Below, in pieces: positions 1 to 64,000 of a stretch of 64,000 nt of DNA. The translations under genes were made by a program, and so were the position numbers. This stretch comes from Brevundimonas sp. UBA6550 (GTDB lineage: Bacteria > Pseudomonadota > Alphaproteobacteria > Caulobacterales > Caulobacteraceae): assembly GCF_002434505.1 (NCBI RefSeq), contig NZ_DJKE01000008.1, positions 609,300 through 673,299 on the forward strand. The letters run 5' to 3'. The notes below the pieces were generated by a model. That model had not been told where the DNA came from, searched no databases, and saw only the letters and a program-made list of their open reading frames with translations. Numbering within the stretch: position 1 is the first letter of the stretch; every line of letters begins with the position of its first letter.

Positions 1-578
1 AGTCGAACAAGGAAGTCATCCGCCTGCGCGAAAACCTGGAGCAGGTTCGTCGCGACGCCATGACCGACGCCCTGACCAACCTGGCCAACCGCAAGGCGTT
101 CGACGAGCGGCTGGAGGCCGCCTGCGCGCCCGACGACGCCTCGCCGCTGGCCCTGGCCATCCTCGACATCGACCATTTCAAGCGGTTCAACGACACCTGG
201 GGCCATCAGACCGGGGATCAGGTTCTGCGCTACGTCTCCACCGTCCTGTCCAACATCTGCGGCAAGCACCGATTCGCCGCCCGGTTCGGCGGCGAGGAGT
301 TCGCGATCATCTTCCCAGGCGAAAGCGCCGGCGTGGTGATGGCCGCCCTTGAAAGCATCCGCAGCGACGTGGCCTCGCGCGCCCTGCGCCGCCGCTCGAC
401 CAACGACGACCTGGGCTCCGTCACCGTCTCGGCCGGTTTCGCTCAGCGCCGCAAGGGCGAGACGGCCGCCAGCCTGCTGGAGCGCGCCGACGCCGCCCTC
501 TACGATTCCAAGCGCAAGGGCCGCAACTGCATCACCGCCGCCCCTGCGGCGGACCCGGCGCCGCGACAAGTCGCCTGA
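1..578 (+). CDS. GGDEF diguanylate cyclase, C-terminal part (5' end outside window)
   Basis: Makes cyclic di-GMP from two GTP, judged by its GGDEF domain. The frame is open back to the window edge (first full codon at base 3), and a short helical linker leads into the MTDALTNLANR start of the domain. The metal-binding DIDHFKRFND stretch and an active-site GGEEF are intact, so catalysis is expected. The RxxD inhibitory site that normally sits just before the signature is absent (GKHR there), so product feedback at that site is unlikely. The sensory N-terminus is not seen, so the signal is unknown. An ATG at 60 lies inside the domain start and is probably not the real start. Confidence 0.88.
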   Translation, partial: SNKEVIRLRENLEQVRRDAMTDALTNLANRKAFDERLEAACAPDDASPLALAILDIDHFKRFNDTWGHQTGDQVLRYVSTVLSNICGKHRFAARFGGEEFAIIFPGESAGVVMAALESIRSDVASRALRRRSTNDDLGSVTVSAGFAQRRKGETAASLLERADAALYDSKRKGRNCITAAPAADPAPRQVA

Positions 579-620
579 CAAAGGGCCTGACAAGGCCAAG
601 CTTTCTGCCATAGTCGCCCG

Positions 621-1373
621 ATGCGCAGTTTCGCCTTCAACATCGCCTACTGGATCCTGTCGATCGGCTATGGCCTGACCGCCGCCTTCGCGGCGCTGGC
701 GCCCGGTCGCGGGCCTGCCAGCTGGGTCATCCGCCGCTATGTGATGCGCATGGTCCAGGCCATGGCGATTTTCGCCGGCATCCGCCTGCGCGTGCTGGGC
801 AGGGAGCGACTGCCCGCCGGGGCCTTCATCATCGCCTCCAAGCACCAGAGCTGGGGCGACGGCTTCGCGACCTATGACCAGTTCGACGACCTGGCCTTCG
901 TCACCGGCGACCATCTGGAGAAATTCCCCCTGCTGGGCGGGGTGCTGAAGAAGCTGGGCGCCATCGTCGTCAACTCCTGCGGCGGCCATGAGGCCCGCAA
1001 GGCCCTGGCCATGCGGGCCGCCGAAGCCCGCGCCGAAAACCGCAGGATCCTGATCTACCCCGAGGGTCACCTGGCCCCGGTCGGCAAGAAGTTCAAATAC
1101 CGTTCCGGCGTCTGGCACATGTATCGCGACTTCGACATGCCGGTGGTGCCCCTGGCCACCAATCTCGGCCTGTTCTGGCCCGAGGAGAAGTACGAGAAAC
1201 ACGCCGGCACGGCCACGCTCGACTTCCTGGAACCGATCCCGACCGGCCTGCCCAAGGACGAATTCCTGGCCCGCCTGGAAGCCGTGATCGAGGCCCGCAC
1301 CGCCGAACTGGTCGCCGAGGCTGCGGGTCAGCCCGTGTCGCCTGCCATGCTGATCGACACGCCGACTAAGTAA
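621..1373 (+). CDS. PlsC-like 1-acylglycerol-3-phosphate acyltransferase family protein
   Basis: Membrane lipid acyltransferase of 250 aa. The family transfers an acyl chain to lysophosphatidic acid or a related acceptor at the inner membrane. A hydrophobic N-terminal segment is followed by the catalytic H-x4-D box (HQSWGD, H75 and D80) and by YPEGH at 146-150, the counterpart of the FPEGTR acceptor-binding motif. The exact acceptor cannot be read from sequence; ornithine-lipid acyltransferases look similar. It starts 42 bases after the GGDEF gene with no clear Shine-Dalgarno, so it may be cotranscribed with it. Its end overlaps the convergent tfoX-like gene by 8 bases. Confidence 0.85.
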   Translation: MRSFAFNIAYWILSIGYGLTAAFAALAPGRGPASWVIRRYVMRMVQAMAIFAGIRLRVLGRERLPAGAFIIASKHQSWGDGFATYDQFDDLAFVTGDHLEKFPLLGGVLKKLGAIVVNSCGGHEARKALAMRAAEARAENRRILIYPEGHLAPVGKKFKYRSGVWHMYRDFDMPVVPLATNLGLFWPEEKYEKHAGTATLDFLEPIPTGLPKDEFLARLEAVIEARTAELVAEAAGQPVSPAMLIDTPTK

Positions 1374-1725
1374 CGGGTCTCGGCTTCTTCCCCGAGGCCT
1401 TCTTCACCGCCACCTCCAGCGAGCGCCGCGCCCAGGCGACCGCTTCCTCGGGATCGTCCAGCGCGGTCTCCGGCAGGGTCCAATAGCTCATGCTCATCGT
1501 CCGCCCATCCTTGGTCGGAAAGGTGAACGGTCGCGACCCGGCCGCCACGAACGCCTCGCCCAGACCGTCATCGCCCTTCAGCCACACCACGCCGTCGTCC
1601 AGCAGGGCGAAGATCACGCCCGAGGCGTATACCCCCGCCCCGCCGAACATCCGCTTGATCTCCAGCCGCCCCAGGCCCGCGAAATGCTCGCGCACCCATT
1701 CGCCGAAGTCGGCATCGTAGGCCAC
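1366..1725 (-). CDS. TfoX N-terminal domain protein
   Basis: A 119-aa protein matching the TfoX N-terminal domain, with the typical RMFGGAGVYASGVIFAL stretch near residues 25-41 and a basic C-terminal tail. The domain is named after a competence regulator, but stand-alone copies like this have no established biochemical role. It starts one base after the stop of sufA, so it reads as the last gene of the suf operon. Whether it takes part in Fe-S assembly is unknown. It ends inside the 3' end of the convergent acyltransferase gene. Confidence 0.8.
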   Translation of the reverse strand: MAYDADFGEWVREHFAGLGRLEIKRMFGGAGVYASGVIFALLDDGVVWLKGDDGLGEAFVAAGSRPFTFPTKDGRTMSMSYWTLPETALDDPEEAVAWARRSLEVAVKKASGKKPRPVT

Positions 1726-1726
1726 G

Positions 1727-2116
1727 TCAGGCGCTGGCGGCCGGAACGATGGTCACGCTCTCTCCACAGCCGCAGGCGTCGGTCTGGTTCGGATTGTTGA
1801 ACACGAATTTGGACGAAAGCCGCGTCGTCTCGTAGTCGATCTCGGTGCCGATCAGGAACAGCACGGCCTTGGGCTCGATCAGTACGGTCACGCCCTTGTC
1901 CTCGACCACCTCGTCCAGCGGCTCGACCGCATCGGCATAGGCGAAGGTGTATTCCTGCCCCGCGCAGCCGCCGTTCTTTATGCCGATCCGCAGGCCGATG
2001 TGGGCGTTCTCGGCGTTGTCCAGGATTTCGCGCACGCGCTCGGCGGCGGCCTCGGTCAGAGTGACGGCCTTGGGCCGCGGACGACGCGGGCGGGATGTGG
2101 CTTGAAGCTGGGTCAT
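1727..2116 (-). CDS. sufA: A-type Fe-S carrier SufA/IscA-like
   Basis: A 129-aa Fe-S carrier that takes a cluster from the SufBCD scaffold and passes it to apoproteins. The three conserved cysteines are present: one in GGCAGQEY and two in the terminal CGCGES motif. The start at 2116 is chosen because its ATG shares one base with the stop of sufT (TGATG), and because upstream residues in this frame lie inside sufT and do not resemble the family. The first 15 or so residues are a basic extension. It is the eighth SUF protein of the operon, counting from iscR and leaving out the small membrane protein. Confidence 0.92.
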   Translation of the reverse strand: MTQLQATSRPRRPRPKAVTLTEAAAERVREILDNAENAHIGLRIGIKNGGCAGQEYTFAYADAVEPLDEVVEDKGVTVLIEPKAVLFLIGTEIDYETTRLSSKFVFNNPNQTDACGCGESVTIVPAASA

Positions 2117-2505
2117 CAGAACATGTTCAGGGCCAGCTTGGCCTCGTCGCTCATCTTGGAGGCGTCCCACGGCGGGTCGAACACCAGATTGGCCTTGGCG
2201 CTGCGCACGCCCTCGACCTTCTCCACCGCCGTTTCGACCCAGCCCGGCATCTCGCCCGCCACCGGACAGCCCGGCGCCGTCAGCGTCATATCCACCACCA
2301 CGTCGCGGTCGTCATTGACGTCCACGCGATAGATCAGACCCAACTCATAGATATCGACCGGAATTTCCGGGTCATAGACCGACTTCAGCGCCTCGATCAG
2401 CTGATCGGTCAGAATGTCGAGCTCGGCCTGCGACAGGGCGCTCTTCTGGGGTTCGTCCCAGGCGTCCTTGAAGGTGTCGCTGTCCTGAATGGTGTTGTCT
2501 GTCAT
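2116..2505 (-). CDS. sufT: SufT, DUF59/MIP18-like Fe-S assembly factor
   Basis: A 129-aa protein of the DUF59 (MIP18) family. SufT proteins help mature Fe-S enzymes under high demand, but the mechanism is not settled. The family core VYDPEIPVDIYELGLIY is present, as is the later TLTAPGCPV motif with its conserved cysteine. The N-terminal 35 or so residues are an acidic extension. It lies 4 bases after sufS and is translationally linked to sufA by a one-base overlap. Those neighbours point to Fe-S work rather than the phenylacetate pathway, where the paralogue PaaD occurs. Confidence 0.92.
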   Translation of the reverse strand: MTDNTIQDSDTFKDAWDEPQKSALSQAELDILTDQLIEALKSVYDPEIPVDIYELGLIYRVDVNDDRDVVVDMTLTAPGCPVAGEMPGWVETAVEKVEGVRSAKANLVFDPPWDASKMSDEAKLALNMF

Positions 2506-2509
2506 CGGC

Positions 2510-3748
2510 TTACACGAAGAAGTTCCGCGCCTTGATCAGCGCATCCACGAAGGCGTCGGCATCCTCCATGGTGTTATATAGGGCGAAGGAGGCGCGGGTG
2601 CTCGACGCCACGCCCAATCTTTTCGCCAGCGGCTCGGCGCAGTGGGTTCCGGCCCGCACGGCGACGCCGTATCGGTCCATGATCTGAGCCACGTCATGGG
2701 CGTGCGCCCCCTCGACGGCGAAGGTCAGGATCGCGCCCTTGCGTTCCGTCTGGCCCAGAATCCGCAGCCAGTTCTGACCCTGCAGCCGATCCACGGCCCG
2801 CCGATACAGGGCATGCTCGTGCGCCTGCACCGCCGCGCGATCATACTGCGCCAACCAGTCCAGCGCCGCGCCCAGACCGATGGCTTCCAGGATCGGCGGC
2901 GTGCCGGCCTCGAACCGATGCGGCGGCTTGGCATATGTGATCCGGTCCTGCTCGACCCGTTCGATCATCTCCCCGCCCCCCTGATAGGGCGGCAGGGCCT
3001 CCAGCGCCTCGGCCTTGCCATACAGGGCGCCGATGCCGGTGGGGCCGAACAGCTTGTGACCTGTGATCACATAGAAGTCGCAGCCGATGGCCTGAACATC
3101 GGGCGTCGCATGGACCGCGCTCTGACAGCCGTCGATCAGCACCTGCGCGCTAACCCCATGGGCCAGTCGCGTGATCTCGGCGACCGGATTGATCGTCCCC
3201 AGCACGTTCGACATGTGGGTGACCGCGACCATGCGCGTCCTGGGCCCCAGCAGATCGGCGTAGGCCGCCATGTCCAACGCGCCGTCATCCGTGATCGGCG
3301 CCCATTTCAACACCGCCCCGTGCTGCTCGCGCAGGAAATGCCACGGCACGATGTTGGAGTGGTGCTCCATTTCGGTGACGATGATCTCGTCGCCCGGCTG
3401 GATCGACAGGCCCAGCCCATGTGCCACCAGATTTATCGCCTCAGTCCCGCCCTTGGTCCAAACGACCTGTTCCGAGGTTTCCGCATTCAGGAAGCGAGCG
3501 ACGATTTCGCGCGCCTTTTCGAACGCCTCGGTCGCCTCGTTCGACAGGGTGTGCAGGCCGCGGTGGACGTTCGCGTAGCCGCCCTCCATCGTCGCCACCA
3601 GAGCGTCGATCACCGCGCGCGGCTTCTGGGCCGAGGCCGCATTGTCCAGATAGATCAGCGGCTTGCCGTTCACCTGTCGCGACAGGATCGGGAACTGCGC
3701 CCGAACGGCGTAGGGATCGAAGGTGTTCACAGTCGCGCCGTCAGCCAT
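2510..3748 (-). CDS. sufS: SufS cysteine desulfurase (class II)
   Basis: PLP enzyme of 412 aa that strips sulfur from cysteine and supplies it as persulfide to the SUF scaffold. The PLP lysine is in ITGHKLFGPTG and the catalytic cysteine in RAGTHCAEPL, the group II layout without the long mobile loop. The ATG at 3748 is preferred because GAGAGGTGG precedes it at good spacing, although it overlaps sufD by 22 bases. A GTG at 3730 giving a 4-base GTGA overlap is a reasonable alternative. No sufE or sufU partner is seen nearby. A second desulfurase lies at the head of the same operon. Confidence 0.93.
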   Translation of the reverse strand: MADGATVNTFDPYAVRAQFPILSRQVNGKPLIYLDNAASAQKPRAVIDALVATMEGGYANVHRGLHTLSNEATEAFEKAREIVARFLNAETSEQVVWTKGGTEAINLVAHGLGLSIQPGDEIIVTEMEHHSNIVPWHFLREQHGAVLKWAPITDDGALDMAAYADLLGPRTRMVAVTHMSNVLGTINPVAEITRLAHGVSAQVLIDGCQSAVHATPDVQAIGCDFYVITGHKLFGPTGIGALYGKAEALEALPPYQGGGEMIERVEQDRITYAKPPHRFEAGTPPILEAIGLGAALDWLAQYDRAAVQAHEHALYRRAVDRLQGQNWLRILGQTERKGAILTFAVEGAHAHDVAQIMDRYGVAVRAGTHCAEPLAKRLGVASSTRASFALYNTMEDADAFVDALIKARNFFV

Positions 3749-4749
3749 TCCCGCGCCACCTCTCTCGCGCCGTCGTGCTCGATCCGGTCGATGACCTCGA
3801 TGAGGAAGGCTTGGGTCAGCAGGGCGCGGGCCTCGTCGGCCGGAATGCCGCGCTGCTGCATGTAGAACAGGGCGCTTTCGTCCAGCGTCCCCAACGTATT
3901 GCCGTGCGCGCACTGCACGTCGTCGGCATAGATGATCAGTTCCGGCTTGGCGTCGATCTCGGCCCGCTCGCTGGCGATCAGGGCGTGATGGCCCATCCGC
4001 GCATCGGTGCCGTCCGCCCCGCGCTCGACCACGATCTTGCCCTGGAAGACGCCGCGCGCGGTATCGCGGGCCACGCCCTTGATCAACTGGCTGGTCGCGC
4101 CGTCATGCTCGACGTGGCGCACCACGCTGGTCAAATCCGCATGACGCGATCCGTTCAGCAGATACAGGCCGTCGGCCTGGACCTTCGCGCCCTGGGCATA
4201 GTGGGTGATGCGGGTCTCGATCCGCTGCAGCTTGGCGCCGGTCGTGATGACAGTCTGGCGATAGACGCCGCCCGCCTCGACCTTCACATGGGCCTCGGCG
4301 ATGGAGATGGCGTCCTCCGGCTCCTCTACAAGGACGACGCGCGTGACTTCAGCGCCGGCGGCCACGTCCAGCTCCAGCGTATTGTGGGCCACATAGGCCG
4401 AGCCGGCGCCTTCATGGCTCTCCAGCAGCAGTAGCCGCGCCCCGGCCCGTGCTGACACCCGCGCGCTGGCGGTGTGGCCAGTCCCAACGGCGTCAGACAC
4501 ATAGCGCAGCCGCAGCGTTCGCTCGCCCGAGGCGATGAAGTCGGTCACGCCCACCGCGCGCCCATTGGCGAAAACAATGGCCTCGCCGCCGAGGCCGTCG
4601 AATGCGCCCGTAGACGCGATTTCAGCCGCAGCCGACGGCTCCGGCGCCTCACGAAGATAGCGCTTCAGATCGCTGTACTTCCACGCTTCTGCCCGCCGCG
4701 ACGGAAAGGTGTCGGCATCGGCCAAGTCGATGTTGAAGGCGGCGCTCAT
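3727..4749 (-). CDS. sufD: SufD scaffold subunit
   Basis: A 340-aa subunit of the SufBC2D scaffold on which Fe-S clusters are built. It has the C-terminal beta-helix typical of the SufB/SufD family, including the HGNTLGTLDESALFYMQQRG region near residue 280. The start at 4749 gives MSAAFNIDL, and its ATG overlaps the stop of sufC by 4 bases (ATGA), so translation is probably coupled. Open frame further upstream belongs to the sufC region and is not SufD-like. It is shorter than enterobacterial SufD (about 420 aa), as is usual in alphaproteobacteria. Confidence 0.93.
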   Translation of the reverse strand: MSAAFNIDLADADTFPSRRAEAWKYSDLKRYLREAPEPSAAAEIASTGAFDGLGGEAIVFANGRAVGVTDFIASGERTLRLRYVSDAVGTGHTASARVSARAGARLLLLESHEGAGSAYVAHNTLELDVAAGAEVTRVVLVEEPEDAISIAEAHVKVEAGGVYRQTVITTGAKLQRIETRITHYAQGAKVQADGLYLLNGSRHADLTSVVRHVEHDGATSQLIKGVARDTARGVFQGKIVVERGADGTDARMGHHALIASERAEIDAKPELIIYADDVQCAHGNTLGTLDESALFYMQQRGIPADEARALLTQAFLIEVIDRIEHDGAREVAREWLTARL

Positions 4750-5495
4750 GCAGCCTCGGGAAGATATTTGTCGTACCCTTCCGCCTCCAGTTGCAGCGCC
4801 AGTTCCGGCCCGCCCGAGGCCACGATGCGGCCGCCGGCCAGCACATGGACCCGGTCGGGTTTGATGTAGTCCAGCAGGCGCTGGTAGTGGGTGATGACCA
4901 GCATGGCGCGGTCGGGACGACGCAGCGCGTTCACCCCTTCCGACACGATGCGCAGGGCGTCGATGTCCAGGCCGGAATCCGTCTCGTCCAGGATCAGCAG
5001 CGACGGCTCCAGCAGGGCCATCTGCAGGATTTCCATCCGCTTTTTCTCGCCGCCGGAGAAGCCGACGTTCAGCGGCCGCTTCAGCATGTCGAAGTCCATC
5101 TTCAACGCCTTGGACGCTTCGCGCACCAGCTTCAGAAAGGCCGGCGCCGCCACCTCCTCCTCGCCCCGCGCCCGTCGCTGGGCATTCAGCGCCGTCCGCA
5201 CAAAGGTCAGAGCCGGCACGCCAGGGATTTCGATCGGATACTGGAAGGACAGGAACACCCCCTTGGCCGCCCGCTCGGCCGGGTCCAGCTCCAGCAGGTC
5301 CTCGCCCGCCCATTCGACCGACCCTTCGGTCGCCTCATAGCCGGGCCGACCCGACAGGGCATAGCCCAGCGTCGACTTCCCCGCGCCGTTCGGCCCCATG
5401 ATGGCGTGCACCTCGCCGGCGGGAACGTCGAGCGTCAGTCCCTTGAGAATCGGCTTGTCGCCGACGGAGACGTGGAGGTTGTTGATGGAAAGCAT
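4746..5495 (-). CDS. sufC: SufC ATPase of the Fe-S scaffold
   Basis: Cytosolic ABC-type ATPase of 249 aa that powers conformational changes in the SufBC2D scaffold. Walker A (GPNGAGKST, residues 34-42), the signature SGGEKKR and Walker B ending LLILDETDSGLD are all present. LDETDSGLD, with Thr-Asp in place of the usual Pro-Thr, is characteristic of SufC. The ATG at 5495 gives the family-standard MLSINNLHV. It lies 5 bases after the small membrane-protein gene and overlaps sufD by 4 bases. Confidence 0.95.
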   Translation of the reverse strand: MLSINNLHVSVGDKPILKGLTLDVPAGEVHAIMGPNGAGKSTLGYALSGRPGYEATEGSVEWAGEDLLELDPAERAAKGVFLSFQYPIEIPGVPALTFVRTALNAQRRARGEEEVAAPAFLKLVREASKALKMDFDMLKRPLNVGFSGGEKKRMEILQMALLEPSLLILDETDSGLDIDALRIVSEGVNALRRPDRAMLVITHYQRLLDYIKPDRVHVLAGGRIVASGGPELALQLEAEGYDKYLPEAA

Positions 5496-5500
5496 GGTTC

Positions 5501-5730
5501 TCACAGGTCCGAACGAGTGGACACAAAGCCGTTGTAAGCGATGATCAAAATGGCCAGTGCGCCGAGGATGATCTGGCCGAAGGTCTTCTGCCCATTGAAA
5601 AGCAAGGCGAAGCCGGTTGCGCCAAGAGTAAGGAAAGCGCCGAGGCCGATAAGACCAAAACGACGCGCCTTCGGTCCCTTGGAGTAAAAGCCGGTTACCC
5701 GACGATTGAAAAAGCGCTGGTGGAAGCTGG

Positions 5731-5734
<4 letters not shown>
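5501..5734 (-). CDS. small two-helix membrane protein inside the suf operon
   Basis: A 77-aa protein I do not recognise. A basic N-terminus (about 25 residues) is followed by two predicted membrane helices, roughly 26-46 and 53-70, joined by a short FNGQKTFGQ turn. Its ATG overlaps the sufB stop by 4 bases and its own stop is 5 bases before sufC, so it is embedded in a tightly coupled operon. Codon use is visibly less GC-rich than in the genes on either side. The SUF scaffold is soluble, so a membrane partner here is unexpected. Function unknown. Confidence 0.8.
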
Positions 5735-7196
<1,462 letters not shown>

Positions 7197-7197
<1 letters not shown>

Positions 7198-8336
7198 CAG
7201 GCGACCTCTCTCACACGCTCGGCGGCGCGTGTCTTATGCTTGGTGTAGGCGGCGACCCAGGCGTCGGCGAACCTTGCCCAGTCATTTTCACTCGTGCCCC
7301 AGCCGCCGGAGACGCGCACGCCCCCGGTCGCCAGGGTGTTCAGGCCCATGGCGCTGATGGTCTTTGACGGCTTGACCTTGCCCGACGAACAGGCCGAGCC
7401 GGCCGACACCATGACGCCGGTCAGGTCCAGCGTGATCAACTGCTGCGGACTGTCCCAGCCCTCGACCGCCATGAACAGGGTGTTGGGCAGGCGCGGAGCC
7501 GCGCCGCCGATGATGACGGCGCCCGCCGCCCTGACCTTGGCCTCGGCCGCATCGCGCCAAGCGGCGTGCGATTGCATCGCCTCCAGATCACGCGCGGCGC
7601 AGTCGGCGGCGACGCCGAACCCGGCGATGCCCGGCACATTCTCGGTTCCGGCGCGCAGGCCGCGCTCCTGTCCGGCGCCGTGCAGAATGCGGACGCCCGA
7701 CACGCCTTCCTTCAGGATCAGCGCGCCCACGCCCTGCGGCCCGCCCAGTTTGTGCGCCGACAGGGTCAATGTGTCCGCGTCCCATGCCCGGATATCCACG
7801 GCGATCTTGCCCGCCGACTGGATCGCATCGACGTGCAGCCAGCCGCCCGCCGCCCGCACCAGCACGGCCGCCTCGGCGATCGGCTGGATCACGCCGCTTT
7901 CATTGTTCGCATGATGGATGGCCACCACGGCCCGGCCCGGACGGTTCAGCGCCTGCGCCAACCACTCCAGATCGACCACGCCGTTCGCATCGACCGGCAG
8001 CATCTCGACTGGCGCCCCCGCATTCGCGGCAGCCTCGGCCACGCACGGATGCTCGGTCGCCGACACGATCAACCGCTCGCAGCCCGCCGCCAGCGCACTG
8101 GCGATGCCTTGGGCGTTGGCCTCGGTGCCGCCGCTGTTGAACACCACCGCCGTCGGGTCCGCCCCGACCAGTTCTCCGACCTGCGCCCGCGCGGTTTCGA
8201 CCCGCGCCCTTGCACGCCTGCCCGCCGCATGGACCGCCGAGGGGTTGCCGTTGTCGGCCAGGGCCTTAGCCATGATCTCCAGCACTTCCGGCCGCACCAG
8301 GCCCGAGGCGTTGTAATCCAGATAGACGCCGGTCAT
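7197..8336 (-). CDS. NifS/IscS-like cysteine desulfurase (class I)
   Basis: PLP-dependent cysteine desulfurase of 379 aa. The PLP lysine lies in [11 protein letters not shown] and the catalytic cysteine in [14 protein letters not shown], the longer loop of group I enzymes, unlike SufS later in the operon. The start at 8336 gives [12 protein letters not shown] and overlaps iscR by 4 bases; earlier codons lie within iscR. This enzyme between iscR and sufB, with sufS as well, is a recurring alphaproteobacterial arrangement. Which enzyme is the main sulfur donor cannot be told from sequence. Confidence 0.92.
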
Positions 8337-8812
8337 GCCGCGACCCCCACGGCGGACGCCGCGACATTGCGACGACGCTGGCTGGTGCGGTTCATCACCA
8401 CATCCTCCAGCGACACGCCTGCCAGATAGCGATGGATCTCGTCGCCCAGGTCTTCCCACAGATTATGCGTGATGCAGCGTTCGCCGGCCAGCATACAGCC
8501 CTTTGGCGAGCCATGGGCCACGCAGCGCGTCGCCCGGATCGGCTCATCCACCGCCAGAACGATTTCCGCCACCACCGTCTCGTGCGCCGCCTTGGCCAGA
8601 CGGTATCCGCCGCCCGGTCCGCGCACGCTTTTGACCAGTTCGCTCTTCCTCAGTCGGGCGAACAACTGTTCCAGATAGCTCAGCGAAATCTCTTGGCGCG
8701 CGGCGATTTCGGCCAGCGACACGGCCCGGATTTCGCCGCCCTCGCCGCGTCCGTTCTTGGCCAGATCGGCCATCGCCATCACGGCGTATCGTCCCTTGGT
8801 CGACAGACGCAT
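8333..8812 (-). CDS. iscR: IscR-type Rrf2 regulator of the suf operon
   Basis: Rrf2-family transcription factor of 159 aa with an N-terminal winged helix-turn-helix and three conserved cysteines, C97, C106 and C113, plus His116 in CITHNLW. These are the likely [2Fe-2S] ligands, as in IscR. As first gene of the operon it probably senses Fe-S status and represses its own transcription when clusters are plentiful; this is inference from the family. A weak GAAGGTG lies just before the ATG. The divergent upstream region carries an inverted repeat at 8888-8917. Confidence 0.92.
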   Translation of the reverse strand: MRLSTKGRYAVMAMADLAKNGRGEGGEIRAVSLAEIAARQEISLSYLEQLFARLRKSELVKSVRGPGGGYRLAKAAHETVVAEIVLAVDEPIRATRCVAHGSPKGCMLAGERCITHNLWEDLGDEIHRYLAGVSLEDVVMNRTSQRRRNVAASAVGVAA

Positions 8813-8887
8813 TTCGCACCTTCAAAAATTGCGCGCTTTTCGGGGCTCCTGTGCTAGAACCCGCGCCTTCGCAAAGGCGGCGCGCTT

Positions 8888-8917
8888 GCGGAGGGACTTA
8901 TAAAGTCCCACCTCCGC
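8888..8917. promoter_or_regulatory. inverted repeat in the iscR / hydrolase divergent intergenic region
   Basis: An inner perfect repeat GGGACTT-ATA-AAGTCCC (8893-8909) is extended by outer arms GCGGAGG and CCTCCGC, giving a near-continuous palindrome about 75 bases upstream of the iscR start and 54 bases before the hydrolase start. No T-run follows on either strand, so a terminator is unlikely. An operator for IscR or another regulator is the simplest reading, but I cannot match it to a known IscR box with certainty. Confidence 0.4.
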
Positions 8918-8970
8918 GGTCAAGTATTACGCACTCGCGAAATGACAGTTGAACGGATTCCAGAGCCCCT

Positions 8971-9621
8971 ATGCCTGAAGTCATCCTGCCCGGCGCCTCC
9001 GGTCGCATCGAAGGCCGCTATTCTCCGGGCAAGCGCCCGAACGCCCCCATCGCCCTGATTCTGCACCCGCACCCCAAGGCGGGCGGTCATATGAACAACC
9101 CGGTCGCGGTCACCCTGCACCAGCTGTTCCAGCAGCGCGGCTTTGCGACCCTGCGCTACAACTCGCGCGGCGTGGGCAAATCGCAGGGCGAGTTCGACAG
9201 CGGCATCGGCGAGCTGGCGGACGCCGCCACGGCGCTGGACTGGCTTCAGTCGAACAACCCCGGCGCCAGCCAGACCTGGGTCGCCGGCTATCAGTTCGGC
9301 GCCTATATCGGCATGCAACTGCTGATGCGCCGCCCGGAGACGGACGGCTTCATCTCGGTGTCGCCGCCGTCGAACATGTACGACTTCAGCTTCCTGGCCC
9401 CCTGCCCTGCCTCGGGCCTGTTCCTGCACGGCACGGCCGACACCATCGTTCCCCCGGTCGAGGTCGAGCGCGTCGTCAACAAGCTGCGCACCCAGAAGGG
9501 CATCGTCATCGACTACGAACTGGAAGAGGGCGCCAGCCACTTCTGGCAGGACCACATGAGCGCCGTCGAGCGCCGCGTCGGCGCCTATCTGGACAAGCGC
9601 CTGGAAGAAAAGCCGGCCTGA
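8971..9621 (+). CDS. alpha/beta hydrolase-fold protein lacking the serine nucleophile
   Basis: A 216-aa alpha/beta hydrolase-fold protein like the small COG2945 group (LHPHPKAGGHMNNPV start, RYNSRGVGKSQGEF). Where the nucleophile elbow should read G-x-S-x-G it reads GYQFG at 106-110, with glutamine (Q108) in place of serine. Asp157 (GTADTIV) and His190 (GASHFW), the likely other triad members, are kept. Hydrolase activity by the usual mechanism is therefore doubtful; a binding role is possible. It is transcribed away from iscR and is followed 34 bases later by ndh. Confidence 0.85.
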   Translation: MPEVILPGASGRIEGRYSPGKRPNAPIALILHPHPKAGGHMNNPVAVTLHQLFQQRGFATLRYNSRGVGKSQGEFDSGIGELADAATALDWLQSNNPGASQTWVAGYQFGAYIGMQLLMRRPETDGFISVSPPSNMYDFSFLAPCPASGLFLHGTADTIVPPVEVERVVNKLRTQKGIVIDYELEEGASHFWQDHMSAVERRVGAYLDKRLEEKPA

Positions 9622-9655
9622 CCCTAGATACGGGATCGCCTTCAGGAGACCCCGT

Positions 9656-10930
9656 ATGCGGCAAGACATCGTCATCATCGGCGGCGGCGCGGGCGGGTTG
9701 GAGCTTGCCGCGCGCCTGGGTCGTCGGTTCGGGCCGCGCGAGGGGCGTCGGCGCGTCCTGCTGATCGACCGATCCATCTTCCACCTGTGGAAGCCCAGCC
9801 TGCACGAGGTCGCGGCCGGATCGCTGGATTCGCACCAGGAGGGTCTGTCCTATCCGGTCCTGGCGCGCCGCAACCATTTCAGCTTCGCCTTCGGCGACCT
9901 GACCGGGCTTGACCCCGCGGCCCGGACCCTGCGCCTGGCCGAAATCCGCGACGACGACGGCGAGGTGCTGGTCGCGCCCCGCACCCTCGGCTTCGAGACC
10001 CTGGTTCTGGCCATCGGCAGCGGCTCCAACCTGTTCGGCACGCCGGGCGCCGCCGAACACGCCCATCTGCTGGAGAATGTGGCGGACGCCGAGGCTTTCA
10101 ACCGACGTCTGACCTCGGCCTTCCTGGCGGCGGCCTATTCGGACGAGCGGACGCTGAACATCGCCATCGTCGGGGCCGGCGCGACGGGGGTGGAGCTGTC
10201 CACCGAACTGATCGAGGGGCATGACGAATTGTCCGCCGGCCTGACGTCGGACCAGAAGTTCGACCTGGCCGTCACCCTGGTCGAGGCCGCGCCCCGCATC
10301 TTAGGCGGCCTGCCCGAGCGCGTCTCGGCCAAGGCGGCCCATGCGCTTGAAGCCAAGGGCGTGCGCCTGCTGACCGACGCCAAGGTCAACGCCGTCCATG
10401 CCGACCGGCTGGACACCTCGAAGGGCGATGTTCCCGCCGACCTGATCGTCTGGGCCGCCGGGGTCAAGGCGGCCGAGGCCAATCCGAACCTGGGCCTGAC
10501 GACGGGGCGGCTGAACCAGTTCGTCGTGGACAACCATCTGCGCGCCTCGGCGCCGGGTATCTACGCCATGGGCGACTGCGCCGAGGCGCCCGGCCCCGAT
10601 GGCCGCCCCGTCCCCGCCCGCGCCCAGGCGGCGGCCCAGCAGGCCGCCTATCTGGCCAGGGCCCTGTCCAATCCCGCGCGCGATCCCGGCCCCTACGTCT
10701 ATCGCGACAAGGGTTCGCTGGTGTCGCTGGGCGGGGACAGGGGCGTCGGCGCCTTGATGGGCGGCCTGGGCGGTCCGAACTTCCTGATCGAGGGGCTGGT
10801 GGCCAAATGGGCCTATATGGCGCTGCACCTGGATCATCACCGCGCCATTCTGGGGGTGCGCCGCACGATCCTGCTGGCCCTGTCGCGCCTGCTTCATCGC
10901 CGCGTTTCCGGCCGGCTTAAACTGCACTGA
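9656..10930 (+). CDS. ndh: type II NADH dehydrogenase / FAD-dependent NAD(P) oxidoreductase
   Basis: A 424-aa flavoprotein that probably passes electrons from NADH to quinone at the inner face of the membrane without pumping protons. The FAD-binding GGGAGGLELAARLG lies at the N-terminus and a second NADH-binding fold, IVGAGATGVELSTEL, near residue 170. AMGDCAEAP near 305 is the usual FAD-contact motif. The C-terminal WAYMALHLDHHRAILG region with its basic tail fits membrane attachment. AGGAGACCCCGT leads to the ATG. Other members of this oxidoreductase family act on sulfide, but the motifs favour Ndh. Confidence 0.88.
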   Translation: MRQDIVIIGGGAGGLELAARLGRRFGPREGRRRVLLIDRSIFHLWKPSLHEVAAGSLDSHQEGLSYPVLARRNHFSFAFGDLTGLDPAARTLRLAEIRDDDGEVLVAPRTLGFETLVLAIGSGSNLFGTPGAAEHAHLLENVADAEAFNRRLTSAFLAAAYSDERTLNIAIVGAGATGVELSTELIEGHDELSAGLTSDQKFDLAVTLVEAAPRILGGLPERVSAKAAHALEAKGVRLLTDAKVNAVHADRLDTSKGDVPADLIVWAAGVKAAEANPNLGLTTGRLNQFVVDNHLRASAPGIYAMGDCAEAPGPDGRPVPARAQAAAQQAAYLARALSNPARDPGPYVYRDKGSLVSLGGDRGVGALMGGLGGPNFLIEGLVAKWAYMALHLDHHRAILGVRRTILLALSRLLHRRVSGRLKLH

Positions 10931-10987
10931 TACGGGCGGTTAAGGCCTGATCGCCATGATCGCGCCGAACCTGTCGCGAGCCGTCCC

Positions 10988-11800
10988 ATGCGCCTGATCC
11001 CGTCCGCCCTTCTCCTCGGCGCCTTTCTGCTGTCGTCGCCTGTGGTGGCGCAGGATCGGGTGCAGCGCGACTTCTGCGCCGACCGTCCGGGCCAGGGCAC
11101 GCCCGCCTGCGTTTTGGACCAAGGTCGCTGGCAGGTCGAACTAGGCCTGTTCGACGTCAGTCGTCAGAGCGACGACAGCGCAAAGACCCGCGCCTGGGAC
11201 GCGGGCGACCTGCTGGTCCGTTACGGCCTGACCGGCCTGACCGAACTGCAGATGGGCCTGACCAGCTGGAACCATCAGACCGTCACCGACCGCGCCAGCG
11301 GCGCGCGCGAGGTGTCGAAAGGCGTCGGCGACCTGACGCTGGCGCTGCGTCATTCGCTCGCCAATCCCGACGGTTCGGGTGTGTCCGTCGCGGTTCAGGG
11401 GTTCGTGACCGCCCCGACCGGCGCCCGCGACATCCGCGCCGACGGGTTCGAAGGCGGCGTGATCCTGCCGGTTTCGCTACCGCTCGACGCCGACTGGAGC
11501 CTCAGCCTGTCGCCCCGCGTCGGCTGGGTGTCAAATGCGGACGGCGAGGGCCGCCATGCCGCCTATACGATGGTCGCCGGTCTGGGTCGCGACATCGGCC
11601 AGTGGAACCTGGGCGCCGAACTCTGGATCAGCCGCGACGACGATCCCGCACAGCCGACCACCCAATCCACCTTCGATCTGACCGCCGCCTGGTCGCCGCC
11701 CGCTCTGCCCGACACCCAGCTGGATTTCGGCGTCGACCTGGGCCTGAACGACGACAGCCCCGATGTGGCTTTCGGCGTGGGCGTCGCCCCGCGGTTCTGA
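10988..11800 (+). CDS. outer-membrane beta-barrel-like protein (MetA-pathway/transporter family)
   Basis: A 270-aa exported protein. A cleavable signal peptide ending in PVVAQ spans residues 1-22. The mature part alternates polar and hydrophobic residues like beta-strands and resembles the putative MetA-pathway of phenol degradation family, whose members are outer-membrane channels. It ends in phenylalanine (APRF), as outer-membrane barrels often do. No catabolic genes lie nearby, so the substrate is unknown and the family name should not be taken as a function here. Confidence 0.7.
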   Translation: MRLIPSALLLGAFLLSSPVVAQDRVQRDFCADRPGQGTPACVLDQGRWQVELGLFDVSRQSDDSAKTRAWDAGDLLVRYGLTGLTELQMGLTSWNHQTVTDRASGAREVSKGVGDLTLALRHSLANPDGSGVSVAVQGFVTAPTGARDIRADGFEGGVILPVSLPLDADWSLSLSPRVGWVSNADGEGRHAAYTMVAGLGRDIGQWNLGAELWISRDDDPAQPTTQSTFDLTAAWSPPALPDTQLDFGVDLGLNDDSPDVAFGVGVAPRF

Positions 11801-11839
11801 GACGATTGCGGACGCGCCCGTTCGCTGCGACAAGCCCTG

Positions 11840-12124
11840 ATGTCCGAGCCGACGAACATCGCTGGCGGCGTCGTCCATGATTTGCCGGACGATCTGCGGT
11901 TCGCGCTGACGCGCAGTCCTGCGGCCATGGCGACCTGGGCGGACATCACGCCCCTCGCCCGTAACGAATGGATCTGCTGGATCGAGTCCGCCAAGAAGCC
12001 CGAGACGCGGCGAAAGCGCATCGATTGGGGCTGTTCGAACCTTCAGGAAGGAAAGCGGCGCCCGTGCTGCTGGCCCGGATGTCCGCACCGCGGAACTTCG
12101 GCTGCCCCCGTGCAAACCCCATGA
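11840..12124 (+). CDS. YdeI/OmpD-associated family protein
   Basis: A 94-aa cytosolic protein of the YdeI/OmpD-associated (OmdA) family, whose biochemical role is not established. Family hallmarks are the ITPLARNEWICWIESAKKPE core (residues 36-55) and the cysteine-rich CCWPGCPHR near the end, which could bind a metal. Its stop overlaps the ATG of the next small gene by 4 bases (ATGA), so the two form a transcription unit. Confidence 0.8.
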   Translation: MSEPTNIAGGVVHDLPDDLRFALTRSPAAMATWADITPLARNEWICWIESAKKPETRRKRIDWGCSNLQEGKRRPCCWPGCPHRGTSAAPVQTP

Positions 12125-12397
12125 GCAAGGCCCCGTTCGGCGGCGGCTTGATCCGGCTGATGCGCCGCCTTCCGGTGTGGCCCTATCTGCTGCTGACCCT
12201 GCCGATGTTCGTGGTCGCGCTGATCCTGCGCGCCGTCACGCATTCCAACCTGCCCTATTATATCTGGGCCGCATTATGGGCGGTTCCGCTGCTGATCGTG
12301 TTGGCCGCGCGATGGCTATTTCGTCGTCACCCTGGCCTGGGCGATCCTGATCGAGATCGGGCGGGCCGTGCGCAGTCTGTTCTCACGACCCCGTTAG
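12121..12397 (+). pseudogene. small inner-membrane protein, apparently frameshifted
   Basis: Starts at an ATG overlapping the stop of the YdeI-like gene and reads two hydrophobic segments (PYLLLTLPMFVVALILRAV and the following IWAALWAVPLLIVL). Near 12295-12310 the membrane-protein-like sequence moves to the next frame, where WPRDGYFVVTLAWAILIEIG runs to a stop at 12395-12397. The original frame instead runs into the palindromic repeat downstream, which is not protein-like. I read this as a one-base frameshift, real or a sequencing error. Function unknown. Confidence 0.55.
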
Positions 12398-12432
12398 GGC
12401 CAATCGACATTCGTTGGACAGGCTTGCCGTTT

Positions 12433-12548
12433 CGTCATTCCGGGGCTGAGCGGAGCGAGGAACCCGGAACCCAGGGCCGCATGCGCGCCGTTGGATGCCC
12501 CGCGCCCCCTGGGTTCCGGGGTCCTCCTTCGGACGCCCCGGAATGACG
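12433..12548. repeat. paired-palindrome (REPIN-like) repeat, CGTCATTCCGGGGC type
   Basis: A 116-bp imperfect inverted repeat. It opens with CGTCATTCCGGGGC and closes with its reverse complement, and the inner arm parts (CCCGGAACCCAGGG) also pair. It lies between the broken membrane-protein gene and the end of ahpF, and fits the intergenic paired-palindrome elements seen at four other places in the window. On transcription it would fold into a long hairpin. Confidence 0.8.
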
Positions 12549-12580
12549 TTCCTAGGCCGAATATCGATTGAACCCAGGCA

Positions 12581-14170
12581 TTAAGCCGCCTCGACCACCG
12601 CCTCATCGGCTGGAACCGTGCGGATCATATAGTCGAAGGCCGACAGGCCCGCCTTCGAGCCTTCGCCCATGGCGATGACGATCTGCTTGTAGGGCACGGT
12701 CGTCACGTCGCCGGCGGCGAACACGCCCGGCTGGCTGGTCTCGCCGCGATGATCGACCTCGATCTCGCCGCGCGTGGTCAGGGCGACCGCGCCGTGCAGC
12801 CATTCGGTGTTCGGGACCAGACCGATCTGCACGAAGACGCCCTCCAGATCGACGTCGTGATGGGCGTCGGAGTTGCGGTCCTTGTAGGACAGGCCCGTCA
12901 CCTTCTCGCCGTCGCCATGCACCTCGGTCGTCAGAGCCGAGGTCACGATCCGCACGTTCGGCAGGGTCGCCAACTTACGCTGCAGCACCGCATCGGCCCG
13001 CAGTTCGCTGTCGTATTCGATCAGGGTCACATGGGCGACTATGCCCGCCAGGTCGATGGCCGCCTCGACGCCGGAGTTGCCGCCGCCGATCACCGCCACG
13101 CGCTTGCCCTTGAACAGCGGCCCGTCGCAGTGCGGGCAATAGGCCACGCCCTTGTTCTTGTACTGGTCCTCGCCCGGCACGTTCATCTGACGCCAGCGCG
13201 CGCCGGTCGACAGGATCACCGTGCGCGACTTCAGCGACGCGCCGTTCTCCAGCACCACCTCATGCAGACCGCCCGGAACCTTGGCCGGAAGCAGCTTGGC
13301 CGCCTTCTGCAGGTTCATGATATCCACCTCGTACTCGCGGACGTGCTGCTCCAGATGGGCGGCCAGTTTCGGCCCCTCGGTATGGGGCACCGAGATGAAG
13401 TTCTCGATGGCCATGGTGTCCAGCACCTGACCGCCGAAACGCTCGGCCGCGATGCCGGTGCGGATGCCCTTGCGCGCCGTGTAGATGGCGGCTGCAGCGC
13501 CAGCAGGGCCGCCGCCGATCACCAGAACGTCGAACGGGTCCTTGGACTTGATCTTCTCGGCGGCCTTCGCCTCGGCGCCCTTGTCGATCTTGGCGACGAT
13601 CTGCTCCAGCTCCATCCGGCCTTGACCGAACAGTTCGCCGTTCAGAAAGACGGTCGGCACGGCCATGACCTTGCGCGCCTCCACCTCGTCCTTGAACAGA
13701 CCGCCCTCGATGGCGACGTGTTTGATGCGCGGATTGATGACGCTCATCAGGTTCAGGGCCTGCACCACGTCGGGGCAGTTCTGGCACGACAGCGAGAAAT
13801 AGGTCTCGAACAGATAGTCGCCGTCCAGGTCCTTGACCTGCTGGATCACCTCCTGCGCCGCCTTGGACGGGTGGCCGCCGACGTGCAGCAGGGCCAGCAC
13901 CAGAGACGTGAACTCGTGGCCCAGCGGAATGCCCGCGAACCGCACGCCGATGTCCGTGGCCTTGCGCCGGATCAGGAAGCTGGGCTGACGCTCGTCGTCA
14001 TAGTCGCGGCCCATCTCGACCTTGCCGTGCGAGACCGAGACGATGTCTTCCAGCAGGGCCTTCAGCTCCTGCGACTTCGGGCCGGCGCCCAGCGAGGCGA
14101 CCAGTTCCACCGGATGGACGATGTTCTTGAGGTAGCCCTCGAGCTGGGATTTCAGATTGGCGTCGAGCAT
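12581..14170 (-). CDS. ahpF: AhpF alkyl hydroperoxide reductase subunit F
   Basis: NADH:peroxiredoxin reductase of 529 aa that recycles AhpC. The N-terminal thioredoxin-like pair carries CQNC (C129/C132). FAD binding is at [10 protein letters not shown] near 219-228, and the redox-active CPHC is C345/C348, the same numbering as in E. coli. The ATG at 14170 is preceded by GAGGACCCC at Shine-Dalgarno spacing. It lies downstream of ahpC on the same strand, separated by a strong hairpin with a T-run. Confidence 0.97.
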
Positions 14171-14232
14171 GGGGTCCTCGTGAATTCTGGGATTGGACGT
14201 CGCCCTCGAGCCGCCTTGGCGAGGGCCGAACG

Positions 14233-14274
14233 CAAAAAGGCCGTGGGGTTGAAAGCTACGCACCCCACGGCCTC
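14233..14274 (-). terminator. intrinsic terminator or attenuator between ahpC and ahpF
   Basis: Read on the minus strand, arms GGCCGTGGGGT and ACCCCACGGCC (14262-14272 and 14239-14249) form an 11-bp stem with a 12-base loop, directly followed by TTTTTGCG. It lies after ahpC and about 65 bases before the ahpF start, so it would reduce read-through and keep ahpF below ahpC. A second GC-rich hairpin without a T-run lies at 14309-14331. Confidence 0.8.
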
Positions 14275-14347
14275 TGCAGGCGCCGGATCGGGTCCGGCTC
14301 CGATGACCGGCGGCGCTTGAACCGCGCCGCCGATCGAACCTGGGGTC

Positions 14348-14911
14348 TTAGATCTTGCCGACGAGGTCGAGCGACGGCGCCAGGGTGGCCTCGCCTTCTT
14401 CCCACTTGGCCGGGCAGACTTCGCCGGGGTGCGAACGCACATACTGGGCGGCCTTGACCTTGCGCAGCAGTTCGGCGGCGTTGCGGCCGATGCCTTCCGA
14501 GGTCGTCTCGGTGAACTGGATCACGCCGTCCGGGTCGACCAGGAAGGTCGCGCGGTCGGCCAGGCCCACGCCCGGACGCATGGCGTCGAAGTTGTTAGTC
14601 ACGACGCCCGAGGGGTCGCCCAGCATGGTGTAGGTGATCTTGCCGATGGCCGGCGACGAATCATGCCACGCCTTGTGCGAGAAGTGGGTATCGGTCGACA
14701 CCGAATAGATTTCGACGCCCAGCTTCTGGAACTCGGCGTAATGGTCCGCCAGGTCTTCCAGCTCGGTCGGGCAGACGAAGGTGAAGTCGGCCGGATAGAA
14801 GAAGAAGATCGCCCACTTGCCCGCCACATCGGCGTCCGTGACCGTCAGGAACTTGCCGTCCTTATAGGCTTCGGCCGTGAACGGCTTGAGGGTCGTGTTG
14901 ATGAGGGCCAT
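14348..14911 (-). CDS. ahpC: AhpC alkyl hydroperoxide peroxidase
   Basis: Typical 2-Cys peroxiredoxin of 187 aa that reduces hydrogen peroxide and organic peroxides in the cytosol and is recycled by AhpF. The peroxidatic Cys47 is in FVCPTE and the resolving Cys166 in [10 protein letters not shown], matching the E. coli positions within one residue. The ATG at 14911 gives the family start [11 protein letters not shown]; upstream codons in frame are not conserved. No oxyR gene is adjacent. Confidence 0.97.
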
Positions 14912-15033
14912 GCGGAAAATCCAATGCAGGTGGTTGGGAGGCCCCTTCCCTACCGCACCGCAACACATAAGCCCAATCACTTATTTGCAGATGCGTGATA
15001 GATTTTGATTATAGAAACAGAGACGCCCTTGGA

Positions 15034-15139
15034 CGTCATCCTCGGGCTTGCCCGAGGATCGGACTATCGGCCGCTTTGCGTCGAATAAAGCGCACCATCG
15101 CTGTCGCAATCGATCCTCGGGTCAAGCCCGAGGATGACG
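15034..15139. repeat. paired-palindrome (REPIN-like) repeat, CGTCATCCTCGGG type
   Basis: A 106-bp element between ahpC and the NamZ-like gene. Each end is itself a palindrome (CCTCGGGCTTGCCCGAGG on the left, its partner on the right), and the whole reads inward from CGTCATCC to GGATGACG. Same length and outer sequence as the element at 16428-16533. Confidence 0.85.
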
Positions 15140-15149
15140 AAAACCAGCG

Positions 15150-16352
15150 TCAATACAGAAGGAACGGGCGCTTGGCCTCCTCCCACGCCGCCTCATCCGG
15201 CTTGGTCGCCGCATCCAGATCGGCCGGCGCCGCGCCCGCGTCGTCCACCCATTCCCGCAAGGCCGGCCCGCCGTTGATCACGTCGATGGGAAGCTTGCCG
15301 AACGCATATTCATACGGAAAATCGCGCCACAGATCGTAGTCGGGGTACAGCCGCCGGATCGCCTTGAACCCAAGCGCCTGCACCCGCCACGGCCTGAAGG
15401 CGGCGTGGTCATAGGCGGGGTCGTCGACGTGGATCTGTACCCCGCTGCACAGTTTCCCGACATGCTTGTGGAAGGTCGGCTCGAACCACATGGGCCGAAG
15501 CACGCAGCCCGCCAACCAATCCGGCGCCAGCGCCTGCATCTCGGCGATCACCGCCCGCGCGTCGATGTCCGGCGCTCCGAACAGCTCCAGCGGCCGCGTC
15601 GTGCCCCGCCCTTCCGACAGTGTCGCCCCCTCCAGCATCACCGTCCCGGCATAGGCCCGCGCCATAGAAAGATTCGGGGCGTTGGGGCTGGGGTTGACCC
15701 ACGACCGTTCGCCCAGCGGCCAGCCGAAGCCCGGCTCCTGATCGGGCGCCCAGCCCTGCATCTCGATCACGCGGTAATCGACGTCCAGTTTGAAGTGATC
15801 GACGAACCACAGGCCCAGTTCGCCCATGGTCATGCCGTGCCGCATCGGCATCGGCCCGGCGCCGACGAAGCTCTCGTATCCCGGCTTCAACGTCAGCCCC
15901 TCGACCGGCCGTCCCGCCGGATTGGGCCGATCCAGCACCCACACCGCCTTTCCATGTTTCGCCGCCGCCTCCAGCACATAGAGCAGCGTCGTCACATAGG
16001 TGTAGATGCGGCACCCAAGGTCCTGCAGGTCGATCAGGATGACGTCGAACGTTTCCATCCATTCGTCCCTGGGCCTGCGCACCTCCCCATACAGGCTGAA
16101 CACGGGAATGCCGTGGACCGGATCGCGATAATCCGGGCTCTCCATCATATTGTCCTGCAGATCGCCCTTCATCCCGTGCTGCGGCCCGAAGGCGGCGCTC
16201 AGCGTGATCTCGGGACAGGCGGCCAACGCATCCACGCCATGGGTCAGGTCCTTGGTCACCGACGCCGGATGCGCCAGCAACGCGACGCGCCGCCCTTTCA
16301 GGGGCGCCCGCAGCGCAGCGTCGGACAACAGGCGGTCGAGGCCGAAGTTCAT
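15150..16352 (-). CDS. DUF1343 / NamZ-like exo-beta-N-acetylmuramidase
   Basis: A 400-aa protein of the DUF1343 family. The Bacillus member NamZ removes N-acetylmuramic acid from the end of peptidoglycan fragments. Conserved stretches include VALLAHPASVTKDLTHGVD, FGPQHGMKGDLQDNM, IDLQDLGCRIYTY and LDRPNPAGR. The ATG at 16352 has CAGGAGCCCCTT in front and gives MNFGLDRLL. No signal peptide is evident, so turnover of internalised fragments is more likely than outside work. It is flanked on both sides by 106-bp palindromic elements. Confidence 0.85.
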   Translation of the reverse strand: MNFGLDRLLSDAALRAPLKGRRVALLAHPASVTKDLTHGVDALAACPEITLSAAFGPQHGMKGDLQDNMMESPDYRDPVHGIPVFSLYGEVRRPRDEWMETFDVILIDLQDLGCRIYTYVTTLLYVLEAAAKHGKAVWVLDRPNPAGRPVEGLTLKPGYESFVGAGPMPMRHGMTMGELGLWFVDHFKLDVDYRVIEMQGWAPDQEPGFGWPLGERSWVNPSPNAPNLSMARAYAGTVMLEGATLSEGRGTTRPLELFGAPDIDARAVIAEMQALAPDWLAGCVLRPMWFEPTFHKHVGKLCSGVQIHVDDPAYDHAAFRPWRVQALGFKAIRRLYPDYDLWRDFPYEYAFGKLPIDVINGGPALREWVDDAGAAPADLDAATKPDEAAWEEAKRPFLLY

Positions 16353-16427
16353 AAGGGGCTCCTGAGACTCATTGCGACAGCCATGCCCGAGGCCACGACC
16401 CGCCACAACTCCCGCTCCCGCTTGCTC

Positions 16428-16533
16428 CGTCATCCTAGGCTTTGTGCCTAGGATCGAGAATCCCGGTTTATGGGGCGTGGCCCACCTGCTGACACCGGGC
16501 GTATGGATCCTAGGCACAAGGCCTAGGATGACG
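16428..16533. repeat. paired-palindrome (REPIN-like) repeat, CGTCATCCTAGGC type
   Basis: A 106-bp inverted repeat with internal palindromes CCTAGGCTTTGTGCCTAGG and its partner, and the same CGTCATCC...GGATGACG ends as the element at 15034. The stem sequence has changed while pairing is kept, which is what selection on structure or a shared mobilisation mechanism would leave. Confidence 0.85.
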
Positions 16534-16535
16534 AC

Positions 16536-17057
16536 CTAAAGCATGAGCGCGAACGAGTCGGGATGATGAAAGTCCGGCTTATCCGAAGGATGCGCCAGCG
16601 CCCAATAGCCCATCGCCCCGTCCAAGCCTTGGATCACCGCCGCCCACCCCACGGCGTCGTCCGCGTCGTCAGGGAGGGTCACGTCGGCCGTCAGCACGAA
16701 CCGCCCCGGCGCCGTCCGTGTGACGATGAAGGGCGCCGGCGTCTCCAGCGCCCGCATGCCCTCGCGATAGCCGTCGAACCGATAGGCCGCCCACGCCCCC
16801 GACGGCGACAGATTGTATTCGACATAGCCGTCCGCCGTCCGCGCGAACGCCTCGAAACAGGTCGCGCGCCACAGGTCGTCCGTCCGCACCCGCGCCGCGC
16901 CTTGCGGCCACCGCACCATCTCCACCGGCCCGGCCAGTACATATTCCAGGCTCAGCACCTGCCCCGCCCGCCGCGCCTCGACCTCCAGCGTCAGTCCGCC
17001 ATGCGGCGAAGTCGGGTGCGGGATCAGGGGCAGACGCATCCCGCCTTCGTATCGCAC
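16536..17057 (-). CDS. DOMON-like domain protein
   Basis: A 173-aa protein matching alphaproteobacterial DOMON-like proteins, with the FEAFARTADGYVEYNLSPSG and WAAYRFDGYREGMR stretches. DOMON folds bind haem or sugars, but this group has no proven ligand. There is no clear signal peptide. Translation could start at 17057 (MRYEGGMRL) or at the internal ATG at 17039 (MRLPLIPHP); I keep the longer form. It ends 3 bases before a palindromic repeat. Confidence 0.75.
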   Translation of the reverse strand: MRYEGGMRLPLIPHPTSPHGGLTLEVEARRAGQVLSLEYVLAGPVEMVRWPQGAARVRTDDLWRATCFEAFARTADGYVEYNLSPSGAWAAYRFDGYREGMRALETPAPFIVTRTAPGRFVLTADVTLPDDADDAVGWAAVIQGLDGAMGYWALAHPSDKPDFHHPDSFALML

Positions 17058-17083
17058 GCCAGGGATGCGTCAAAGCCTGCAGT

Positions 17084-17329
17084 CTATACCGATTTGCCGG
17101 CGATCGCTGTCACCCCTGGCGTCACGGCCCGCCTCGGCCGTGATCGCCCAGCCATCGCATTTCCACGCAACATATCCCGCTGAAACAACGCCCTGAGCCG
17201 GAGCAGCGGCGCCTGGCCTGTCGCCCCTGAAACGGCTGTATAATGGCCGTCGCCATGCCAGAACGCTTCGCCGTCCAATTGCACCTTCTTGTATTTTGCA
17301 TGCGTTTTCGGGGCGCAGTGCAATTTCAC
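17084..17329 (-). CDS. doubtful 81-aa open frame upstream of tyrS
   Basis: An open frame from a GTG at 17329 preceded by AGGCGGGG. The product is basic, has no recognisable domain, and the second half is arginine-rich in the way of antisense or random high-GC frames. The surrounding 17058-17459 gap is less GC-rich than its neighbours. It also holds a hairpin CAGACGGT/ACCGTCTG (17361-17388) ahead of tyrS, which may be part of the tyrS leader. I would not rely on this gene call. Confidence 0.2.
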   Translation of the reverse strand: MKLHCAPKTHAKYKKVQLDGEAFWHGDGHYTAVSGATGQAPLLRLRALFQRDMLRGNAMAGRSRPRRAVTPGVTAIAGKSV

Positions 17330-17459
17330 CCCCGCCTGATTTCAGACGATTGAGACTCTTCAGACGGTGTTTTCATGAGGACCGTCTGCCCCCCTCCGCC
17401 TCTCATTGCGCCACCAAAGGGAAGACGCCCGACGGCATCTTTGCTAACGGAGCTTCGCC

Positions 17460-18713
17460 ATGACCGAACACGCTTACAAATCCGACTTCCTCCGCACCAT
17501 GCAGGCGCGCGGCTATATCCATCAGATCACCCATCCGGCCGAGTTGGATGAGGCGGCGACCCAAAACGTGGTGACCGGCTATATCGGCTTCGACGCCACG
17601 GCCGCGTCGCTGCACGTCGGGCACCTGATCCAGATCATGCTGCTGCGCCGTCTTCAGCAGGCGGGCCACAAGCCCATCGTGCTGATGGGCGGCGGCACGA
17701 CCAAGGTCGGCGACCCCAGCTTCAAGGACACCCAGCGCCCCCTGCTGACCGAGGAGCGGATCGCCGAGAACATCGCCGGCATCAAGGGCGTGTTCGAGAA
17801 GTTCCTGACCTTTGGCGACGGTCCGTCCGACGCCATCATGGTCGACAATGACGAGTGGCTGTCCAAGCTGGGCTATCTCGAGTTCCTGCGTGACTACGGG
17901 ACTCACTTCACCGTCAACCGGATGCTCAGCTTCGATTCCGTCAAGCTGCGCCTGGAGCGCGAACAGCCGCTGACCTTCCTGGAATTCAACTACATGCTGA
18001 TGCAGGCCACCGACTTTCTGGAGCTGAACCGCCGCTATGGCTGCACGCTTCAGATGGGCGGATCGGACCAGTGGGGCAATATCATCAACGGCGTCGAACT
18101 GACCCGCAAGGTTGACCAGAAGGCCGCCTTCGGCCTGACCACGCCGCTCTTGTCCACCGCATCCGGCCAGAAGATGGGCAAGACCGTGGGCGGCGCCGTC
18201 TGGCTGAACGCCGACGCCCTGTCGCCCTATGACTACTGGCAATACTGGCGCAACACCGAGGACGGCGACGTGGGTCGCTTCATGCGCCTGTTCACCGACC
18301 TGTCGGACGCCCAGATCGCCGGTTACGAGGCGCTGGAAGGCGCCGCCATCAACGACGCCAAGAAGGCGCTGGCCGACGCCTGCACCACCATGCTGCACGG
18401 CGCCGAAGCCGCCGCCACCGCCCGCGCCGCCGCCGAAACCGCCTTCGAAAAGGGTCAGGTCTCGGCCGACTTGCCGACCGTCGAACTGCCTGCGTCAGAG
18501 GTTTACGGCGCCATGATCGCCGCCGTCGTGACCAAGGCCGGCCTGACCGCCTCCAACGGCGAGGCCCGCCGCCTGGCCCAGGGCGGCGGCCTCCGCCTGA
18601 ACGACGCCGCCGTGTCCGACGGCGCCCAGCCGCTGACCGAGGCCGACCTCAAGGACGGCGTCATCAAACTGGCGGCCGGCAAGAAGAAGATCGTGTTGGT
18701 GAAGCCGGTCTGA
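17460..18713 (+). CDS. tyrS: tyrosyl-tRNA synthetase
   Basis: Class I aminoacyl-tRNA synthetase of 417 aa that charges tRNA-Tyr. The HIGH box reads HVGH at 52-55, the KMSKS loop reads KMGKT near residue 240, and [15 protein letters not shown] is the usual catalytic start. The C-terminal S4-like RNA-binding region ([17 protein letters not shown]) is complete. An ACGGAG lies upstream of the ATG. A 130-base leader with a hairpin precedes it, but no T-box was recognised, as expected outside Gram-positives. Confidence 0.97.
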
Positions 18714-18728
18714 TTCGTTCCCAAATCC

Positions 18729-19107
18729 CGCTCATCCCCGCGAAAGCGGGGACCTAGAGGGTGTCAAAGCGTGGCCTTCTTCACCTACATCGTGGCCAGT
18801 CGTCGAAACGGGACCCTTTACACGGGTTCGACCGACGATCTGATCCAGCGCGTGAACCAGCACAGAAACAAGACCTTCGCCGGCTTCACGGCCAAATACG
18901 ACGTTCATATGCTGGTCTGGTTCGAGGTTCACGAGACTCGCGAAGGCGCCTTCCGTCGTGAACGGCAGATCAAGAAGTGGAACCGCAGTTGGAAACTCGA
19001 ACTGATCGAGAAACAGAATCCAGACGGGCTTGATCTCTTCGACCCTTTTCGTCTTGGCGGACTGAAGGACGCTGAAGACTGGGTCCCCGCGTCCGCGGGG
19101 ATGAGCG
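18729..19107. mobile_element. candidate palindrome-bounded unit carrying a GIY-YIG gene
   Basis: The left end is CGCTCATCCCCGC followed by GCGGGGACC; the right end is the reverse complement (GGGTCCCCGC...GCGGGGATGAGCG). Each end is a small palindrome and the two ends are inverted, as in the shorter 24563-24687 element. The GIY-YIG gene lies between them and reads out through the right end. I infer a minimal mobile or mobilisable unit; the endonuclease could be its mobiliser, but no target duplication was confirmed. Confidence 0.4.
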
Positions 19108-19136
19108 GAAATGAAGAAAGCACTTGCGATGATTGA
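18771..19136 (+). CDS. GIY-YIG endonuclease domain protein
   Basis: A 121-aa single-domain GIY-YIG protein. The motif reads TYIVASRRNGTLYTGSTDDL near residues 5-24, with the conserved Arg in QRVNQHRNK and the downstream glutamate in REGAFRRERQIKKW. The family cleaves DNA, but stand-alone short members have no agreed role. The start is the GTG at 18771; no ATG fits. The last 20 or so residues (DWVPASAGMSG) are the translated right-hand palindrome, so the true C-terminus was probably shorter. Confidence 0.82.
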   Translation: MAFFTYIVASRRNGTLYTGSTDDLIQRVNQHRNKTFAGFTAKYDVHMLVWFEVHETREGAFRRERQIKKWNRSWKLELIEKQNPDGLDLFDPFRLGGLKDAEDWVPASAGMSGNEESTCDD

Positions 19137-19590
19137 ACAAGGCCACCCCGCCCCCGCCCTCGACCTGCCCACGGACGGCGACGGCCGCGTCTCGCTCACC
19201 GCCCTGCGCGGCAAGCCTGCCGTCGTCTATTTCTATCCCAAGGACGACACGACCGGCTGCACGCGCGAGGCGCAGGATTTCACTGCCTTGGCCGCCGACT
19301 TCGCCGCCCTTGGCGCGACCGTCATCGGCGTGTCGAAGGACACGGTGAAGAAGCACGACCGCTTCAAGGCCAAATACGACCTAGCCGTCGTCCTGGCCTC
19401 CGACGAGGACGGCGCGGCCTGCGAGGCCTGGGGCGTCTGGGTGCAGAAGAAGCTGTACGGCCGCGAATATATGGGCATCGAGCGCGCAACGTTCCTGGTC
19501 GATGCGGATGGCCGGGTGGCCCGCGTCTGGCGCTACGTCAAGGTCGCCGACCACGCCGCCGCCGTGCTGGAGGCCGTAAAGGCCCTGTGA
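19129..19590 (+). CDS. bcp: Bcp/PrxQ-type thioredoxin-dependent peroxiredoxin
   Basis: Cytosolic peroxiredoxin of 153 aa that reduces hydroperoxides using thioredoxin. The peroxidatic Cys44 is in TTGCTREAQ. The usual second cysteine five residues on is alanine here, leaving Cys98 (AACEAWGVW) as the possible resolving residue. The ATG at 19129 gives the family start MIEQGHPAP. An ATG at 19111 with GAGCGG upstream is an alternative, but its extra residues derive from the overlap with the GIY-YIG gene. Confidence 0.9.
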   Translation: MIEQGHPAPALDLPTDGDGRVSLTALRGKPAVVYFYPKDDTTGCTREAQDFTALAADFAALGATVIGVSKDTVKKHDRFKAKYDLAVVLASDEDGAACEAWGVWVQKKLYGREYMGIERATFLVDADGRVARVWRYVKVADHAAAVLEAVKAL

Positions 19591-19704
19591 TCGGCGAGCG
19601 GCGTTCGGAAGCGGCGCTTGACCTGGGCCGCTCGCCCACGGCCTAGTGGCGCCTGAGGGCTATAGGGGCTTGGCCGGCCTTGGCTGGCAGATGCGGAGCG
19701 CACC

Positions 19705-20250
19705 ATGTTCACCAAGAGCAAATCCTACGACAACGGATCGCAGGGGCTGGGCATCCCCCCGGCGCCCGAACCTGCCCCGGCGCCTGCGCCCGCCCAAACG
19801 GCCCTGCCGACGGCGGCCCCCGCTCCGCGCGCGCCGGAGCCTTCTCGGCCGGCGCCGCGATCCAGCAACCTGTCCACCCTGTCGGCGGGCGTGAAATATG
19901 AAGGCAACATCTCCGGCGCCGGCGAGCTTCAGGTCGACGGCTCGCTGAAGGGCGACGTGCGCGTCTCGCGCGTGGTCATCGGCGAAGGCGGCTCGGTCGA
20001 GGGCACGGTCCATGCCGACGTGCTGGACGTGCGCGGCCGCGTCTCGGGCGCCATCGTGGCCAAACAGGTCAAGCTCTACGCCACCGCCCGCGTCGAGGGC
20101 GACATCACCCAGGAGCAGCTGGCCATCGACCAGGGCGCCTGGTTCCAGGGCCGCTGCAACCAGGCCAAGCGCGACACCCCCGGCGCCGCCATGCTGGAAG
20201 CCCCCAAACCCGACAAGGCGGACAAGACCGAGACCAAGTCGCCAGCCTGA
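19705..20250 (+). CDS. bactofilin cytoskeletal protein
   Basis: A 181-aa bactofilin: a proline- and alanine-rich disordered N-terminus (about 20-55), then the polymer-forming beta-helical domain (AGVKYEGNISGAGELQVDG onward, roughly 60-145), then a charged Lys/Asp tail. Bactofilins form nucleotide-free filaments at the membrane. In Caulobacter they place a peptidoglycan synthase at the stalk. A role in cell shape or stalk work is inferred. The class A penicillin-binding protein gene lies 1.3 kb away on the other strand. Confidence 0.9.
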   Translation: MFTKSKSYDNGSQGLGIPPAPEPAPAPAPAQTALPTAAPAPRAPEPSRPAPRSSNLSTLSAGVKYEGNISGAGELQVDGSLKGDVRVSRVVIGEGGSVEGTVHADVLDVRGRVSGAIVAKQVKLYATARVEGDITQEQLAIDQGAWFQGRCNQAKRDTPGAAMLEAPKPDKADKTETKSPA

Positions 20251-20300
20251 ACCTGCGATCAACGCGGGCGCAAGTCGGCCGAAGGCCGGCAGCCAAAAAA

Positions 20301-20332
20301 TGAAAGGGGCGGTCCATCGGACCGCCCCTTCT
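20301..20332 (-). terminator. intrinsic terminator of prfB, shared with the bactofilin gene
   Basis: Arms AAGGGGCGGTCC and GGACCGCCCCTT (20304-20315 and 20319-20330) form a 12-bp stem with a 3-base loop. On the minus strand it comes just after the prfB stop and is followed by TTTCATTTTTT. On the plus strand the T-tract is weak, so it mainly serves prfB. Confidence 0.88.
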
Positions 20333-20334
20333 GC

Positions 20335-21457
20335 TTAATCGACGCTGGACCCCCGCGTCTCGCCGACCCGGGCGGCAAGGGCGGCGCCCATGAAGGCGTC
20401 CAGATCGCCGTCCAGCACCCCTTGGGTGTCCGACGTCTCCACCTCGGTCCGCAGGTCCTTCACCATCTGATACGGTTGCAGGACGTAGGATCGGATCTGG
20501 TGACCCCAGCCGATGTCGGTCTTGGCGTCGGCCAGCGCCTGGGCGGCGGCCTCGCGCTTCTGCAGCTCCAGCTCGTACAGGCGCGCCCGCAGCATCTTCC
20601 AGGCCATTTCCCGGTTCTGGTGCTGCGACCGGCCCGCCTGGCAGGCCACGACCGTATTGGTCGGGGTGTGGGTCAAACGCACCGCAGAGTCGGTCTTGTT
20701 GATGTGCTGACCGCCCGCGCCGGACGCGCGATAGGTGTCGGTGCGCACGTCCGAAGGGTTGATGTCGATCTCGATGGCGTCGTCCACGACCGGCGACACC
20801 CCGATGGAGGCGAAGCTGGTGTGGCGCTTGGCCGCCGCGTCATAGGGGCTGATGCGGACCAGGCGGTGGACGCCCGATTCCGACTTCAACCAGCCATAGG
20901 CGTTCGGCCCCTCGATCAGGATGGTGGCCGACTTGACCCCCGCCTGTTCGCCCTCTTCGTGGGCCTCGATGGTGACCTCGTAGCCGTGCGCCTTGGCCCA
21001 GCGCGAATACATCCGCAGCAGCATTCCGGCCCAGTCGTTCGATTCGGTGCCGCCGGCGCCGGAATTCACTTCCAGATAGGCGTCGTTGCCGTCAGCCTCG
21101 CCGGACAACAGGGCCTCCAGCTCGGCGCGGGCGGCGCGGTCCTTGATGCCGCGCAGCGACGCGCGCGCGTCTTCCAGCGCGCCCTCGTCGCCCTCCTCGT
21201 CCGCCATCTCGGCCAGCATCACCCCGTCTTCGAGGTCCTGCTCCATCGCCTTGACGGTGTTGATCTTGCCTTCCAGCTGCGAGCGGTCGCGGCTGACGGC
21301 CTGGGCCTCGTCGGGCTTGTCCCACAGCGTCGGGTCCTCGACCCGCGCGTTCAGCTCATCGAGCTTTCTTAGAGCGACATCCCAGTCAAAGACGCCTCCT
21401 GAGCAGAGCGACGCTCTGCTCGATGTCGGCCTTCATGGCCTCGACATCCGGTCTCAT
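20335..21457 (-). CDS. prfB: peptide chain release factor 2 with programmed +1 frameshift
   Basis: RF2 ends translation at UGA and UAA. The first frame starts at 21457 (ATG preceded by CGGAGA) and reads [14 protein letters not shown] to a CTT-TGA-C slip site at 21385-21391. An internal Shine-Dalgarno AGGAGG lies 3 bases before it (21395-21400). A +1 shift continues as [19 protein letters not shown] into the long second frame. Low RF2 thus allows the shift and raises RF2. The peptidyl-release GGQ is present ([10 protein letters not shown]). The stop-recognition tripeptide reads SPY (RISPYD) rather than SPF. Confidence 0.96.
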
Positions 21458-21525
21458 CGCAATCTCCGCGACACAACGCCCTCAAGTCGCAAAGCCCGCA
21501 GGCCGCGCGATAGGGCAGGATTAAT

Positions 21526-21556
21526 GGAAAACGGCGCGCCACGAGGACGCGCCGTT
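21526..21556 (-). terminator. intrinsic terminator after the class A PBP gene
   Basis: On the minus strand, AACGGCGCG and CGCGCCGTT (21548-21556 and 21530-21538) pair across a 9-base loop and are followed by TTTTCC, about 20 bases after the stop at 21577. Confidence 0.75.
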
Positions 21557-21576
21557 CGATGGGCCTACCTAGAGCC

Positions 21577-23991
21577 TCAGTACAATCCGCTCAAGTCCTC
21601 GGCCGGCGCCTTCTTCGGCGGCGGGGGCGCGGTGGGCGCGGGCGCAGCCGCCGGCGCGCCGCTCGCGGCCTCCTGCTCGCGACGGATCACCTCATAGTAG
21701 TTCTGGGGTCCGACGGGCTGGGCAGGGCCGGTCGGCGCCGGCGGCGGGGCCTGGCGTTCGGTGCCGGGACGGAAGGCTTCTTCTATGCCGTTGACAGTGC
21801 GGAAGATGGCGTTCTTGGGCCGCACAAAGGGACGCGCGGGCCGCTCCTTCAACGCCGTCTGCATGAAGTCGGTGAACACCGGCACGGCGGCCGAGGCCCC
21901 CGCCTCGCCGGACCCCAGCGAGCGGTTGTCGTCGAAGCCGATGAAGACGCCGACCACGATGTCGGTCGTGAAGCCCACGAACCAGGCCGAGCGGTATTCA
22001 TTGGTCGTGCCGGTCTTGCCCGCGACCCAGGGGCCCAGGCCGCGCGCGCTGGCGGCGGTGCCGCGCTGAACCACGCCTTCCAGCATCGAGCTCATCTGAT
22101 AGGCGGTGATCGGGTCGATCACCTGCGTCCCCCGCTGTTGCAGGCGTGGCGATTCCTGGCCCGAGAAGCCACGGCCACACTCGCGGCAACTGCGGCTGTC
22201 GGCGCGGAAGATGGTCTCGCCGTCGCGGTCCTGCACATAGTCGATCAGATAGGGCGTCACCCGCCGGCCGCCGTTGGCGAAGGCGGAATAGGCGGCCGTG
22301 ATGTCCAGCGGCGTCACCTCGCCCGCGCCCAGCGACACCGACAGGTTGGGCGTCATCCCGGGCAGACCCATCCGATCCGCCTGATCCACGATCTTCTTCA
22401 TGCCGACCGACTGGGCCAGGCGCACCGTCATCACGTTGCGCGACAGCTCCAGTCCGCGCCGCAGGGTCTGCGGGCCATAGTATTGGCGGCTATAGTTCTC
22501 GGGCGTCCAGCGCTGGCCGTTGGCGCCGCCGGCGAAGCTGATCGGCGCGTCCAGCACGATGGAGGCCGGCGTGAAGTCGCCTTCCAGCGCGGTCGCATAG
22601 ACGAAGGGCTTGAACGCCGATCCGGGCTGGCGCTTGGCCTGGGTCGCCCGGTTGAAGCTGGACAGCGCATAGGAATAGCCGCCGACCATGGCCAGCACCC
22701 GGCCCGACTGCGGCTCGATCGCCACCAGGGCGCCGTTGACGCGCGGCACCTGTTTCAGGGCGTACTGGCCGCCCTTGGGCTCCACGAAGATCAGTTCGCC
22801 GCGTTTCAGTTGGCGATTGGCGTTGGCCCAGGCGGCGTCGGCGGCCAGCAGGGTTCCGGTCTTGTCGGTCTTGGCGGTGCGGATGCGAACGGTGTTGCCG
22901 CTGACGCTCTCGATGGCGGCCGCTTCCCAGGAACGGCGCTCGGGCGGGATCTGGCCCCGCAGGGCCTCGGCCTGCCAGCCCGGCTCGAACTCGGTCGTGC
23001 CCCAGCCGCCCCGCCAGCCGTGACGCCGGTCATAGTTCTCCAGCCCCTGCATCAGGGCGCGTCGCGCCGCCGTCTGCAGCGTCGGATCCAGCGTCGTGCG
23101 CATGTAGAAGCCGCCGGCGCGCAGCTGTTCGCCGAACTGCGGATTAGCCGCCGCCTGACGCCGCGCCTCCTCCACGAAGAAGTCTGCGTCCTTGTAGTCC
23201 GAACGCTGGGGCGCATCGCGCGTGACCAGCGGCTTGGCGCGCGCCTCGACCAGCTGCTGCGGCGTCAGCCAGCCGCTCTGCTCCATTTCGCCCAGCACCC
23301 AGTCGCGCCGCCCCTTGGCCGCGCCGGGGTGGCGTTTGGGGTGATAGTTGTTCGGCCCCTTGGGCAGCGACGCCAGGAAGGCCGCCTCGTCCGGCGTCAA
23401 CTGGGCCAGCGACTTGCCGAAATAGTTGTAGGCCGCAGACGCGATGCCGAACGACCGATACCCCAGGAAGATCTCGTTCAGATACAGTTCCAGGATCTGC
23501 TGCTTGGACAGGGTGGCCTCCAGGCGATTGGCCAGGATGGCTTCCTTCAGCTTGCGGTTCAGGCTGGATTCGTTGGTCAGCAGGACGTTCTTGGCCACCT
23601 GCTGGGTGATGGTCGAACCGCCTTCAAGCCGCCGGCCCGAGGCCAGGTTGAACACGTTCTTCAGCGACGCCCGGCCGATCCCGCCCACGTCGATGCCGCC
23701 ATGCTGGAAGAAGTTGCGATCCTCGGCCGCCAGGAAGGCGTGGATCACCGGCGTCGGAATCTGGTCGTAGGACACATAGATTCGGCGCTCATCCGAGAAC
23801 TCGCCGATGAGAGTGCCGTCGCCGGCATAGACCCGCGTCGCGGTCGGCGGACGATAGTCCGCCAGCTCCGACGCATCGGGCAGGTCGTGGAACAGCCACG
23901 CCGCATAGACGGCGACCACCAGCCCCGCCAGGGCGATGGCGCCCAGCAGAACCATGCCCGCCCACACGAACCAGCGTTCGGCAATCTTCAC
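21577..23991 (-). CDS. mrcA: penicillin-binding protein 1A (class A PBP)
   Basis: Bifunctional peptidoglycan synthase of about 804 aa. An N-terminal membrane anchor (WFVWAGMVLLGAIALAGLV) is followed by the GT51 glycosyltransferase (EDRNFFQHGG, GGSTITQQ) and the transpeptidase with SAFK (PGSAFKPF), SRN and KTGTT motifs. A proline-rich tail of about 50 residues ends the protein. I choose the GTG at 23991 (CGGAGTACGCA before it), which starts just ahead of the anchor. An ATG at 24066 would add 25 basic residues. It acts in the periplasm, anchored in the inner membrane. Confidence 0.93.
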   Translation of the reverse strand: MKIAERWFVWAGMVLLGAIALAGLVVAVYAAWLFHDLPDASELADYRPPTATRVYAGDGTLIGEFSDERRIYVSYDQIPTPVIHAFLAAEDRNFFQHGGIDVGGIGRASLKNVFNLASGRRLEGGSTITQQVAKNVLLTNESSLNRKLKEAILANRLEATLSKQQILELYLNEIFLGYRSFGIASAAYNYFGKSLAQLTPDEAAFLASLPKGPNNYHPKRHPGAAKGRRDWVLGEMEQSGWLTPQQLVEARAKPLVTRDAPQRSDYKDADFFVEEARRQAAANPQFGEQLRAGGFYMRTTLDPTLQTAARRALMQGLENYDRRHGWRGGWGTTEFEPGWQAEALRGQIPPERRSWEAAAIESVSGNTVRIRTAKTDKTGTLLAADAAWANANRQLKRGELIFVEPKGGQYALKQVPRVNGALVAIEPQSGRVLAMVGGYSYALSSFNRATQAKRQPGSAFKPFVYATALEGDFTPASIVLDAPISFAGGANGQRWTPENYSRQYYGPQTLRRGLELSRNVMTVRLAQSVGMKKIVDQADRMGLPGMTPNLSVSLGAGEVTPLDITAAYSAFANGGRRVTPYLIDYVQDRDGETIFRADSRSCRECGRGFSGQESPRLQQRGTQVIDPITAYQMSSMLEGVVQRGTAASARGLGPWVAGKTGTTNEYRSAWFVGFTTDIVVGVFIGFDDNRSLGSGEAGASAAVPVFTDFMQTALKERPARPFVRPKNAIFRTVNGIEEAFRPGTERQAPPPAPTGPAQPVGPQNYYEVIRREQEAASGAPAAAPAPTAPPPPKKAPAEDLSGLY

Positions 23992-24127
23992 TGCGTACTC
24001 CGACGACGCGCCCCGAAAGGCTGCTTTAGCCCGCGTCGCCCGTGGATTGCTAGAGCGGGGATGCAACGCCCCCTTCCCGTCTGCCGTTTGACACCCATCT
24101 CAAGCCCTCACCCTCAAGGAGCCCACC

Positions 24128-24556
24128 ATGGAAGTTCTCTATCGCGCCCAGGCCACCGCGTCCGGCGGAGGCCGCGAGGATGGCCGTTCGGCCACCGACG
24201 ACGGCAAGATCGACGTCAAACTGTCCACGCCCAAGGAAATGGGCGGCAAGGGCGGCGACGGGACCAATCCCGAACAGCTGTTCGCCACAGGTTACGCCGC
24301 CTGCTACCTCGGCGCCCTGCGCCTGGTCAGCGGCAAGGCCGGCACGCCGGTCGGACCCGACACCAAGATCACCGCCGGCGTCGGCTTCGGCAAGAACACC
24401 AAGGGCGAAGGGTTCAATCTGGACGTCGATCTGACCGTCACGGACCACGGCCTGGACCAGGCCGTGATCGAGGACCTGATCGAAAAGGCGCACCAGGTCT
24501 GCCCCTACTCCAACGCCACGCGCGGCAACGTGGAGGTTCGGCTGACGGCCGAGTAA
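24128..24556 (+). CDS. ohr: Ohr organic hydroperoxide resistance protein
   Basis: A 142-aa OsmC/Ohr-family peroxidase. It holds the two reactive cysteines, C59 (GYAACYLGAL) and C125 (HQVCPYSNATRGN), and the arginine-bearing loop after GGRED typical of Ohr. It reduces lipid and organic peroxides using lipoylated proteins as reductant. AAGGAG lies 8 bases before the ATG. No ohrR repressor is adjacent; a palindromic repeat follows immediately. Confidence 0.93.
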   Translation: MEVLYRAQATASGGGREDGRSATDDGKIDVKLSTPKEMGGKGGDGTNPEQLFATGYAACYLGALRLVSGKAGTPVGPDTKITAGVGFGKNTKGEGFNLDVDLTVTDHGLDQAVIEDLIEKAHQVCPYSNATRGNVEVRLTAE

Positions 24557-24562
24557 GATGTC

Positions 24563-24687
24563 CGCTCGTCCCCGCGAAAGCGGGGACCCAGCGCTTTGGG
24601 CGACGACCGCGACCGTTTCCAGATGGTCGTCGCCCAACGCATGTCCGGGCAAAAGAACTGGATCCCCGCTTTCGCGGGGACGAGCGG
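24563..24687. repeat. paired-palindrome (REPIN-like) repeat, CGCTCGTCCCCGC type
   Basis: A 125-bp inverted repeat. The ends CGCTCGTCCCCGCGAAAGCG and reverse complement enclose a further pairing, GGGCGACGACC / GGTCGTCGCCC. The end sequence matches the palindromes flanking the GIY-YIG gene at 18729 and 19107, so this looks like a gene-less version of that unit. Confidence 0.85.
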
Positions 24688-24726
24688 GGGTTTAAGTGAT
24701 CCCGAACGTGCGCTAATCGCACAGTC

Positions 24727-25731
24727 ATGACCTCCCCGCTCGACGCCTCCCCCGACAGCCTGCTGACGCTCGAACCCGCCCGCCGCGTGACCCTGCGCGA
24801 GGCTTTCGGCGTGGACAGCGACATGACCGTGCCCACCTTCGCCGAGCGCGATAGCCATGTGCCCGAGATCGACGAGGCCTATCGCTTCGATCCGCAGACG
24901 ACCATCGCCATCTGCGCCGGATTCGCCTTCGACCGTCGCGTCATGGTCCAGGGCTATCACGGCACGGGCAAATCGACCCATATCGAACAGGTCGCCGCCC
25001 GCCTGAACTGGCCGCTGGTGCGCGTGAACCTGGACAGCCACGTCAGCCGGATCGACTTGATCGGCAAGGACGCCATCGTCCTGAAAGACGGCAAGCAGAT
25101 CACCGAATTCCGCGAAGGCATCCTGCCTTGGTCGCTGCAACGCCCCGTCGCCCTGGTCTTCGACGAATACGACGCGGGCCGCCCGGACGTGATGTTCGTG
25201 ATCCAGCGCGTGCTGGAGGCGCAGGGCCGACTGACCCTGCTGGATCAGAACCGCGTCATCCGCCCCAATCGCTATTTCCGCCTGTTCGCCACGACCAACA
25301 CCATCGGCCTGGGCGACACCACGGGCCTGTATCACGGCGCGCAACAGATCAATCAGGCCCAGTTGGATCGCTGGAACATCGTCACCACGCTGAACTACCT
25401 GGATCACGACGTCGAGGCCGAGATCGTCGCCGCCAAGGTGCCCGAGTGGAAGGACGCCGAGGGCCGCCGCCGCATCGCCGCCATGGTCCGCGTCGCCGAC
25501 ATGACCAGGAACGCCTTCATGAACGGCGACATCTCCACCGTCATGTCGCCCCGCACGGTCATCACCTGGGCCCAGAACGCCATCATCTTCGGCGGCGACC
25601 TGGCGCTGAGCTTCCGACTGACCTTCCTGAACAAGTGCGACGAACTGGAACGCCCGACCATCGCGGAATTCTACCAGCGCGCCTTCGGCGAAGATCTGCC
25701 GGAAGCGGCGACGCGGGTGAAGGTGGGCTGA
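24727..25731 (+). CDS. cobS: CobS AAA+ subunit of aerobic cobaltochelatase
   Basis: A 334-aa MoxR-type AAA+ ATPase. With CobT and CobN it inserts cobalt into hydrogenobyrinic acid a,c-diamide in aerobic B12 synthesis. Walker A is GYHGTGKST at 76-84, and Walker B reads [17 protein letters not shown]. The N-terminal region with [15 protein letters not shown] is typical of CobS rather than of other MoxR proteins. cobT usually follows directly but here a minus-strand gene ends 3 bases after the stop, so any CobT is encoded elsewhere. Confidence 0.9.
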
Positions 25732-25734
25732 CTT

Positions 25735-26091
25735 CTATCGGCGCGCCTCTTCGCCGCCGATGAAGGCGCCGGCGATCCAGCTGACGACGCCGGTCACGAT
25801 GGCTGCGCCGACGCCGGCCCACAGGCCGTCGACCACGAAGCCGCCCAGGAAGACGGACGTCAGGCCGATCATGGCCGCGTTCACGACCAGCAGGAACAGG
25901 CCCAAAGTCACGACGGTGATCGGGAAGGTCAGCACGACCAGGATCGGCCGAACGAAGGCGTTGACCAGGCCCAGGATGACGGCCGCCGCGATCAGCGAGC
26001 CGGTGCTGGTGAAGGCCACGCCCGGCACGACCTTGGCCGACAGCCACAGCCCCGCCATGGTGACCAGGGCCTGGATGATGAAACGGATCAT
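25735..26091 (-). CDS. PF04020-type four-helix membrane protein (YvlD-like)
   Basis: A 118-aa protein of about four closely spaced membrane helices (FIIQALVTMAGLWLSAKVV at the start, then three more), ending in GEEARR. It matches the family often labelled phage holin family IV, which in chromosomes is an inner-membrane protein of unknown role and not a lysis protein. The ATG at 26091 is preferred because GAGGGA lies before it; a 7-residue longer form from 26112 is possible. It is convergent with cobS and divergent from the HIT gene. Confidence 0.8.
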   Translation of the reverse strand: MIRFIIQALVTMAGLWLSAKVVPGVAFTSTGSLIAAAVILGLVNAFVRPILVVLTFPITVVTLGLFLLVVNAAMIGLTSVFLGGFVVDGLWAGVGAAIVTGVVSWIAGAFIGGEEARR

Positions 26092-26198
26092 GACGTCCCT
26101 CGCTGTGTTCAAGCGTGACCATAATGCATGACGCAGACGAAGGCTCCCCCTTAGACCTGCCCGCTGCTATCGAAAGCCATACCGCACGGAGACCGCCC

Positions 26199-26636
26199 AT
26201 GAGCCTGCACGGCGCCTATGACCAGAACAACATCTTCGCCAAGATTTTGCGCGACGAAATCCCCTCGGTGCGGGTGTGGGAGGACGACCACGTCCTGGCC
26301 TTCATGGACGTGTTTCCCCAGTCGGAAGGCCATGTTCTGATCATCGCCAAACAGTCCCAGGCCCGCAACCTGCTGGAGGTCGAGCCGGAGGTTCTGGCCC
26401 GGATGACCGCCGCGCTTCAACGCACGGCCAAGGCGGTGGAGAAGGCGCTGCAGCCCGAGGGTCTGGCCGTGATGCAGTTCAACGGCGACGCGGGCGGCCA
26501 GACGGTCTTTCACCTGCATTTCCACATCGTGCCGCGCTGGGCCGACCGGGAGATGAAGGGTCACGGCCATGCGCCGATGGCCGATGCCGCGACCCTGCGC
26601 GCCCTGGCCGACCAGATCGCGGCCGAACTGGACTGA
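26199..26636 (+). CDS. HIT-family nucleotide hydrolase
   Basis: A 145-aa histidine-triad protein. The triad HLHFHIVPR (His105, 107, 109) is complete, and the N-terminal NIFAKILRDEIPSVRV is standard for the Hint/HinT branch. These enzymes hydrolyse AMP-linked amines such as aminoacyl- or lysyl-AMP. The ATG at 26199 follows CACGGAGACC; upstream codons in frame are not conserved. It ends 4 bases before the stop of the convergent regA. Confidence 0.92.
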   Translation: MSLHGAYDQNNIFAKILRDEIPSVRVWEDDHVLAFMDVFPQSEGHVLIIAKQSQARNLLEVEPEVLARMTAALQRTAKAVEKALQPEGLAVMQFNGDAGGQTVFHLHFHIVPRWADREMKGHGHAPMADAATLRALADQIAAELD

Positions 26637-26640
26637 CGCC

Positions 26641-27189
26641 TCAGTTTACGCGGCGCTTTTCCAGCTTCCGGGCCAGGGTGCGGCGATGCATTCCCAGGCG
26701 GCGGGCGGCCTCGGAGATGTTGAAGTCGGTCTCGACCAGGGTCTCGTGGATCCGCTCCCACTCCAGGGTCTTGATCGAGGTCGGCCGGGCGCCCAACGGC
26801 GTCTCGGCGTCCCCGTCGGCGCGGGCGAAGGCGGCCTCGATGTCGTCGGTGCCGGCGGGCTTGGCCAGATAGTGGCGCGCCCCCAGCTTGATGGCCTCGA
26901 CCGCCGTGGCGATGCTGGCGAAGCCTGTCAGCACCACGATGTTCATGGCCGGGTCGAAGGCGTGCAGCGCCTCCACGCAGGTCAGGCCGGACGCCCCGCC
27001 CAGCTTCAGGTCCACGACCGCATAGCCGGGCCGATGCACCTTCAGCACATCGGCCATCTGGTCGGGATTGGCGGCGCTGACGACCGTATAGCCGCGCCGT
27101 TCGAACGAACGACGCAGGGTGGCCGAAAAGGAGTCGTCGTCCTCGACGATCAACAGCAGGCGGTCGTGATTGTCGGCGTCATCGGTCAT
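26641..27189 (-). CDS. regA: RegA/ActR/PrrA-type response regulator
   Basis: A 182-aa two-component response regulator. The receiver domain holds the acidic pocket VEDDDS and phospho-acceptor Asp60 (VVDLKLGG). The C-terminal Fis-like helix-turn-helix NISEAARRLGMHRRTLARKL is near-identical across the RegA family. It is phosphorylated by RegB when the quinone pool and respiration signal a reduced state, and controls energy genes including terminal oxidases. It overlaps regB by 4 bases. The cyo genes lie in the same direction just upstream, which makes them candidate targets. Confidence 0.93.
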   Translation of the reverse strand: MTDDADNHDRLLLIVEDDDSFSATLRRSFERRGYTVVSAANPDQMADVLKVHRPGYAVVDLKLGGASGLTCVEALHAFDPAMNIVVLTGFASIATAVEAIKLGARHYLAKPAGTDDIEAAFARADGDAETPLGARPTSIKTLEWERIHETLVETDFNISEAARRLGMHRRTLARKLEKRRVN

Positions 27190-28505
27190 GGGCGATCCTT
27201 TGGCGACAGCGCCGACAGCGGCAGGGTCAGACGCACCTCTGCGCCGCCTGCGGGCGGATTGGAAGCATCGACCCGTCCGCCCAGCGACCGCACCACATTC
27301 ATCAGCAGAAACAGACCCAGGCCCGCGCCGGCCCTGGGCTTGGTCGAATTATAGGGCTTGCCCCACGACTTCAGCACCACGGGCGCAAAGCCCGGCCCGT
27401 CGTCGCGCACGGCGATGACAAGATCGTCTTCGGTTCGGGCAGTCGTGACCAGGACCCGTCTCGCCCCCGCCTCGACCGCATTGTCGAAGACCACGCCCAG
27501 CACCTGGCGCAGGGCCGGATCGGCGATGATCAAGGGGTCGTCGTGCAACTCGTCGCGGATATCGACCGCCATCCCGTCACGGCTCCAACTGGCGACGACG
27601 TCGGCCAGGAAGGTGCGCAGGGCCGTGCGCTGGGGCGCCAGCCCCCTCGCCTCGCCCGCCGACAACAGTATGCCGGTCACGATGGCCTTGCAGCGCTCGA
27701 CCTCGGCCCGCATCGTCTCCATGTCCTGGGTCAGATCGGCGTCCTGGGTCACGGCCGGCATCCGCTTCCAGTCGCTGAGAATGACCGACAGCGAGGCCAG
27801 TGGCGTGCCCAGTTCATGCGCCGCGCCCGAGGCCAGCAGCCCCAGGCGGACGATGTGATCGTGTTCGGCAGTCTGCTGGCGCATGGCGGCCATGGCGGCG
27901 TCGCGGTCGCGCAGGTTCTGGCTGATGCGGGTGACGAACAGCACCAGCAGCACCGCCATCAGCACGAAACAGATCAGGCTGCCCTGCAGATAAAGGCCCA
28001 GCAGCGATCCCTCCCGCGCCGGCGGCAGGTTCAGCGGCAGCGAATGCAGACCTAGCCCGGCGAAGCACAGGGTCGTCACCGCGATCAAGGCCCAGGCATA
28101 GACCGGCGCCAACAGCACCGCCCCCAGCACCACCTGCAGCAGATAAAGCGCCGCGAACGGATTGGCCGCGCCCCCGGTCAGGAACAGCAGCCAGGTCAGG
28201 GCCGCCACATCGGCCAGCAGGGCGATCATCAGGGCGCGGTCGTCGACCTCAGCCTGCCGCGCGGCCAAAGGCGCGCTGACCAGATTGACCAGCACCAGCC
28301 CGGCCGGCGCCGCCAGCAGCCACAGGATGGGCAGCGGAATGCCCATCACATATTCGACCATCACTATGGTCGCCATCTGCCCCGCGACCGCCAGCCAGCG
28401 CAGCTGGATCAGCAGCAGCATGTTGCGGCGGTTGGCCCCGCCATGGGTCGCGACCTCGCCGCGCAGTCCGCCCAGGCCCAGCAGACGCTGGAGCGAGGTG
28501 GTCAC
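27186..28505 (-). CDS. regB: RegB/ActS/PrrB-type redox sensor kinase
   Basis: Membrane-bound histidine kinase of 439 aa with about six membrane helices in the first 195 residues. The quinone-binding GGAANPF is at 111-117. The H-box ASGAAHELGTPLASLS puts the phospho-His at 230, and the redox-active cysteine follows in VERCKAIV (C272). ATP-binding boxes are complete. The start is the GTG at 28505, which overlaps the SURF1-family stop by 4 bases (GTGA). These motifs define RegB rather than a generic kinase. Confidence 0.93.
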   Translation of the reverse strand: MTTSLQRLLGLGGLRGEVATHGGANRRNMLLLIQLRWLAVAGQMATIVMVEYVMGIPLPILWLLAAPAGLVLVNLVSAPLAARQAEVDDRALMIALLADVAALTWLLFLTGGAANPFAALYLLQVVLGAVLLAPVYAWALIAVTTLCFAGLGLHSLPLNLPPAREGSLLGLYLQGSLICFVLMAVLLVLFVTRISQNLRDRDAAMAAMRQQTAEHDHIVRLGLLASGAAHELGTPLASLSVILSDWKRMPAVTQDADLTQDMETMRAEVERCKAIVTGILLSAGEARGLAPQRTALRTFLADVVASWSRDGMAVDIRDELHDDPLIIADPALRQVLGVVFDNAVEAGARRVLVTTARTEDDLVIAVRDDGPGFAPVVLKSWGKPYNSTKPRAGAGLGLFLLMNVVRSLGGRVDASNPPAGGAEVRLTLPLSALSPKDRP

Positions 28506-29218
28506 GTTTCGCCCCGATCCGCGGGCCGCCGCCACTCGCGACGGAAAAGCGCTAGGCCGACCAGGGTCAGAAGCGCCATGCCGAACCAGGTCAGGGCGTA
28601 GATCAGGTGGCTGTTGGGAAAGCGGATGACGGTCAGTCCGCCCAGCGGCCAGCCGCCCGGATTGGGCGTGGCGTCGGCATCGACGAAATAGGGCGCAACG
28701 TCCCCTAGGCCCCGCCGCGCCGCGATGGCGGCGACGTCGCGCGATCGCCAGCGGTCGTGCTGGGGATCGTTGGCGCGCAGGAAGCCGCCCTTCGGCTCGG
28801 TGATCCTGACCAGGCCCACGACCGTCTGCGGCCCGGCGCTCTGACCATCGGCGCGCGTTTCAGGCGTTTTGCGGCCCGGCGGCGCGAAGCCGCGATTGAC
28901 CAGAACCGTGAAGCCGCGCGCATCGACCAGCGGCGTCATCACCCAGAAGCCGGCGCCCGCATCGGTCACCGCCTGAACCAGGGTCTCCTTGTCGTGCAGA
29001 TAGGTCCCGCGCAGGACAACGCGGCGGTATTGATCGTCCTGACGGGTGACGACGGGCCACTGATCCGGTCCCGGCGCGGGGGTCGGCGCGGCATGGACGC
29101 GCGCATCGACCTGGGCGATCAGCGCGGTCTTCCAGGCCAGACGCTGGACCTGCCAGACGCCCAGCGCCACGAAGCCGACGAACAGGACCAGCAGAGCGAC
29201 CGACACGGCCAGCCGCAT
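28502..29218 (-). CDS. SURF1-family oxidase assembly protein
   Basis: A 238-aa inner-membrane protein with one helix at each end (about 3-25 and 205-223) and a periplasmic loop between, the usual SURF1 layout. SURF1 proteins help place haem in the catalytic subunit of haem-copper oxidases. RVVLRGTYL and VLVNRGF(A)PPGRK are family motifs. Its position after cyoD suggests it serves the quinol oxidase. It is translationally coupled to regB through a GTGA overlap. Confidence 0.9.
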   Translation of the reverse strand: MRLAVSVALLVLFVGFVALGVWQVQRLAWKTALIAQVDARVHAAPTPAPGPDQWPVVTRQDDQYRRVVLRGTYLHDKETLVQAVTDAGAGFWVMTPLVDARGFTVLVNRGFAPPGRKTPETRADGQSAGPQTVVGLVRITEPKGGFLRANDPQHDRWRSRDVAAIAARRGLGDVAPYFVDADATPNPGGWPLGGLTVIRFPNSHLIYALTWFGMALLTLVGLALFRREWRRPADRGET

Positions 29219-29264
29219 CGGTCGTCGGGTCCTGTCTGGAGAAAGCGCGCGGATGTCGCCCTCG

Positions 29265-29660
29265 TCAGCCGATCATCTGGGTCATGTCGTGCGTCGCCGG
29301 CATCATGTTGGTGTTCAGGTGGTACATGACCCACAGCGAACCCGACAGGGCGATGACCACCACGATGATGGTGAAGATCAGCGCCAGCATGGTCCAGCCG
29401 CCCTCGGACTTGGAGTTCATGTGCAGGAAGTAGATCATGTGGACCACGATCTGCACCACGGCGAAGGCCATGACGATCAGCGCCGTCGCCTGGGCCGGCA
29501 GGGCGCCGGTCATGACCAGGGCGAACGGAATGGCCGTCAGGATCACCGACAGCACGAAACCGATCATATAGCTCTTGAACGAGCCGTGATTGTGGGCCTC
29601 GTGACCCAGGTGATCGGTCTCGTGCGAGTCCGGGCTGTGGTCGTTCTTGTCAGCGCTCAT
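29265..29660 (-). CDS. cyoD: CyoD, quinol oxidase subunit IV
   Basis: A 131-aa small subunit of the bo3-type quinol oxidase. A His- and Asp-rich N-terminal tail of about 28 residues precedes three membrane helices, with the MIYFLHMN motif between the second and third. The ATG at 29660 overlaps the cyoC stop by 4 bases. It stabilises the oxidase during assembly in the inner membrane. Confidence 0.93.
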   Translation of the reverse strand: MSADKNDHSPDSHETDHLGHEAHNHGSFKSYMIGFVLSVILTAIPFALVMTGALPAQATALIVMAFAVVQIVVHMIYFLHMNSKSEGGWTMLALIFTIIVVVIALSGSLWVMYHLNTNMMPATHDMTQMIG

Positions 29661-30283
29661 CGCACCATCCCCAGCAGATAGACGAAGGTGAAGACGCCGA
29701 TCCAGATGACGTCGAGGAAGTGCCAGAACATCGACAGGCACATCAGCCGGCGCTTGTTGGCGGGGATCAGCCCCTTCATGCCGACCTGCACCATCAGCGT
29801 CACCAACCAGATGATGCCGAAGGTGACGTGCAGGCCGTGGGTGCCGACCAGGGTGAAGAAGGCCGACAGGAAGGCGCTGCGCTGCGGCGTGGCGCCCTCG
29901 TGGATCAGGTGGGCGAACTCGTAGAGTTCGATGCCCAGGAAGGCCAGGCCGAACAGGCCCGTGATGGCCAGCCAGACCAGGGTCTGGCGCGTGTTGTTCC
30001 GGTCCATCGCCAGCATGGCGAAGCCGTAGGTGATCGACGAGAACAGCAGCATGGCGGTGTTGACCGCCACCAGCTCCAGATCGAACAGCTCCTTGGGCCC
30101 AGGTCCGGCGGCGTAGTTGCCGCCCAGCACGCCGAACACGGCGAACAGCATCGCAAAGATGAGGCAGTCGCTCATCAGATAGAGCCAGAAGCCCAGCATG
30201 GTGCTGGAGCCTTCCTCGTGGTGCGGCTCCTCTTCCAGGTGGAAGACGGTGGGGTCGTCCAGCTTGATCGCGGTCGCGCTCAT
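29657..30283 (-). CDS. cyoC: CyoC, quinol oxidase subunit III
   Basis: A 208-aa, five-helix subunit III of the haem-copper quinol oxidase. The motifs FWLYLMSDCLIFAMLFAV near residue 32 and GTHGLHVTFGIIWLV near 151 are typical. It does not carry redox centres but supports the stability of subunit I. It begins 2 bases after the cyoB stop. Confidence 0.94.
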   Translation of the reverse strand: MSATAIKLDDPTVFHLEEEPHHEEGSSTMLGFWLYLMSDCLIFAMLFAVFGVLGGNYAAGPGPKELFDLELVAVNTAMLLFSSITYGFAMLAMDRNNTRQTLVWLAITGLFGLAFLGIELYEFAHLIHEGATPQRSAFLSAFFTLVGTHGLHVTFGIIWLVTLMVQVGMKGLIPANKRRLMCLSMFWHFLDVIWIGVFTFVYLLGMVR

Positions 30284-30285
30284 GA

Positions 30286-32289
30286 TCAGGCCTCCGTTCC
30301 GGCCAGGGCGCGCGTGCGCGCCTCTTCGGTCGCGCGCACCTCATCCGCGGGGATGTAGTAGTCGCGCTTGTAGTTGAAGGTATGGCCGATCGAGACCGCC
30401 AGCACGCCGACGAAGCACAGGGCCGCCAGCCACCAGATGTACCAGACCAGCGCCAGGCCCATCACCAGGCACAGGCCAGATATGATGATCCCCGCTCCCG
30501 TGTTCGACGGCATGTGGATCGCCTTGTAGCCGGTCAGAGGCCGCTGATACTTCTTGTTCTTCATGTCCCACCAGGCGTCGGCGTCATGGACGACCGGCGT
30601 GGAGGCGAAGTTGTAGTCCGGCGGCGGCGAGGACGTGGCCCACTCCAGCGTGCGGCCGCCCCACGGATCGCCCGTGGTGTCGCGCAGCTTGTCGCGGTTG
30701 ATGATCGACACGGCGAACTGGATGAACATGGCCGCGATGCCCAGGGCGATCACGCCCGCGCCGATGGCTGCGATCACGAACCAGATCTGCAGCGACGGAT
30801 CGTCAAACACCCGCATCCGGCGCGTCACGCCCATCAGACCCAGGACGTAAAGCGGCAGGAAGGCCAGCCAGAAGCCGGGCACCCAGCACCAGAAGCTGAT
30901 CAGGCCCCACGTCTTGTCCAGCTTGAAGCCGAAGGCCTTGGGCCACCAGAAGTTGATGGCCGCGAACAGGCCGAACAGTACGCCGCCGATGATGACGTTG
31001 TGGAAGTGGGCCACCAGGAACAGCGAGTTGTGCAGCACGAAGTCGGCGGGCGGCACCGCCAGCAGCACGCCCGTCATCCCGCCGATCACGAAGGTCAGCA
31101 TGAAGGCGACCAGCCACATCATCGGCAGTTCGAACCGGATGCGCCCACGATACATCGTGAACAGCCAGTTGAATATCTTGGCCCCCGTCGGGATCGAGAT
31201 GATCATCGTCGTGATGCCGAAGAAGCTGTTCACCGAGGCGCCCGAGCCCATGGTGAAGAAGTGGTGCAGCCACACCAGGTACGACAGCACAGTGATGACG
31301 ACCGTGGCGTAGACCATCGAGGTATAGCCGAACAGCTTCTTGCTGGAGAAGGTCGAGGCGATCTCGGAGAAGACCCCGAACAACGGCAGGATCAGGATGT
31401 AGACCTCCGGGTGGCCCCAGATCCAGATCAGGTTCACGTACATCATCGGGTTGCCGCCGAAGTCGTTCGTGAAGAAGTTGGTGCCGACGTAGCGGTCCAG
31501 CGTCAGCAGGGCCAGCACGGCGGTCAGGACCGGGAAGGACGCCACGATCAGCACGTTGGTGCACAGAGAGGTCCAGGTGAAGACGGGCATCTTCATCATG
31601 CCCATGCCGGGCGCGCGCATCTTCACGATGGTGGCGATCAGGTTGATGCCGGACAGGGTCGTCCCCACCCCCGCGATCTGCAGCGCCCATATGTAGTAGT
31701 CGACCCCGACGCCGGGGCTGTACCCGATGCCCGACAGCGGCGGATAGGCCAGCCAGCCGGTGCGCGCGAACTCGCCCACGAACAGCGAGGCCATGACGAT
31801 GATCGCGCCGGCCGTCGTCATCCAGAAGCTGAAGTTGTTCAGGAAGGGGAAGGACACGTCGCGCGCGCCGATCTGCAGCGGCACGACATAGTTCATGATG
31901 CCCGTCACCAGCGGCATGGCCACGAAGAAGATCATGATCACGCCGTGGGCGGTGAAGATCTGGTCGTAGTGGTGGGCGTTCAGATAACCCTCGGACCCGC
32001 CGAAGGCCATGGCCTGTTGAATCCGCATCATGATGGCGTCGGCGAAACCGCGCACGAACATGATCAGACCCAGGATCATGTACATGATCCCGATCTTCTT
32101 GTGATCGACCGTGGTGAACCACTCTTTCCAGAGATAGCCCCACAGTTTGAAATAGGTCAGCGCGCCCAGCAGGGCGACGCCGCCCAGGGCCACGACGATC
32201 ATGGTCACGACCAGGATCGGCTCGTGCAGGGGCAGAGCCTCAAGCGTCAGGCGCCCGAAGATCAGCGGAAGGATTTGGTCAGCGTTCAT
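30286..32289 (-). CDS. cyoB: CyoB, quinol oxidase subunit I
   Basis: Catalytic subunit, 667 aa, of the bo3-type ubiquinol oxidase that reduces oxygen to water and pumps protons. Haem and copper ligands are visible: TAHG (low-spin haem), WGHPEVY (copper and the cross-linked His-Tyr), LHHFF, and HFHNV (both haems). The ubiquinol-site residues known from E. coli are kept, in RGFAD and HHYDQ, so this is a quinol and not a cytochrome c oxidase. It follows cyoA by 13 bases. Confidence 0.97.
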
Positions 32290-32302
32290 CGAACTCGATC
32301 GC

Positions 32303-33625
32303 TCAGGCGTTGGGTGCGGAGCGGACGCCGGTCGGCGCCGCAGCGAAGGCGCCGGGCGCCACGGGGGTCAGAGCGGCCAGAGAGGCCAGAGAGGCCCGCT
32401 TGGGCGACAGCCCCTGCCCGGTCAGGCGATCCAGGCTGGAGGGCGCGACGACGGTGTCCAGCGCGGCGCGGCGAACGCGGTCGGCGGCGGCCGCCTCGGC
32501 CTGCAGAGGCGTGCAGATGGTCATGACGTAGCTGTCGTTGGAGCCGAAATAGGCCGGCGACTTACCGCGACCGGCGTATTTGTCATACACTAGCGGCATG
32601 GTGTTGCGCACCGAGGCCATGGTCATGCCGCCCTGTTTGTCGATGGCCATCATCTCGCCCATGCACATCTTGCCCGGCTCGACGCACATGTTCAGGATCG
32701 CGTCCCACAGCATCCCGTCGACGCTGGAGAAATGCATGGCGGGGACCTTCTCGCTGGGCTTTTCAAGCTCCAGATAGCGGTCGCGGTCCAGCGTCTGGTT
32801 TCCCTGACGCACGCCGGCGATCCAGCGGTCGAAGCCGGCCTGGTCCAGGCCGTGGAAGGCGAAGCGCATGTGCGAGAAGCCGTCGCCGGAATAGTTGGCC
32901 GAGAAGCCTTCGTATTCGCCCGCGCGGTTGATGACGGCGTGCAGCTTCGTCTCCATGCCCGGCATGGCGTAGATCTGGCCGGCCAGGGCGGGAATGTAGA
33001 AGCTGTTCATCACCGAGGACGAGGTGATGTGGAAGCGGATCGGGCGATCCACCGGCGCGGCCAGTTCGTTGACCGTGGCGACGCCGTACTGCGGATAGAT
33101 GAACATCCACTTCCAGTCCAAAGCCACGACATTGACCTGCAGCGGCTCGACGTTCTCGGCGACGGCCTGGCCCGGCTTGATCCGGTCGATGGGGCGATAG
33201 GGGTCCAGCAGGTGGGTGCCGGCCCAGGTCAGGGCGCCCAGGCAGATGATGATCAGCAGCGGCGCGGCCCAGATCACCAGCTCCAGCGAGGTGGAGTGAT
33301 CCCAGTCGGGCTGATACTCGGCGTCCTTGTTGGACGCGCGGTACTTCCAGGCGAAGAAGACGATCAGCGCCATTACCGGCAGGATGATGATCAGCATCAG
33401 CAGGGTGGAGATCATCAGCAGGTCGCCCTGCTGGGCGGCCACATCGCCGGCGGGCTTCAGGACGACCAGGTCACAGGCCGACAGCAGGGCCATGACGGGC
33501 GCGAGCAAAAGTAGGCGCAGACGGCGCAAGGCGGATCCAATCGGAAAGCGTCGGGCAAGGGGGAGGCGCCGCGACGGTTGGCGTTCGAACTGCGCCCGAT
33601 AGTCAGCTTCGATCTGGAACGACAT
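32303..33625 (-). CDS. cyoA: CyoA, quinol oxidase subunit II (lipoprotein)
   Basis: A 440-aa subunit II. A long basic N-terminus of about 38 residues leads into a signal segment with lipobox LLSAC, then two membrane helices and the periplasmic cupredoxin-like domain ([31 protein letters not shown]). The CuA cysteines are absent, as expected for a quinol oxidase. The C-terminus carries an Ala/Pro-rich tail of about 60 residues. As the first of four cyo genes it should own the operon promoter, in the 118-base gap before the divergent MFS gene. Confidence 0.94.
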
Positions 33626-33743
33626 TGGACAATCTGTCCTATCCTCTTGAGGCCGCTTTCATCGCAAAGGGCGCCCGTTCATAATGCGGCGATCCGCCGT
33701 ACGCCTTTCCAAGCCTACTGTCTCACACGGAGCGACCAAGCCC

Positions 33744-35096
33744 ATGTCCGCCTCGACGACCCCTTCGTCCGAGTCGCTGGAACGCGACGCCGCAGCCCTT
33801 CACACGGGGCACGGCAAGGTCGACGCCGGCGAGATCGCCATCGGCGTCATTATCGGCCGAACGTCGGAGTTTTTCGACTTCTTTGTTTACGCCATCGCCT
33901 CGGTGGTGGTTTTCCCGCAATTGATCTTCCCCTATGCGGGCGCCGTGGGCGGCACCCTGCTGTCGTTCGCCATCTTCGCCCTCGCCTTCCTGTTCCGTCC
34001 GCTGGGCACGATCCTGTTCATCGCCATCGACCAGAAGTTTGGTCGCGGCGCGAAACTGACCACGGCCCTTCTGCTCTTGGGCACCTCCACCGTGTCGGTC
34101 GCCTTCATCCCCAGCTATGAGAGCATCGGCATGTGGGCGCCGGTCCTTCTGGCCCTGACGCGCATCGGCCAGGGCGTGGCCCTGGGCGGCACCTGGGACG
34201 GCCTGGCCTCGCTGCTGGCCCTGAACGCACCCGAGAAGAAGCGCGGCTGGTACGCCATGATCCCGCAACTGGGCGCGCCCATCGGCCTGCTGGTCGCCTC
34301 GGCCCTGTTCGCCTTCTTCCTGAACACCCTGTCGGCGCCTGATTTCCTGGATTGGGGCTGGCGCTATCCGTTCTTCGTGGCCTTCGCCATCAACGTGGTG
34401 GCCCTGTTCGCCCGCCTGCGCATCGTGGTGACGCCCGCGTTCCAGAACCTGTTCGAGACGCGCGAACTGCAGCCGACGCCCGTCAGCCAGGCCATCCGCG
34501 CCGAAGGTCCCAAGATCGCCATCGGCGCCTTCGCCCCCCTGGCCAGCTTCGCCATGTTCCACATGGTCACCGTCTTCCCGCTGTCGTGGGTGTTCCTGTT
34601 CACCAACGAGACGCCGGTCCGCTTCCTGCTGATCGAGATGGTCGGCGCCGTCTTCGGCCTTATGGCCATTCTGGCGTCGGGCGTACTGGCCGACCGCTAT
34701 GGCCGACGCACCCTGCTGGCCATCACAGCCGCCGGCATCGCCGCCTTCTCGGGCTTTGCGCCGCAACTGCTGAACGGCGGCCCCATCGGCGAACTGGTCT
34801 TCATGATCTCGGGCTTCATCCTGCTGGGCCTGTCGTTCGGTCAGGCCTCGGGTCCGGTGGCGTCCAGCTTCAGCCTGACCAACCGCTACACCTCCTCGGC
34901 ACTGACCTCGGACCTGGCCTGGCTGTTCGGCGCCGGTTTCGCCCCGCTGGCGGCCCTGTGGATCTCCAGCCAGTTCGGCCTGATCGCGGCCGGCGCCTAT
35001 CTGCTGTCGGGCGCGATCTGCACCCTGATCGCCCTGTGGCTGAACCGCGAGCTGGCGCGCAGTTCGTCGGACAAGACCCGCGCCAAGCCGGTCTGA
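33744..35096 (+). CDS. MFS transporter of the metabolite:H+ symporter type
   Basis: A 450-aa inner-membrane carrier with twelve predicted helices. The sequence GRTSEFFDFFVYAIASVVVF at the first helix and DRYGRR in the cytoplasmic loop near two-thirds are features of the MHS branch (shikimate/dicarboxylate/proline-betaine type). The substrate cannot be read off. The ATG at 33744 (MSASTTPS) is chosen because earlier in-frame residues are basic and unlike the family. Confidence 0.85.
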   Translation: MSASTTPSSESLERDAAALHTGHGKVDAGEIAIGVIIGRTSEFFDFFVYAIASVVVFPQLIFPYAGAVGGTLLSFAIFALAFLFRPLGTILFIAIDQKFGRGAKLTTALLLLGTSTVSVAFIPSYESIGMWAPVLLALTRIGQGVALGGTWDGLASLLALNAPEKKRGWYAMIPQLGAPIGLLVASALFAFFLNTLSAPDFLDWGWRYPFFVAFAINVVALFARLRIVVTPAFQNLFETRELQPTPVSQAIRAEGPKIAIGAFAPLASFAMFHMVTVFPLSWVFLFTNETPVRFLLIEMVGAVFGLMAILASGVLADRYGRRTLLAITAAGIAAFSGFAPQLLNGGPIGELVFMISGFILLGLSFGQASGPVASSFSLTNRYTSSALTSDLAWLFGAGFAPLAALWISSQFGLIAAGAYLLSGAICTLIALWLNRELARSSSDKTRAKPV

Positions 35097-35118
35097 TCCC
35101 GGCTCGAACGCCACTTGA

Positions 35119-35160
35119 AAAGAACAGGGCCCGCAGCGACTGCGGGCCCTGTTTTCGTTT
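35119..35160. terminator. bidirectional intrinsic terminator between the MFS gene and phoD
   Basis: Arms AACAGGGCCCGCAG and CTGCGGGCCCTGTT (35123-35136, 35140-35153) form a 14-bp stem with a 3-base loop. TTCGTTT follows on the plus strand and TCTTTTC on the minus, so it can end both converging transcripts. Confidence 0.9.
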
Positions 35161-35177
35161 CGGCTTCGGCGCCCTGA

Positions 35178-36848
35178 TCAGGCTTCGGTCAGATCGCCGT
35201 CCGGCGTGACGACGAAGGTCTTCAGCCGCTTCAGCTCATAGGGCTTGGCCATGATGGTGGACACGGCCCACAGTTCGCCGGTCATCCGCTCGCGCGTGAC
35301 GTTCAGCAGCACATAGCCCTTGGCCGTCTGGTCGCAGAACTTGACCTCCGGGTTGGCCACGGACAGTGCTGCGCCGAGCGGCAGACCGCCGACATGATCG
35401 CCCGGCGACGGGCTGGAGATGGACGACGTGCCGAACTCCACGGCCCGACGCGCGCCGGCGTTGTCGTGCAGTTCGTTGACCCAGAAGGCGTGGCTGTCGC
35501 CCGCCAGCACGACCGGCGACACGCCCGCCGCCGCAAAGGTCTCGTACAGGCGCTCGCGCCCGGCCGGATAGCCGTCCCAGCTGTCCAGATTGAACGGCAG
35601 GCCCAGTTTGAACAGCTGGATCGCCGCCTCGACCTGGGGCCGCACGTCGGCGGGCAAGGTCGCCACCATCTGCTGCACCTGTTCGGCCGGCATCATGCGC
35701 GAGATGTCCGGTCCCTTGACCCGCGCCATCACCACCTGATTGCCGATGATCTGCCACGGACGGCCGGCCGCCTTGGACCGGCTCAACGTCTCGCCGACCC
35801 AGCGCCGCTGCGCCTCGCCCAGCAGGTCGCGATCCGGCGCCTGGCGCAGGGCCTCGAACGCCGCGACGTCCGGCGCGCCCTCGGCCGTCTTGGGAATGGC
35901 GGCGAAGGTCATCTGCTCGCCCCGCGCCAGCAAGCGCGTCTCGACCATCGTCAGACTGGCCAGATCGCCGAAGTCGAAGCTGCGGTTGATCGCCTCCTTC
36001 AGCGTGCTCGCCTTGGGCTCGCGGATCGGCATCCATTCGTAATAGGCGCGAAGCGCGGCGGCCTTGCGCGTGGCGAAGTCGCCTTCGGTCGCGGACTGAT
36101 GGTTTTCCGCGCCCGTCATCCAGGTGTCGTTGGCCACCTCGTGATCGTCCCACACGCAGATGAAGGGCGCGCGGGCGTGGGCGGCCTGCAGGTCAGGATC
36201 GGTCTTGTACTGGGCGTGACGGGTCCGGTAGTCGGCCAGGGTCACAATCTCATGCGGCGGCTGGGGCGCGCGGTTCAGCGCCGCCCCGGACGTCATGCCG
36301 TAATCGTCGGCCGCCGCGCCATATTCGTAGATGTAGTCGCCCAGGTGAACGACAGCGTCCAGCCGTTCCAGCTTCGACAGGGCGTCATAGGCGTTGAACA
36401 GCCCGCCCGGATAAAGCTGGCACGACACGACCCCCAGTGTCAGCTCCGGCGTCGCTCCTTCCGGCAGGGTCCGCACCCGGCCGACCGGCGAGACGACCTC
36501 GCCCGCGACGAAGCGGTAGAAATAGTCCTGGCCCGGCGCCAGCCCCTGGCCGTCCAGGTCGTGTTTGACGGTGAAATCCCGCTCGGCCGACGCCTTGAGG
36601 CCCGCCGCGCGGCGAACGATGTCGCGGAAGTCCGCATCGCGCGCGACCTCCAGCACCACGGCCACCTCGCCGCTCGACGCCTCGGCCGGGGTAATGCGCG
36701 TCCAGAAGACGGCGGAGCGAGTGTCGGGATCGCCGCTGGCCACTCCATGCAGGAAGGCGACCCGGCCCGTGGCGGCGCCTTGGGCCAGGGCGGGCGACGC
36801 GGCCCCCGCCCCCATCAGGCCCAGAAGACTGCGGCGATCCACTTTCAT
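35178..36848 (-). CDS. phoD: PhoD-like alkaline phosphatase/phosphodiesterase
   Basis: Exported metallo-phosphatase of 556 aa that hydrolyses phosphate esters in the periplasm or outside. The N-terminus MKVDRRSLLGLMGAGAA is a twin-arginine signal peptide, as in known PhoD. Metal-site motifs VHLGDYIYEYG, VWDDHEVANDTW and AGDSHAFWVNEL are intact. It begins 10 bases after a TonB-dependent receptor gene, so the pair probably imports and cleaves organophosphates. No Pho box was recognised. Confidence 0.93.
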   Translation of the reverse strand: MKVDRRSLLGLMGAGAASPALAQGAATGRVAFLHGVASGDPDTRSAVFWTRITPAEASSGEVAVVLEVARDADFRDIVRRAAGLKASAERDFTVKHDLDGQGLAPGQDYFYRFVAGEVVSPVGRVRTLPEGATPELTLGVVSCQLYPGGLFNAYDALSKLERLDAVVHLGDYIYEYGAAADDYGMTSGAALNRAPQPPHEIVTLADYRTRHAQYKTDPDLQAAHARAPFICVWDDHEVANDTWMTGAENHQSATEGDFATRKAAALRAYYEWMPIREPKASTLKEAINRSFDFGDLASLTMVETRLLARGEQMTFAAIPKTAEGAPDVAAFEALRQAPDRDLLGEAQRRWVGETLSRSKAAGRPWQIIGNQVVMARVKGPDISRMMPAEQVQQMVATLPADVRPQVEAAIQLFKLGLPFNLDSWDGYPAGRERLYETFAAAGVSPVVLAGDSHAFWVNELHDNAGARRAVEFGTSSISSPSPGDHVGGLPLGAALSVANPEVKFCDQTAKGYVLLNVTRERMTGELWAVSTIMAKPYELKRLKTFVVTPDGDLTEA

Positions 36849-36858
36849 CGTCAGGTCC

Positions 36859-39381
36859 TCAGAGCTTCAGCTTGAACGTTAGGCCGTACGACGCGGGCCG
36901 TCCGGCGATGAAGGTCGGCATGCCCAGGCCGTCGCCGGTGTTGCCGGCGTCCTTGATGTATTTCTCATCAAGGATGTTGTCGCCAAAGGCCTCCACGCCC
37001 CAGTTGGCGCCGTTCGGCGTGTAGCGAACGCGCAGGTTCAGCAGGCCGTAGGCGTCCTGATATTCGTCCTGGATCAGGTCGGCGATGATCGCGCCGCCGG
37101 CCACCGTCTGCAGGTCCGGGCGGTCGTTGTCGTCGTCGAAGAATATCTTGGACTGCCAGGTATAGTTCGGCTGAACCTCGATCTCGCCGCCGGCCGTGGG
37201 CAGGCGCCAGGTCGCGCCGATGGAGGCGGCGTGGTCCGGCGACAGGCGGAACTGATTGCCGTCATAGATGCCGTTCTCGAACCGCGAATGATTGTAAGCA
37301 TAGGTGGCGAACAGGTCGAACGTGGGCGACAGGGCGAAGTTGGCCTGACCCTCGAAGCCGTAGGACTTGGCCTCGCCGGCGTTGGTGGTCACGAAGGTCG
37401 TGCCCTGCTGAACCGTCGTCTGGAAGTTCTCGTAGTTGTAGAGGAAGACCGCCCCGTCCAGCCGCAGCCGCCCGTCCATCAGGGCCGACTTGGCGCCGAC
37501 CTCGTAGCTGTCGACCGTTTCGGCGTCGACCGGGGTGAAGCGCGCAGCCCCGCCCGGCGCGGACGGCGGACCGGCGCTGATCACCTCGGGCCGGCGGCCG
37601 CGCGCATAGTTGGCGTAGAGATTGGTGGCGTCCGTCAGGGCGTAGCGCGCCGTGACGCGCCAGGTCACGCCGTCGTCCTTGGAGTCGAAATAGCCGAAGT
37701 CGCCGTTGTTAGACGTGGGCTGCGACGTCAGGCCGAACAGCGGGAACAGGTTGGCCGGCAGGGCCAGATAGGCCGGGTTGGCCAGAGCTCCCAGGAAGGC
37801 CGGAATCTGCGCCGCCGGAATGGCGCCCGCCTGAAGCGCCAGCAGACCACCCAACGTCGAGCGGCTCTGCACCGAGCTGGTGAAGCCGGTCGTCTTGTCG
37901 TCGCGGGTGTAGCGCACGCCCGCCGACATCTCGAACCGATCGGTGAAGGCGTAGGTCACGTCGGCGAAGACATCATAGGACGTCAGTTCCGAGCTGTTGA
38001 TCGGCGTCTCGATGTGCGCGGGCTTCAGATTGGCGGCGATAGGGCCCGCAAAGGCGCCGGCGCCCAGCGGCGTCAACAGACCGCCCAACGCGGCCTGGGC
38101 GATGCCCGGATAGAGGGACAGCGGCAGGGTGCGATCTCCGACCGTCGTGGCCGAGCCGTCCAGCAAACCGGCCAGCTGGACCAGCAGCAACCGTTCGTCG
38201 AACTGGGTCGGGGTGCGCTGATAGCCCTTTTCGTGGAACCAGCCCGCGCCGACGAAGCCGCTGAGCCGCCCGCCGTTGTCGAAGCCCAGGCGCAGGTCCT
38301 GGCTCCACTGTTCGCCGTGCGTGTCCTCGGCCGCCGTCAGGATCGGCAGGGAGACGCCGTCCGCGTCGAAGGTCTCATAGTTGGTGAACTCGCGATAGGC
38401 GGTGGTCGAGTTCAGCGTCCAGTCGGCGTTCAGATTGAAGCGCGCCAGCCCTGTCACACCCCAGACCTCGCGGTCCAGGCCCAGCGCCTTGCCGCCGTCG
38501 AAGGCCGCGCCCGGCGTCAGCGCCGCCCCTTCCCACGGCGCCTTGCCGCCCAGGACCGCGCCGGTGTTCGGATCGGCCGGGGCATAGGCGATGGATTTGA
38601 ACGAGGTGCCGGACGCATTGTCCTTCTGATAGTTGCCGATCACGTCGAAGCGCATGGCGTCGGACGGCGTCCAGGCGCCGGACAGACGCAAGGCCCGCGT
38701 CTCGATGGCGTTGTAGTCCTCGCCGCCCAGCAGATTGTCGACCGACCCGTCGCGGGTCTTCAGCCGCGTGGCCAGACGCAGGCCGGCCGTTTCGCCGACC
38801 GGCAGGTTCAGCGCGCCCTCCACCATGCGGTAGCCTTCGTTGCCGGCCTCGATGTTGGCGTAGGCGTCGGTCACGCCCGGCCGCGCGCGGTTCTGCACCA
38901 GATTGACCGCGCCGATCAGGGCGCCGCGTCCGTACAGGGTCGATTGCGGCCCCTTGGCCACCTCCACCCGCTCAAGGTCGAACAGCTCGACGTAGGAGCC
39001 GCGTGACTTGGAGATCGACACCCCGTCCTGGAACACCGACACGCGCGGCTCGGCGGTGGCCGATCCCGAGTCGGAGGTGATGCCGCGCATCACGAAGCCC
39101 GGGTTGTTCGGCGACTGGTTCTGGACCAGGAAGCCGGGCACGAAAGCCGACAGCTGGTCGAACTCCTGAATGCCCAGGTTCTCCAGGAACTGACCGGAAT
39201 AGGCGGTCAGGGCGAAGGGCACGTCGATGGTCTTCTGCTCACGCAGCTGGGCGGTGACGATAACCTCGTCCACGGTGCTGACCGGCGCGGCCTCCTGCGC
39301 CCAGGCGGCGGTTCCGCCCATCATGGCGCCCGTCAGGGTCGCGGCGGCCAGCAGGCGCGCCTTCAGCGTGGTCTTGAACAT
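36859..39381 (-). CDS. TonB-dependent receptor, paired with PhoD
   Basis: Outer-membrane active transporter of 840 aa. A signal peptide (to AAWAQ) is followed by a TonB-box-like DEVIVTAQLREQK, the plug (about 50-160) and a 22-strand barrel that ends in FKLKL with the usual terminal signature. The ligand is unknown. The adjacent PhoD suggests a phosphorylated organic substrate, which is inference from neighbourhood only. The 119-base gap upstream separates it from the hydrolase gene and could hold a promoter. Confidence 0.93.
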   Translation of the reverse strand: MFKTTLKARLLAAATLTGAMMGGTAAWAQEAAPVSTVDEVIVTAQLREQKTIDVPFALTAYSGQFLENLGIQEFDQLSAFVPGFLVQNQSPNNPGFVMRGITSDSGSATAEPRVSVFQDGVSISKSRGSYVELFDLERVEVAKGPQSTLYGRGALIGAVNLVQNRARPGVTDAYANIEAGNEGYRMVEGALNLPVGETAGLRLATRLKTRDGSVDNLLGGEDYNAIETRALRLSGAWTPSDAMRFDVIGNYQKDNASGTSFKSIAYAPADPNTGAVLGGKAPWEGAALTPGAAFDGGKALGLDREVWGVTGLARFNLNADWTLNSTTAYREFTNYETFDADGVSLPILTAAEDTHGEQWSQDLRLGFDNGGRLSGFVGAGWFHEKGYQRTPTQFDERLLLVQLAGLLDGSATTVGDRTLPLSLYPGIAQAALGGLLTPLGAGAFAGPIAANLKPAHIETPINSSELTSYDVFADVTYAFTDRFEMSAGVRYTRDDKTTGFTSSVQSRSTLGGLLALQAGAIPAAQIPAFLGALANPAYLALPANLFPLFGLTSQPTSNNGDFGYFDSKDDGVTWRVTARYALTDATNLYANYARGRRPEVISAGPPSAPGGAARFTPVDAETVDSYEVGAKSALMDGRLRLDGAVFLYNYENFQTTVQQGTTFVTTNAGEAKSYGFEGQANFALSPTFDLFATYAYNHSRFENGIYDGNQFRLSPDHAASIGATWRLPTAGGEIEVQPNYTWQSKIFFDDDNDRPDLQTVAGGAIIADLIQDEYQDAYGLLNLRVRYTPNGANWGVEAFGDNILDEKYIKDAGNTGDGLGMPTFIAGRPASYGLTFKLKL

Positions 39382-39500
39382 CGGATTCCCCAGATTCGGC
39401 TAAGCTGGGGCCGTGCCTACGCGCCGGCCATGTCGGCCGAACGACGCCGCCGCGTCGTCTTCGCAACGCCGCGAAGACAGACTGGCGACGATTGATCCGT

Positions 39501-40841
39501 CTACCGACGAGGCGACGCGGCGTCCGTGGAGGGATGGAAGTCCGGGTCGAAATGGCAGCCGCCGTCATAACGCGCCGCCGCCGCCTGACACAGGGTCGCG
39601 ACACTGCCGGGCGTCGGCTTCGCCCCCTCGTCCAGCCAACGCATCATGGCCTGGAACAGGCCGACATATTCAGGCGTCGCCAGCCGGCTGTGCTGATCCT
39701 CGTCGGTGAAGGTCTGGACCAGCAGGTCGGACCGACCGGCGGCGGCGACCGTATCGCGATATAGCGCCTCGTTCGACACGAAGGCCGTCGGGTCGTTCTT
39801 GGCGTGGATCGTCAGGGTCGGCGCCACGATCAGACCGCTGAGGTCGGCGTCATAGGCCAGGCGCGCCACGCCCATCGGATCCGCCGTGAACCGCGTCACA
39901 CCGGCGTTCAGCGCCGCGTCGTCATGCGACCCCTGATAGACTGTCCGGCTGTTGTCGAACGGGTTCAGCCCGTCCAGGCGGCGTTGAACCATGTCGCGGA
40001 ACAGGAAGGTGGCCCAGGACAGATGGGCTACCAGCTGATCCTCGCGGATGCCGGTCACCGCCAGGATGTCGGACAGATTGCGCTTCTGTTCGGCGGTGCG
40101 CCGGGCTTGCGGCAGGCCGACGCCCGTGCAGGTCTGGACCCGCTCTTCCAGTTGCGCGCGGGTCATGTCGCTGTCCGCCGGCAGGCCTTGCCAAAGAGGA
40201 TACTGCATTTCGTCCGGGCGCGGATGGTTACGGCAATAGAACTGATAGACCGCCCTCAGATCGGCGCGGAACCGATAGGTGCGCGTGCCCCCGCCGATCA
40301 CGCCATTGGTCAGGACGACGCCATCCCAGACCCCCCGCCCCTCGGCGTCGCGGGCGTATAGTTCAGCCGCCTTGGCCGCGACATTGCCGCCCCACGACTG
40401 GCCGTGCAGCAGGGTGCGGCGCGGCCGGCCGAAGGCGTCCCAGAAAATCTGACGCAGATCGTCGGTGTCCTCGGCCGCCATCCGTGCGCCGTAGCCGCCG
40501 CGACGATAGGTCGATCCGGCCCAGGCGAACCCCTCCTGAACCGTCATGGAGAACCGCTCAAGATCCTCCAGCGGGTCGTTCGCCTCCGGCGCGCCGGTGC
40601 GCGGCCCGCCGTGGGCGTGCACGATCAGGGCGCCGTTCCAGGTCTTGGGAACGGCGATCCAGTAGAAGCCGCCCTTGGCCGCCCTGCCCGTCCAGCACCG
40701 CGTTTCGGCAGGCAGGAAGTCGGGACAGGTCGCCGTCGCCGGCGCGGAATCGGCGGCGACAGGCGCCGCCAGCGCCGACGTTGTCGGCGCGACGACGGCC
40801 GCGACCAGGACCGCCAGGGTCCGAACGGTAAGAGCCTTCAT
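39501..40841 (-). CDS. secreted alpha/beta hydrolase (esterase/peptidase-like)
   Basis: A 446-aa exported hydrolase with a signal peptide ending in SALAA. The nucleophile elbow GQSWGG gives the catalytic serine, with a likely acid in HAKNDPTAF and a likely His in EDQHSRLATP near the end. An HAHGGPR stretch supplies the oxyanion hole. The substrate is unknown. Its start is 18 bases after a decayed TonB-dependent receptor gene, which suggests the pair once worked together on an imported ester or peptide. Confidence 0.82.
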   Translation of the reverse strand: MKALTVRTLAVLVAAVVAPTTSALAAPVAADSAPATATCPDFLPAETRCWTGRAAKGGFYWIAVPKTWNGALIVHAHGGPRTGAPEANDPLEDLERFSMTVQEGFAWAGSTYRRGGYGARMAAEDTDDLRQIFWDAFGRPRRTLLHGQSWGGNVAAKAAELYARDAEGRGVWDGVVLTNGVIGGGTRTYRFRADLRAVYQFYCRNHPRPDEMQYPLWQGLPADSDMTRAQLEERVQTCTGVGLPQARRTAEQKRNLSDILAVTGIREDQLVAHLSWATFLFRDMVQRRLDGLNPFDNSRTVYQGSHDDAALNAGVTRFTADPMGVARLAYDADLSGLIVAPTLTIHAKNDPTAFVSNEALYRDTVAAAGRSDLLVQTFTDEDQHSRLATPEYVGLFQAMMRWLDEGAKPTPGSVATLCQAAAARYDGGCHFDPDFHPSTDAASPRR

Positions 40842-40859
40842 CGCGCCGACCTTCTTTCC

Positions 40860-43077
40860 TCAGAACGTCTTGGAGACGTTGACGTACCAGTAGCGGCCAT
40901 AGGGATTGTAGAGCGCCCCCAGATAGCCGGACGAGGTGAGCGGCGGCTGCTCGTCGGTGATGTTGCGCGCGCCGACGCGGATGGTGGTGTCCGACGCCAG
41001 GCCGGCGGCCTTGCCGAACTCGTACTGACCATACAGGTTGGCGGTGATCTGGCTGTCGACCTGCCAGGGATCGCCCTGGGCGCTCAGGAAGCCGGTTTCG
41101 GTCACGGCGCTGTTGTACTGGGTGAAGGCGCCGACCTGCCACGGACCTTGCGACCAGGTGAAGGAGCCCGTCACCCGCCATTCCGGCCGACCGTTGCGGG
41201 CCAACAGGGTCTGCGACAGCGGCAGGGGCGTATTGGCGTTGATCTGGCCCGCCTGGCGCGCCTGGAACAGGCTGTCAACCAGCGGCCCCGGCGACCGATC
41301 GAAGGTGATCAGGTGCGCGGCGTTCAGGCTGGCGCGGAAGTTGCCCCACGGCGTGCCGCGCAGGCGCCACTGCATGCCGATGTCCAGTCCCTCCACCGTC
41401 TGGGGCAGCAGGTTGATGAACTGATCCTGGATGGAGACGATCTGCCCCACCGGCGTGATGCCGCTGCCCGCGAAGAAGGCGACGTCGTCGGCGGTGACGG
41501 CGCTGCGGTTCACATTGGCGTTCCGCGCGCCCTGTAGGATGTTCAGATAATCCAGCACCACGTTCGGCTGAGCGCCCAGCAGGCCGACGATCTTCTCCTG
41601 CTCGATCTTCCAGCGGTCCACGGTGAAGGTGAAGCGGCCGAACTGCTCGGGAATGAACCAGGGTTGCAGAACCAGACCGATCGACTGGTTGGTGCTTTCC
41701 TCGGGCTTCAGATCGGGATTGCCGGACACCAGCAGCGATGCGCTGGCGGGCTGGGAGCATTGATTGAAGTTGGTGATCCGTCCCAACCGCAGGTCCGCCT
41801 CGCAGCGGATGTAGTCGTTATTGGTCGACAGGCGGCCGTACTGGGCCGCGTTCGTCTGTTCCAGGTTCGGCGCGCGGAAGCCTTCGGAATAGGAGCCGCG
41901 GATCCGAACCCCCTCGATCACGTCCCACGCCATGGCGATCTTGGGCTTGGCGACGTCGCCGAAGTCCGAATAGTGCTCGTAACGACCGGCCAGCTGCAGA
42001 TCCAGGCTGCGCACCAGAGGGATGTTCATCTCGGGCGAGACTACCGGCACGGCGAACTCGACATAGGCCGAATAGACCTCGCGCTTGCCATAGGTGTCGG
42101 GGTTGGAGCTGACAGCGGCGATGTTGGACTGGCTGACGTCGCCCGACACGCTGTCGCGGAAGATGTTGGTTCCGTCCAGATCGGCGTCGCGGTCGTCACG
42201 CTGGGTCTCGCGGCGCGCTTCGACGCCCAGAGCCATGCCCACCGGCCCGCCCGGCAGGGTGAAGACGTCGGGCCGGCTGATCTTGAAGTCCCACAGGGCC
42301 AGGGTGGTCTTGGACACCCGCGTCAGATCGGTGGTGATGGCGTCGATGGCCGCCTGGGAACTGGGCGTGCAATCGCCATAGCTGGTGTCGTTCACGCACC
42401 CGCCGCTGAACGGATTGTAGGCGTCCGGCGTCGACAGGGCCAGATTGGCCTGAAGCGCGGTCAAGTTCACGGCGTTGGAGCTGTCGGTCGCCTCGGCCTC
42501 CCAATAGAGCAGCGCGCTTTCCGGCGACGGCGTCCGCGCCGTAGATGGCGGCGGCCCCGTCCAGCAGCACCTCCAGCCGTTCCAGCCCCGACACCGGAAT
42601 GGCGTTGGAGTTGTAGCTCAGGACCGGCACCGTGCCGGTGTCAGAGGTGCCCTGGCTGGTGGGGTGCTGAACGATGCGGCGTCCGTTCAACAGCACCAAG
42701 GTGTTGCCCACGCCGAGCGAGCGCAGATTGACGGAGTTGACGTCGCCACGCGCCGCATTGGAAGTCTGCGGATTGTTGGCGCTGGAGAAAAGCACGTCGC
42801 CCATCTGGGGGATGGAGCGCAGCAGGTCGTCGCCGCTGACTGCGCCGGTGGCGACGATCTCCTCCTGCGTCACGACCGTGACCGGCAGGGCCGCCGTGGT
42901 CGAGGCGCCGCGGATCTGCGAGCCGACGACGACGATGTCCTCGACCTGGGTCGTCTGGGCGTCGTCCTCGGTCGATGACGGCTGGGGCGCCGTCTGCTGC
43001 GCGGCCGCGGCGGTCGAGATCATCAGCACGGCCGAGGCCGCGCCCGCCATCAGGGCGAACTTGGATTGGGTCTTCAT
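40860..43077 (-). pseudogene. TonB-dependent receptor, deleted and frameshifted
   Basis: The first part starts at 43077 (GGAGGAGG before the ATG) and encodes a signal peptide, TonB box (EDIVVVGSQIRG) and plug up to IYGADAVAG. At about 42515-42530 the frame changes, and the next frame resumes as LLYWEAEATDSSNAVNLT and runs through the rest of the barrel to the terminal YVNVSKTF. In this family roughly 250-300 residues of barrel should separate these blocks, so both a deletion and a frame change lie at the junction. It cannot make a normal receptor. Confidence 0.82.
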
Positions 43078-43145
43078 GGTTTCCTCCTCCCGGGCCGTCG
43101 TTATGTCGGCGGTCCCGTCTCCTGTTGTTTGTCGTCCTCGCGCGT

Positions 43146-44501
43146 TCAGTCTTTGGCGAGGACCAGATCGTCTCCCGGTCCGGCCGCCGGATCGGGTCCG
43201 ACGGCGATCGGTTGGGGGTGTCCGTTCAGCGCAGCGGCCAGGGCGTCGCGATCCAGCGCCTTCTCCCAGCGGGCCACCACGATGGTCGCCACGGCGTTGC
43301 CGATGAAGTTGGTCAGGGCCCGGCACTCGCTCATGAAGCGGTCGATGCCCAGGATCAGCGCCATGCCGGCGACCGGCACGTCCGGCACGACCGACAGGGT
43401 CGCCGCCAGGGTGATGAAGCCAGCGCCGGTTATGCCCGCCGCGCCCTTGGAGCTGAGCATGGCGACCAGCAGAAGCGTGATCTGCTGCCAGATCGTCAGA
43501 TCGATGTTCAGCGCCTGGGCGATGAACAGGGCCGCCATCGTCATATAGATGTTGGTGCCGTCCAGATTGAACGAATAGCCGGTCGGCACGACCAAGCCGA
43601 CAACCGATTTGGCCGCGCCCGCGCGCTCCATCTTGGAGATCAGGCTGGGCAGAGCGGCCTCGGAGCTGGAGGTGCCCAGCACCAGCAGCAGCTCTTCCTT
43701 CAGATACCGGATCAGCTTCAGGATCGAGAAGCCGTTGGCGATGCCCACCAGCCCCAGCACGCCGACGACGAAGATGATCGCCGTGACGTAAAAGGTCACG
43801 ATCAGCGCCGCCAGATTGGCGATGGAGGCGATGCCATAGGCGCCGATGGTGAAGGCGAAGGCCCCGAAAGCCCCGATGGGCGCGGCCTTCATGACGATGG
43901 CCACCAGTTTGAACACCGCCACGCTCAGCGTCTCGAACAGGTCGAGCACCGGCTGGGCGCGCTCGCCGATCAGCGCCAGGGAGACGCCGAACAGGATGGA
44001 GACGAACAGCACCTGAAGGATGTTGCCGGTTGCAAAGGCGCTGACCAGGGTGTCGGGAATGACGCCAATCAGGAAGCCGACGATGGTGCTCTCATGGGCG
44101 GCGGCGGCGTATTGTTCGACCGCGCCCGCATTCAGCGTCGCCGGATCGATGTTCAGCCCGTGGCCGGGACGCACGATATTGGCGATGATCAGTCCGACGA
44201 TCAGGGCCAGGGTCGAAAAGACCAGGAAATAGGCGAAAGCCTTAGCCGCCACCCGCCCGACGCTGCCGAGGTCGCGCATCCCGGCGATGCCGGTCACGAT
44301 GGTCAGGAAGATCACCGGCGCGATGACCATCTTCACCAGCTTGATGAAGCCGTCGCCCAGCGGCTTCAAGCTCTCGCCGAAGGTCGGCCAGAAATGGCCG
44401 ATCAGCGCGCCCAGCGCGATGGCGATCAACACCTGGAAATACAGGTGCCGATAGAACGGCCGGCGCACGACCGGCGCGGTCTCTGACGGAACTGGGATCA
44501 C
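43146..44501 (-). CDS. dctA: DctA C4-dicarboxylate transporter
   Basis: A 451-aa proton- or sodium-coupled carrier of the DAACS family for succinate, fumarate and malate. Signature parts include [18 protein letters not shown], the serine-rich [18 protein letters not shown] and the [13 protein letters not shown] motif. The start is the GTG at 44501 with CAGGAGCC 7 bases upstream; an ATG at 44627 would add a non-conserved basic stretch. It faces dctB-dctD across a 240-base AT-richer gap, the classic layout for a DctBD-controlled gene. Confidence 0.94.
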
Positions 44502-44741
44502 GAAAGGCTCCTGATGTGCGGCGGCGCCGCAGTCTCCTCGATGGGCGCGATCTTCGCCGCGCTCCGGTCCGCCAGACAATTCCGCACGTCGTGGCCGCTG
44601 CAAAGCGGAGAGCTTGAAACGGATCATTTTGTTGATTTTGCTGATATATCTTTAACGCCGACGGATAATTTCGTCCGAGCCAGTGCGATATTTCGCGCGG
44701 GCAGCTAGCATTGAAGTGCGATTATCCGCACAGTCTGAACC
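44502..44741. promoter_or_regulatory. divergent dctA / dctBD control region
   Basis: A 240-base gap between the two start codons. Its centre, about 44620-44680 (including ATTTTGTTGATTTTGC), is much richer in A and T than the genes around it. Promoters for both directions and DctD sites are expected here. I looked for a sigma-54 GG-N10-GC promoter for dctA and did not find a convincing one. Confidence 0.5.
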
Positions 44742-46571
44742 ATGACCTCGTCATCCTCATTTGGCTCAGAATCGCGCAAGCGCCCTCGAAAGGCGTTTTG
44801 GCTGGCGCTGGCCGCATGGCTGGGCGCCGCCGTTCTCGCCGCCTTCCTGACGGGCGAAGTGGCGCGTCGCGACGCGGAGGCGGAGCTGTCGCGTCAGGCC
44901 CAGTCGGCTGCGGCCCTTCATGCCGCCGTGCTGCGCAGCGAACTGGAGAAGCACCGCTCCCTGCCCCTGGCCCTGTCCGGCGATCCGGACATCTCGAGCC
45001 TGCTGAGATCGCGTGCCGACGCCGCCTATCCGGTCAATGCCAAGCTGGAGGGCCTGGCGCGTCAGACCCGCGCGGCGGTGATCTATGTCATCGACGCGGG
45101 CGGTCGCACGCGCGCGGCCAGCAACTGGCGTCTGCCGACCAGTTTCGTCGGGGCCGACTACGGCTTCCGGCCCTATTTCATCAATGCGATGCGAAGCGGC
45201 CAGGCCGAGTTCTTCGCCCTGGGCACCGTATCCGGCCGTCCCGGCCTGTATCTGGCCCGCCGCGTCGACGCCGCCGATGGTCGGCCGCTGGGCGTCGTCG
45301 TGGTGAAGGTCGAGTTCGACGCCCTGGAGGCCGAATGGCGTGCGTCGGGCGAGCCGGCCTATGTCGTCGATCCGACCGGCGTCGTCCTGATCACCAGCGT
45401 CCCGGACTGGCGGTTCAGAACCCTCGATCCGCTGGACGAAACGCGCCGTCGCCTGACCCTGACCGGCCAGACGCTGCGGCCCGAGGCCCTGAGCCCCCTG
45501 CCCTTCGACACGCCGCCGGACGACCGGCCGCGTCCGGTGCGGACGTCGCCCATCGGCGGGGAGCAGCGCTGGATGCACGCCGCCGTCGCGACCGACACGC
45601 CGGGCTGGACCCTGCACCTGCTGTCGCCCAGCCGTGGCGCGGTCGAGGCCGCCGTGGCCAGCGCCCGCGCCCTGGCGGCCCTGATCGTGACCCTGTTGGC
45701 GGGGCTGGCCGCCTTCCTGCTGCGCCGACGTCACCAGGCCCTGATCCGCGCCCGCGCCGAGGAGGACGCCCGGCACGAACTGGAGCGTCGCATCGACGAA
45801 CGCACCCGCGAACTCAGCGACGCCAACGTCGCCCTCAGCGGCCAGATCGAGGAACGTCGGCGCGCCGAGGCGGCCCGCGAACTGCTGCGCGACGAACTGG
45901 TGCAGGCCAGCAAACTGGCCGCCCTGGGCCAGATCGTGGCCAGCGTGGCCCACGAGATCAACCAGCCCGTCGCCGCCATCCAGACCCAGGCCGAAACCGC
46001 CGCCGTCCTGCTGGATCGTCAGGACGCCGCAACGGCGCGCACCGCCCTGTCGCGCATCGGCGATTTGACCCAGCGGATCGGGTCGATCACCGAAAACCTG
46101 CGCACCTTCTCGCGCAAGACCGACCCCAAGATCGGCGTGGTGCGGTTGGAGGACGCCATCCACGGCGCCCTGCTGCTGACGCGCGGCCGCCTGGACGAGG
46201 GCGGCGTCATTCTGGTTCGCGAAGGCGACGCCGACGTGGCCGTGCGCGCCGACCGCTTCCGTCTGGAACAGGTCATCGTCAATCTGGTCAAGAACGCCGC
46301 CGAGGCGCTGGAGGGCCGGCCCGGCGCCCGGTTGACGCTGCGAGTGGAGCGTTCGGCGGATCGCATTCGCCTGATCGTGGCCGACAATGGGCCGGGCGTG
46401 CCGGCCGAGGTTCGCGCCCAGTTGTTCACCCCCTTCGTCACAACCCGCGCCAACGGCCTGGGCCTGGGTCTGGTCATCTGTCGTGACCTGATGGCCGGGT
46501 TCGGCGGCGAACTGGATCTGGCCGACGCCGGCGACGGCGCCGCCTTCGTCGCCACACTGAGGATCGCCTGA
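44742..46571 (+). CDS. dctB: DctB dicarboxylate sensor histidine kinase
   Basis: A 609-aa membrane kinase: first helix about 19-39, a periplasmic double-PAS sensor to about 300, a second helix near 305-328, a coiled-coil linker (ARHELERRIDERTRELSDA), then the H-box SVAHEINQPVAAIQTQAE (His near 405) and complete ATP-binding boxes (NLVKNAAEALEG, DNGPGVP, GLGLGLV). It senses periplasmic dicarboxylates and phosphorylates DctD. It ends with a one-base overlap (TGATG) onto dctD. Confidence 0.92.
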   Translation: MTSSSSFGSESRKRPRKAFWLALAAWLGAAVLAAFLTGEVARRDAEAELSRQAQSAAALHAAVLRSELEKHRSLPLALSGDPDISSLLRSRADAAYPVNAKLEGLARQTRAAVIYVIDAGGRTRAASNWRLPTSFVGADYGFRPYFINAMRSGQAEFFALGTVSGRPGLYLARRVDAADGRPLGVVVVKVEFDALEAEWRASGEPAYVVDPTGVVLITSVPDWRFRTLDPLDETRRRLTLTGQTLRPEALSPLPFDTPPDDRPRPVRTSPIGGEQRWMHAAVATDTPGWTLHLLSPSRGAVEAAVASARALAALIVTLLAGLAAFLLRRRHQALIRARAEEDARHELERRIDERTRELSDANVALSGQIEERRRAEAARELLRDELVQASKLAALGQIVASVAHEINQPVAAIQTQAETAAVLLDRQDAATARTALSRIGDLTQRIGSITENLRTFSRKTDPKIGVVRLEDAIHGALLLTRGRLDEGGVILVREGDADVAVRADRFRLEQVIVNLVKNAAEALEGRPGARLTLRVERSADRIRLIVADNGPGVPAEVRAQLFTPFVTTRANGLGLGLVICRDLMAGFGGELDLADAGDGAAFVATLRIA

Positions 46572-47902
46572 TGCAGTTCGCCCGCCTGACCGCCGTCGCC
46601 CTTATCGAGGACGACGCCGATTTCCGCCAGGCCCTGGTCGAGCGGCTGACGCTGGAGGGTCTGGACGTCCATGCCTTCGCCGGCGCCGATGCGGCGTTGA
46701 AGGCTGTCGATGCGGACTTTCCCGGCGTGGTCGTCACGGACCTGCGGATGCCCGGCCTGGACGGGCGTCAGGTGCTGGATCGGCTTCAGGCGCTGGATGC
46801 GGCCCTGCCGGTCATCATGATCACCGGCCACGGCGACGTCGCCGATGCGGTCGCGGCCATGCAGGCTGGCGCCTACGACTTCGTGGCCAAGCCCTTTCCT
46901 TTCGAGCGGCTGCAGGACAGTCTGAACCGGGCGCTGGAGAAGCGCGGTCTGGTGCTGGAGAACCGCCGCCTCCTGGCCATGGCGTCGGACAGCGGTCAGG
47001 AGTTGCCGCTGGCCGGAGCCTCGCGCGCCATCACAGCCCTGCGCGCCACCATCGCCCAGATCGCCGACGCCCGCATGGACGTACTGATCGAGGGCGAGAC
47101 CGGCACGGGCAAGGAGGCCGTCGCTCGCGCCCTGCACAATGGCGGCCGGCGGCGGCTGGCGCCCTTCGTCGCCGTCAACTGCGGCGCCCTGCCCGACGGC
47201 CTGATCGAAAGCGAACTGTTCGGACATGAGTTGGGCGCCTTCGCCGGCGCCCTGCGTCGTCGCGTCGGCCATGTGGAACGCGCCCACAACGGCTCGCTTT
47301 TCCTGGACGAGGTCGAGAGCATGCCGCTGGCCGTTCAGGTCAAGATGTTGCGGGTGCTGGAGGAGCGCGAGGTTCATCCCATCGGCGCCAACGAGCCGCG
47401 CGCCCTGGATCTGCGCGTGCTGGCCTCGTCAAAGATCGATCTGGAGGCAGCCGCACGCGCGGGGACCTTCCGCGAAGACCTCTACTACCGTCTGAACGTG
47501 GTGCGGCTGCGCGTGCCGCCGCTGCGCGAACGGCGCGAGGATATTCCCCTGCTGTTCGCCCACTTCCTGCGCCGCGCCGCCGACCGTCATGGGATCGAGC
47601 CGCCCGCCGTCTCGGACAGCGTGCGTCGGCGCCTGGTCGAGGCCGACTGGCCCGGCAACATCCGCGAACTGGCCCATTTCGCCGAGCGGGTCGCCCTGTC
47701 GCTGGACGACGCCGCGCGCCCGGCCGACGACGGCCTCAGCCTGCCCGACCGCCTGAATCGGTTCGAGGCGGAACTGCTGCGCGACGCCTTACAGGCCCAC
47801 CAGGGCGACATCGCCGCCGTCCTGGCCGAGATGCGCGTCCCGCGAAAGACGCTGTATGACAAACTGGCCCGCCACGGCCTGAAGCCCGCTTCCTTCCGCT
47901 AG
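46571..47902 (+). CDS. dctD: DctD sigma-54-dependent response regulator
   Basis: A 443-aa NtrC-family activator. The receiver has phospho-acceptor Asp57 (VVTDLRMPG). The AAA+ domain has Walker A GETGTGKE near 175 and Walker B FLDEVES. The sigma-54 contact loop reads GAFAGA rather than GAFTGA (near 222), a change also seen in some DctD proteins. A Fis-type helix-turn-helix (VLAEMRVPRKTLYDKLARH) ends the protein. It should activate dctA with sigma-54. Confidence 0.92.
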   Translation: MQFARLTAVALIEDDADFRQALVERLTLEGLDVHAFAGADAALKAVDADFPGVVVTDLRMPGLDGRQVLDRLQALDAALPVIMITGHGDVADAVAAMQAGAYDFVAKPFPFERLQDSLNRALEKRGLVLENRRLLAMASDSGQELPLAGASRAITALRATIAQIADARMDVLIEGETGTGKEAVARALHNGGRRRLAPFVAVNCGALPDGLIESELFGHELGAFAGALRRRVGHVERAHNGSLFLDEVESMPLAVQVKMLRVLEEREVHPIGANEPRALDLRVLASSKIDLEAAARAGTFREDLYYRLNVVRLRVPPLRERREDIPLLFAHFLRRAADRHGIEPPAVSDSVRRRLVEADWPGNIRELAHFAERVALSLDDAARPADDGLSLPDRLNRFEAELLRDALQAHQGDIAAVLAEMRVPRKTLYDKLARHGLKPASFR

Positions 47903-47907
47903 ACGCC

Positions 47908-50900
47908 TCAGCCGGCCGGGGCCTGCACGTCTCCGGTGCGCTTCAGCTTGCCCCAGGTCTGGCCCAGGCCCGACAGGGCCCGCTCCAAAGCGCGCCAGAC
48001 GACCACATACATGATCTGGCGATAGACGAACCGCTGGGTAGGCAGCAGCCACAGGTCGCCGCGCCTTTCCCGGTCGAAGCCGAAGGCGACCCATCCCGCC
48101 GCAAGCTCCAGCAGGGTGAAGGCGACATAGACCCCCAGGGTGAACCACAGCGTCGGATTGGGCGCCGCGTCCACATCGGCGTGCTGCGCCGCCGCCAGCC
48201 AGGCCAGGCCCTGCATCAGGATCGCCGCCGCCAGCTGCAGGTCGATCAACGGCGCCAGCACCTGGCCCACGATCTGGAACAGCCACAGGCTGGGCAGGGC
48301 CAGCCCGCCGAACCAACCGTGCCGGAACGTCGAGCGCCGGTGTTTCCACAGGCATTGCAGGGTGCCGAAGCTCCAGCGGAATCGCTGCTTCAACAGACCG
48401 CCCAGCGACGACGGCGCCTCGGTGAAGGCCAGGGCGGTCGGCTCGTTGGCGATGACCCAGCCCGCCTCGCGCACCCGCCAGGTCAGGTCCATGTCCTCGG
48501 CCAGGGTGTCGGAGCGGTAGCCGCCCAGGCTTCGCAGGGCCTCTGTGCGCCAGGCCCCGATGGCGCCCGGCACCACCGTCACGGCATTCAGCAGGGCCAG
48601 GGCCCGCCGGTCGATGTTCTGGCTGGTGATGTATTCGATGGACTGCCAGCGGGTAACCAGGTTGCTGCGGTTGCCGACCTTCACATTGCCCGCAACGGCC
48701 CCGACCTTGGGATCGGCGAACCAGGCGGCCAGCCGGGCCAGGGCGTCGCCAGACAGCTGGGTGTCGGCGTCCACGCCCACCACCACCGGGGCCGTCGCCT
48801 CCGTCAAGGCCAGGTTCAGGGCCGAGGCCTTGCCGCCATTCGCCTTGCGCCTCAACCGAACACGCGGATCGTTGCCGAAGGCCGCCTTCACCACGTCGTA
48901 TGTGCCGTCGCTGGAGCCGTCGTCGACCACGATGACCGACACATCGACATCCCGGCTGGCCAACAGACTGTCCAGCGTTCGATGGATCACCGTCGCCTCG
49001 TTATAGGCCGCGACCAGCACGTCCACGCGCGGCTTCGGCGCGGCCGGATCCAGCGGCTCGGCCCGACGCCTGCGCCGCGACGCCAACGCCAGCATCAGCA
49101 CGATCCGGGCCAGACCCAGGCCGATGGCCAGGTTGAAGCCGACGAACAGCACCACCCCGACCGCGTGCGAGAAGCCGAACGCCGCCGAGTCCGCCGCGAT
49201 CAGCGACCGCTCGCCCTTCGGCAGGGCCGGCATGGTCTGATCCGGGGTTCGCCCGACCAGGCCGCCGATGGTGGTCAGGCGATAGCCGCGCGCGCGCAGG
49301 GCGTCGATCAGCACCGGCAGGGCCTTGACCGTGGCGGACCGGTCCCCGCCGGCGTCGTGCAGCAGGATGGCGTGGCCCGCGTCGGCCTGGGCCAGCACGT
49401 CCGCCACGATCTCGTCGGGGCGCAGGCGGTGGGTTCCGCCGTCCGGGTTGGGGCGGCTCAGGTTCCAATCGTTCGGGTCGATGGATTCGCCGGCCGTCGT
49501 GTAGCCCAGCTTGGACGCCACCGCGATCGGCAGGATTTCACCATAGGATTCGGGTTCGGAATCGGCGTTGTAGGGCGGTCGGAACAGGGTGACCTGACGC
49601 CCCAGAATGCTCTCCAGCGCCCGGTCCGTCGCGGTCAGCTCCAGCCGCACGCGCTCCTCGTCCACATGGGCCATGTTGGGGTGGGTGAAGGAGTGGTTGC
49701 CGATCTCATGACCCTCGTCGCGCACGCGCCGAACCAGGTCGGGGTTGGCCGCCGCCGACCCGCCGATCATGAAGAAGGTCGCTTTCACGCCCTTGGCCTT
49801 CAGCACATCCAGGATTTCGGGCGTCCATTCGGGATCGGGGCCGTCGTCGAACGTCAGGGCCAGGGTGCGGTCCGGCGCCCCGGTGCGACGCACGGTCCAG
49901 GCCGAGGGCCAGCGGGTCCAGACCTCGTCGCTGATCAGGCCGCTGACGGGATCGACTTCGATGCGCCGGTCGCCGGCATGGGGGGTGTCGATCACGTTCA
50001 GCAATTCGCCCTGGCCGGTGAAGGCGATCTGCTGGGTCAGGGCCACGTGTTCCAGCGCCGGGATCACGGTGATCGCGGGCGCCGCCTGACGACCGAACAC
50101 CTTCCAGCTGGCGGGGTCTTCCTCGCCCAGCGCCCACAGGGCCGCGCCGCGCAGTCTCCTGCCCCGGCCCATCGTCATGGCGTTGGCCACCGATGCGGCG
50201 TCCTGCATCCAGACCTCGTGCGCGCGCCCCTGATCATCGGTGTAGCGGAAGGTGGGCTGCAGCGCCTGGGGATCGAAATCGACCACATTGGCTGGATTGT
50301 CCTCGGGCCGATAACCGCGCGCCGTCGCCAGCGCCGCCGTCGTGGTCAGGGATTCGGCCGAACGGTCGCCGTCGCGCCAGTCATAGGAATAGGCCCCGAT
50401 CCCCAGGATCAGCTTGTCCGCCGGCGCCAGTTGCGTGAAGCGCGTCAGCGCCTTGTCCACGAACAGGGCCGAAGAAATCGGCCCGGGCAAGCTGTCTTCG
50501 CCGTGTTCGTCATAGGCCATGATGGCGGCGTAATCGACGACGCTGGACAGGGCGCGGATGTCGTGATCGCTCAAGCCCACCTCCAGCGCGATGGACAGTT
50601 CGCCCCCTTGGGCGTGCAGCCTTTGGTGCAGCTGTTCCAGCCACGGCGTCAGGCGCTCGATCTGCTGCGGCGTCACCTGTTCGAAGTCGATCTGAAGACC
50701 GGAGAATCCGTTCGCCTGAACGAAGCCGACCAGCCGGTCCATGACGTGTTGGGCATTGCCCGGCGACAGCATCCGGTCGATCCGGCCGGCGTCGAAATGG
50801 CCTTCCGTGGCGTTGCCGACGACCGGCACGATCTTGACTCCATGCGCCCGCGCCGCCGCGATCAGGGGCTTGGTGGTCGGGTTGCGCGTCGGGTCCCAGT

Positions 50901-51333
50901 CCTTGGTCAGGATGTCGCCGCCGTCGTCGCGCAGCTCGATCCAGGTCGGATAGACATGGGTCAGATCACCCGCGTGGCGCGTGAAGGAATCCAGCGCCCC
51001 GTCCTCCCACGGTGCGAACCAGGCGCCGGCGATGGGTGCGCCATTAGTCGATGCAACCTGGCTCGCCGGACGCTTTCTATGGGCGATGTAGTTCAGCAGA
51101 GCCCGCTCGGCCCCATGGGTGCGCCGCGCGACCACCGATGCGGCGGGCGACACCACCGACAGCCCCGTCAGGCTGGGCAGAATCATCAGACTGGCCACGA
51201 ATCCCGCCAGCACGATCCCCGCGACGATCGCCGCCGCCATCGCGGCCATCCGCATCCGCCGCGCCCGACGCCCCGTCGCGTCCAGAAACACCGCCGGCCC
51301 GTCGCCATGCGGTTTAGAAGCGTCCGACGTCAT
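47908..51333 (-). CDS. GH18-like / polysaccharide deacetylase / GT2 glycosyltransferase fusion
   Basis: A 1141-aa three-domain membrane protein. After an N-terminal helix (about 24-46) comes a glycoside hydrolase 18-like domain with GLQIDFEQV at its catalytic strand. Next is a NodB deacetylase from about 490 (TFDDGPDPEW, GNHSFTHPN for the metal). A helix near 730 precedes a family 2 glycosyltransferase from about 765 (VAAYNEA, VVDDGSSDGT, DADTQL, EDMDLTW, QRFRW), then C-terminal helices. The set suggests synthesis, deacetylation and trimming of a beta-linked amino-sugar polymer at the cell surface. The start is set at 51333; a GTG at 51369 is possible. Confidence 0.88.
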   Translation of the reverse strand: MTSDASKPHGDGPAVFLDATGRRARRMRMAAMAAAIVAGIVLAGFVASLMILPSLTGLSVVSPAASVVARRTHGAERALLNYIAHRKRPASQVASTNGAPIAGAWFAPWEDGALDSFTRHAGDLTHVYPTWIELRDDGGDILTKDWDPTRNPTTKPLIAAARAHGVKIVPVVGNATEGHFDAGRIDRMLSPGNAQHVMDRLVGFVQANGFSGLQIDFEQVTPQQIERLTPWLEQLHQRLHAQGGELSIALEVGLSDHDIRALSSVVDYAAIMAYDEHGEDSLPGPISSALFVDKALTRFTQLAPADKLILGIGAYSYDWRDGDRSAESLTTTAALATARGYRPEDNPANVVDFDPQALQPTFRYTDDQGRAHEVWMQDAASVANAMTMGRGRRLRGAALWALGEEDPASWKVFGRQAAPAITVIPALEHVALTQQIAFTGQGELLNVIDTPHAGDRRIEVDPVSGLISDEVWTRWPSAWTVRRTGAPDRTLALTFDDGPDPEWTPEILDVLKAKGVKATFFMIGGSAAANPDLVRRVRDEGHEIGNHSFTHPNMAHVDEERVRLELTATDRALESILGRQVTLFRPPYNADSEPESYGEILPIAVASKLGYTTAGESIDPNDWNLSRPNPDGGTHRLRPDEIVADVLAQADAGHAILLHDAGGDRSATVKALPVLIDALRARGYRLTTIGGLVGRTPDQTMPALPKGERSLIAADSAAFGFSHAVGVVLFVGFNLAIGLGLARIVLMLALASRRRRRAEPLDPAAPKPRVDVLVAAYNEATVIHRTLDSLLASRDVDVSVIVVDDGSSDGTYDVVKAAFGNDPRVRLRRKANGGKASALNLALTEATAPVVVGVDADTQLSGDALARLAAWFADPKVGAVAGNVKVGNRSNLVTRWQSIEYITSQNIDRRALALLNAVTVVPGAIGAWRTEALRSLGGYRSDTLAEDMDLTWRVREAGWVIANEPTALAFTEAPSSLGGLLKQRFRWSFGTLQCLWKHRRSTFRHGWFGGLALPSLWLFQIVGQVLAPLIDLQLAAAILMQGLAWLAAAQHADVDAAPNPTLWFTLGVYVAFTLLELAAGWVAFGFDRERRGDLWLLPTQRFVYRQIMYVVVWRALERALSGLGQTWGKLKRTGDVQAPAG

Positions 51334-51533
51334 CTCAGCCCAACCCCGTCGCGGCCAATCCCGCGTCACTTCGCCGCATATCCATCAAGAACGGCGGGAT
51401 ATGGGCGAAGCTGCGCCGAGGACGGGCCCTGCGGATCCCACGTCGCAGCGCCCAGCCGCGTCGGGGATGCCGCGATTACGCACGCTCCTTGCGCGGTGAC
51501 GCGATCTGTCGATCTTTTGAAAAGAGAGAAAAG
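51334..51533. other. host-side gap ending at the first tRNA-Ser-like core
   Basis: No gene found. The first part holds the promoter region of the minus-strand fusion gene. From about 51490 the sequence becomes less GC-rich (TTTTGAAAAGAGAGAAAAG) and runs into the 12-base core at 51534, which I take as the border between chromosome and mobile DNA. Confidence 0.5.
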
Positions 51534-51545
51534 TGGCGGAGACGG
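51534..51545 (-). other. candidate outer attachment core (tRNA-Ser 3' end fragment)
   Basis: TGGCGGAGACGG, the reverse complement of CCGTCTCCGCCA: CCA, discriminator G and the 3' acceptor strand of a tRNA-Ser. The same 12 bases recur in direct orientation at 52750. With no tRNA body attached, this looks like the footprint left by an element integrated at a tRNA-Ser gene. Confidence 0.45.
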
Positions 51546-51588
51546 TGCCACACAATCCAGCAAATCCGGACTTTTGATCCACGGGACT

Positions 51589-51603
51589 GTGCCAAGGTGG
51601 CAC
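51589..51603. repeat. GTGCCA palindrome near the left island border
   Basis: GTGCCA-AGG-TGGCAC, a perfect inverted repeat. The same half-site recurs as direct GTGCCAA repeats at 52513-52672, on the other side of the 51735-52490 gene. A protein-binding site is likely; the protein is unknown. Confidence 0.5.
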
Positions 51604-51640
51604 GATTACCCGTTACTTTATCGGACGTTGCGTTGACGCA

Positions 51641-51760
51641 CTATGCGGCATCGCGTTCTTGCTCGCCCTTCACCAGTCCCTTGAGGTCGTCGGCGATGAT
51701 GTGGCCGTAGCGATCAGCGGTGATTTTCAAGCTGCTATCTTTCGATACCTCTAGCTGCAT
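51641..51760 (-). CDS. 39-aa small gene or integrase C-terminal remnant
   Basis: An ATG at 51760, with a weak TAGG upstream, opens 39 codons ending at 51641 and overlapping the end of the next gene. The stretch SLKITADRYGHIIADDL resembles the C-terminus of tyrosine recombinases, where the catalytic tyrosine is followed by GH. The frame stays open a few codons before the ATG. It may be the tail of a lost integrase from an earlier element, or a real small protein. I cannot decide between them. Confidence 0.35.
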   Translation of the reverse strand: MQLEVSKDSSLKITADRYGHIIADDLKGLVKGEQERDAA

Positions 51761-52490
51761 CGCGCCTATCAGCGGCTTCTATGACCCGCATGATTTTTCG
51801 ATGATCGACCGTGTTTTCCAAGTCGAACATCGCTCCGAATAAACTTGTCTGCCCGACAACCTCAAGCGGACCGAGTGACGCTGTAAGCCTGCCAAACTTC
51901 ATCGACATCCTGAAGCCGCCCACAGTCATCATCCATAGCCGGGTGGACCCTATGACCTTCGTCCACGGCATCGCGACAAGCTTGTCGGCCTCGAAGGGCT
52001 GACCGTTAAACGACTGTCGGTATCGGCCGACCTCGATTGAAAGTCCTGGAAGCGTATCAAGCGGCGCACCGAACGCGATCTCTCCGGCTTTCCACTCGAA
52101 CTCTCCTAAATCGATGTGGTGCCAATCCCTTTGGCTGGTGACGGAGGATCGCCAGATCACAGACACGATCCATCGAGCGATCACGACAGGATCAATGTCG
52201 TCGATGCGATAATAGAAACGGCCAAAACCTCTATTCCGCGCTGCAAAGCTCGTTGCGAGGTCGAAGAATGGCTCGTCCAATTCTCGTCCTAACTGTGCGT
52301 CGTGTTTGGCGCACAGGATGTCAGTCACGAACATCCCGTTGGGGTATTTCGCAGAAATCCGCTCGGGAGTGACGAGCAGATTCCCACCTTCGGACTGATC
52401 GGCTCGTATCCAACGAGCGAAACCCTGCGGAATAATGTGGGATTTGATTGTCTGAGTTTCGGGACAGTTTGGTGCGCGACACCGGCTCAT
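51735..52490 (-). CDS. hypothetical protein with HNH-like zinc residues
   Basis: A 251-aa protein I do not recognise. The N-terminus CRAPNC with SHIIPQGFARW, and the later LCAKHDAQLGRELDEPF, resemble a family of HNH-like, probably zinc-binding proteins of unknown function found on mobile DNA. The remainder is a mixed alpha/beta domain without known motifs. Codon use is clearly unlike the chromosomal genes to the left. It lies alone between the two tRNA-Ser-like cores, transcribed towards the left border. Confidence 0.72.
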   Translation of the reverse strand: MSRCRAPNCPETQTIKSHIIPQGFARWIRADQSEGGNLLVTPERISAKYPNGMFVTDILCAKHDAQLGRELDEPFFDLATSFAARNRGFGRFYYRIDDIDPVVIARWIVSVIWRSSVTSQRDWHHIDLGEFEWKAGEIAFGAPLDTLPGLSIEVGRYRQSFNGQPFEADKLVAMPWTKVIGSTRLWMMTVGGFRMSMKFGRLTASLGPLEVVGQTSLFGAMFDLENTVDHRKIMRVIEAADRRDAARGIER

Positions 52491-52512
52491 TTTCGAATCC
52501 TAACGTCGTAGC

Positions 52513-52672
52513 ACCGTGCCAGACCGTGCCAAGCTAAGTTGATAGAGGCAGCAGATCGTGCCAATCGTGCCAAGTCACGGGGCACAAGACTGATTTCATT
52601 TCCGAGAATAGAAAGCAGGGAAACCGTGCCAAGGGCCAGATTTCCCCGCTGAAACCGTGCCAACCGTGCCAA
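52513..52672. repeat. cluster of seven GTGCCA(A) direct repeats
   Basis: The core CGTGCCA, six times followed by a second A, occurs with its G at 52516, 52526, 52558, 52567, 52626, 52657 and 52666, all on the plus strand. The spacing falls into pairs 9-10 bases apart (about one helical turn) separated by about 31 or 59 bases. No gene covers the stretch. Integrase arm-type sites, an excisionase or repressor array, or replication iterons would all look like this. Confidence 0.6.
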
Positions 52673-52749
52673 GAACGGACCATTTGGCTCGCATGGCACG
52701 GCACGATACGGCCAGATGGCCGTAAGTTATTGTTTTTACAGGGAATGAA

Positions 52750-52767
52750 TGGCGGAGACGGAGGGAT
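52750..52767 (-). other. candidate attL core (tRNA-Ser 3' end with T-stem)
   Basis: TGGCGGAGACGGAGGGAT is the reverse complement of ATCCCTCCGTCTCCGCCA: CCA, discriminator G, the acceptor 3' strand, the T-stem 3' strand and two T-loop bases of a tRNA-Ser. The match stops there and no tRNA body follows. It lies about 105-120 bases before the integrase start, the usual place for attL. The intact tRNA is expected beyond the right edge of the window. Confidence 0.55.
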
Positions 52768-52871
52768 ACTCTGCTGTGTGACATTTCGCGGGTTGAATCG
52801 TAAAGATTATTGGTTTTGCGCGCCTTTTTGGCTTGCGCGGTCACACATTTTGTCACACATCGCGTCTCGAA

Positions 52872-54626
52872 ATGGCCCGCGTTCCCGCTCACCTCATCAT
52901 TCGAAACGGCGTCTATAACTATCGTCGGCGCGTCCCCGCCGACCTACGCAGCAATCCTGTATTCAAGGGCCGGGATGTTTTTCAGGCGTCCTTGGGCGTG
53001 CGGACGCTGAAGGAGGCGCGCAGGGTCGTCCAAGAACTGAGGCTGGATGAGCTATTTGAGAGGCGATTCGCCCCTGTGGCCGACGTCGAAGGCGGCACGG
53101 TCCTCACCCCCTCCCTCCTAACTCACCTCGCCCGAGAACAGTACGAGCGCGGCTTGGAGTCGCTTCACCGCGAGCGGATGGAGGAAACCAACGAACACCG
53201 CGAGTGGCTGGACGAGCTGGCAGCTCAGGAACTTGGTGCGCTCAACGACCCCGTCTGGTCGAGCGACGCTCGCGCTCGGTTGCGTCGCGACGCTGATCCC
53301 TACCTTCAATCTCGCGCCGAGATCGCCGCCAAAAAGCTAGGCATCGACCACGACGCCGTCGCGGTACGAAAGATTGCCGATGCGCTTTTCGAGGCTGAAG
53401 TCAGCCTGACCGGAGCGCGGGTGGAGTTGGCATCGGGGCGCACCCTTACGACGACACCAGCCTATGCCTCATCGCCATCCGGAACCTCGAACGCCCCGAC
53501 GCAACGCGAGGCGCATTGGACCTTCAAGCGACTTGCTGAAGCGACAATGCGCCAACACCCGAAAGGGGAAAGCTGGGAGCATAAGGTCAAGGTCGTCGCG
53601 GCACTGTTCGACGAGTACGTTGGCTCGGCACCGATCTACAAAATCGACCGACGCATGGTCAGAAACTTCGTGAACGATCTTCACCACATGCCCGACCGTA
53701 TGACGATGCGGTTCCCGAAGATGACCCTGAAAGAAGCAATCGCGGCGAACGAAACGCGCGAGAAGCCGTACGGCACGATCTCTCCCAACACCGTGCGCGA
53801 TGGCTACTTCTCAATCCTGCGCTGGGCGTTCGGCCATGCCGTCGAACTTGAGGCAATCCCCCTGAACCCCTGCACAGCGACCAAAATCCGAGGGGCGACG
53901 AAGGGCGATGGCCGACGAACCCGAAACCCCTTCAAGGTGAACGAACTGAACGCCTTCTTCCGCCTCCCGATGTTCACGGGCTGCTTGTCGGAAGATCGCC
54001 CGAACACGCCCGGCGACTACACTTTCGACAATCACCGTCGATGGGCTCCGCTTGTCATGCTTTTCACTGGCGCGCGGCCTAGCGAGATCGCTCAGCTCGC
54101 CGTCAGCGACATCAAGGGTGACGCCAAGCACCCGTACATATCGATCCTGACCGAATACGACCCCAATGATCCGGACGACGAACGCGACTTCGTCGTCTCC
54201 CACAAAACGGAAAATGCCCGACGCGACATTCCTCTACACCCGGAGCTGATCAGCCTAGGCTTCCTTCGGTACGTCGCTGATCGTCAGCGCTCCGGCGATG
54301 TGCGGCTATTCCCGGAGTGGAAGCTCCCTGCCGCCGGTCGCAAGCTCTATTCGTCCGCTTCGTGGATCAGGAACACGAATGAACGTCTGATCCCCAAGAT
54401 TACTAACCGTCACCCAAGGCCGACCCTCTACAGCTTCCGCCACACGTGGAAGACGCAGATGGCGCTCCATCAGGTTCCGACCCAATATCAGAACCAGATT
54501 CTTGGACACGCTCAACAAGGCATGGACGATCACTATCTTGGCCGCATGGATATCGAACACACCTACGCTGCTATCAAGAACATTTCTTTCACTGGACTCG
54601 ATCTAGACCATCTGAAATCTTACTGA
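52872..54626 (+). CDS. tyrosine-type site-specific integrase
   Basis: A 584-aa phage-type integrase with a DUF6538-like N-terminus (MARVPAHLIIRNGVYNYRRR), an alpha-helical arm/SAM-like region, and the catalytic domain. Catalytic residues are seen in order: Arg in TGARPSEIA (near 399), Arg-His in YSFRHTW (near 522), His in LGHAQQG, and Tyr in DDHYLGR (near 554). The start at 52872 is taken from the family N-terminus; an in-frame ATG at 52833 gives 13 more residues. It should integrate the island at the adjacent tRNA-Ser-like core. Confidence 0.9.
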   Translation: MARVPAHLIIRNGVYNYRRRVPADLRSNPVFKGRDVFQASLGVRTLKEARRVVQELRLDELFERRFAPVADVEGGTVLTPSLLTHLAREQYERGLESLHRERMEETNEHREWLDELAAQELGALNDPVWSSDARARLRRDADPYLQSRAEIAAKKLGIDHDAVAVRKIADALFEAEVSLTGARVELASGRTLTTTPAYASSPSGTSNAPTQREAHWTFKRLAEATMRQHPKGESWEHKVKVVAALFDEYVGSAPIYKIDRRMVRNFVNDLHHMPDRMTMRFPKMTLKEAIAANETREKPYGTISPNTVRDGYFSILRWAFGHAVELEAIPLNPCTATKIRGATKGDGRRTRNPFKVNELNAFFRLPMFTGCLSEDRPNTPGDYTFDNHRRWAPLVMLFTGARPSEIAQLAVSDIKGDAKHPYISILTEYDPNDPDDERDFVVSHKTENARRDIPLHPELISLGFLRYVADRQRSGDVRLFPEWKLPAAGRKLYSSASWIRNTNERLIPKITNRHPRPTLYSFRHTWKTQMALHQVPTQYQNQILGHAQQGMDDHYLGRMDIEHTYAAIKNISFTGLDLDHLKSY

Positions 54627-54636
54627 CGACAGTCAT

Positions 54637-54662
54637 GACATGTGGTACTATTACCACATGTC
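54637..54662. promoter_or_regulatory. perfect 11-bp inverted repeat between int and terL
   Basis: GACATGTGGTA-CTAT-TACCACATGTC, perfect in both arms, starts 10 bases after the integrase stop and spans both candidate terL starts (54640 and 54658). There is no T-run, so it is not a standard terminator. An operator for a phage-type repressor, or an RNA hairpin that hides the terL start, fits better. Confidence 0.55.
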
Positions 54663-55734
54663 TTATTCTGCGATGGTGTCTAGATGGCAAAACGGTTCTA
54701 GCGGCTTCTTCAACTTTCTTGACGATGTAAAGCCGGTCGTCCGGTCTTCAAAGGGCGGGTTCATCCCCTTCATCCCCGGCCCGCGCGAACGGGCCGAAAT
54801 CGTCAAAGCTCTCGACGGTGATCATTCGACGGTCGTGTTCTCGTGGCCCCGGAGGCACGGCAAGACGGCCACCAGCGTCATGATCATCCTGTGGCGCTTC
54901 CTGACGCGGCGCACCGAAAATATCGCCATCGTCGCCAACTCGGAAAAGCAGGTCGTGGACACGGCGTTCCGGGCGTTGCGCGAGGCGTTCGACAACACGC
55001 CCATGCTGAAGGCCCTTGCGAGCGCCGGAACGGTCGTGGTCGGCGTGGACTCGATCCACTTCCCCGCAACGTCGTCCGTCATCCAAGCCTACAGTTCGAA
55101 CCCGTCCGCATTGTGGGGAAAAAAATTATCTGCAGCCCAACTCAGCGAGCTTCACGCCTCGAAGGGTTCCGCCGTCCTAGAGGTGCTGACCGGCTCCCTG
55201 TTGGACAGCGAAGGGTCGATGATGTTGATCGACTCGACAGTCGGCCCCATGTCCTCGCCGCTGTATGACCTCTATCAGGCGCACATCGCTGGCGACGATC
55301 CAAGCCTGTTCTTTAGCCATATCAGCTATACAGACCTCGATGACGCTTGCGCGAATGGGCCGTCGTGGATCGACCCTGTGAAGCTGCGCGCGGCGTCCAG
55401 ACGGATGCTCCCTTCGACCTTCAACTTGATGCACCTTAACCGCTGGGGCGATGCTTCCGGGCTGCTGATAGACGCCGACACCCTCTCGAAATGCACAGAG
55501 GTCAGCTACCTCCCTGATCCAAAAGCTATCGCCGCAGGAGCCAGCTACGTCGTCAGTGGCGGGCTAGACCGCGCATTCGGCGGGTCGAAGCACGGCGACA
55601 GCACTATCACGACAGCCATCGTCATGACCGTGCAAGACGATGAAGAGCATTACTACGTCCTAGATAGCGAAGCGGTGCTATTCTCGCGTCTCGCGGGGAT
55701 CAAGGCAAACCTCAAACGCTACCATCGCGATTGA
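54640..55734 (+). CDS. terL: terminase large subunit, ATPase part, cut by in-frame TGA
   Basis: N-terminal part (364 aa) of a phage DNA-packaging motor. The Walker A-like SWPRRHGKT lies near 68-76, followed by the adenine-binding helices. The Walker B region reads SMMLIDSTVG, without the usual Asp-Glu pair. The start of the RNase H-like nuclease is also here (GGLDRAFGGSKHGDST). Translation stops at TGA 55732-55734, and the same frame continues two codons later with the rest of the nuclease. The start may be 54640 or 54658 (MSYSAMVSRW); both lie in an inverted repeat. Confidence 0.82.
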   Translation: MWYYYHMSYSAMVSRWQNGSSGFFNFLDDVKPVVRSSKGGFIPFIPGPRERAEIVKALDGDHSTVVFSWPRRHGKTATSVMIILWRFLTRRTENIAIVANSEKQVVDTAFRALREAFDNTPMLKALASAGTVVVGVDSIHFPATSSVIQAYSSNPSALWGKKLSAAQLSELHASKGSAVLEVLTGSLLDSEGSMMLIDSTVGPMSSPLYDLYQAHIAGDDPSLFFSHISYTDLDDACANGPSWIDPVKLRAASRRMLPSTFNLMHLNRWGDASGLLIDADTLSKCTEVSYLPDPKAIAAGASYVVSGGLDRAFGGSKHGDSTITTAIVMTVQDDEEHYYVLDSEAVLFSRLAGIKANLKRYHRD

Positions 55735-55737
55735 AGA

Positions 55738-56310
55738 ATGAGCCGGTGCGGCCTCGAAACTTATGGCGCGCAGGACGTTTACGATTGGGCGCAAGCGGAG
55801 CCTTTTGCTGACGGGACCGAACTTTTCACTCCGTCTCGAAAGGCTCAGTTTCAAGCCTTCACGTTGATGGCGACCGCCGCCGCAGAGGGTCGCCTTCACA
55901 TTGACCCGCGCTTCACCCGCCTGATCGACGAACTTCGCACGTTCGAGATCGTGGACGACGGCAAGGAGACGGTCGGCAACGAAGCCCTTCCCAAGTTCGG
56001 CCACCCACGCGGTCGGCATGACGACGCGGTGTATAGTTTGGCCTGGGCGATGTTCGCCACGCGCGAGGTTACGCTCAACCCTTACGAACTTCAGGGCGTG
56101 AGGTGCACCGACACCGGCCCCGCTCGTCATATGTGCGCCCTGAACGGCGGCGCGGTCATTCCTATGTGCGCGCGATCCTGTCGATCTATGCGGCGGGCCT
56201 TTGATCTCTTCGACCAGTATGCAGCCCGCAGCCCTCGCAATAACCTTCCCATCGAAAGTTTCATCATCGACAAGTTAAAAAACGTCGGAAGCCATACGAT
56301 TCCTCGCTGA
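55738..56310 (+). CDS. terminase large subunit, nuclease part after in-frame TGA
   Basis: A 190-aa continuation, in the same frame, of the terminase large subunit. LETYGAQDVYDWA supplies the second acidic nuclease residue and RHDDAVYSLAWAMF the third, so the active site is completed only with the part before the stop. The ATG lies one codon after the TGA, so reinitiation could make a separate nuclease polypeptide. A nonsense mutation is the simpler explanation. The last 70 residues are a cysteine- and arginine-rich tail unlike usual terminases. Confidence 0.7.
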   Translation: MSRCGLETYGAQDVYDWAQAEPFADGTELFTPSRKAQFQAFTLMATAAAEGRLHIDPRFTRLIDELRTFEIVDDGKETVGNEALPKFGHPRGRHDDAVYSLAWAMFATREVTLNPYELQGVRCTDTGPARHMCALNGGAVIPMCARSCRSMRRAFDLFDQYAARSPRNNLPIESFIIDKLKNVGSHTIPR

Positions 56311-56353
56311 TTGCCTGTTGCTTGAAAGCAACAATGCGTGATATACTTATGTC

Positions 56354-57652
56354 ATGTTGGGATTTAGCGATGAAAGGAAATCGTTCCTAGATTTGGTTCG
56401 GAAATCGGAGACGCGAAAACTACGCGCCGCCGAAGCCCTAGCCTTCTTCGACGACAAACAAGATGAAACGACAGCCACGCTGATCAAGCGTCGCTTCGCT
56501 AACCCGGAGTCCTTCCGGGTGTTTCAGGTCAATATTGTCAAGAAAATCGTGTCCCGTCGCGCCACGGCATATCAGACGCCCCCGGTTCGCACATTCGAGG
56601 GATGGGATCAGGCCGCCGCCACCGAGCTTTATCAAAACGCCAACATCGACGCCGTTCTGAAGCGCGCCAGCAAACTCACCAAGCTACTCAAGACGACCAC
56701 CCTGCAAGTCGTGTGGACCGAGCCGCACGGCCTTCAAGTGCGCGTCCTCACGCCCAATATTCTCGATGCGGAATGGACCGACCCGGAGCATCCCGAGCGG
56801 ATGGTGGTCACTCATGCCGCCATCGACCCGGCCAAGACCACCTATGCCGATTGGACGGCGACGACCTACCAGCGTCGCAACGCCAACGGCCATCCTATCC
56901 TGACGCCCGGCAACGCCAATGGCGTGAACCCCTATGGCATCCTCCCCTTCGTCCCGCTTTTTGACCGCTTACCAGATGCCGACTTCTTCCTTCCGGGCGG
57001 CGACGACCTCATGGGCGCTCAAAAGGCGCTGAACGTCGGCCTGACAAACCTGTGGCGGGCGGTTGAACTGCAAAGTCATGGTCAGGCCGTCGCCAAGGGC
57101 CTTCCGATTGGCGACCCGATCCAGACCGGCCCGGACAAGGTGATCTTGCTCCCGAAGGATGGCGAGTTCGCCTACGCAGCGCCGAACACACCCATCCCCG
57201 ACATTCTCGAGGCGCTCGAGTTCTTGATGCGCTCAACGGCATCGACGAACGACTGCACCGCTGACGTTCTCGACCTGTCGAAAACAGCTGAGTCGGGTTC
57301 GGCCCGTGAAGCTCAACGGATCGACCTGAAAGAGGCTCGCCTGGACGATATTGCCCTATGGCGCGGCTATGAGCGTCGCCTGTTCGAGGTGATCAAGCGC
57401 GTGGTCAACACACACCGCCCCGGCACGATCCCGGAGGCTGCTACCGTCCGGGCCGACTTCACCGAGCTTCAGGATAACCTCACGGAGTCCGAAGTCCTCG
57501 CCAATCTGAAGGAGCGGGCCGAACTCGGCATTTCGTCCCCGGTGGACGCGCTGATGACGCTCAACCCGGATGGTTACGCTACTCGCGAAGACGCCTACCG
57601 CGCGCTGCTTTCTCGTAAACAAGAGACGGAAGAACTGACGCTAGGGCTTTGA
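56354..57652 (+). CDS. phage portal protein (SPP1 gp6-like)
   Basis: A 432-aa portal protein that forms the dodecameric ring for DNA entry and joins to the terminase. The family look comes from VFQVNIVKKIVSRRATAYQ at the start, the wing with NPYGILPFVPLFDRLPD, the stem helix around GAQKALNVGLTNLWRAVELQ, and the late SGSAREAQRIDLKEARLDDI helix. Length is normal for small portals. It starts 43 bases after terL and precedes the scaffold-like gene by 11 bases. Confidence 0.85.
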   Translation: MLGFSDERKSFLDLVRKSETRKLRAAEALAFFDDKQDETTATLIKRRFANPESFRVFQVNIVKKIVSRRATAYQTPPVRTFEGWDQAAATELYQNANIDAVLKRASKLTKLLKTTTLQVVWTEPHGLQVRVLTPNILDAEWTDPEHPERMVVTHAAIDPAKTTYADWTATTYQRRNANGHPILTPGNANGVNPYGILPFVPLFDRLPDADFFLPGGDDLMGAQKALNVGLTNLWRAVELQSHGQAVAKGLPIGDPIQTGPDKVILLPKDGEFAYAAPNTPIPDILEALEFLMRSTASTNDCTADVLDLSKTAESGSAREAQRIDLKEARLDDIALWRGYERRLFEVIKRVVNTHRPGTIPEAATVRADFTELQDNLTESEVLANLKERAELGISSPVDALMTLNPDGYATREDAYRALLSRKQETEELTLGL

Positions 57653-57663
57653 AAGGAAAACAC

Positions 57664-58017
57664 ATGACTGAAACGACTGAAACCCCGCCTATCGACCTCA
57701 CGGAGGACCTGGCCCAACTGAAAGCCGAACTGCAAACGCTCCGCGACCAGACCGACGCCATGCGCGCCGACAACGACGTGGACGGGCTGATCGGCAATCT
57801 GACAACCCTGATCCCCGAGGCAGACCGCGCCGCCCTCCCGACCGAGGGGACCGCCTTCAATCGCCTGTTCGCTCACGTCACCGCCGCGCTGAAGGCGGCC
57901 AAGACGCCAGCCGTCCCCACTACGGACACAACCCGTCCTCCGACCACTCCCGGCCCGGACGACTTCACCAAACTGCCCGCTCACGCCCGGATGGCTCTTG
58001 GCTACGCCCAAGCCTAA
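57664..58017 (+). CDS. small acidic scaffold-like head protein
   Basis: A 117-aa acidic protein. An N-terminal coiled coil (LAQLKAELQTLRDQTDAM) leads to a Pro/Thr-rich linker and a short C-terminal helix (AHARMALGYAQA). Position between portal and capsid genes, acidity and coiled coil are those of scaffolding proteins, but there is no sequence motif to prove it. The ATG at 57664 is chosen because AAAGGA precedes it; a TTG at 57649 is less likely. No protease domain is visible. Confidence 0.7.
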   Translation: MTETTETPPIDLTEDLAQLKAELQTLRDQTDAMRADNDVDGLIGNLTTLIPEADRAALPTEGTAFNRLFAHVTAALKAAKTPAVPTTDTTRPPTTPGPDDFTKLPAHARMALGYAQA

Positions 58018-58083
58018 CCGCGCCTTCTCCACCAATACCCACCGCTGGCCGCGCCAGCAGAAAGGATTTTCAAGTCTATACAC

Positions 58084-58992
58084 ATGCTGACTCAAGTCGA
58101 ATGGAGTAAACTCAACCCGAACCCCTTGCAATCCGGCGTTGTCGAAGTTTTCGCCCGCGAGAACCCCGTTATTGCCCTGATGCCGTTCGCCAACGTGGCG
58201 GGCAACGCATACACCTACAACGTCGAGGACACTTTGCCCGGCGTGGAGTTTCGTGGATACAACGAAGGTTATTCGGAAAGCACGGGCGTCATTAACCCGC
58301 AGACCGAACGCCTGACGATCATCGGCGGCGATAGCGACTTTGACGTTGCTCAAATCGCTCAACAGACCGGCGACAACGACACCCGCGCCATCCATGACGC
58401 CATGAAGGCAAAGGCCATGTCGCTGAAGTGGCTGCAAACCTTCTTCGACGGCGACACCGCCACCAATCCCAAGGCGTTCGACGGCATTAAGAAGCGTCTG
58501 ACCGGCAACCAGATTATCAGCGCCGGCACGAACGGCGGGGCATTGACCCTCGCCATGCTCGATGAACTGGTGGACGCCGTTCAAGGCCAGCCTTCCGCCA
58601 TCTTCGCCCGGAAATCCGTGATCCGCGCCTATCGAAACGCCCTGCGCGCGTCCGGAGGCACGACTCCCGAATCCATCATGATCCCGAACTTTGGCCGTCC
58701 GGTGATCGCTCACAATGGCGTTCCGATCCTGCCTATCGAACTGGACACGCAGGGGAATGAAATCCTGACCGGCGACGAGAGCCACGGGACGAACAACAAG
58801 ACGACATCGGCCTACGCCGTCCGCTTCGATCTGGACGCGCTGCACGGCATCCAGACGGCTCCGATCAGCGTCCGAGACCTTGGCGAGGTGGACGACAAGC
58901 CCGCCTATCGGACCCGCACCGAATGGTATTCCGGCATCGTTCTGAAATCCGGTCGATGCGCCGCCCGCCTCAAGGGTCTGACGAACGTCTGA
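58084..58992 (+). CDS. phage major capsid protein (HK97-fold family)
   Basis: A 302-aa protein in the place of the major capsid protein. Sequence features fit the HK97 fold: an N-terminal arm, FANVAGNAYTYNVEDTLPG, a long spine helix (AIHDAMKAKAMSLKWLQTFF), and a C-terminal stretch of beta strands (RTEWYSGIVLKSGRCAARLKG) seen in capsid proteins of small prophages. Short length suggests no N-terminal delta domain, in line with a separate scaffold. An AAAGGA lies about 18 bases upstream, further than usual. Confidence 0.8.
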   Translation: MLTQVEWSKLNPNPLQSGVVEVFARENPVIALMPFANVAGNAYTYNVEDTLPGVEFRGYNEGYSESTGVINPQTERLTIIGGDSDFDVAQIAQQTGDNDTRAIHDAMKAKAMSLKWLQTFFDGDTATNPKAFDGIKKRLTGNQIISAGTNGGALTLAMLDELVDAVQGQPSAIFARKSVIRAYRNALRASGGTTPESIMIPNFGRPVIAHNGVPILPIELDTQGNEILTGDESHGTNNKTTSAYAVRFDLDALHGIQTAPISVRDLGEVDDKPAYRTRTEWYSGIVLKSGRCAARLKGLTNV

Positions 58993-59006
58993 CCCGCACC
59001 CCAAAC

Positions 59007-59082
59007 GTCACCGGGTCTCCTTTCTCTCCCCGGTGACGACGGACGCCCCCTCGTAACTCAGCAAAGGCACGAGAGGGCGTCC
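59007..59082. terminator. two tandem hairpins after the capsid gene
   Basis: The first hairpin pairs GTCACCGGG with CCCGGTGAC (59007-59015, 59029-59037). The second pairs 59041-59054 with 59069-59082 (GGACGCCC.CTCGT / ACGAG.GGGCGTCC, one mismatch). Neither has a T-run, so they may be partial terminators or mRNA stabilisers that separate high capsid expression from the genes downstream. Confidence 0.5.
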
Positions 59083-59180
59083 CCACACGGCGACCGCGCC
59101 CAACACGCGAGACGCCGACAAAGCAGGCGGGCCGGGATTCGCAGCCCCGGTCCGCCTTCGCTGACTCTGGAACCCGCAGC

Positions 59181-59702
59181 ATGGAATATTACACCGACGA
59201 TCTATCCCCTGAAGACAGCCTGATCACGCTAGAGGCCGCAGACACCATTCTCGCGACAAGCCTTCATGGCCGCGAATGGACAGCCCGCGCCCAAGCCGAC
59301 AAACAAGCCGCTTTCGACGACCCCGAACTTTCCCCGCAACGCGACGACGATAAGGCCGCCCTGATCGACGCCAGCGCCGTCATGGCCGCGCAACCGTGGA
59401 AGGGTCGCAAAGCGTCTTCGGATCAAACCCAGGCATTCCCTCGCATCGCTGTCTATCTCGACACCGGAGAAGCGGTAATCGGCGTTCCCGCCCCCATCCA
59501 GCGCGCCACGGCATTGCTGGCCGCCCATCTGTCCCGGCGCGCGGATATGCCGATCACCGCCGAAACGATGGTCAGCTACGCCATCGGAGAGACAAGCGGC
59601 ATCTTCCGTGCGCCGTCCCTCGACGAACTGCCCCGCCACGTCCGCCAACTGATCACACCATACCTGAACGCCGGATCGGGCTGGACGGCGGTGCGCGCAT
59701 GA
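59181..59702 (+). CDS. head-tail connector-like protein (DnaT-like phage family)
   Basis: A 173-aa protein resembling a phage family labelled DnaT-like, which lies in the head-completion position in prophages. LITLEAADTILATSLHGREW at the start, KAALIDASAVMAAQPWKGRK in the middle and IGVPAPIQRATALLAAHL near the end are family features. By position it should join the portal to a tail or close the capsid. Despite the family label, a DNA replication role is not implied. It overlaps the next gene by 4 bases (ATGA). Confidence 0.72.
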   Translation: MEYYTDDLSPEDSLITLEAADTILATSLHGREWTARAQADKQAAFDDPELSPQRDDDKAALIDASAVMAAQPWKGRKASSDQTQAFPRIAVYLDTGEAVIGVPAPIQRATALLAAHLSRRADMPITAETMVSYAIGETSGIFRAPSLDELPRHVRQLITPYLNAGSGWTAVRA

Positions 59703-60703
59703 TCGTCCCCGACCACTTCGACCAGCAACACGCCACCTTCACCGGAGAGTTCCTAGACGCGCTCAAGAAGGCTTACGGCGACGCAATGGATGCCGTCGAT
59801 ATCAACGCCTTGATTGCGGCTCTTGAAGCTGGTGATGAAGCCGCTCTAGCCAAGGTGCTGAACCTCGACGAGGGCCTACACTCTGGCCTCGCTGTGGCGT
59901 TCAGCAACGGGCTTTTCTATGCGCTGCTCGGCAACATCGTCATCGCCATGAAGGCGTTCGCGACCCGTCATCGGTCACAGACGAATCCACAAGCAGAGGT
60001 GGACCGGCTTCGCGCCGACATAGAACGGAACATCCTTCAACCTCTTGCCCGCCGTTCCTACGAAGCGGTCACGACGGCACACCGCGAACTTCTCAAAGGC
60101 GACATGACAGCCCGCGCAAAGGCGGAACTGATCATCCGGTCAATCGCAATGGCTCCGGATCAGGCCCGATCAGCAGCCCATTTCGCCCGCGCCCTCCACG
60201 AAGCCATGACATCCAAGGACAAGACCGTTCAGGACGGCAAAACCTATGTCACACAGCCCACGGCCAAGCTGATCATCCAAAGGCACATGAAGCACCTGAA
60301 CGCCGCCCAGCGATCAGCCCTCCGCACGGCCTTCGGCAACGGTATGACCCTTGAGGCGAACACTGGCCTGATCCAGCGCCATGACAACGCCCTGATCAAC
60401 TACCGGCAATCGGTGATCGCCCGACAAGAGGCGACACGATCCATACACGTTGGAGAATACCTGGCCTTCAAACAGGGCAAGGCGAACCGATCCATCCCAC
60501 GGGACGCCCGCCGATACTGGAAGACCAGAGGCGACGAGCGGGTTCGCCATGATCACCGGATGGTCACGGCGATGAACCCGAACGGCGTTGACGTAGGTCA
60601 GGCTTTCCAAACGCCTCTAGGCCCGGTCATGCACCCGCCGCTTGAGGTGAACTGTAGGTGCAGGATCGTGGTCAGAAGGCCATCCGATCCCGACGACGAA
60701 TAG
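59699..60703 (+). CDS. minor head protein, Mu F-like head morphogenesis
   Basis: A 334-aa phage head morphogenesis protein. The helical N-terminal two-thirds leads to the C-terminal Mu F-like domain, recognised by RVRHDHRMVTAMNPNGV and HPPLEVNCRCRIVV, whose Cys-x-Cys is conserved. Such proteins are present in few copies and help make the head or are ejected with DNA. The ATG at 59699 overlaps the preceding stop (ATGA). In many phages this gene lies beside the portal, so its place after the connector is a little unusual. Confidence 0.85.
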   Translation: MIVPDHFDQQHATFTGEFLDALKKAYGDAMDAVDINALIAALEAGDEAALAKVLNLDEGLHSGLAVAFSNGLFYALLGNIVIAMKAFATRHRSQTNPQAEVDRLRADIERNILQPLARRSYEAVTTAHRELLKGDMTARAKAELIIRSIAMAPDQARSAAHFARALHEAMTSKDKTVQDGKTYVTQPTAKLIIQRHMKHLNAAQRSALRTAFGNGMTLEANTGLIQRHDNALINYRQSVIARQEATRSIHVGEYLAFKQGKANRSIPRDARRYWKTRGDERVRHDHRMVTAMNPNGVDVGQAFQTPLGPVMHPPLEVNCRCRIVVRRPSDPDDE

Positions 60704-60855
60704 CCCTTCAACCCCGGATGGTGGGCCTGCGGATTTGAGTGGTGATGGTGCGGTTTCAAAGTTTTTGGGACCAGCCCCCTATCTATCCGCCGCTCTTACC
60801 CAGCCACTCCCTGCCGCGACCCACGAAACACCCGCCCGGAAAGGAGGGCGATACG

Positions 60856-61251
60856 ATGAACCAAACAAATAGACACATCGAAACGGCGGACCTATCCGCC
60901 GTCTTCAACCTCGAAATCGCAGGACAGAAGGTGGATGGCCGCACCGTCGCAGCCCGATCCTTCCGGATGATCGCAGGCGACTTGATGGATCAGCTCGCCC
61001 GCCAGCCAAAACCTTCGGAAGCGGTTATGATCCGACAGGCCGCGACCTTGGCCTTCTTATGCGACCGCGACACCGCGTGCCTGATCGCCGGGGAGAAGTT
61101 CGACGAAGAGAACTACCGGCGCAACACACAGGCGCTCGGCGCGGTGCTGATCAAGCTCGGCATGGCCGCGAAGAGCCGGGATGTGACGAAGGGTGGATCA
61201 AAGGGCGGAGACCCGTTTGCCGACGCGATCAATAATGTTTGGAAGGCGTGA
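60856..61251 (+). CDS. small helical phage protein of unknown role
   Basis: A 131-aa mostly helical protein with no firm match. IRQAATLAFLCDRDTACLIA and RNTQALGAVLIKLGM resemble small unnamed proteins that often lie near terminase genes, so a small-terminase-like or head-accessory role is possible but unproven. The ATG at 60856 has AAAGGAGGGCG before it, the strongest ribosome site in the island. A longer in-frame form from 60739 is proline-rich and not protein-like. Confidence 0.6.
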   Translation: MNQTNRHIETADLSAVFNLEIAGQKVDGRTVAARSFRMIAGDLMDQLARQPKPSEAVMIRQAATLAFLCDRDTACLIAGEKFDEENYRRNTQALGAVLIKLGMAAKSRDVTKGGSKGGDPFADAINNVWKA

Positions 61252-61282
61252 AATGGACGGTAGCAAATCGATCCGAGCGTTA

Positions 61283-61612
61283 TCAGCTAATCTTTTCGAG
61301 GATTAGATGCTGTCGTGCAGCACGAGCCGCACTGTCACGAGCGGCGTCGCGCATTTGTCGAGCCATCGATTCTGCGCTTCGTTGCGCCATGCTCTGCCGT
61401 AGAGTTTTAGAGGCAACGTCTTCAAATGCCGCGAGTTGGGTCACGCATCGGTCAGCGGCCCTACTCACAGTAACCTCGATGACTTCGGGTCCTTCGGCAT
61501 CCAGTGTTATCGATTCACTCAACACGCACTCACGATAAGCCTGCACGTAATCGTCCGTTGGCGTGAGGTCCAAGGGGGATTGGGCGAGGACGAAGGCGAG
61601 AGCGAGCAACAT
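61283..61612 (-). CDS. exported helical protein of unknown function
   Basis: A 109-aa protein with a short signal peptide (MLLALAFVLAQS) and a mature helical part rich in Ala, Arg and Ser (ARQMRDAARDSAARAARQ). Two cysteines (YREC and ADRC) could form a disulfide. It is transcribed towards the phage genes and away from the resolvase. Nothing ties it to packaging; it may be a cargo gene. Confidence 0.55.
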   Translation of the reverse strand: MLLALAFVLAQSPLDLTPTDDYVQAYRECVLSESITLDAEGPEVIEVTVSRAADRCVTQLAAFEDVASKTLRQSMAQRSAESMARQMRDAARDSAARAARQHLILEKIS

Positions 61613-61659
61613 TCAGGCATTAGGTGCGGAGAAATGTCAAAAGACAAGTCTTCATCATC

Positions 61660-61762
61660 GGCTCAAAAGTTGTAAGTTCTGCGCCATAGCCCAAAAGATA
61701 GCTGTACTCGGATTTTGAGCTAATATATGAGCTAGGGATATCGACGCCCTATCTTTTGAGCC
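61660..61762. promoter_or_regulatory. candidate res site of the serine resolvase
   Basis: Four copies of a half-site like GGCTCAAAAG lie just upstream of the recombinase gene: two forward (61660-61669, 61688-61697) and two inverted (61711-61720, 61752-61762). The inner pair spans 33 bases with a short central spacer, close to the 28-base crossover site of Tn3-type resolvases. The outer pair would be accessory sites. The gene's promoter must overlap, giving self-regulation. Confidence 0.55.
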
Positions 61763-61766
61763 ATCC

Positions 61767-62384
61767 ATGCACCGCATCGCCTACTTCCGGGTCAGCACCG
61801 GCGACCAAAGCATTGAAGCGCAGCGGGCCGCGATGCCCGGTCCATTCGATAGGGAGTTCGAGGACGTGGGTGTTAGTGGTGCAATGCTCGCCGCATCCCG
61901 GCCCGGATTTGCAGACTTACTCACCCACGTCAGGGCCGGTGACACCGTGTATGTCTATGCCGTTGACCGTCTAGGCCGCGATGCGCTGGACGTTCAAGCC
62001 ACGGTGCGCCGCTTAATCCAAGCTGGCGTGACGGTGGACGTGCGAGGTCTAGGGCCTATCGGGAAGGGAGTAGGAGAACTGATCCTAGCCGTCCTAGCCC
62101 AGGTCGCGGACATGGAGCGCCATCGCATTGCAGAGAGAACAGAGGCGGGCCGCAAGGCCGCGCGCGCATCCCTAGCGGTTACAGGCAGGACGCACCGTGG
62201 GAAGACAAGTCTAGGGCGACCAAAAGCCCAGGAAAGCGACGACGTGGTGACGTGGAGAAAGAGAAACAACGCCAGTATAAAAGACACGGCAACGCATTTC
62301 AGGCTTTCCACGGCTACAGTGAAGCGGTATTGTGCGATGACTAATACTGGCGATATCGAAGAACTGTCATTGATCAGTAGTTGA
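61767..62384 (+). CDS. serine recombinase (resolvase/invertase family)
   Basis: A 205-aa small serine recombinase. The nucleophile is the Ser in YFRVSTGDQS (Ser10), with VDRLGRDALD supplying active-site arginines and the long E helix (LAQVADMERHRIAERTEAGR) typical of resolvases. A C-terminal helix-turn-helix (SIKDTATHFRLSTATVKRY) binds DNA. It could resolve dimers of the island or invert a segment. No inverted gene segment is visible, so resolution at the adjacent repeats is favoured. Confidence 0.9.
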   Translation: MHRIAYFRVSTGDQSIEAQRAAMPGPFDREFEDVGVSGAMLAASRPGFADLLTHVRAGDTVYVYAVDRLGRDALDVQATVRRLIQAGVTVDVRGLGPIGKGVGELILAVLAQVADMERHRIAERTEAGRKAARASLAVTGRTHRGKTSLGRPKAQESDDVVTWRKRNNASIKDTATHFRLSTATVKRYCAMTNTGDIEELSLISS

Positions 62385-62451
62385 TAGCTTTCTAGCTTCT
62401 TAGCTGCCTCCTTTTTCTAGTGTGATAGCAGGGCGACCACCCCACTCCGGA

Positions 62452-63297
62452 TCAGGATGACGCTCTCTCTCGGCGCGTCTCTGGCAGGATTTCCTCCCCG
62501 GCGCTGGTGATGCGGAGTGTGCCGCCGTCGGGCATGGTTATCCGAATATCCGCCTTCGCGCCTTGCTCTTTGGCATTCGCTCTTGCGACAGCGACGATCA
62601 CGTCGTAGGCGGCGCTCTCATCCAGTGACGAATGCAGGCGAAGTGCGGTTGCCGATGCATCCATTGTAAATAGATGAGGCTGATACTTCGCGTAATCCTC
62701 TCCAGACCAACGAAACTGCATATAGCCGCGCTGGGGATCGAAAGCGGTTCCGGCCTGAACTATTCCCTGGAACGCTGCCTTTTGATCTCGATAGGTGTCC
62801 AGCAGCTCGGCGGTTGTGTTGTGTCGGTCATCAATCACCATCATGGTTTTCATGATCTCTTGCCCACCTAGCTGACCGGCCCGCGCCACTTCCTCCGGGG
62901 TAAAAATATAGCGGGTTAAGCTGGTGGCGAACGGACGCATCTCCAATGAGAGATGATCTAGAAACGGGCGTCCCTCGCGCGCAGCAGCCTCCCGCGCCAA
63001 AGCAAGGCGCGCTGCTCCCTCGTCAGCAGCCTTTCGAATGTTCTGCTGTGCAGCGTAAATCTTATTGAGCTTGTGGATCAGCGAGAAGTCGATCTGCTGG
63101 TTACGCTCTTTCTTTTCGCTGGCCTTCGCTTCACGGGCCGCCTTCAAGCCCCATCGATATGCAGCATAAGCGCCTGCCAAAGCGCCGAAGATGCCGATGC
63201 CGCCGCCTATGATGTCACCAACATATTCGGGCCGTTCAGGCGGCAACTGCACAGCCGTAGCCGTCATCCCAGATTGGCCGGTAGAAGGAGTCGCCAT
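62452..63297 (-). CDS. membrane-anchored protein of unknown function
   Basis: A 281-aa protein. A short N-terminus is followed by one helix (about 30-48, GDIIGGGIGIFGALAGAYAAY), a charged coiled coil (REAKASEKKERNQQ) and a soluble alpha/beta domain ending in ETRRERASS. No catalytic motif was recognised. Translation from 63297 is preferred, 8 bases after the stop of the zinc-ribbon gene, so the two are one transcript. A longer form from 63372 would overlap that gene. Confidence 0.65.
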   Translation of the reverse strand: MATPSTGQSGMTATAVQLPPERPEYVGDIIGGGIGIFGALAGAYAAYRWGLKAAREAKASEKKERNQQIDFSLIHKLNKIYAAQQNIRKAADEGAARLALAREAAAREGRPFLDHLSLEMRPFATSLTRYIFTPEEVARAGQLGGQEIMKTMMVIDDRHNTTAELLDTYRDQKAAFQGIVQAGTAFDPQRGYMQFRWSGEDYAKYQPHLFTMDASATALRLHSSLDESAAYDVIVAVARANAKEQGAKADIRITMPDGGTLRITSAGEEILPETRRERASS

Positions 63298-63305
63298 ACC
63301 TGCGC

Positions 63306-63878
63306 TCACATTCCGGACGTGAATGCGATAAAAACGCCAACCGCCATGATAGCGAGCAGCACATAGACCCACGCAGGCATCGCGTCCGAGTCCCTCAACG
63401 GCGCATTCGCTAGAAGGCCGTTCATGTTGGGATTCACCCGCTCGGCATAGGACGGGCGGCCAATAGTGGGAGGCTGACTGGGCTCGAACGTCGATTGAAC
63501 AGCAGGGGGGCTGATGGCTTCCGAAGTGGAAAGAACCTCACCACAGAAGCGGCACTTAGTAGCGGCCTTCTTGATGATTTCCGCACACACTGGACAAAGG
63601 CGTTCGTCCGACACCTTCCGGACCGCGACGCCGGTCGCCTTGAGCGCCCGCCACGACGTGAGGCTGATGCCGCTATCGTAGTTGACCTTGATTACAGCAT
63701 TCCCGCCGACCTTCGCAGCCAGCGCCTTCAACCGGGTATTCACCTCATCCATGCTTGGCGCACTGGAAAAGGCATGAGACGCCTCGCATTTCGCCTCTAC
63801 CTGGCGGATGACTTCGAACTCGAAGTCCGGCGTCCCCGTGAAGATCTCGACTTCTTCTACCTTAGTTGCCATGCCCAC
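63306..63878 (-). CDS. YbjQ-like domain / zinc ribbon / C-terminal anchor protein
   Basis: A 190-aa protein in three parts. An N-terminal region of about 95 residues resembles YbjQ-like domains (LKALAAKVGGNAVIKVNYDS). A four-cysteine zinc ribbon follows (CPVCAEIIKKAATKCRFCG, about 97-115). A Pro/Ser linker leads to a single C-terminal helix (AWVYVLLAIMAVGVFIAF), so the protein is tail-anchored with its domains in the cytosol. Function unknown. It leads the two-gene transcript with the 62452-63297 gene. Confidence 0.7.
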   Translation of the reverse strand: MGMATKVEEVEIFTGTPDFEFEVIRQVEAKCEASHAFSSAPSMDEVNTRLKALAAKVGGNAVIKVNYDSGISLTSWRALKATGVAVRKVSDERLCPVCAEIIKKAATKCRFCGEVLSTSEAISPPAVQSTFEPSQPPTIGRPSYAERVNPNMNGLLANAPLRDSDAMPAWVYVLLAIMAVGVFIAFTSGM

Positions 63879-64000
63879 CCCGGCTCTTCATCACAAACGT
63901 GAGCATGAGCTAACCGCAAAATCGCGTCAGGTGAAGGCGCAACTATCAAGAGTTGCCTTGAAATAGGGCTTGCGACCCATTCAGCTCGCAAGCCGGCACC

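Follow-up and report, generated by a model that had tools for sequence, protein, structure and literature searches.

Capsid-encoding phage satellites of several kinds have been described. For the cf-PICIs, a prohead protease is a signature gene and an AlpA homologue and a Pri-Rep initiator are further traits (PMC10448857), as is an HNH endonuclease (PMC10690885). In Streptomyces, the satellites MulchRoom and MiniFlayer carry genes for terminase, portal, capsid, scaffold and adaptor, and MulchRoom is described as having an integrase as well as a tail that matches its helper's in length (PMC10690885). The cf-PISP satellite-plasmid TG54 of Vibrio crassostreae, of 15.8 kb, is described with head genes of its own and no tail (PMC13230959).

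We analyzed 64,000 nucleotides of a Brevundimonas genome (the window), in which an initial annotation had proposed an integrase-plus-capsid island of cf-PICI type. We consider it likely, at a probability of roughly 0.8, that the element is a chromosomal capsid-encoding phage satellite belonging to a distinct family that needs the tails and lysis functions of a helper. The dependence on a helper is what we infer from gene content: as the element has its own head and packaging genes and tail genes were not found, it probably spreads via tails borrowed from another virus.

Boundaries and gene content

A 20-bp att copy at 52748 marks the left end of the element, and its right end is at 68083 in extended coordinates, a length of approximately 15.3 kb (Table 1). 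The right end coincides with the 3' end of an intact, minus-strand tRNA-Ser(GCT), and the second tRNA-Ser core that had been predicted to the right of the window is indeed present there, the repeat at 52748 recurring at 68064 within this tRNA. The island had been drawn as ending at 61251, which is incorrect given the boundary at about 68083, and the exported protein, resolvase and membrane proteins that had been assigned to its neighborhood are in fact inside the att-bounded element. The Brevundimonas element is therefore, as cf-PICIs are, a chromosomal island with an integrase and att sites. The tRNA-Ser site is unoccupied in some genus mates of the host, and the portal of the element occurs in 3 of 131 genus genomes (its own genome counted), a patchy distribution. 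A search of viral contigs with the pattern of the right end and att core, which fits attR or attP, returned 0 matches and likewise missed a contig that covers that place (L012), so it is silent on excision; exact terminal repeats of at least 16 bases were absent from 80 loci (L012-L091), many of which are only part of a contig.

Table 1. Features of the element in the window and, where marked as extended, beyond its right end
Feature	Position	Strand	Evidence
attL core AATGGCGGAGACGGAGGGAT	52748..52767	.	exact 20-bp repeat of 68064-68083
Element inside window	52748..64000	.	remainder reaches 68083 (extended)
Tyrosine integrase	52833..54626	+	PF00589 E 4.8e-8, phrog_1 E 1.1e-28
TerL, N-terminal piece	54640..55734	+	PF03354, phrog_9; ends at in-frame TGA
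TerL, C-terminal piece, same frame	55738..56310	+	matching part in L013 / L022 / L092: 96 / 95 / 93% identity
Probable portal (SPP1 gp6-like)	56354..57652	+	position and homologue annotations
Small scaffold-like protein, core cluster c2	57649..58017	+	between portal and capsid in 27/27 clustered loci
Major capsid protein (MCP), gp7 type	58084..58992	+	phrog_212 E 1.7e-82, PF20911
Head-tail adaptor	59181..59702	+	phrog_477 Ad1 E 1.5e-12, PF20557
Mu F-like head morphogenesis protein	59693..60703	+	phrog_3517 E 1.8e-18; PF04233 just below its cut-off
c5, candidate small terminase	60739..61251 (likely start 60856)	+	in 27/27 clustered loci, truncated in L092
Small exported-looking protein	61283..61612	-	no family match
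Serine recombinase (resolvase/invertase), core cluster c7	61767..62384	+	PF00239 E 1.2e-26, phrog_125; 25/27 clustered loci
Membrane-protein cargo	62452..63372	-	no family under E 0.001
Zinc-ribbon membrane protein, cargo	63306..63878	-	PF10571 E 6.2e-5 (below its cut-off), phrog_8032 E 9.8e-8
Small conserved gene c12	64438-65001 (extended)	+	in 8/27 clustered loci
HUH Rep-like gene	65001-65552 (extended; = L002 19001-19552)	+	in 9/27 clustered loci
Two cargo genes	66251-67860 (extended; = L003 251-1860)	-	no family under E 0.001
attR core	68064-68083 (extended)		inside tRNA-Ser(GCT) 68066-68157 (-)

Pfam and PHROG searches confirmed the integrase, large terminase, major capsid, connector-like (adaptor) and Mu F-like genes called at first, the last of these through phrog_3517. 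In this part of its gene content the element matches the cf-PICIs: it encodes a capsid, a probable portal, a head-tail adaptor and a large terminase, the last interrupted in the window copy, and no tail genes were found. The MCP profile matches the capsid chains 3j4u (E 8.6e-8) and 3j40 gp7 (E 0.0025). The portal itself has no Pfam or PHROG match, and its profile found none of the sequences of solved structures at E <= 1; the call is upheld by the annotations of its homologues (n = 287), since the 120 listed include one with PF05133 (SPP1 portal) and one annotated as an SPP1 Gp6-like portal. The protein first called a scaffold (c2) has no family match in Pfam or PHROG and is scaffold-like by its position. 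We regard c5 as a candidate small terminase (TerS), because its homologue immediately precedes terL in the sister-clade loci L050, L068 and L105. A Foldseek search did not confirm a TerS fold, with 0 matches at E <= 0.001 and helical rows tied.

No tail or lysis family was detected at E 0.001 among the ORFs of the element in Pfam or PHROG. Sub-threshold matches to an Rz-like spanin (E 0.06, the membrane-protein cargo), a minor tail protein (E 0.2, the zinc-ribbon protein) and a tail completion protein (E 0.13, c12) are read as chance. When 80 non-core representatives (at least 60 aa) from 15 att-bounded elements were compared with PHROGs, there was no tail or lysis family among all 14 families of one search or among the 25 listed of 34 in another. 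The absence of tail and lysis genes that the initial annotation had reported thus holds at this threshold within the att sites, and in this the element differs from a complete tailed prophage. The lack of replication genes reported alongside it is not borne out, since the element contains an HUH Rep-like gene just beyond the right end of the window. Its H90-x-H92 and Y162-x-x-K165 are invariant in 8 aligned sequences, giving both the HxH and the catalytic YxxK of HUH proteins; the fold search gave a weak match, and a separate comparison of the profile with sequences of solved structures yielded no useful match (best E 0.75). The initial annotation had named two observations that would speak against a satellite, namely that the same att sites also enclose genes for tail, lysis and replication, or that related complete islands are lacking; we found no tail, no lysis and one replication-type gene there, and 14 further att-bounded relatives. 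Rfam had no match in the stretch following the HUH gene. Of three loci compared for single-strand folding, L093 reached significance (z -3.1) and the window and L020 (z -1.1 each) did not, so we claim no RNA.

The interrupted terminase and the relatives

The split in the terminase noted at first is real, consisting of an in-frame TGA at 55732-55734 after which the reading frame resumes at 55738. Among 27 clustered loci, which include at least 4 duplicates of other loci, TerL is a single ORF in 25 (median about 550 aa); the other two are the window and L012, a 99.97%-identical metagenome contig, and the stop is confined to this pair. The C-terminal piece has a dN/dS of 0.05-0.06. Because the stop is private, the window copy is probably packaging-defective while the family is not decayed. 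A plain decayed prophage, in which a tailed phage has lost its tail, lysis and most other genes, had been offered as an alternative, and the stop supports it for the window copy and, being private among the clustered loci, counts against it for the family.

Comparison with other genomes, which had been suggested as a check, revealed a shared core gene order. Of 44 loci scanned for att sites, 20 hold a tRNA, and in 14 of these a repeat of the tRNA marks the opposite end; the sites used are Ser-GCT, Pro-TGG, Gln-CTG, Cys-GCA and Glu-TTC. Together with the window, these 15 elements measure 13.8-16.3 kb (mean 15,034 bp, SD 570) while their cargo differs, and the order int-terL-portal-c2-MCP-adaptor-MuF-c5-recombinase is kept, with each gene in 24-27 of the 27 clustered loci. 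In L022, TerL, portal, MCP, adaptor and MuF are 95-98% identical to those of the window, yet the integrase is different (28%) and the site is tRNA-Glu. Values of dN/dS are 0.03-0.27 across the module, the recombinase and the Rep pair, and the tested genes are under purifying selection. One relative, L092, is partly decayed, its adaptor match covering only 36 residues and its c5 being truncated, which speaks for prophage decay; the shared order and size of the 15 elements, the strong selection and the single-ORF TerL all argue the other way. Capsids that co-occur with the portal form one clade (support 100/100, 59 rows) containing 0 of 9 sampled phage capsids, and tblastn of the portal, adaptor and c5 against 50,697 phage records found no match, which likewise speaks against a phage remnant. 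We therefore reject decay as the whole story for the family on dN/dS, size constancy and relatives, and consider a plain decayed prophage unlikely.

The portal also had no tblastn match in 72,556 plasmid records, and capsid matches in plasmid records are all below 60% identity, the best listed being 44%, to Acinetobacter records of 105-107 kb. Relatives without recognized tail genes occur in several proteobacterial families, the named hosts being mostly Alphaproteobacteria; the family is widespread in Alpha- and some Gammaproteobacteria and apparently undescribed. Members with an uninterrupted core occur, for instance, in Brevundimonas guildfordensis Sa3CVA3 and Sphingomonas sp. Leaf412, and in a Methylobacterium isolate a 16-kb contig stands alone. 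A sister clade has a primase/helicase in place of the HUH Rep-like gene, and phrog_595 (protease) was found in 3 of the 49 sister-clade ORFs scanned. One chimeric relative hints at a T7-like podovirus as helper; the nozzle gene PF25675 was matched in none of 10 genomes from further named relatives, nor in any control genome, so this result does not establish its absence. Elements of the family are also stored in viral databases and would be counted there among small phages.

Alternative readings and a proposed cycle

A rival reading is a self-sufficient minimal virus that requires no helper, a dsDNA virus with a gp7 capsid and either no tail or a tiny unrecognized one. The element has its own head, packaging, integration and replication-type genes, and for 22 among the 120 listed MCP homologues the longest contig is 14-17 kb (hand count), but every one of the 27 clustered loci keeps a head-tail adaptor, that of L092 in truncated form, and Pfam and PHROG scans of the element and relatives found no lysis gene. 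We know of no tail-less HK97-fold bacterial virus, and judge this reading improbable. To much the same degree we doubt that the element is an anti-phage island, whose heads would chiefly sequester helper tails with mobility secondary: several relatives do carry defense-like cargo (methyltransferases, restriction enzymes, Shedu SduA and reverse transcriptase among others), whereas self-packaging is suggested by the conserved integrase, terminase and TerS candidate and by the near-constant size. We also reject, as very improbable, a gene transfer agent or another host capsid that has been domesticated, since the GTA-like cluster that this alphaproteobacterial genome does carry lies elsewhere, on contig C5 (GTA_TIM at C5:211138, portal at C5:222399), and the element is att-bounded and patchy.

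The satellite reading is well supported by att-bounded elements of near-constant size, relatives without recognized tail genes in several families, purifying selection and a separate capsid clade. Upon infection or induction of a helper phage, the integrase would excise a 15.3-kb circle, which the HUH protein would nick for rolling-circle replication to concatemers; any multimers may be resolved by the serine recombinase. A small head built by the satellite would then be filled with the DNA by TerL and the TerS candidate (60856-61251), a helper-made tail would attach through the adaptor, and the helper would lyse the cell. With its TerL interrupted by the stop, the window copy can probably not package itself unless a different terminase substitutes. 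Genome-to-volume scaling from the epsilon15 genome size would place the head at about T=4.

Comparison with known systems

It is possible, and we propose it only tentatively, that the family represents an origin of capsid-forming satellites independent of the cf-PICIs, with HUH rolling-circle replication, a small gp7-type head and short T7-like podovirus tails, in several alphaproteobacterial families and some Gammaproteobacteria. This would suggest a separate rise of the strategy in which an element makes its head and steals only the tail, here based on another capsid lineage and another mode of replication. We found no literature on satellites of Brevundimonas or Sphingomonas, and in the literature searched no such satellite for these hosts, Methylobacterium or Azospirillum. 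The family offers candidate satellites with which to test the range of tails that can be fitted to a foreign head.

The gp7-type capsid phages (Paenibacillus phage C7Cdelta and others) have a homologous capsid, with a best identity of 47% across 283 matching phage records, but genomes of at least 41 kb among the 40 matches listed, compared with about 15.3 kb for the element. The cf-PICIs are likewise integrated islands with their own capsid, portal, adaptor and terminase, no tail and a predicted dependence on helper tails, and the cf-PICI assignment made at first holds for the probable way of working and fails for membership. The capsid is PF20911 / phrog_212 and not PF05065, which serves as a proxy for the cf-PICI capsid lineage from the tree described in PMC13230959, and other cf-PICI capsids may exist. 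Neither AlpA nor Pri-Rep was among the Pfam matches of ORFs of at least 60 aa, no protease family was found among the window ORFs in Pfam or PHROG, and no HNH Pfam in the window ORFs or in 87 ORFs of set A2; the family instead has an HUH Rep-like gene, a conserved serine recombinase and mostly alphaproteobacterial hosts. MulchRoom and MiniFlayer share terminase, portal, capsid, scaffold and adaptor genes with the element, but they live in Actinomycetota and are described as without obvious replicases, in contrast to the HUH Rep-like gene here and the primase/helicase of the sister clade. TG54 resembles the element in size, in its own head genes and in having no tail, and differs in being episomal, with plasmid maintenance genes, no integrase and a PF05065 capsid, whereas the Brevundimonas element is integrated in the chromosome.

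Extent of the element and its insertion site

The island that the initial annotation had placed at 52750..61251 is the left 8.5 kb of an element of about 15.3 kb, which runs on to an intact tRNA-Ser(GCT). This extent follows from a 20-bp direct repeat (the sole exact match of at least 13 bases between 51000-53200 and 60000-70500) whose right copy is the 3' end of the tRNA, and from GC content, which is 0.52-0.65 over about 51.5-68.0 kb, down from about 0.68. ARAGORN found no tRNA within the 64-kb window (G000:C6:609300-673299); the second tRNA-Ser core expected further right was found by the same program in coordinates extended through the adjoining loci L002 and L003.

This tRNA is an insertion hotspot. 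Immediately left of the element, 51534-52747 is a small remnant left by a separate insertion at this tRNA, with a third copy of the core (a 12-bp att core) at 51534; in L119, an end homologous to the remnant (84%) lies directly at the tRNA. At three genus-mate sites (L116, L117, and L122) a homologue of window position 47889 stands 30-45 bp from the tRNA match, and therefore both the element and 47890-51533 are absent there. The region missing between left flank and tRNA at these sites includes that of a 1153-aa ORF in which, by eye, chitinase-like, polysaccharide deacetylase-like, and glycosyltransferase-like parts are joined.

Coordinates of features in and around the element; positions above 64000 continue the window numbering rightward
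Feature	Position	Strand	Remark
1153-aa ORF	47908-51369		left of element
251-aa gene	51735-52490	minus	in remnant
Four 23-nt repeats	52511-52673		in remnant; hold CGTGCCAAG
Direct repeat, left copy	52748-52767		20 bp
In-frame TGA	55732-55734		splits TerL
Serine recombinase	61767-62384	plus	core gene
Small conserved gene	64438-65001		
HUH Rep-like gene	65001-65552		
Non-coding stretch	65610-65870		L002 19610-19870
Two further cargo genes	66251-67860		
Direct repeat, right copy	68064-68083		20 bp
tRNA-Ser(GCT)	68066-68157	minus	intact

Replication and packaging genes

From the left, the element encodes a tyrosine integrase, TerL in two pieces, a probable portal, a scaffold-like protein (c2), a gp7-type capsid, an adaptor, a MuF-like protein, and the late protein c5. 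Then come genes for a small protein that looks exported, a serine recombinase, and two membrane proteins, and after these a small conserved gene, an HUH Rep-like gene, and two cargo genes. The earlier statement that replication genes are lacking was wrong, because the HUH Rep-like gene lies within the element. Its Rep-like character is suggested by HxH and YxxK motifs, invariant across eight aligned sequences, and by a predicted structure (mean pLDDT 70.8) with weak resemblance to Rep and NS1 nuclease domains. The non-coding stretch after this gene, closely alike in the window and its relatives L022 and L015, is a candidate Rep origin; Rfam gave no match in it. Next to it in the window come four CAATCAGAAGA copies with no more than one mismatch (maximum of 3 in 30 shuffles), and in L015, L016, L020, L023, and L093 such copies were not above shuffles. 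The core serine recombinase, which may serve in multimer resolution or as a switch, is encoded on the plus strand in the window and on the opposite strand in L015, L016, L020, and L093.

The c5 protein has no match in Pfam, PHROG, or, by tblastn, phage records. In a sister clade, a c5 homologue (22-34% identity) stands directly before terL in L050, L068, and L105 and one to two genes before it in L058, L063, L069, and L070; L055 and L067 gave no recognisable homologue. Small terminases are usually encoded just before terL, and we regard c5 as a candidate TerS, for which a Foldseek search gave no match at E <= 0.001. The sister clade carries primase/helicase genes in place of HUH (phrog_239 in 7 of 49 ORFs scanned), and the viral contigs of the seven-locus set are 13.5-18.8 kb long.

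The split in the terminase, already noted in the initial annotation, is confirmed as an in-frame stop. Among 27 clustered loci it is private to the window and to the metagenome contig L012 (99.97% identity over 15.2 kb); TerL is a single ORF in the other 25. The lesion looks recent, because dN/dS against three relatives (L022, L015, and L092) is 0.05-0.13 for both pieces, and the window's copy of the element is probably packaging-defective.

A family of near-constant size

Searched with a capsid profile, viral contigs yielded 302 confirmed stretches, the best 80 of which were kept as loci; genome contigs yielded 18 loci. By tblastn, a match to the window's portal is present in every one of the 59 loci L012-L070, in 17 of the 18 genome loci (the exception being L109), and in none of the 21 loci L071-L091. 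Named hosts of the genome loci are Brevundimonas, Sphingomonas, Sphingosinicella, Erythrobacter, Azospirillum, Magnetospirillum, Telmatospirillum, Dokdonella, and Methylococcaceae; those of portal homologues include Methylobacterium and Methylorubrum, and for three homologues from these two genera (P0205, P0213, and P0220) the longest contig is 16.1-16.5 kb, possibly an episomal or excised form. Own genome counted, 3 of 131 genomes of the genus contain a portal homologue, and 2 of 398 genomes of the order contain the capsid. Only one of the 59 portal-bearing viral loci is on a contig >20 kb, namely L012, which is almost identical to the window's element, and six viral loci have second copies in genomes with identical capsids (L026/L096, L033/L098, L042/L101, L049/L103, L051/L104, and L031/L108).

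The starting set for the capsid tree comprised 77 capsids that accompany the portal (from the window and 76 loci), 21 that do not, and 10 from phages, hand-chosen from 283 matching phage records. Among the portal-bearing rows, 15 duplicates, two partial sequences, and one interrupted sequence were removed; so were six duplicates among the rows lacking the portal and one phage row with the same sequence as L071, which left 83. A branch with support 100/100 has the 59 portal-bearing rows on one side; the 9 phage rows and the 15 lacking the portal lie outside it.

ORFs were clustered for the window's element and 26 loci picked from 98 fetched (14 att-bounded and 12 more with long stretches), at most 23 of the 27 being distinct given the copy pairs window/L012, L026/L096, L042/L101, and L049/L103 (identical capsids). 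TerL, portal, c2, capsid, adaptor, and c5 each occur in 27/27 (adaptor and c5 truncated in L092), MuF and recombinase each in 25/27, and integrase in 24/27; HUH (9/27) and its neighbour (8/27) are carried by the window's closer relatives. Values of dN/dS are 0.03-0.27 across the late module, the recombinase, HUH, and its neighbour.

For the 15 att-bounded elements, PHROG scans of 80 non-core representatives (the longest member per non-core cluster of at least 60 aa) and one window ORF gave no tail or lysis family among the matches listed (14 of 14 families in one scan, 25 of 34 in the other). A Pfam scan of the 80 and seven ORFs of L092 and L030 gave a nozzle match, belonging to L092, and one YadA_stalk match somewhere among the 87; L092:17401-17919 has weak tail-fibre PHROG matches. 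Cargo among these 87 ORFs includes methyltransferases, restriction enzymes, Shedu SduA, and reverse transcriptase.

A tRNA is present in 20 of 44 scanned loci, and in 14 of the 20 part of it is repeated (18-88 bp) 13,834-16,331 bp away; L021, L048, L054, L063, L094, and L102 show no such repeat. The att-bounded elements, window included, average 15,034 bp (n=15, SD 570, coefficient of variation 3.8%). Since size is near-constant while cargo varies, a packaging limit would be the natural explanation. In L022, TerL, portal, capsid, adaptor, and MuF are 95-98% identical to the window's, but the integrase is 28% identical and the insertion site is tRNA-Glu, which points to modular movement.

Relation to phages and known satellites

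Portal, adaptor, and c5 had no tblastn match in 50,697 phage records, although the adaptor does match a PHROG profile. TerL is 23-26% identical to phage records among the best 15 of 117 matches, and the capsid up to 47%. In L092 (Brevundimonas sp. EYE_349, 12466-16090), c5 continues into a nozzle of T7 type, of which the C-terminal half is present. This nozzle piece is 55% identical to that of Caulobacter phage S2B (the nearest) and 54% to that of Mycobacterium phage jiawei; after it come an internal virion protein and a fragment of a T7-type terminase. L092 is a chimera of a satellite relative and a T7-like podovirus fragment; because of this junction, satellite and podovirus probably shared a cell at least once, which is a lead and not proof. 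A search of the own genome for selected phage families gave only a portal beside a GTA-like gene. The GTA-like cluster there spans 211138-223391 of contig C5, with GTA_TIM and a phage portal about 10 kb apart.

No description of the family appeared in the titles and abstracts found in literature searches, subscription papers excluded. Published accounts of cf-PICIs list capsid, protease, portal, connectors, TerS/TerL, and HNH (PMC10690885), with AlpA and Pri-Rep among the signature genes (PMC10448857) and PF05065 used in the capsid tree (PMC13230959). The initial assignment to the cf-PICI type holds for the mode of working, which, as judged from genes, would be the same in the present family. 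However, its capsid is not PF05065-type, and AlpA, Pri-Rep, protease, and HNH are absent from the ORFs scanned. We rate these elements as a probable separate family of capsid-encoding satellites.
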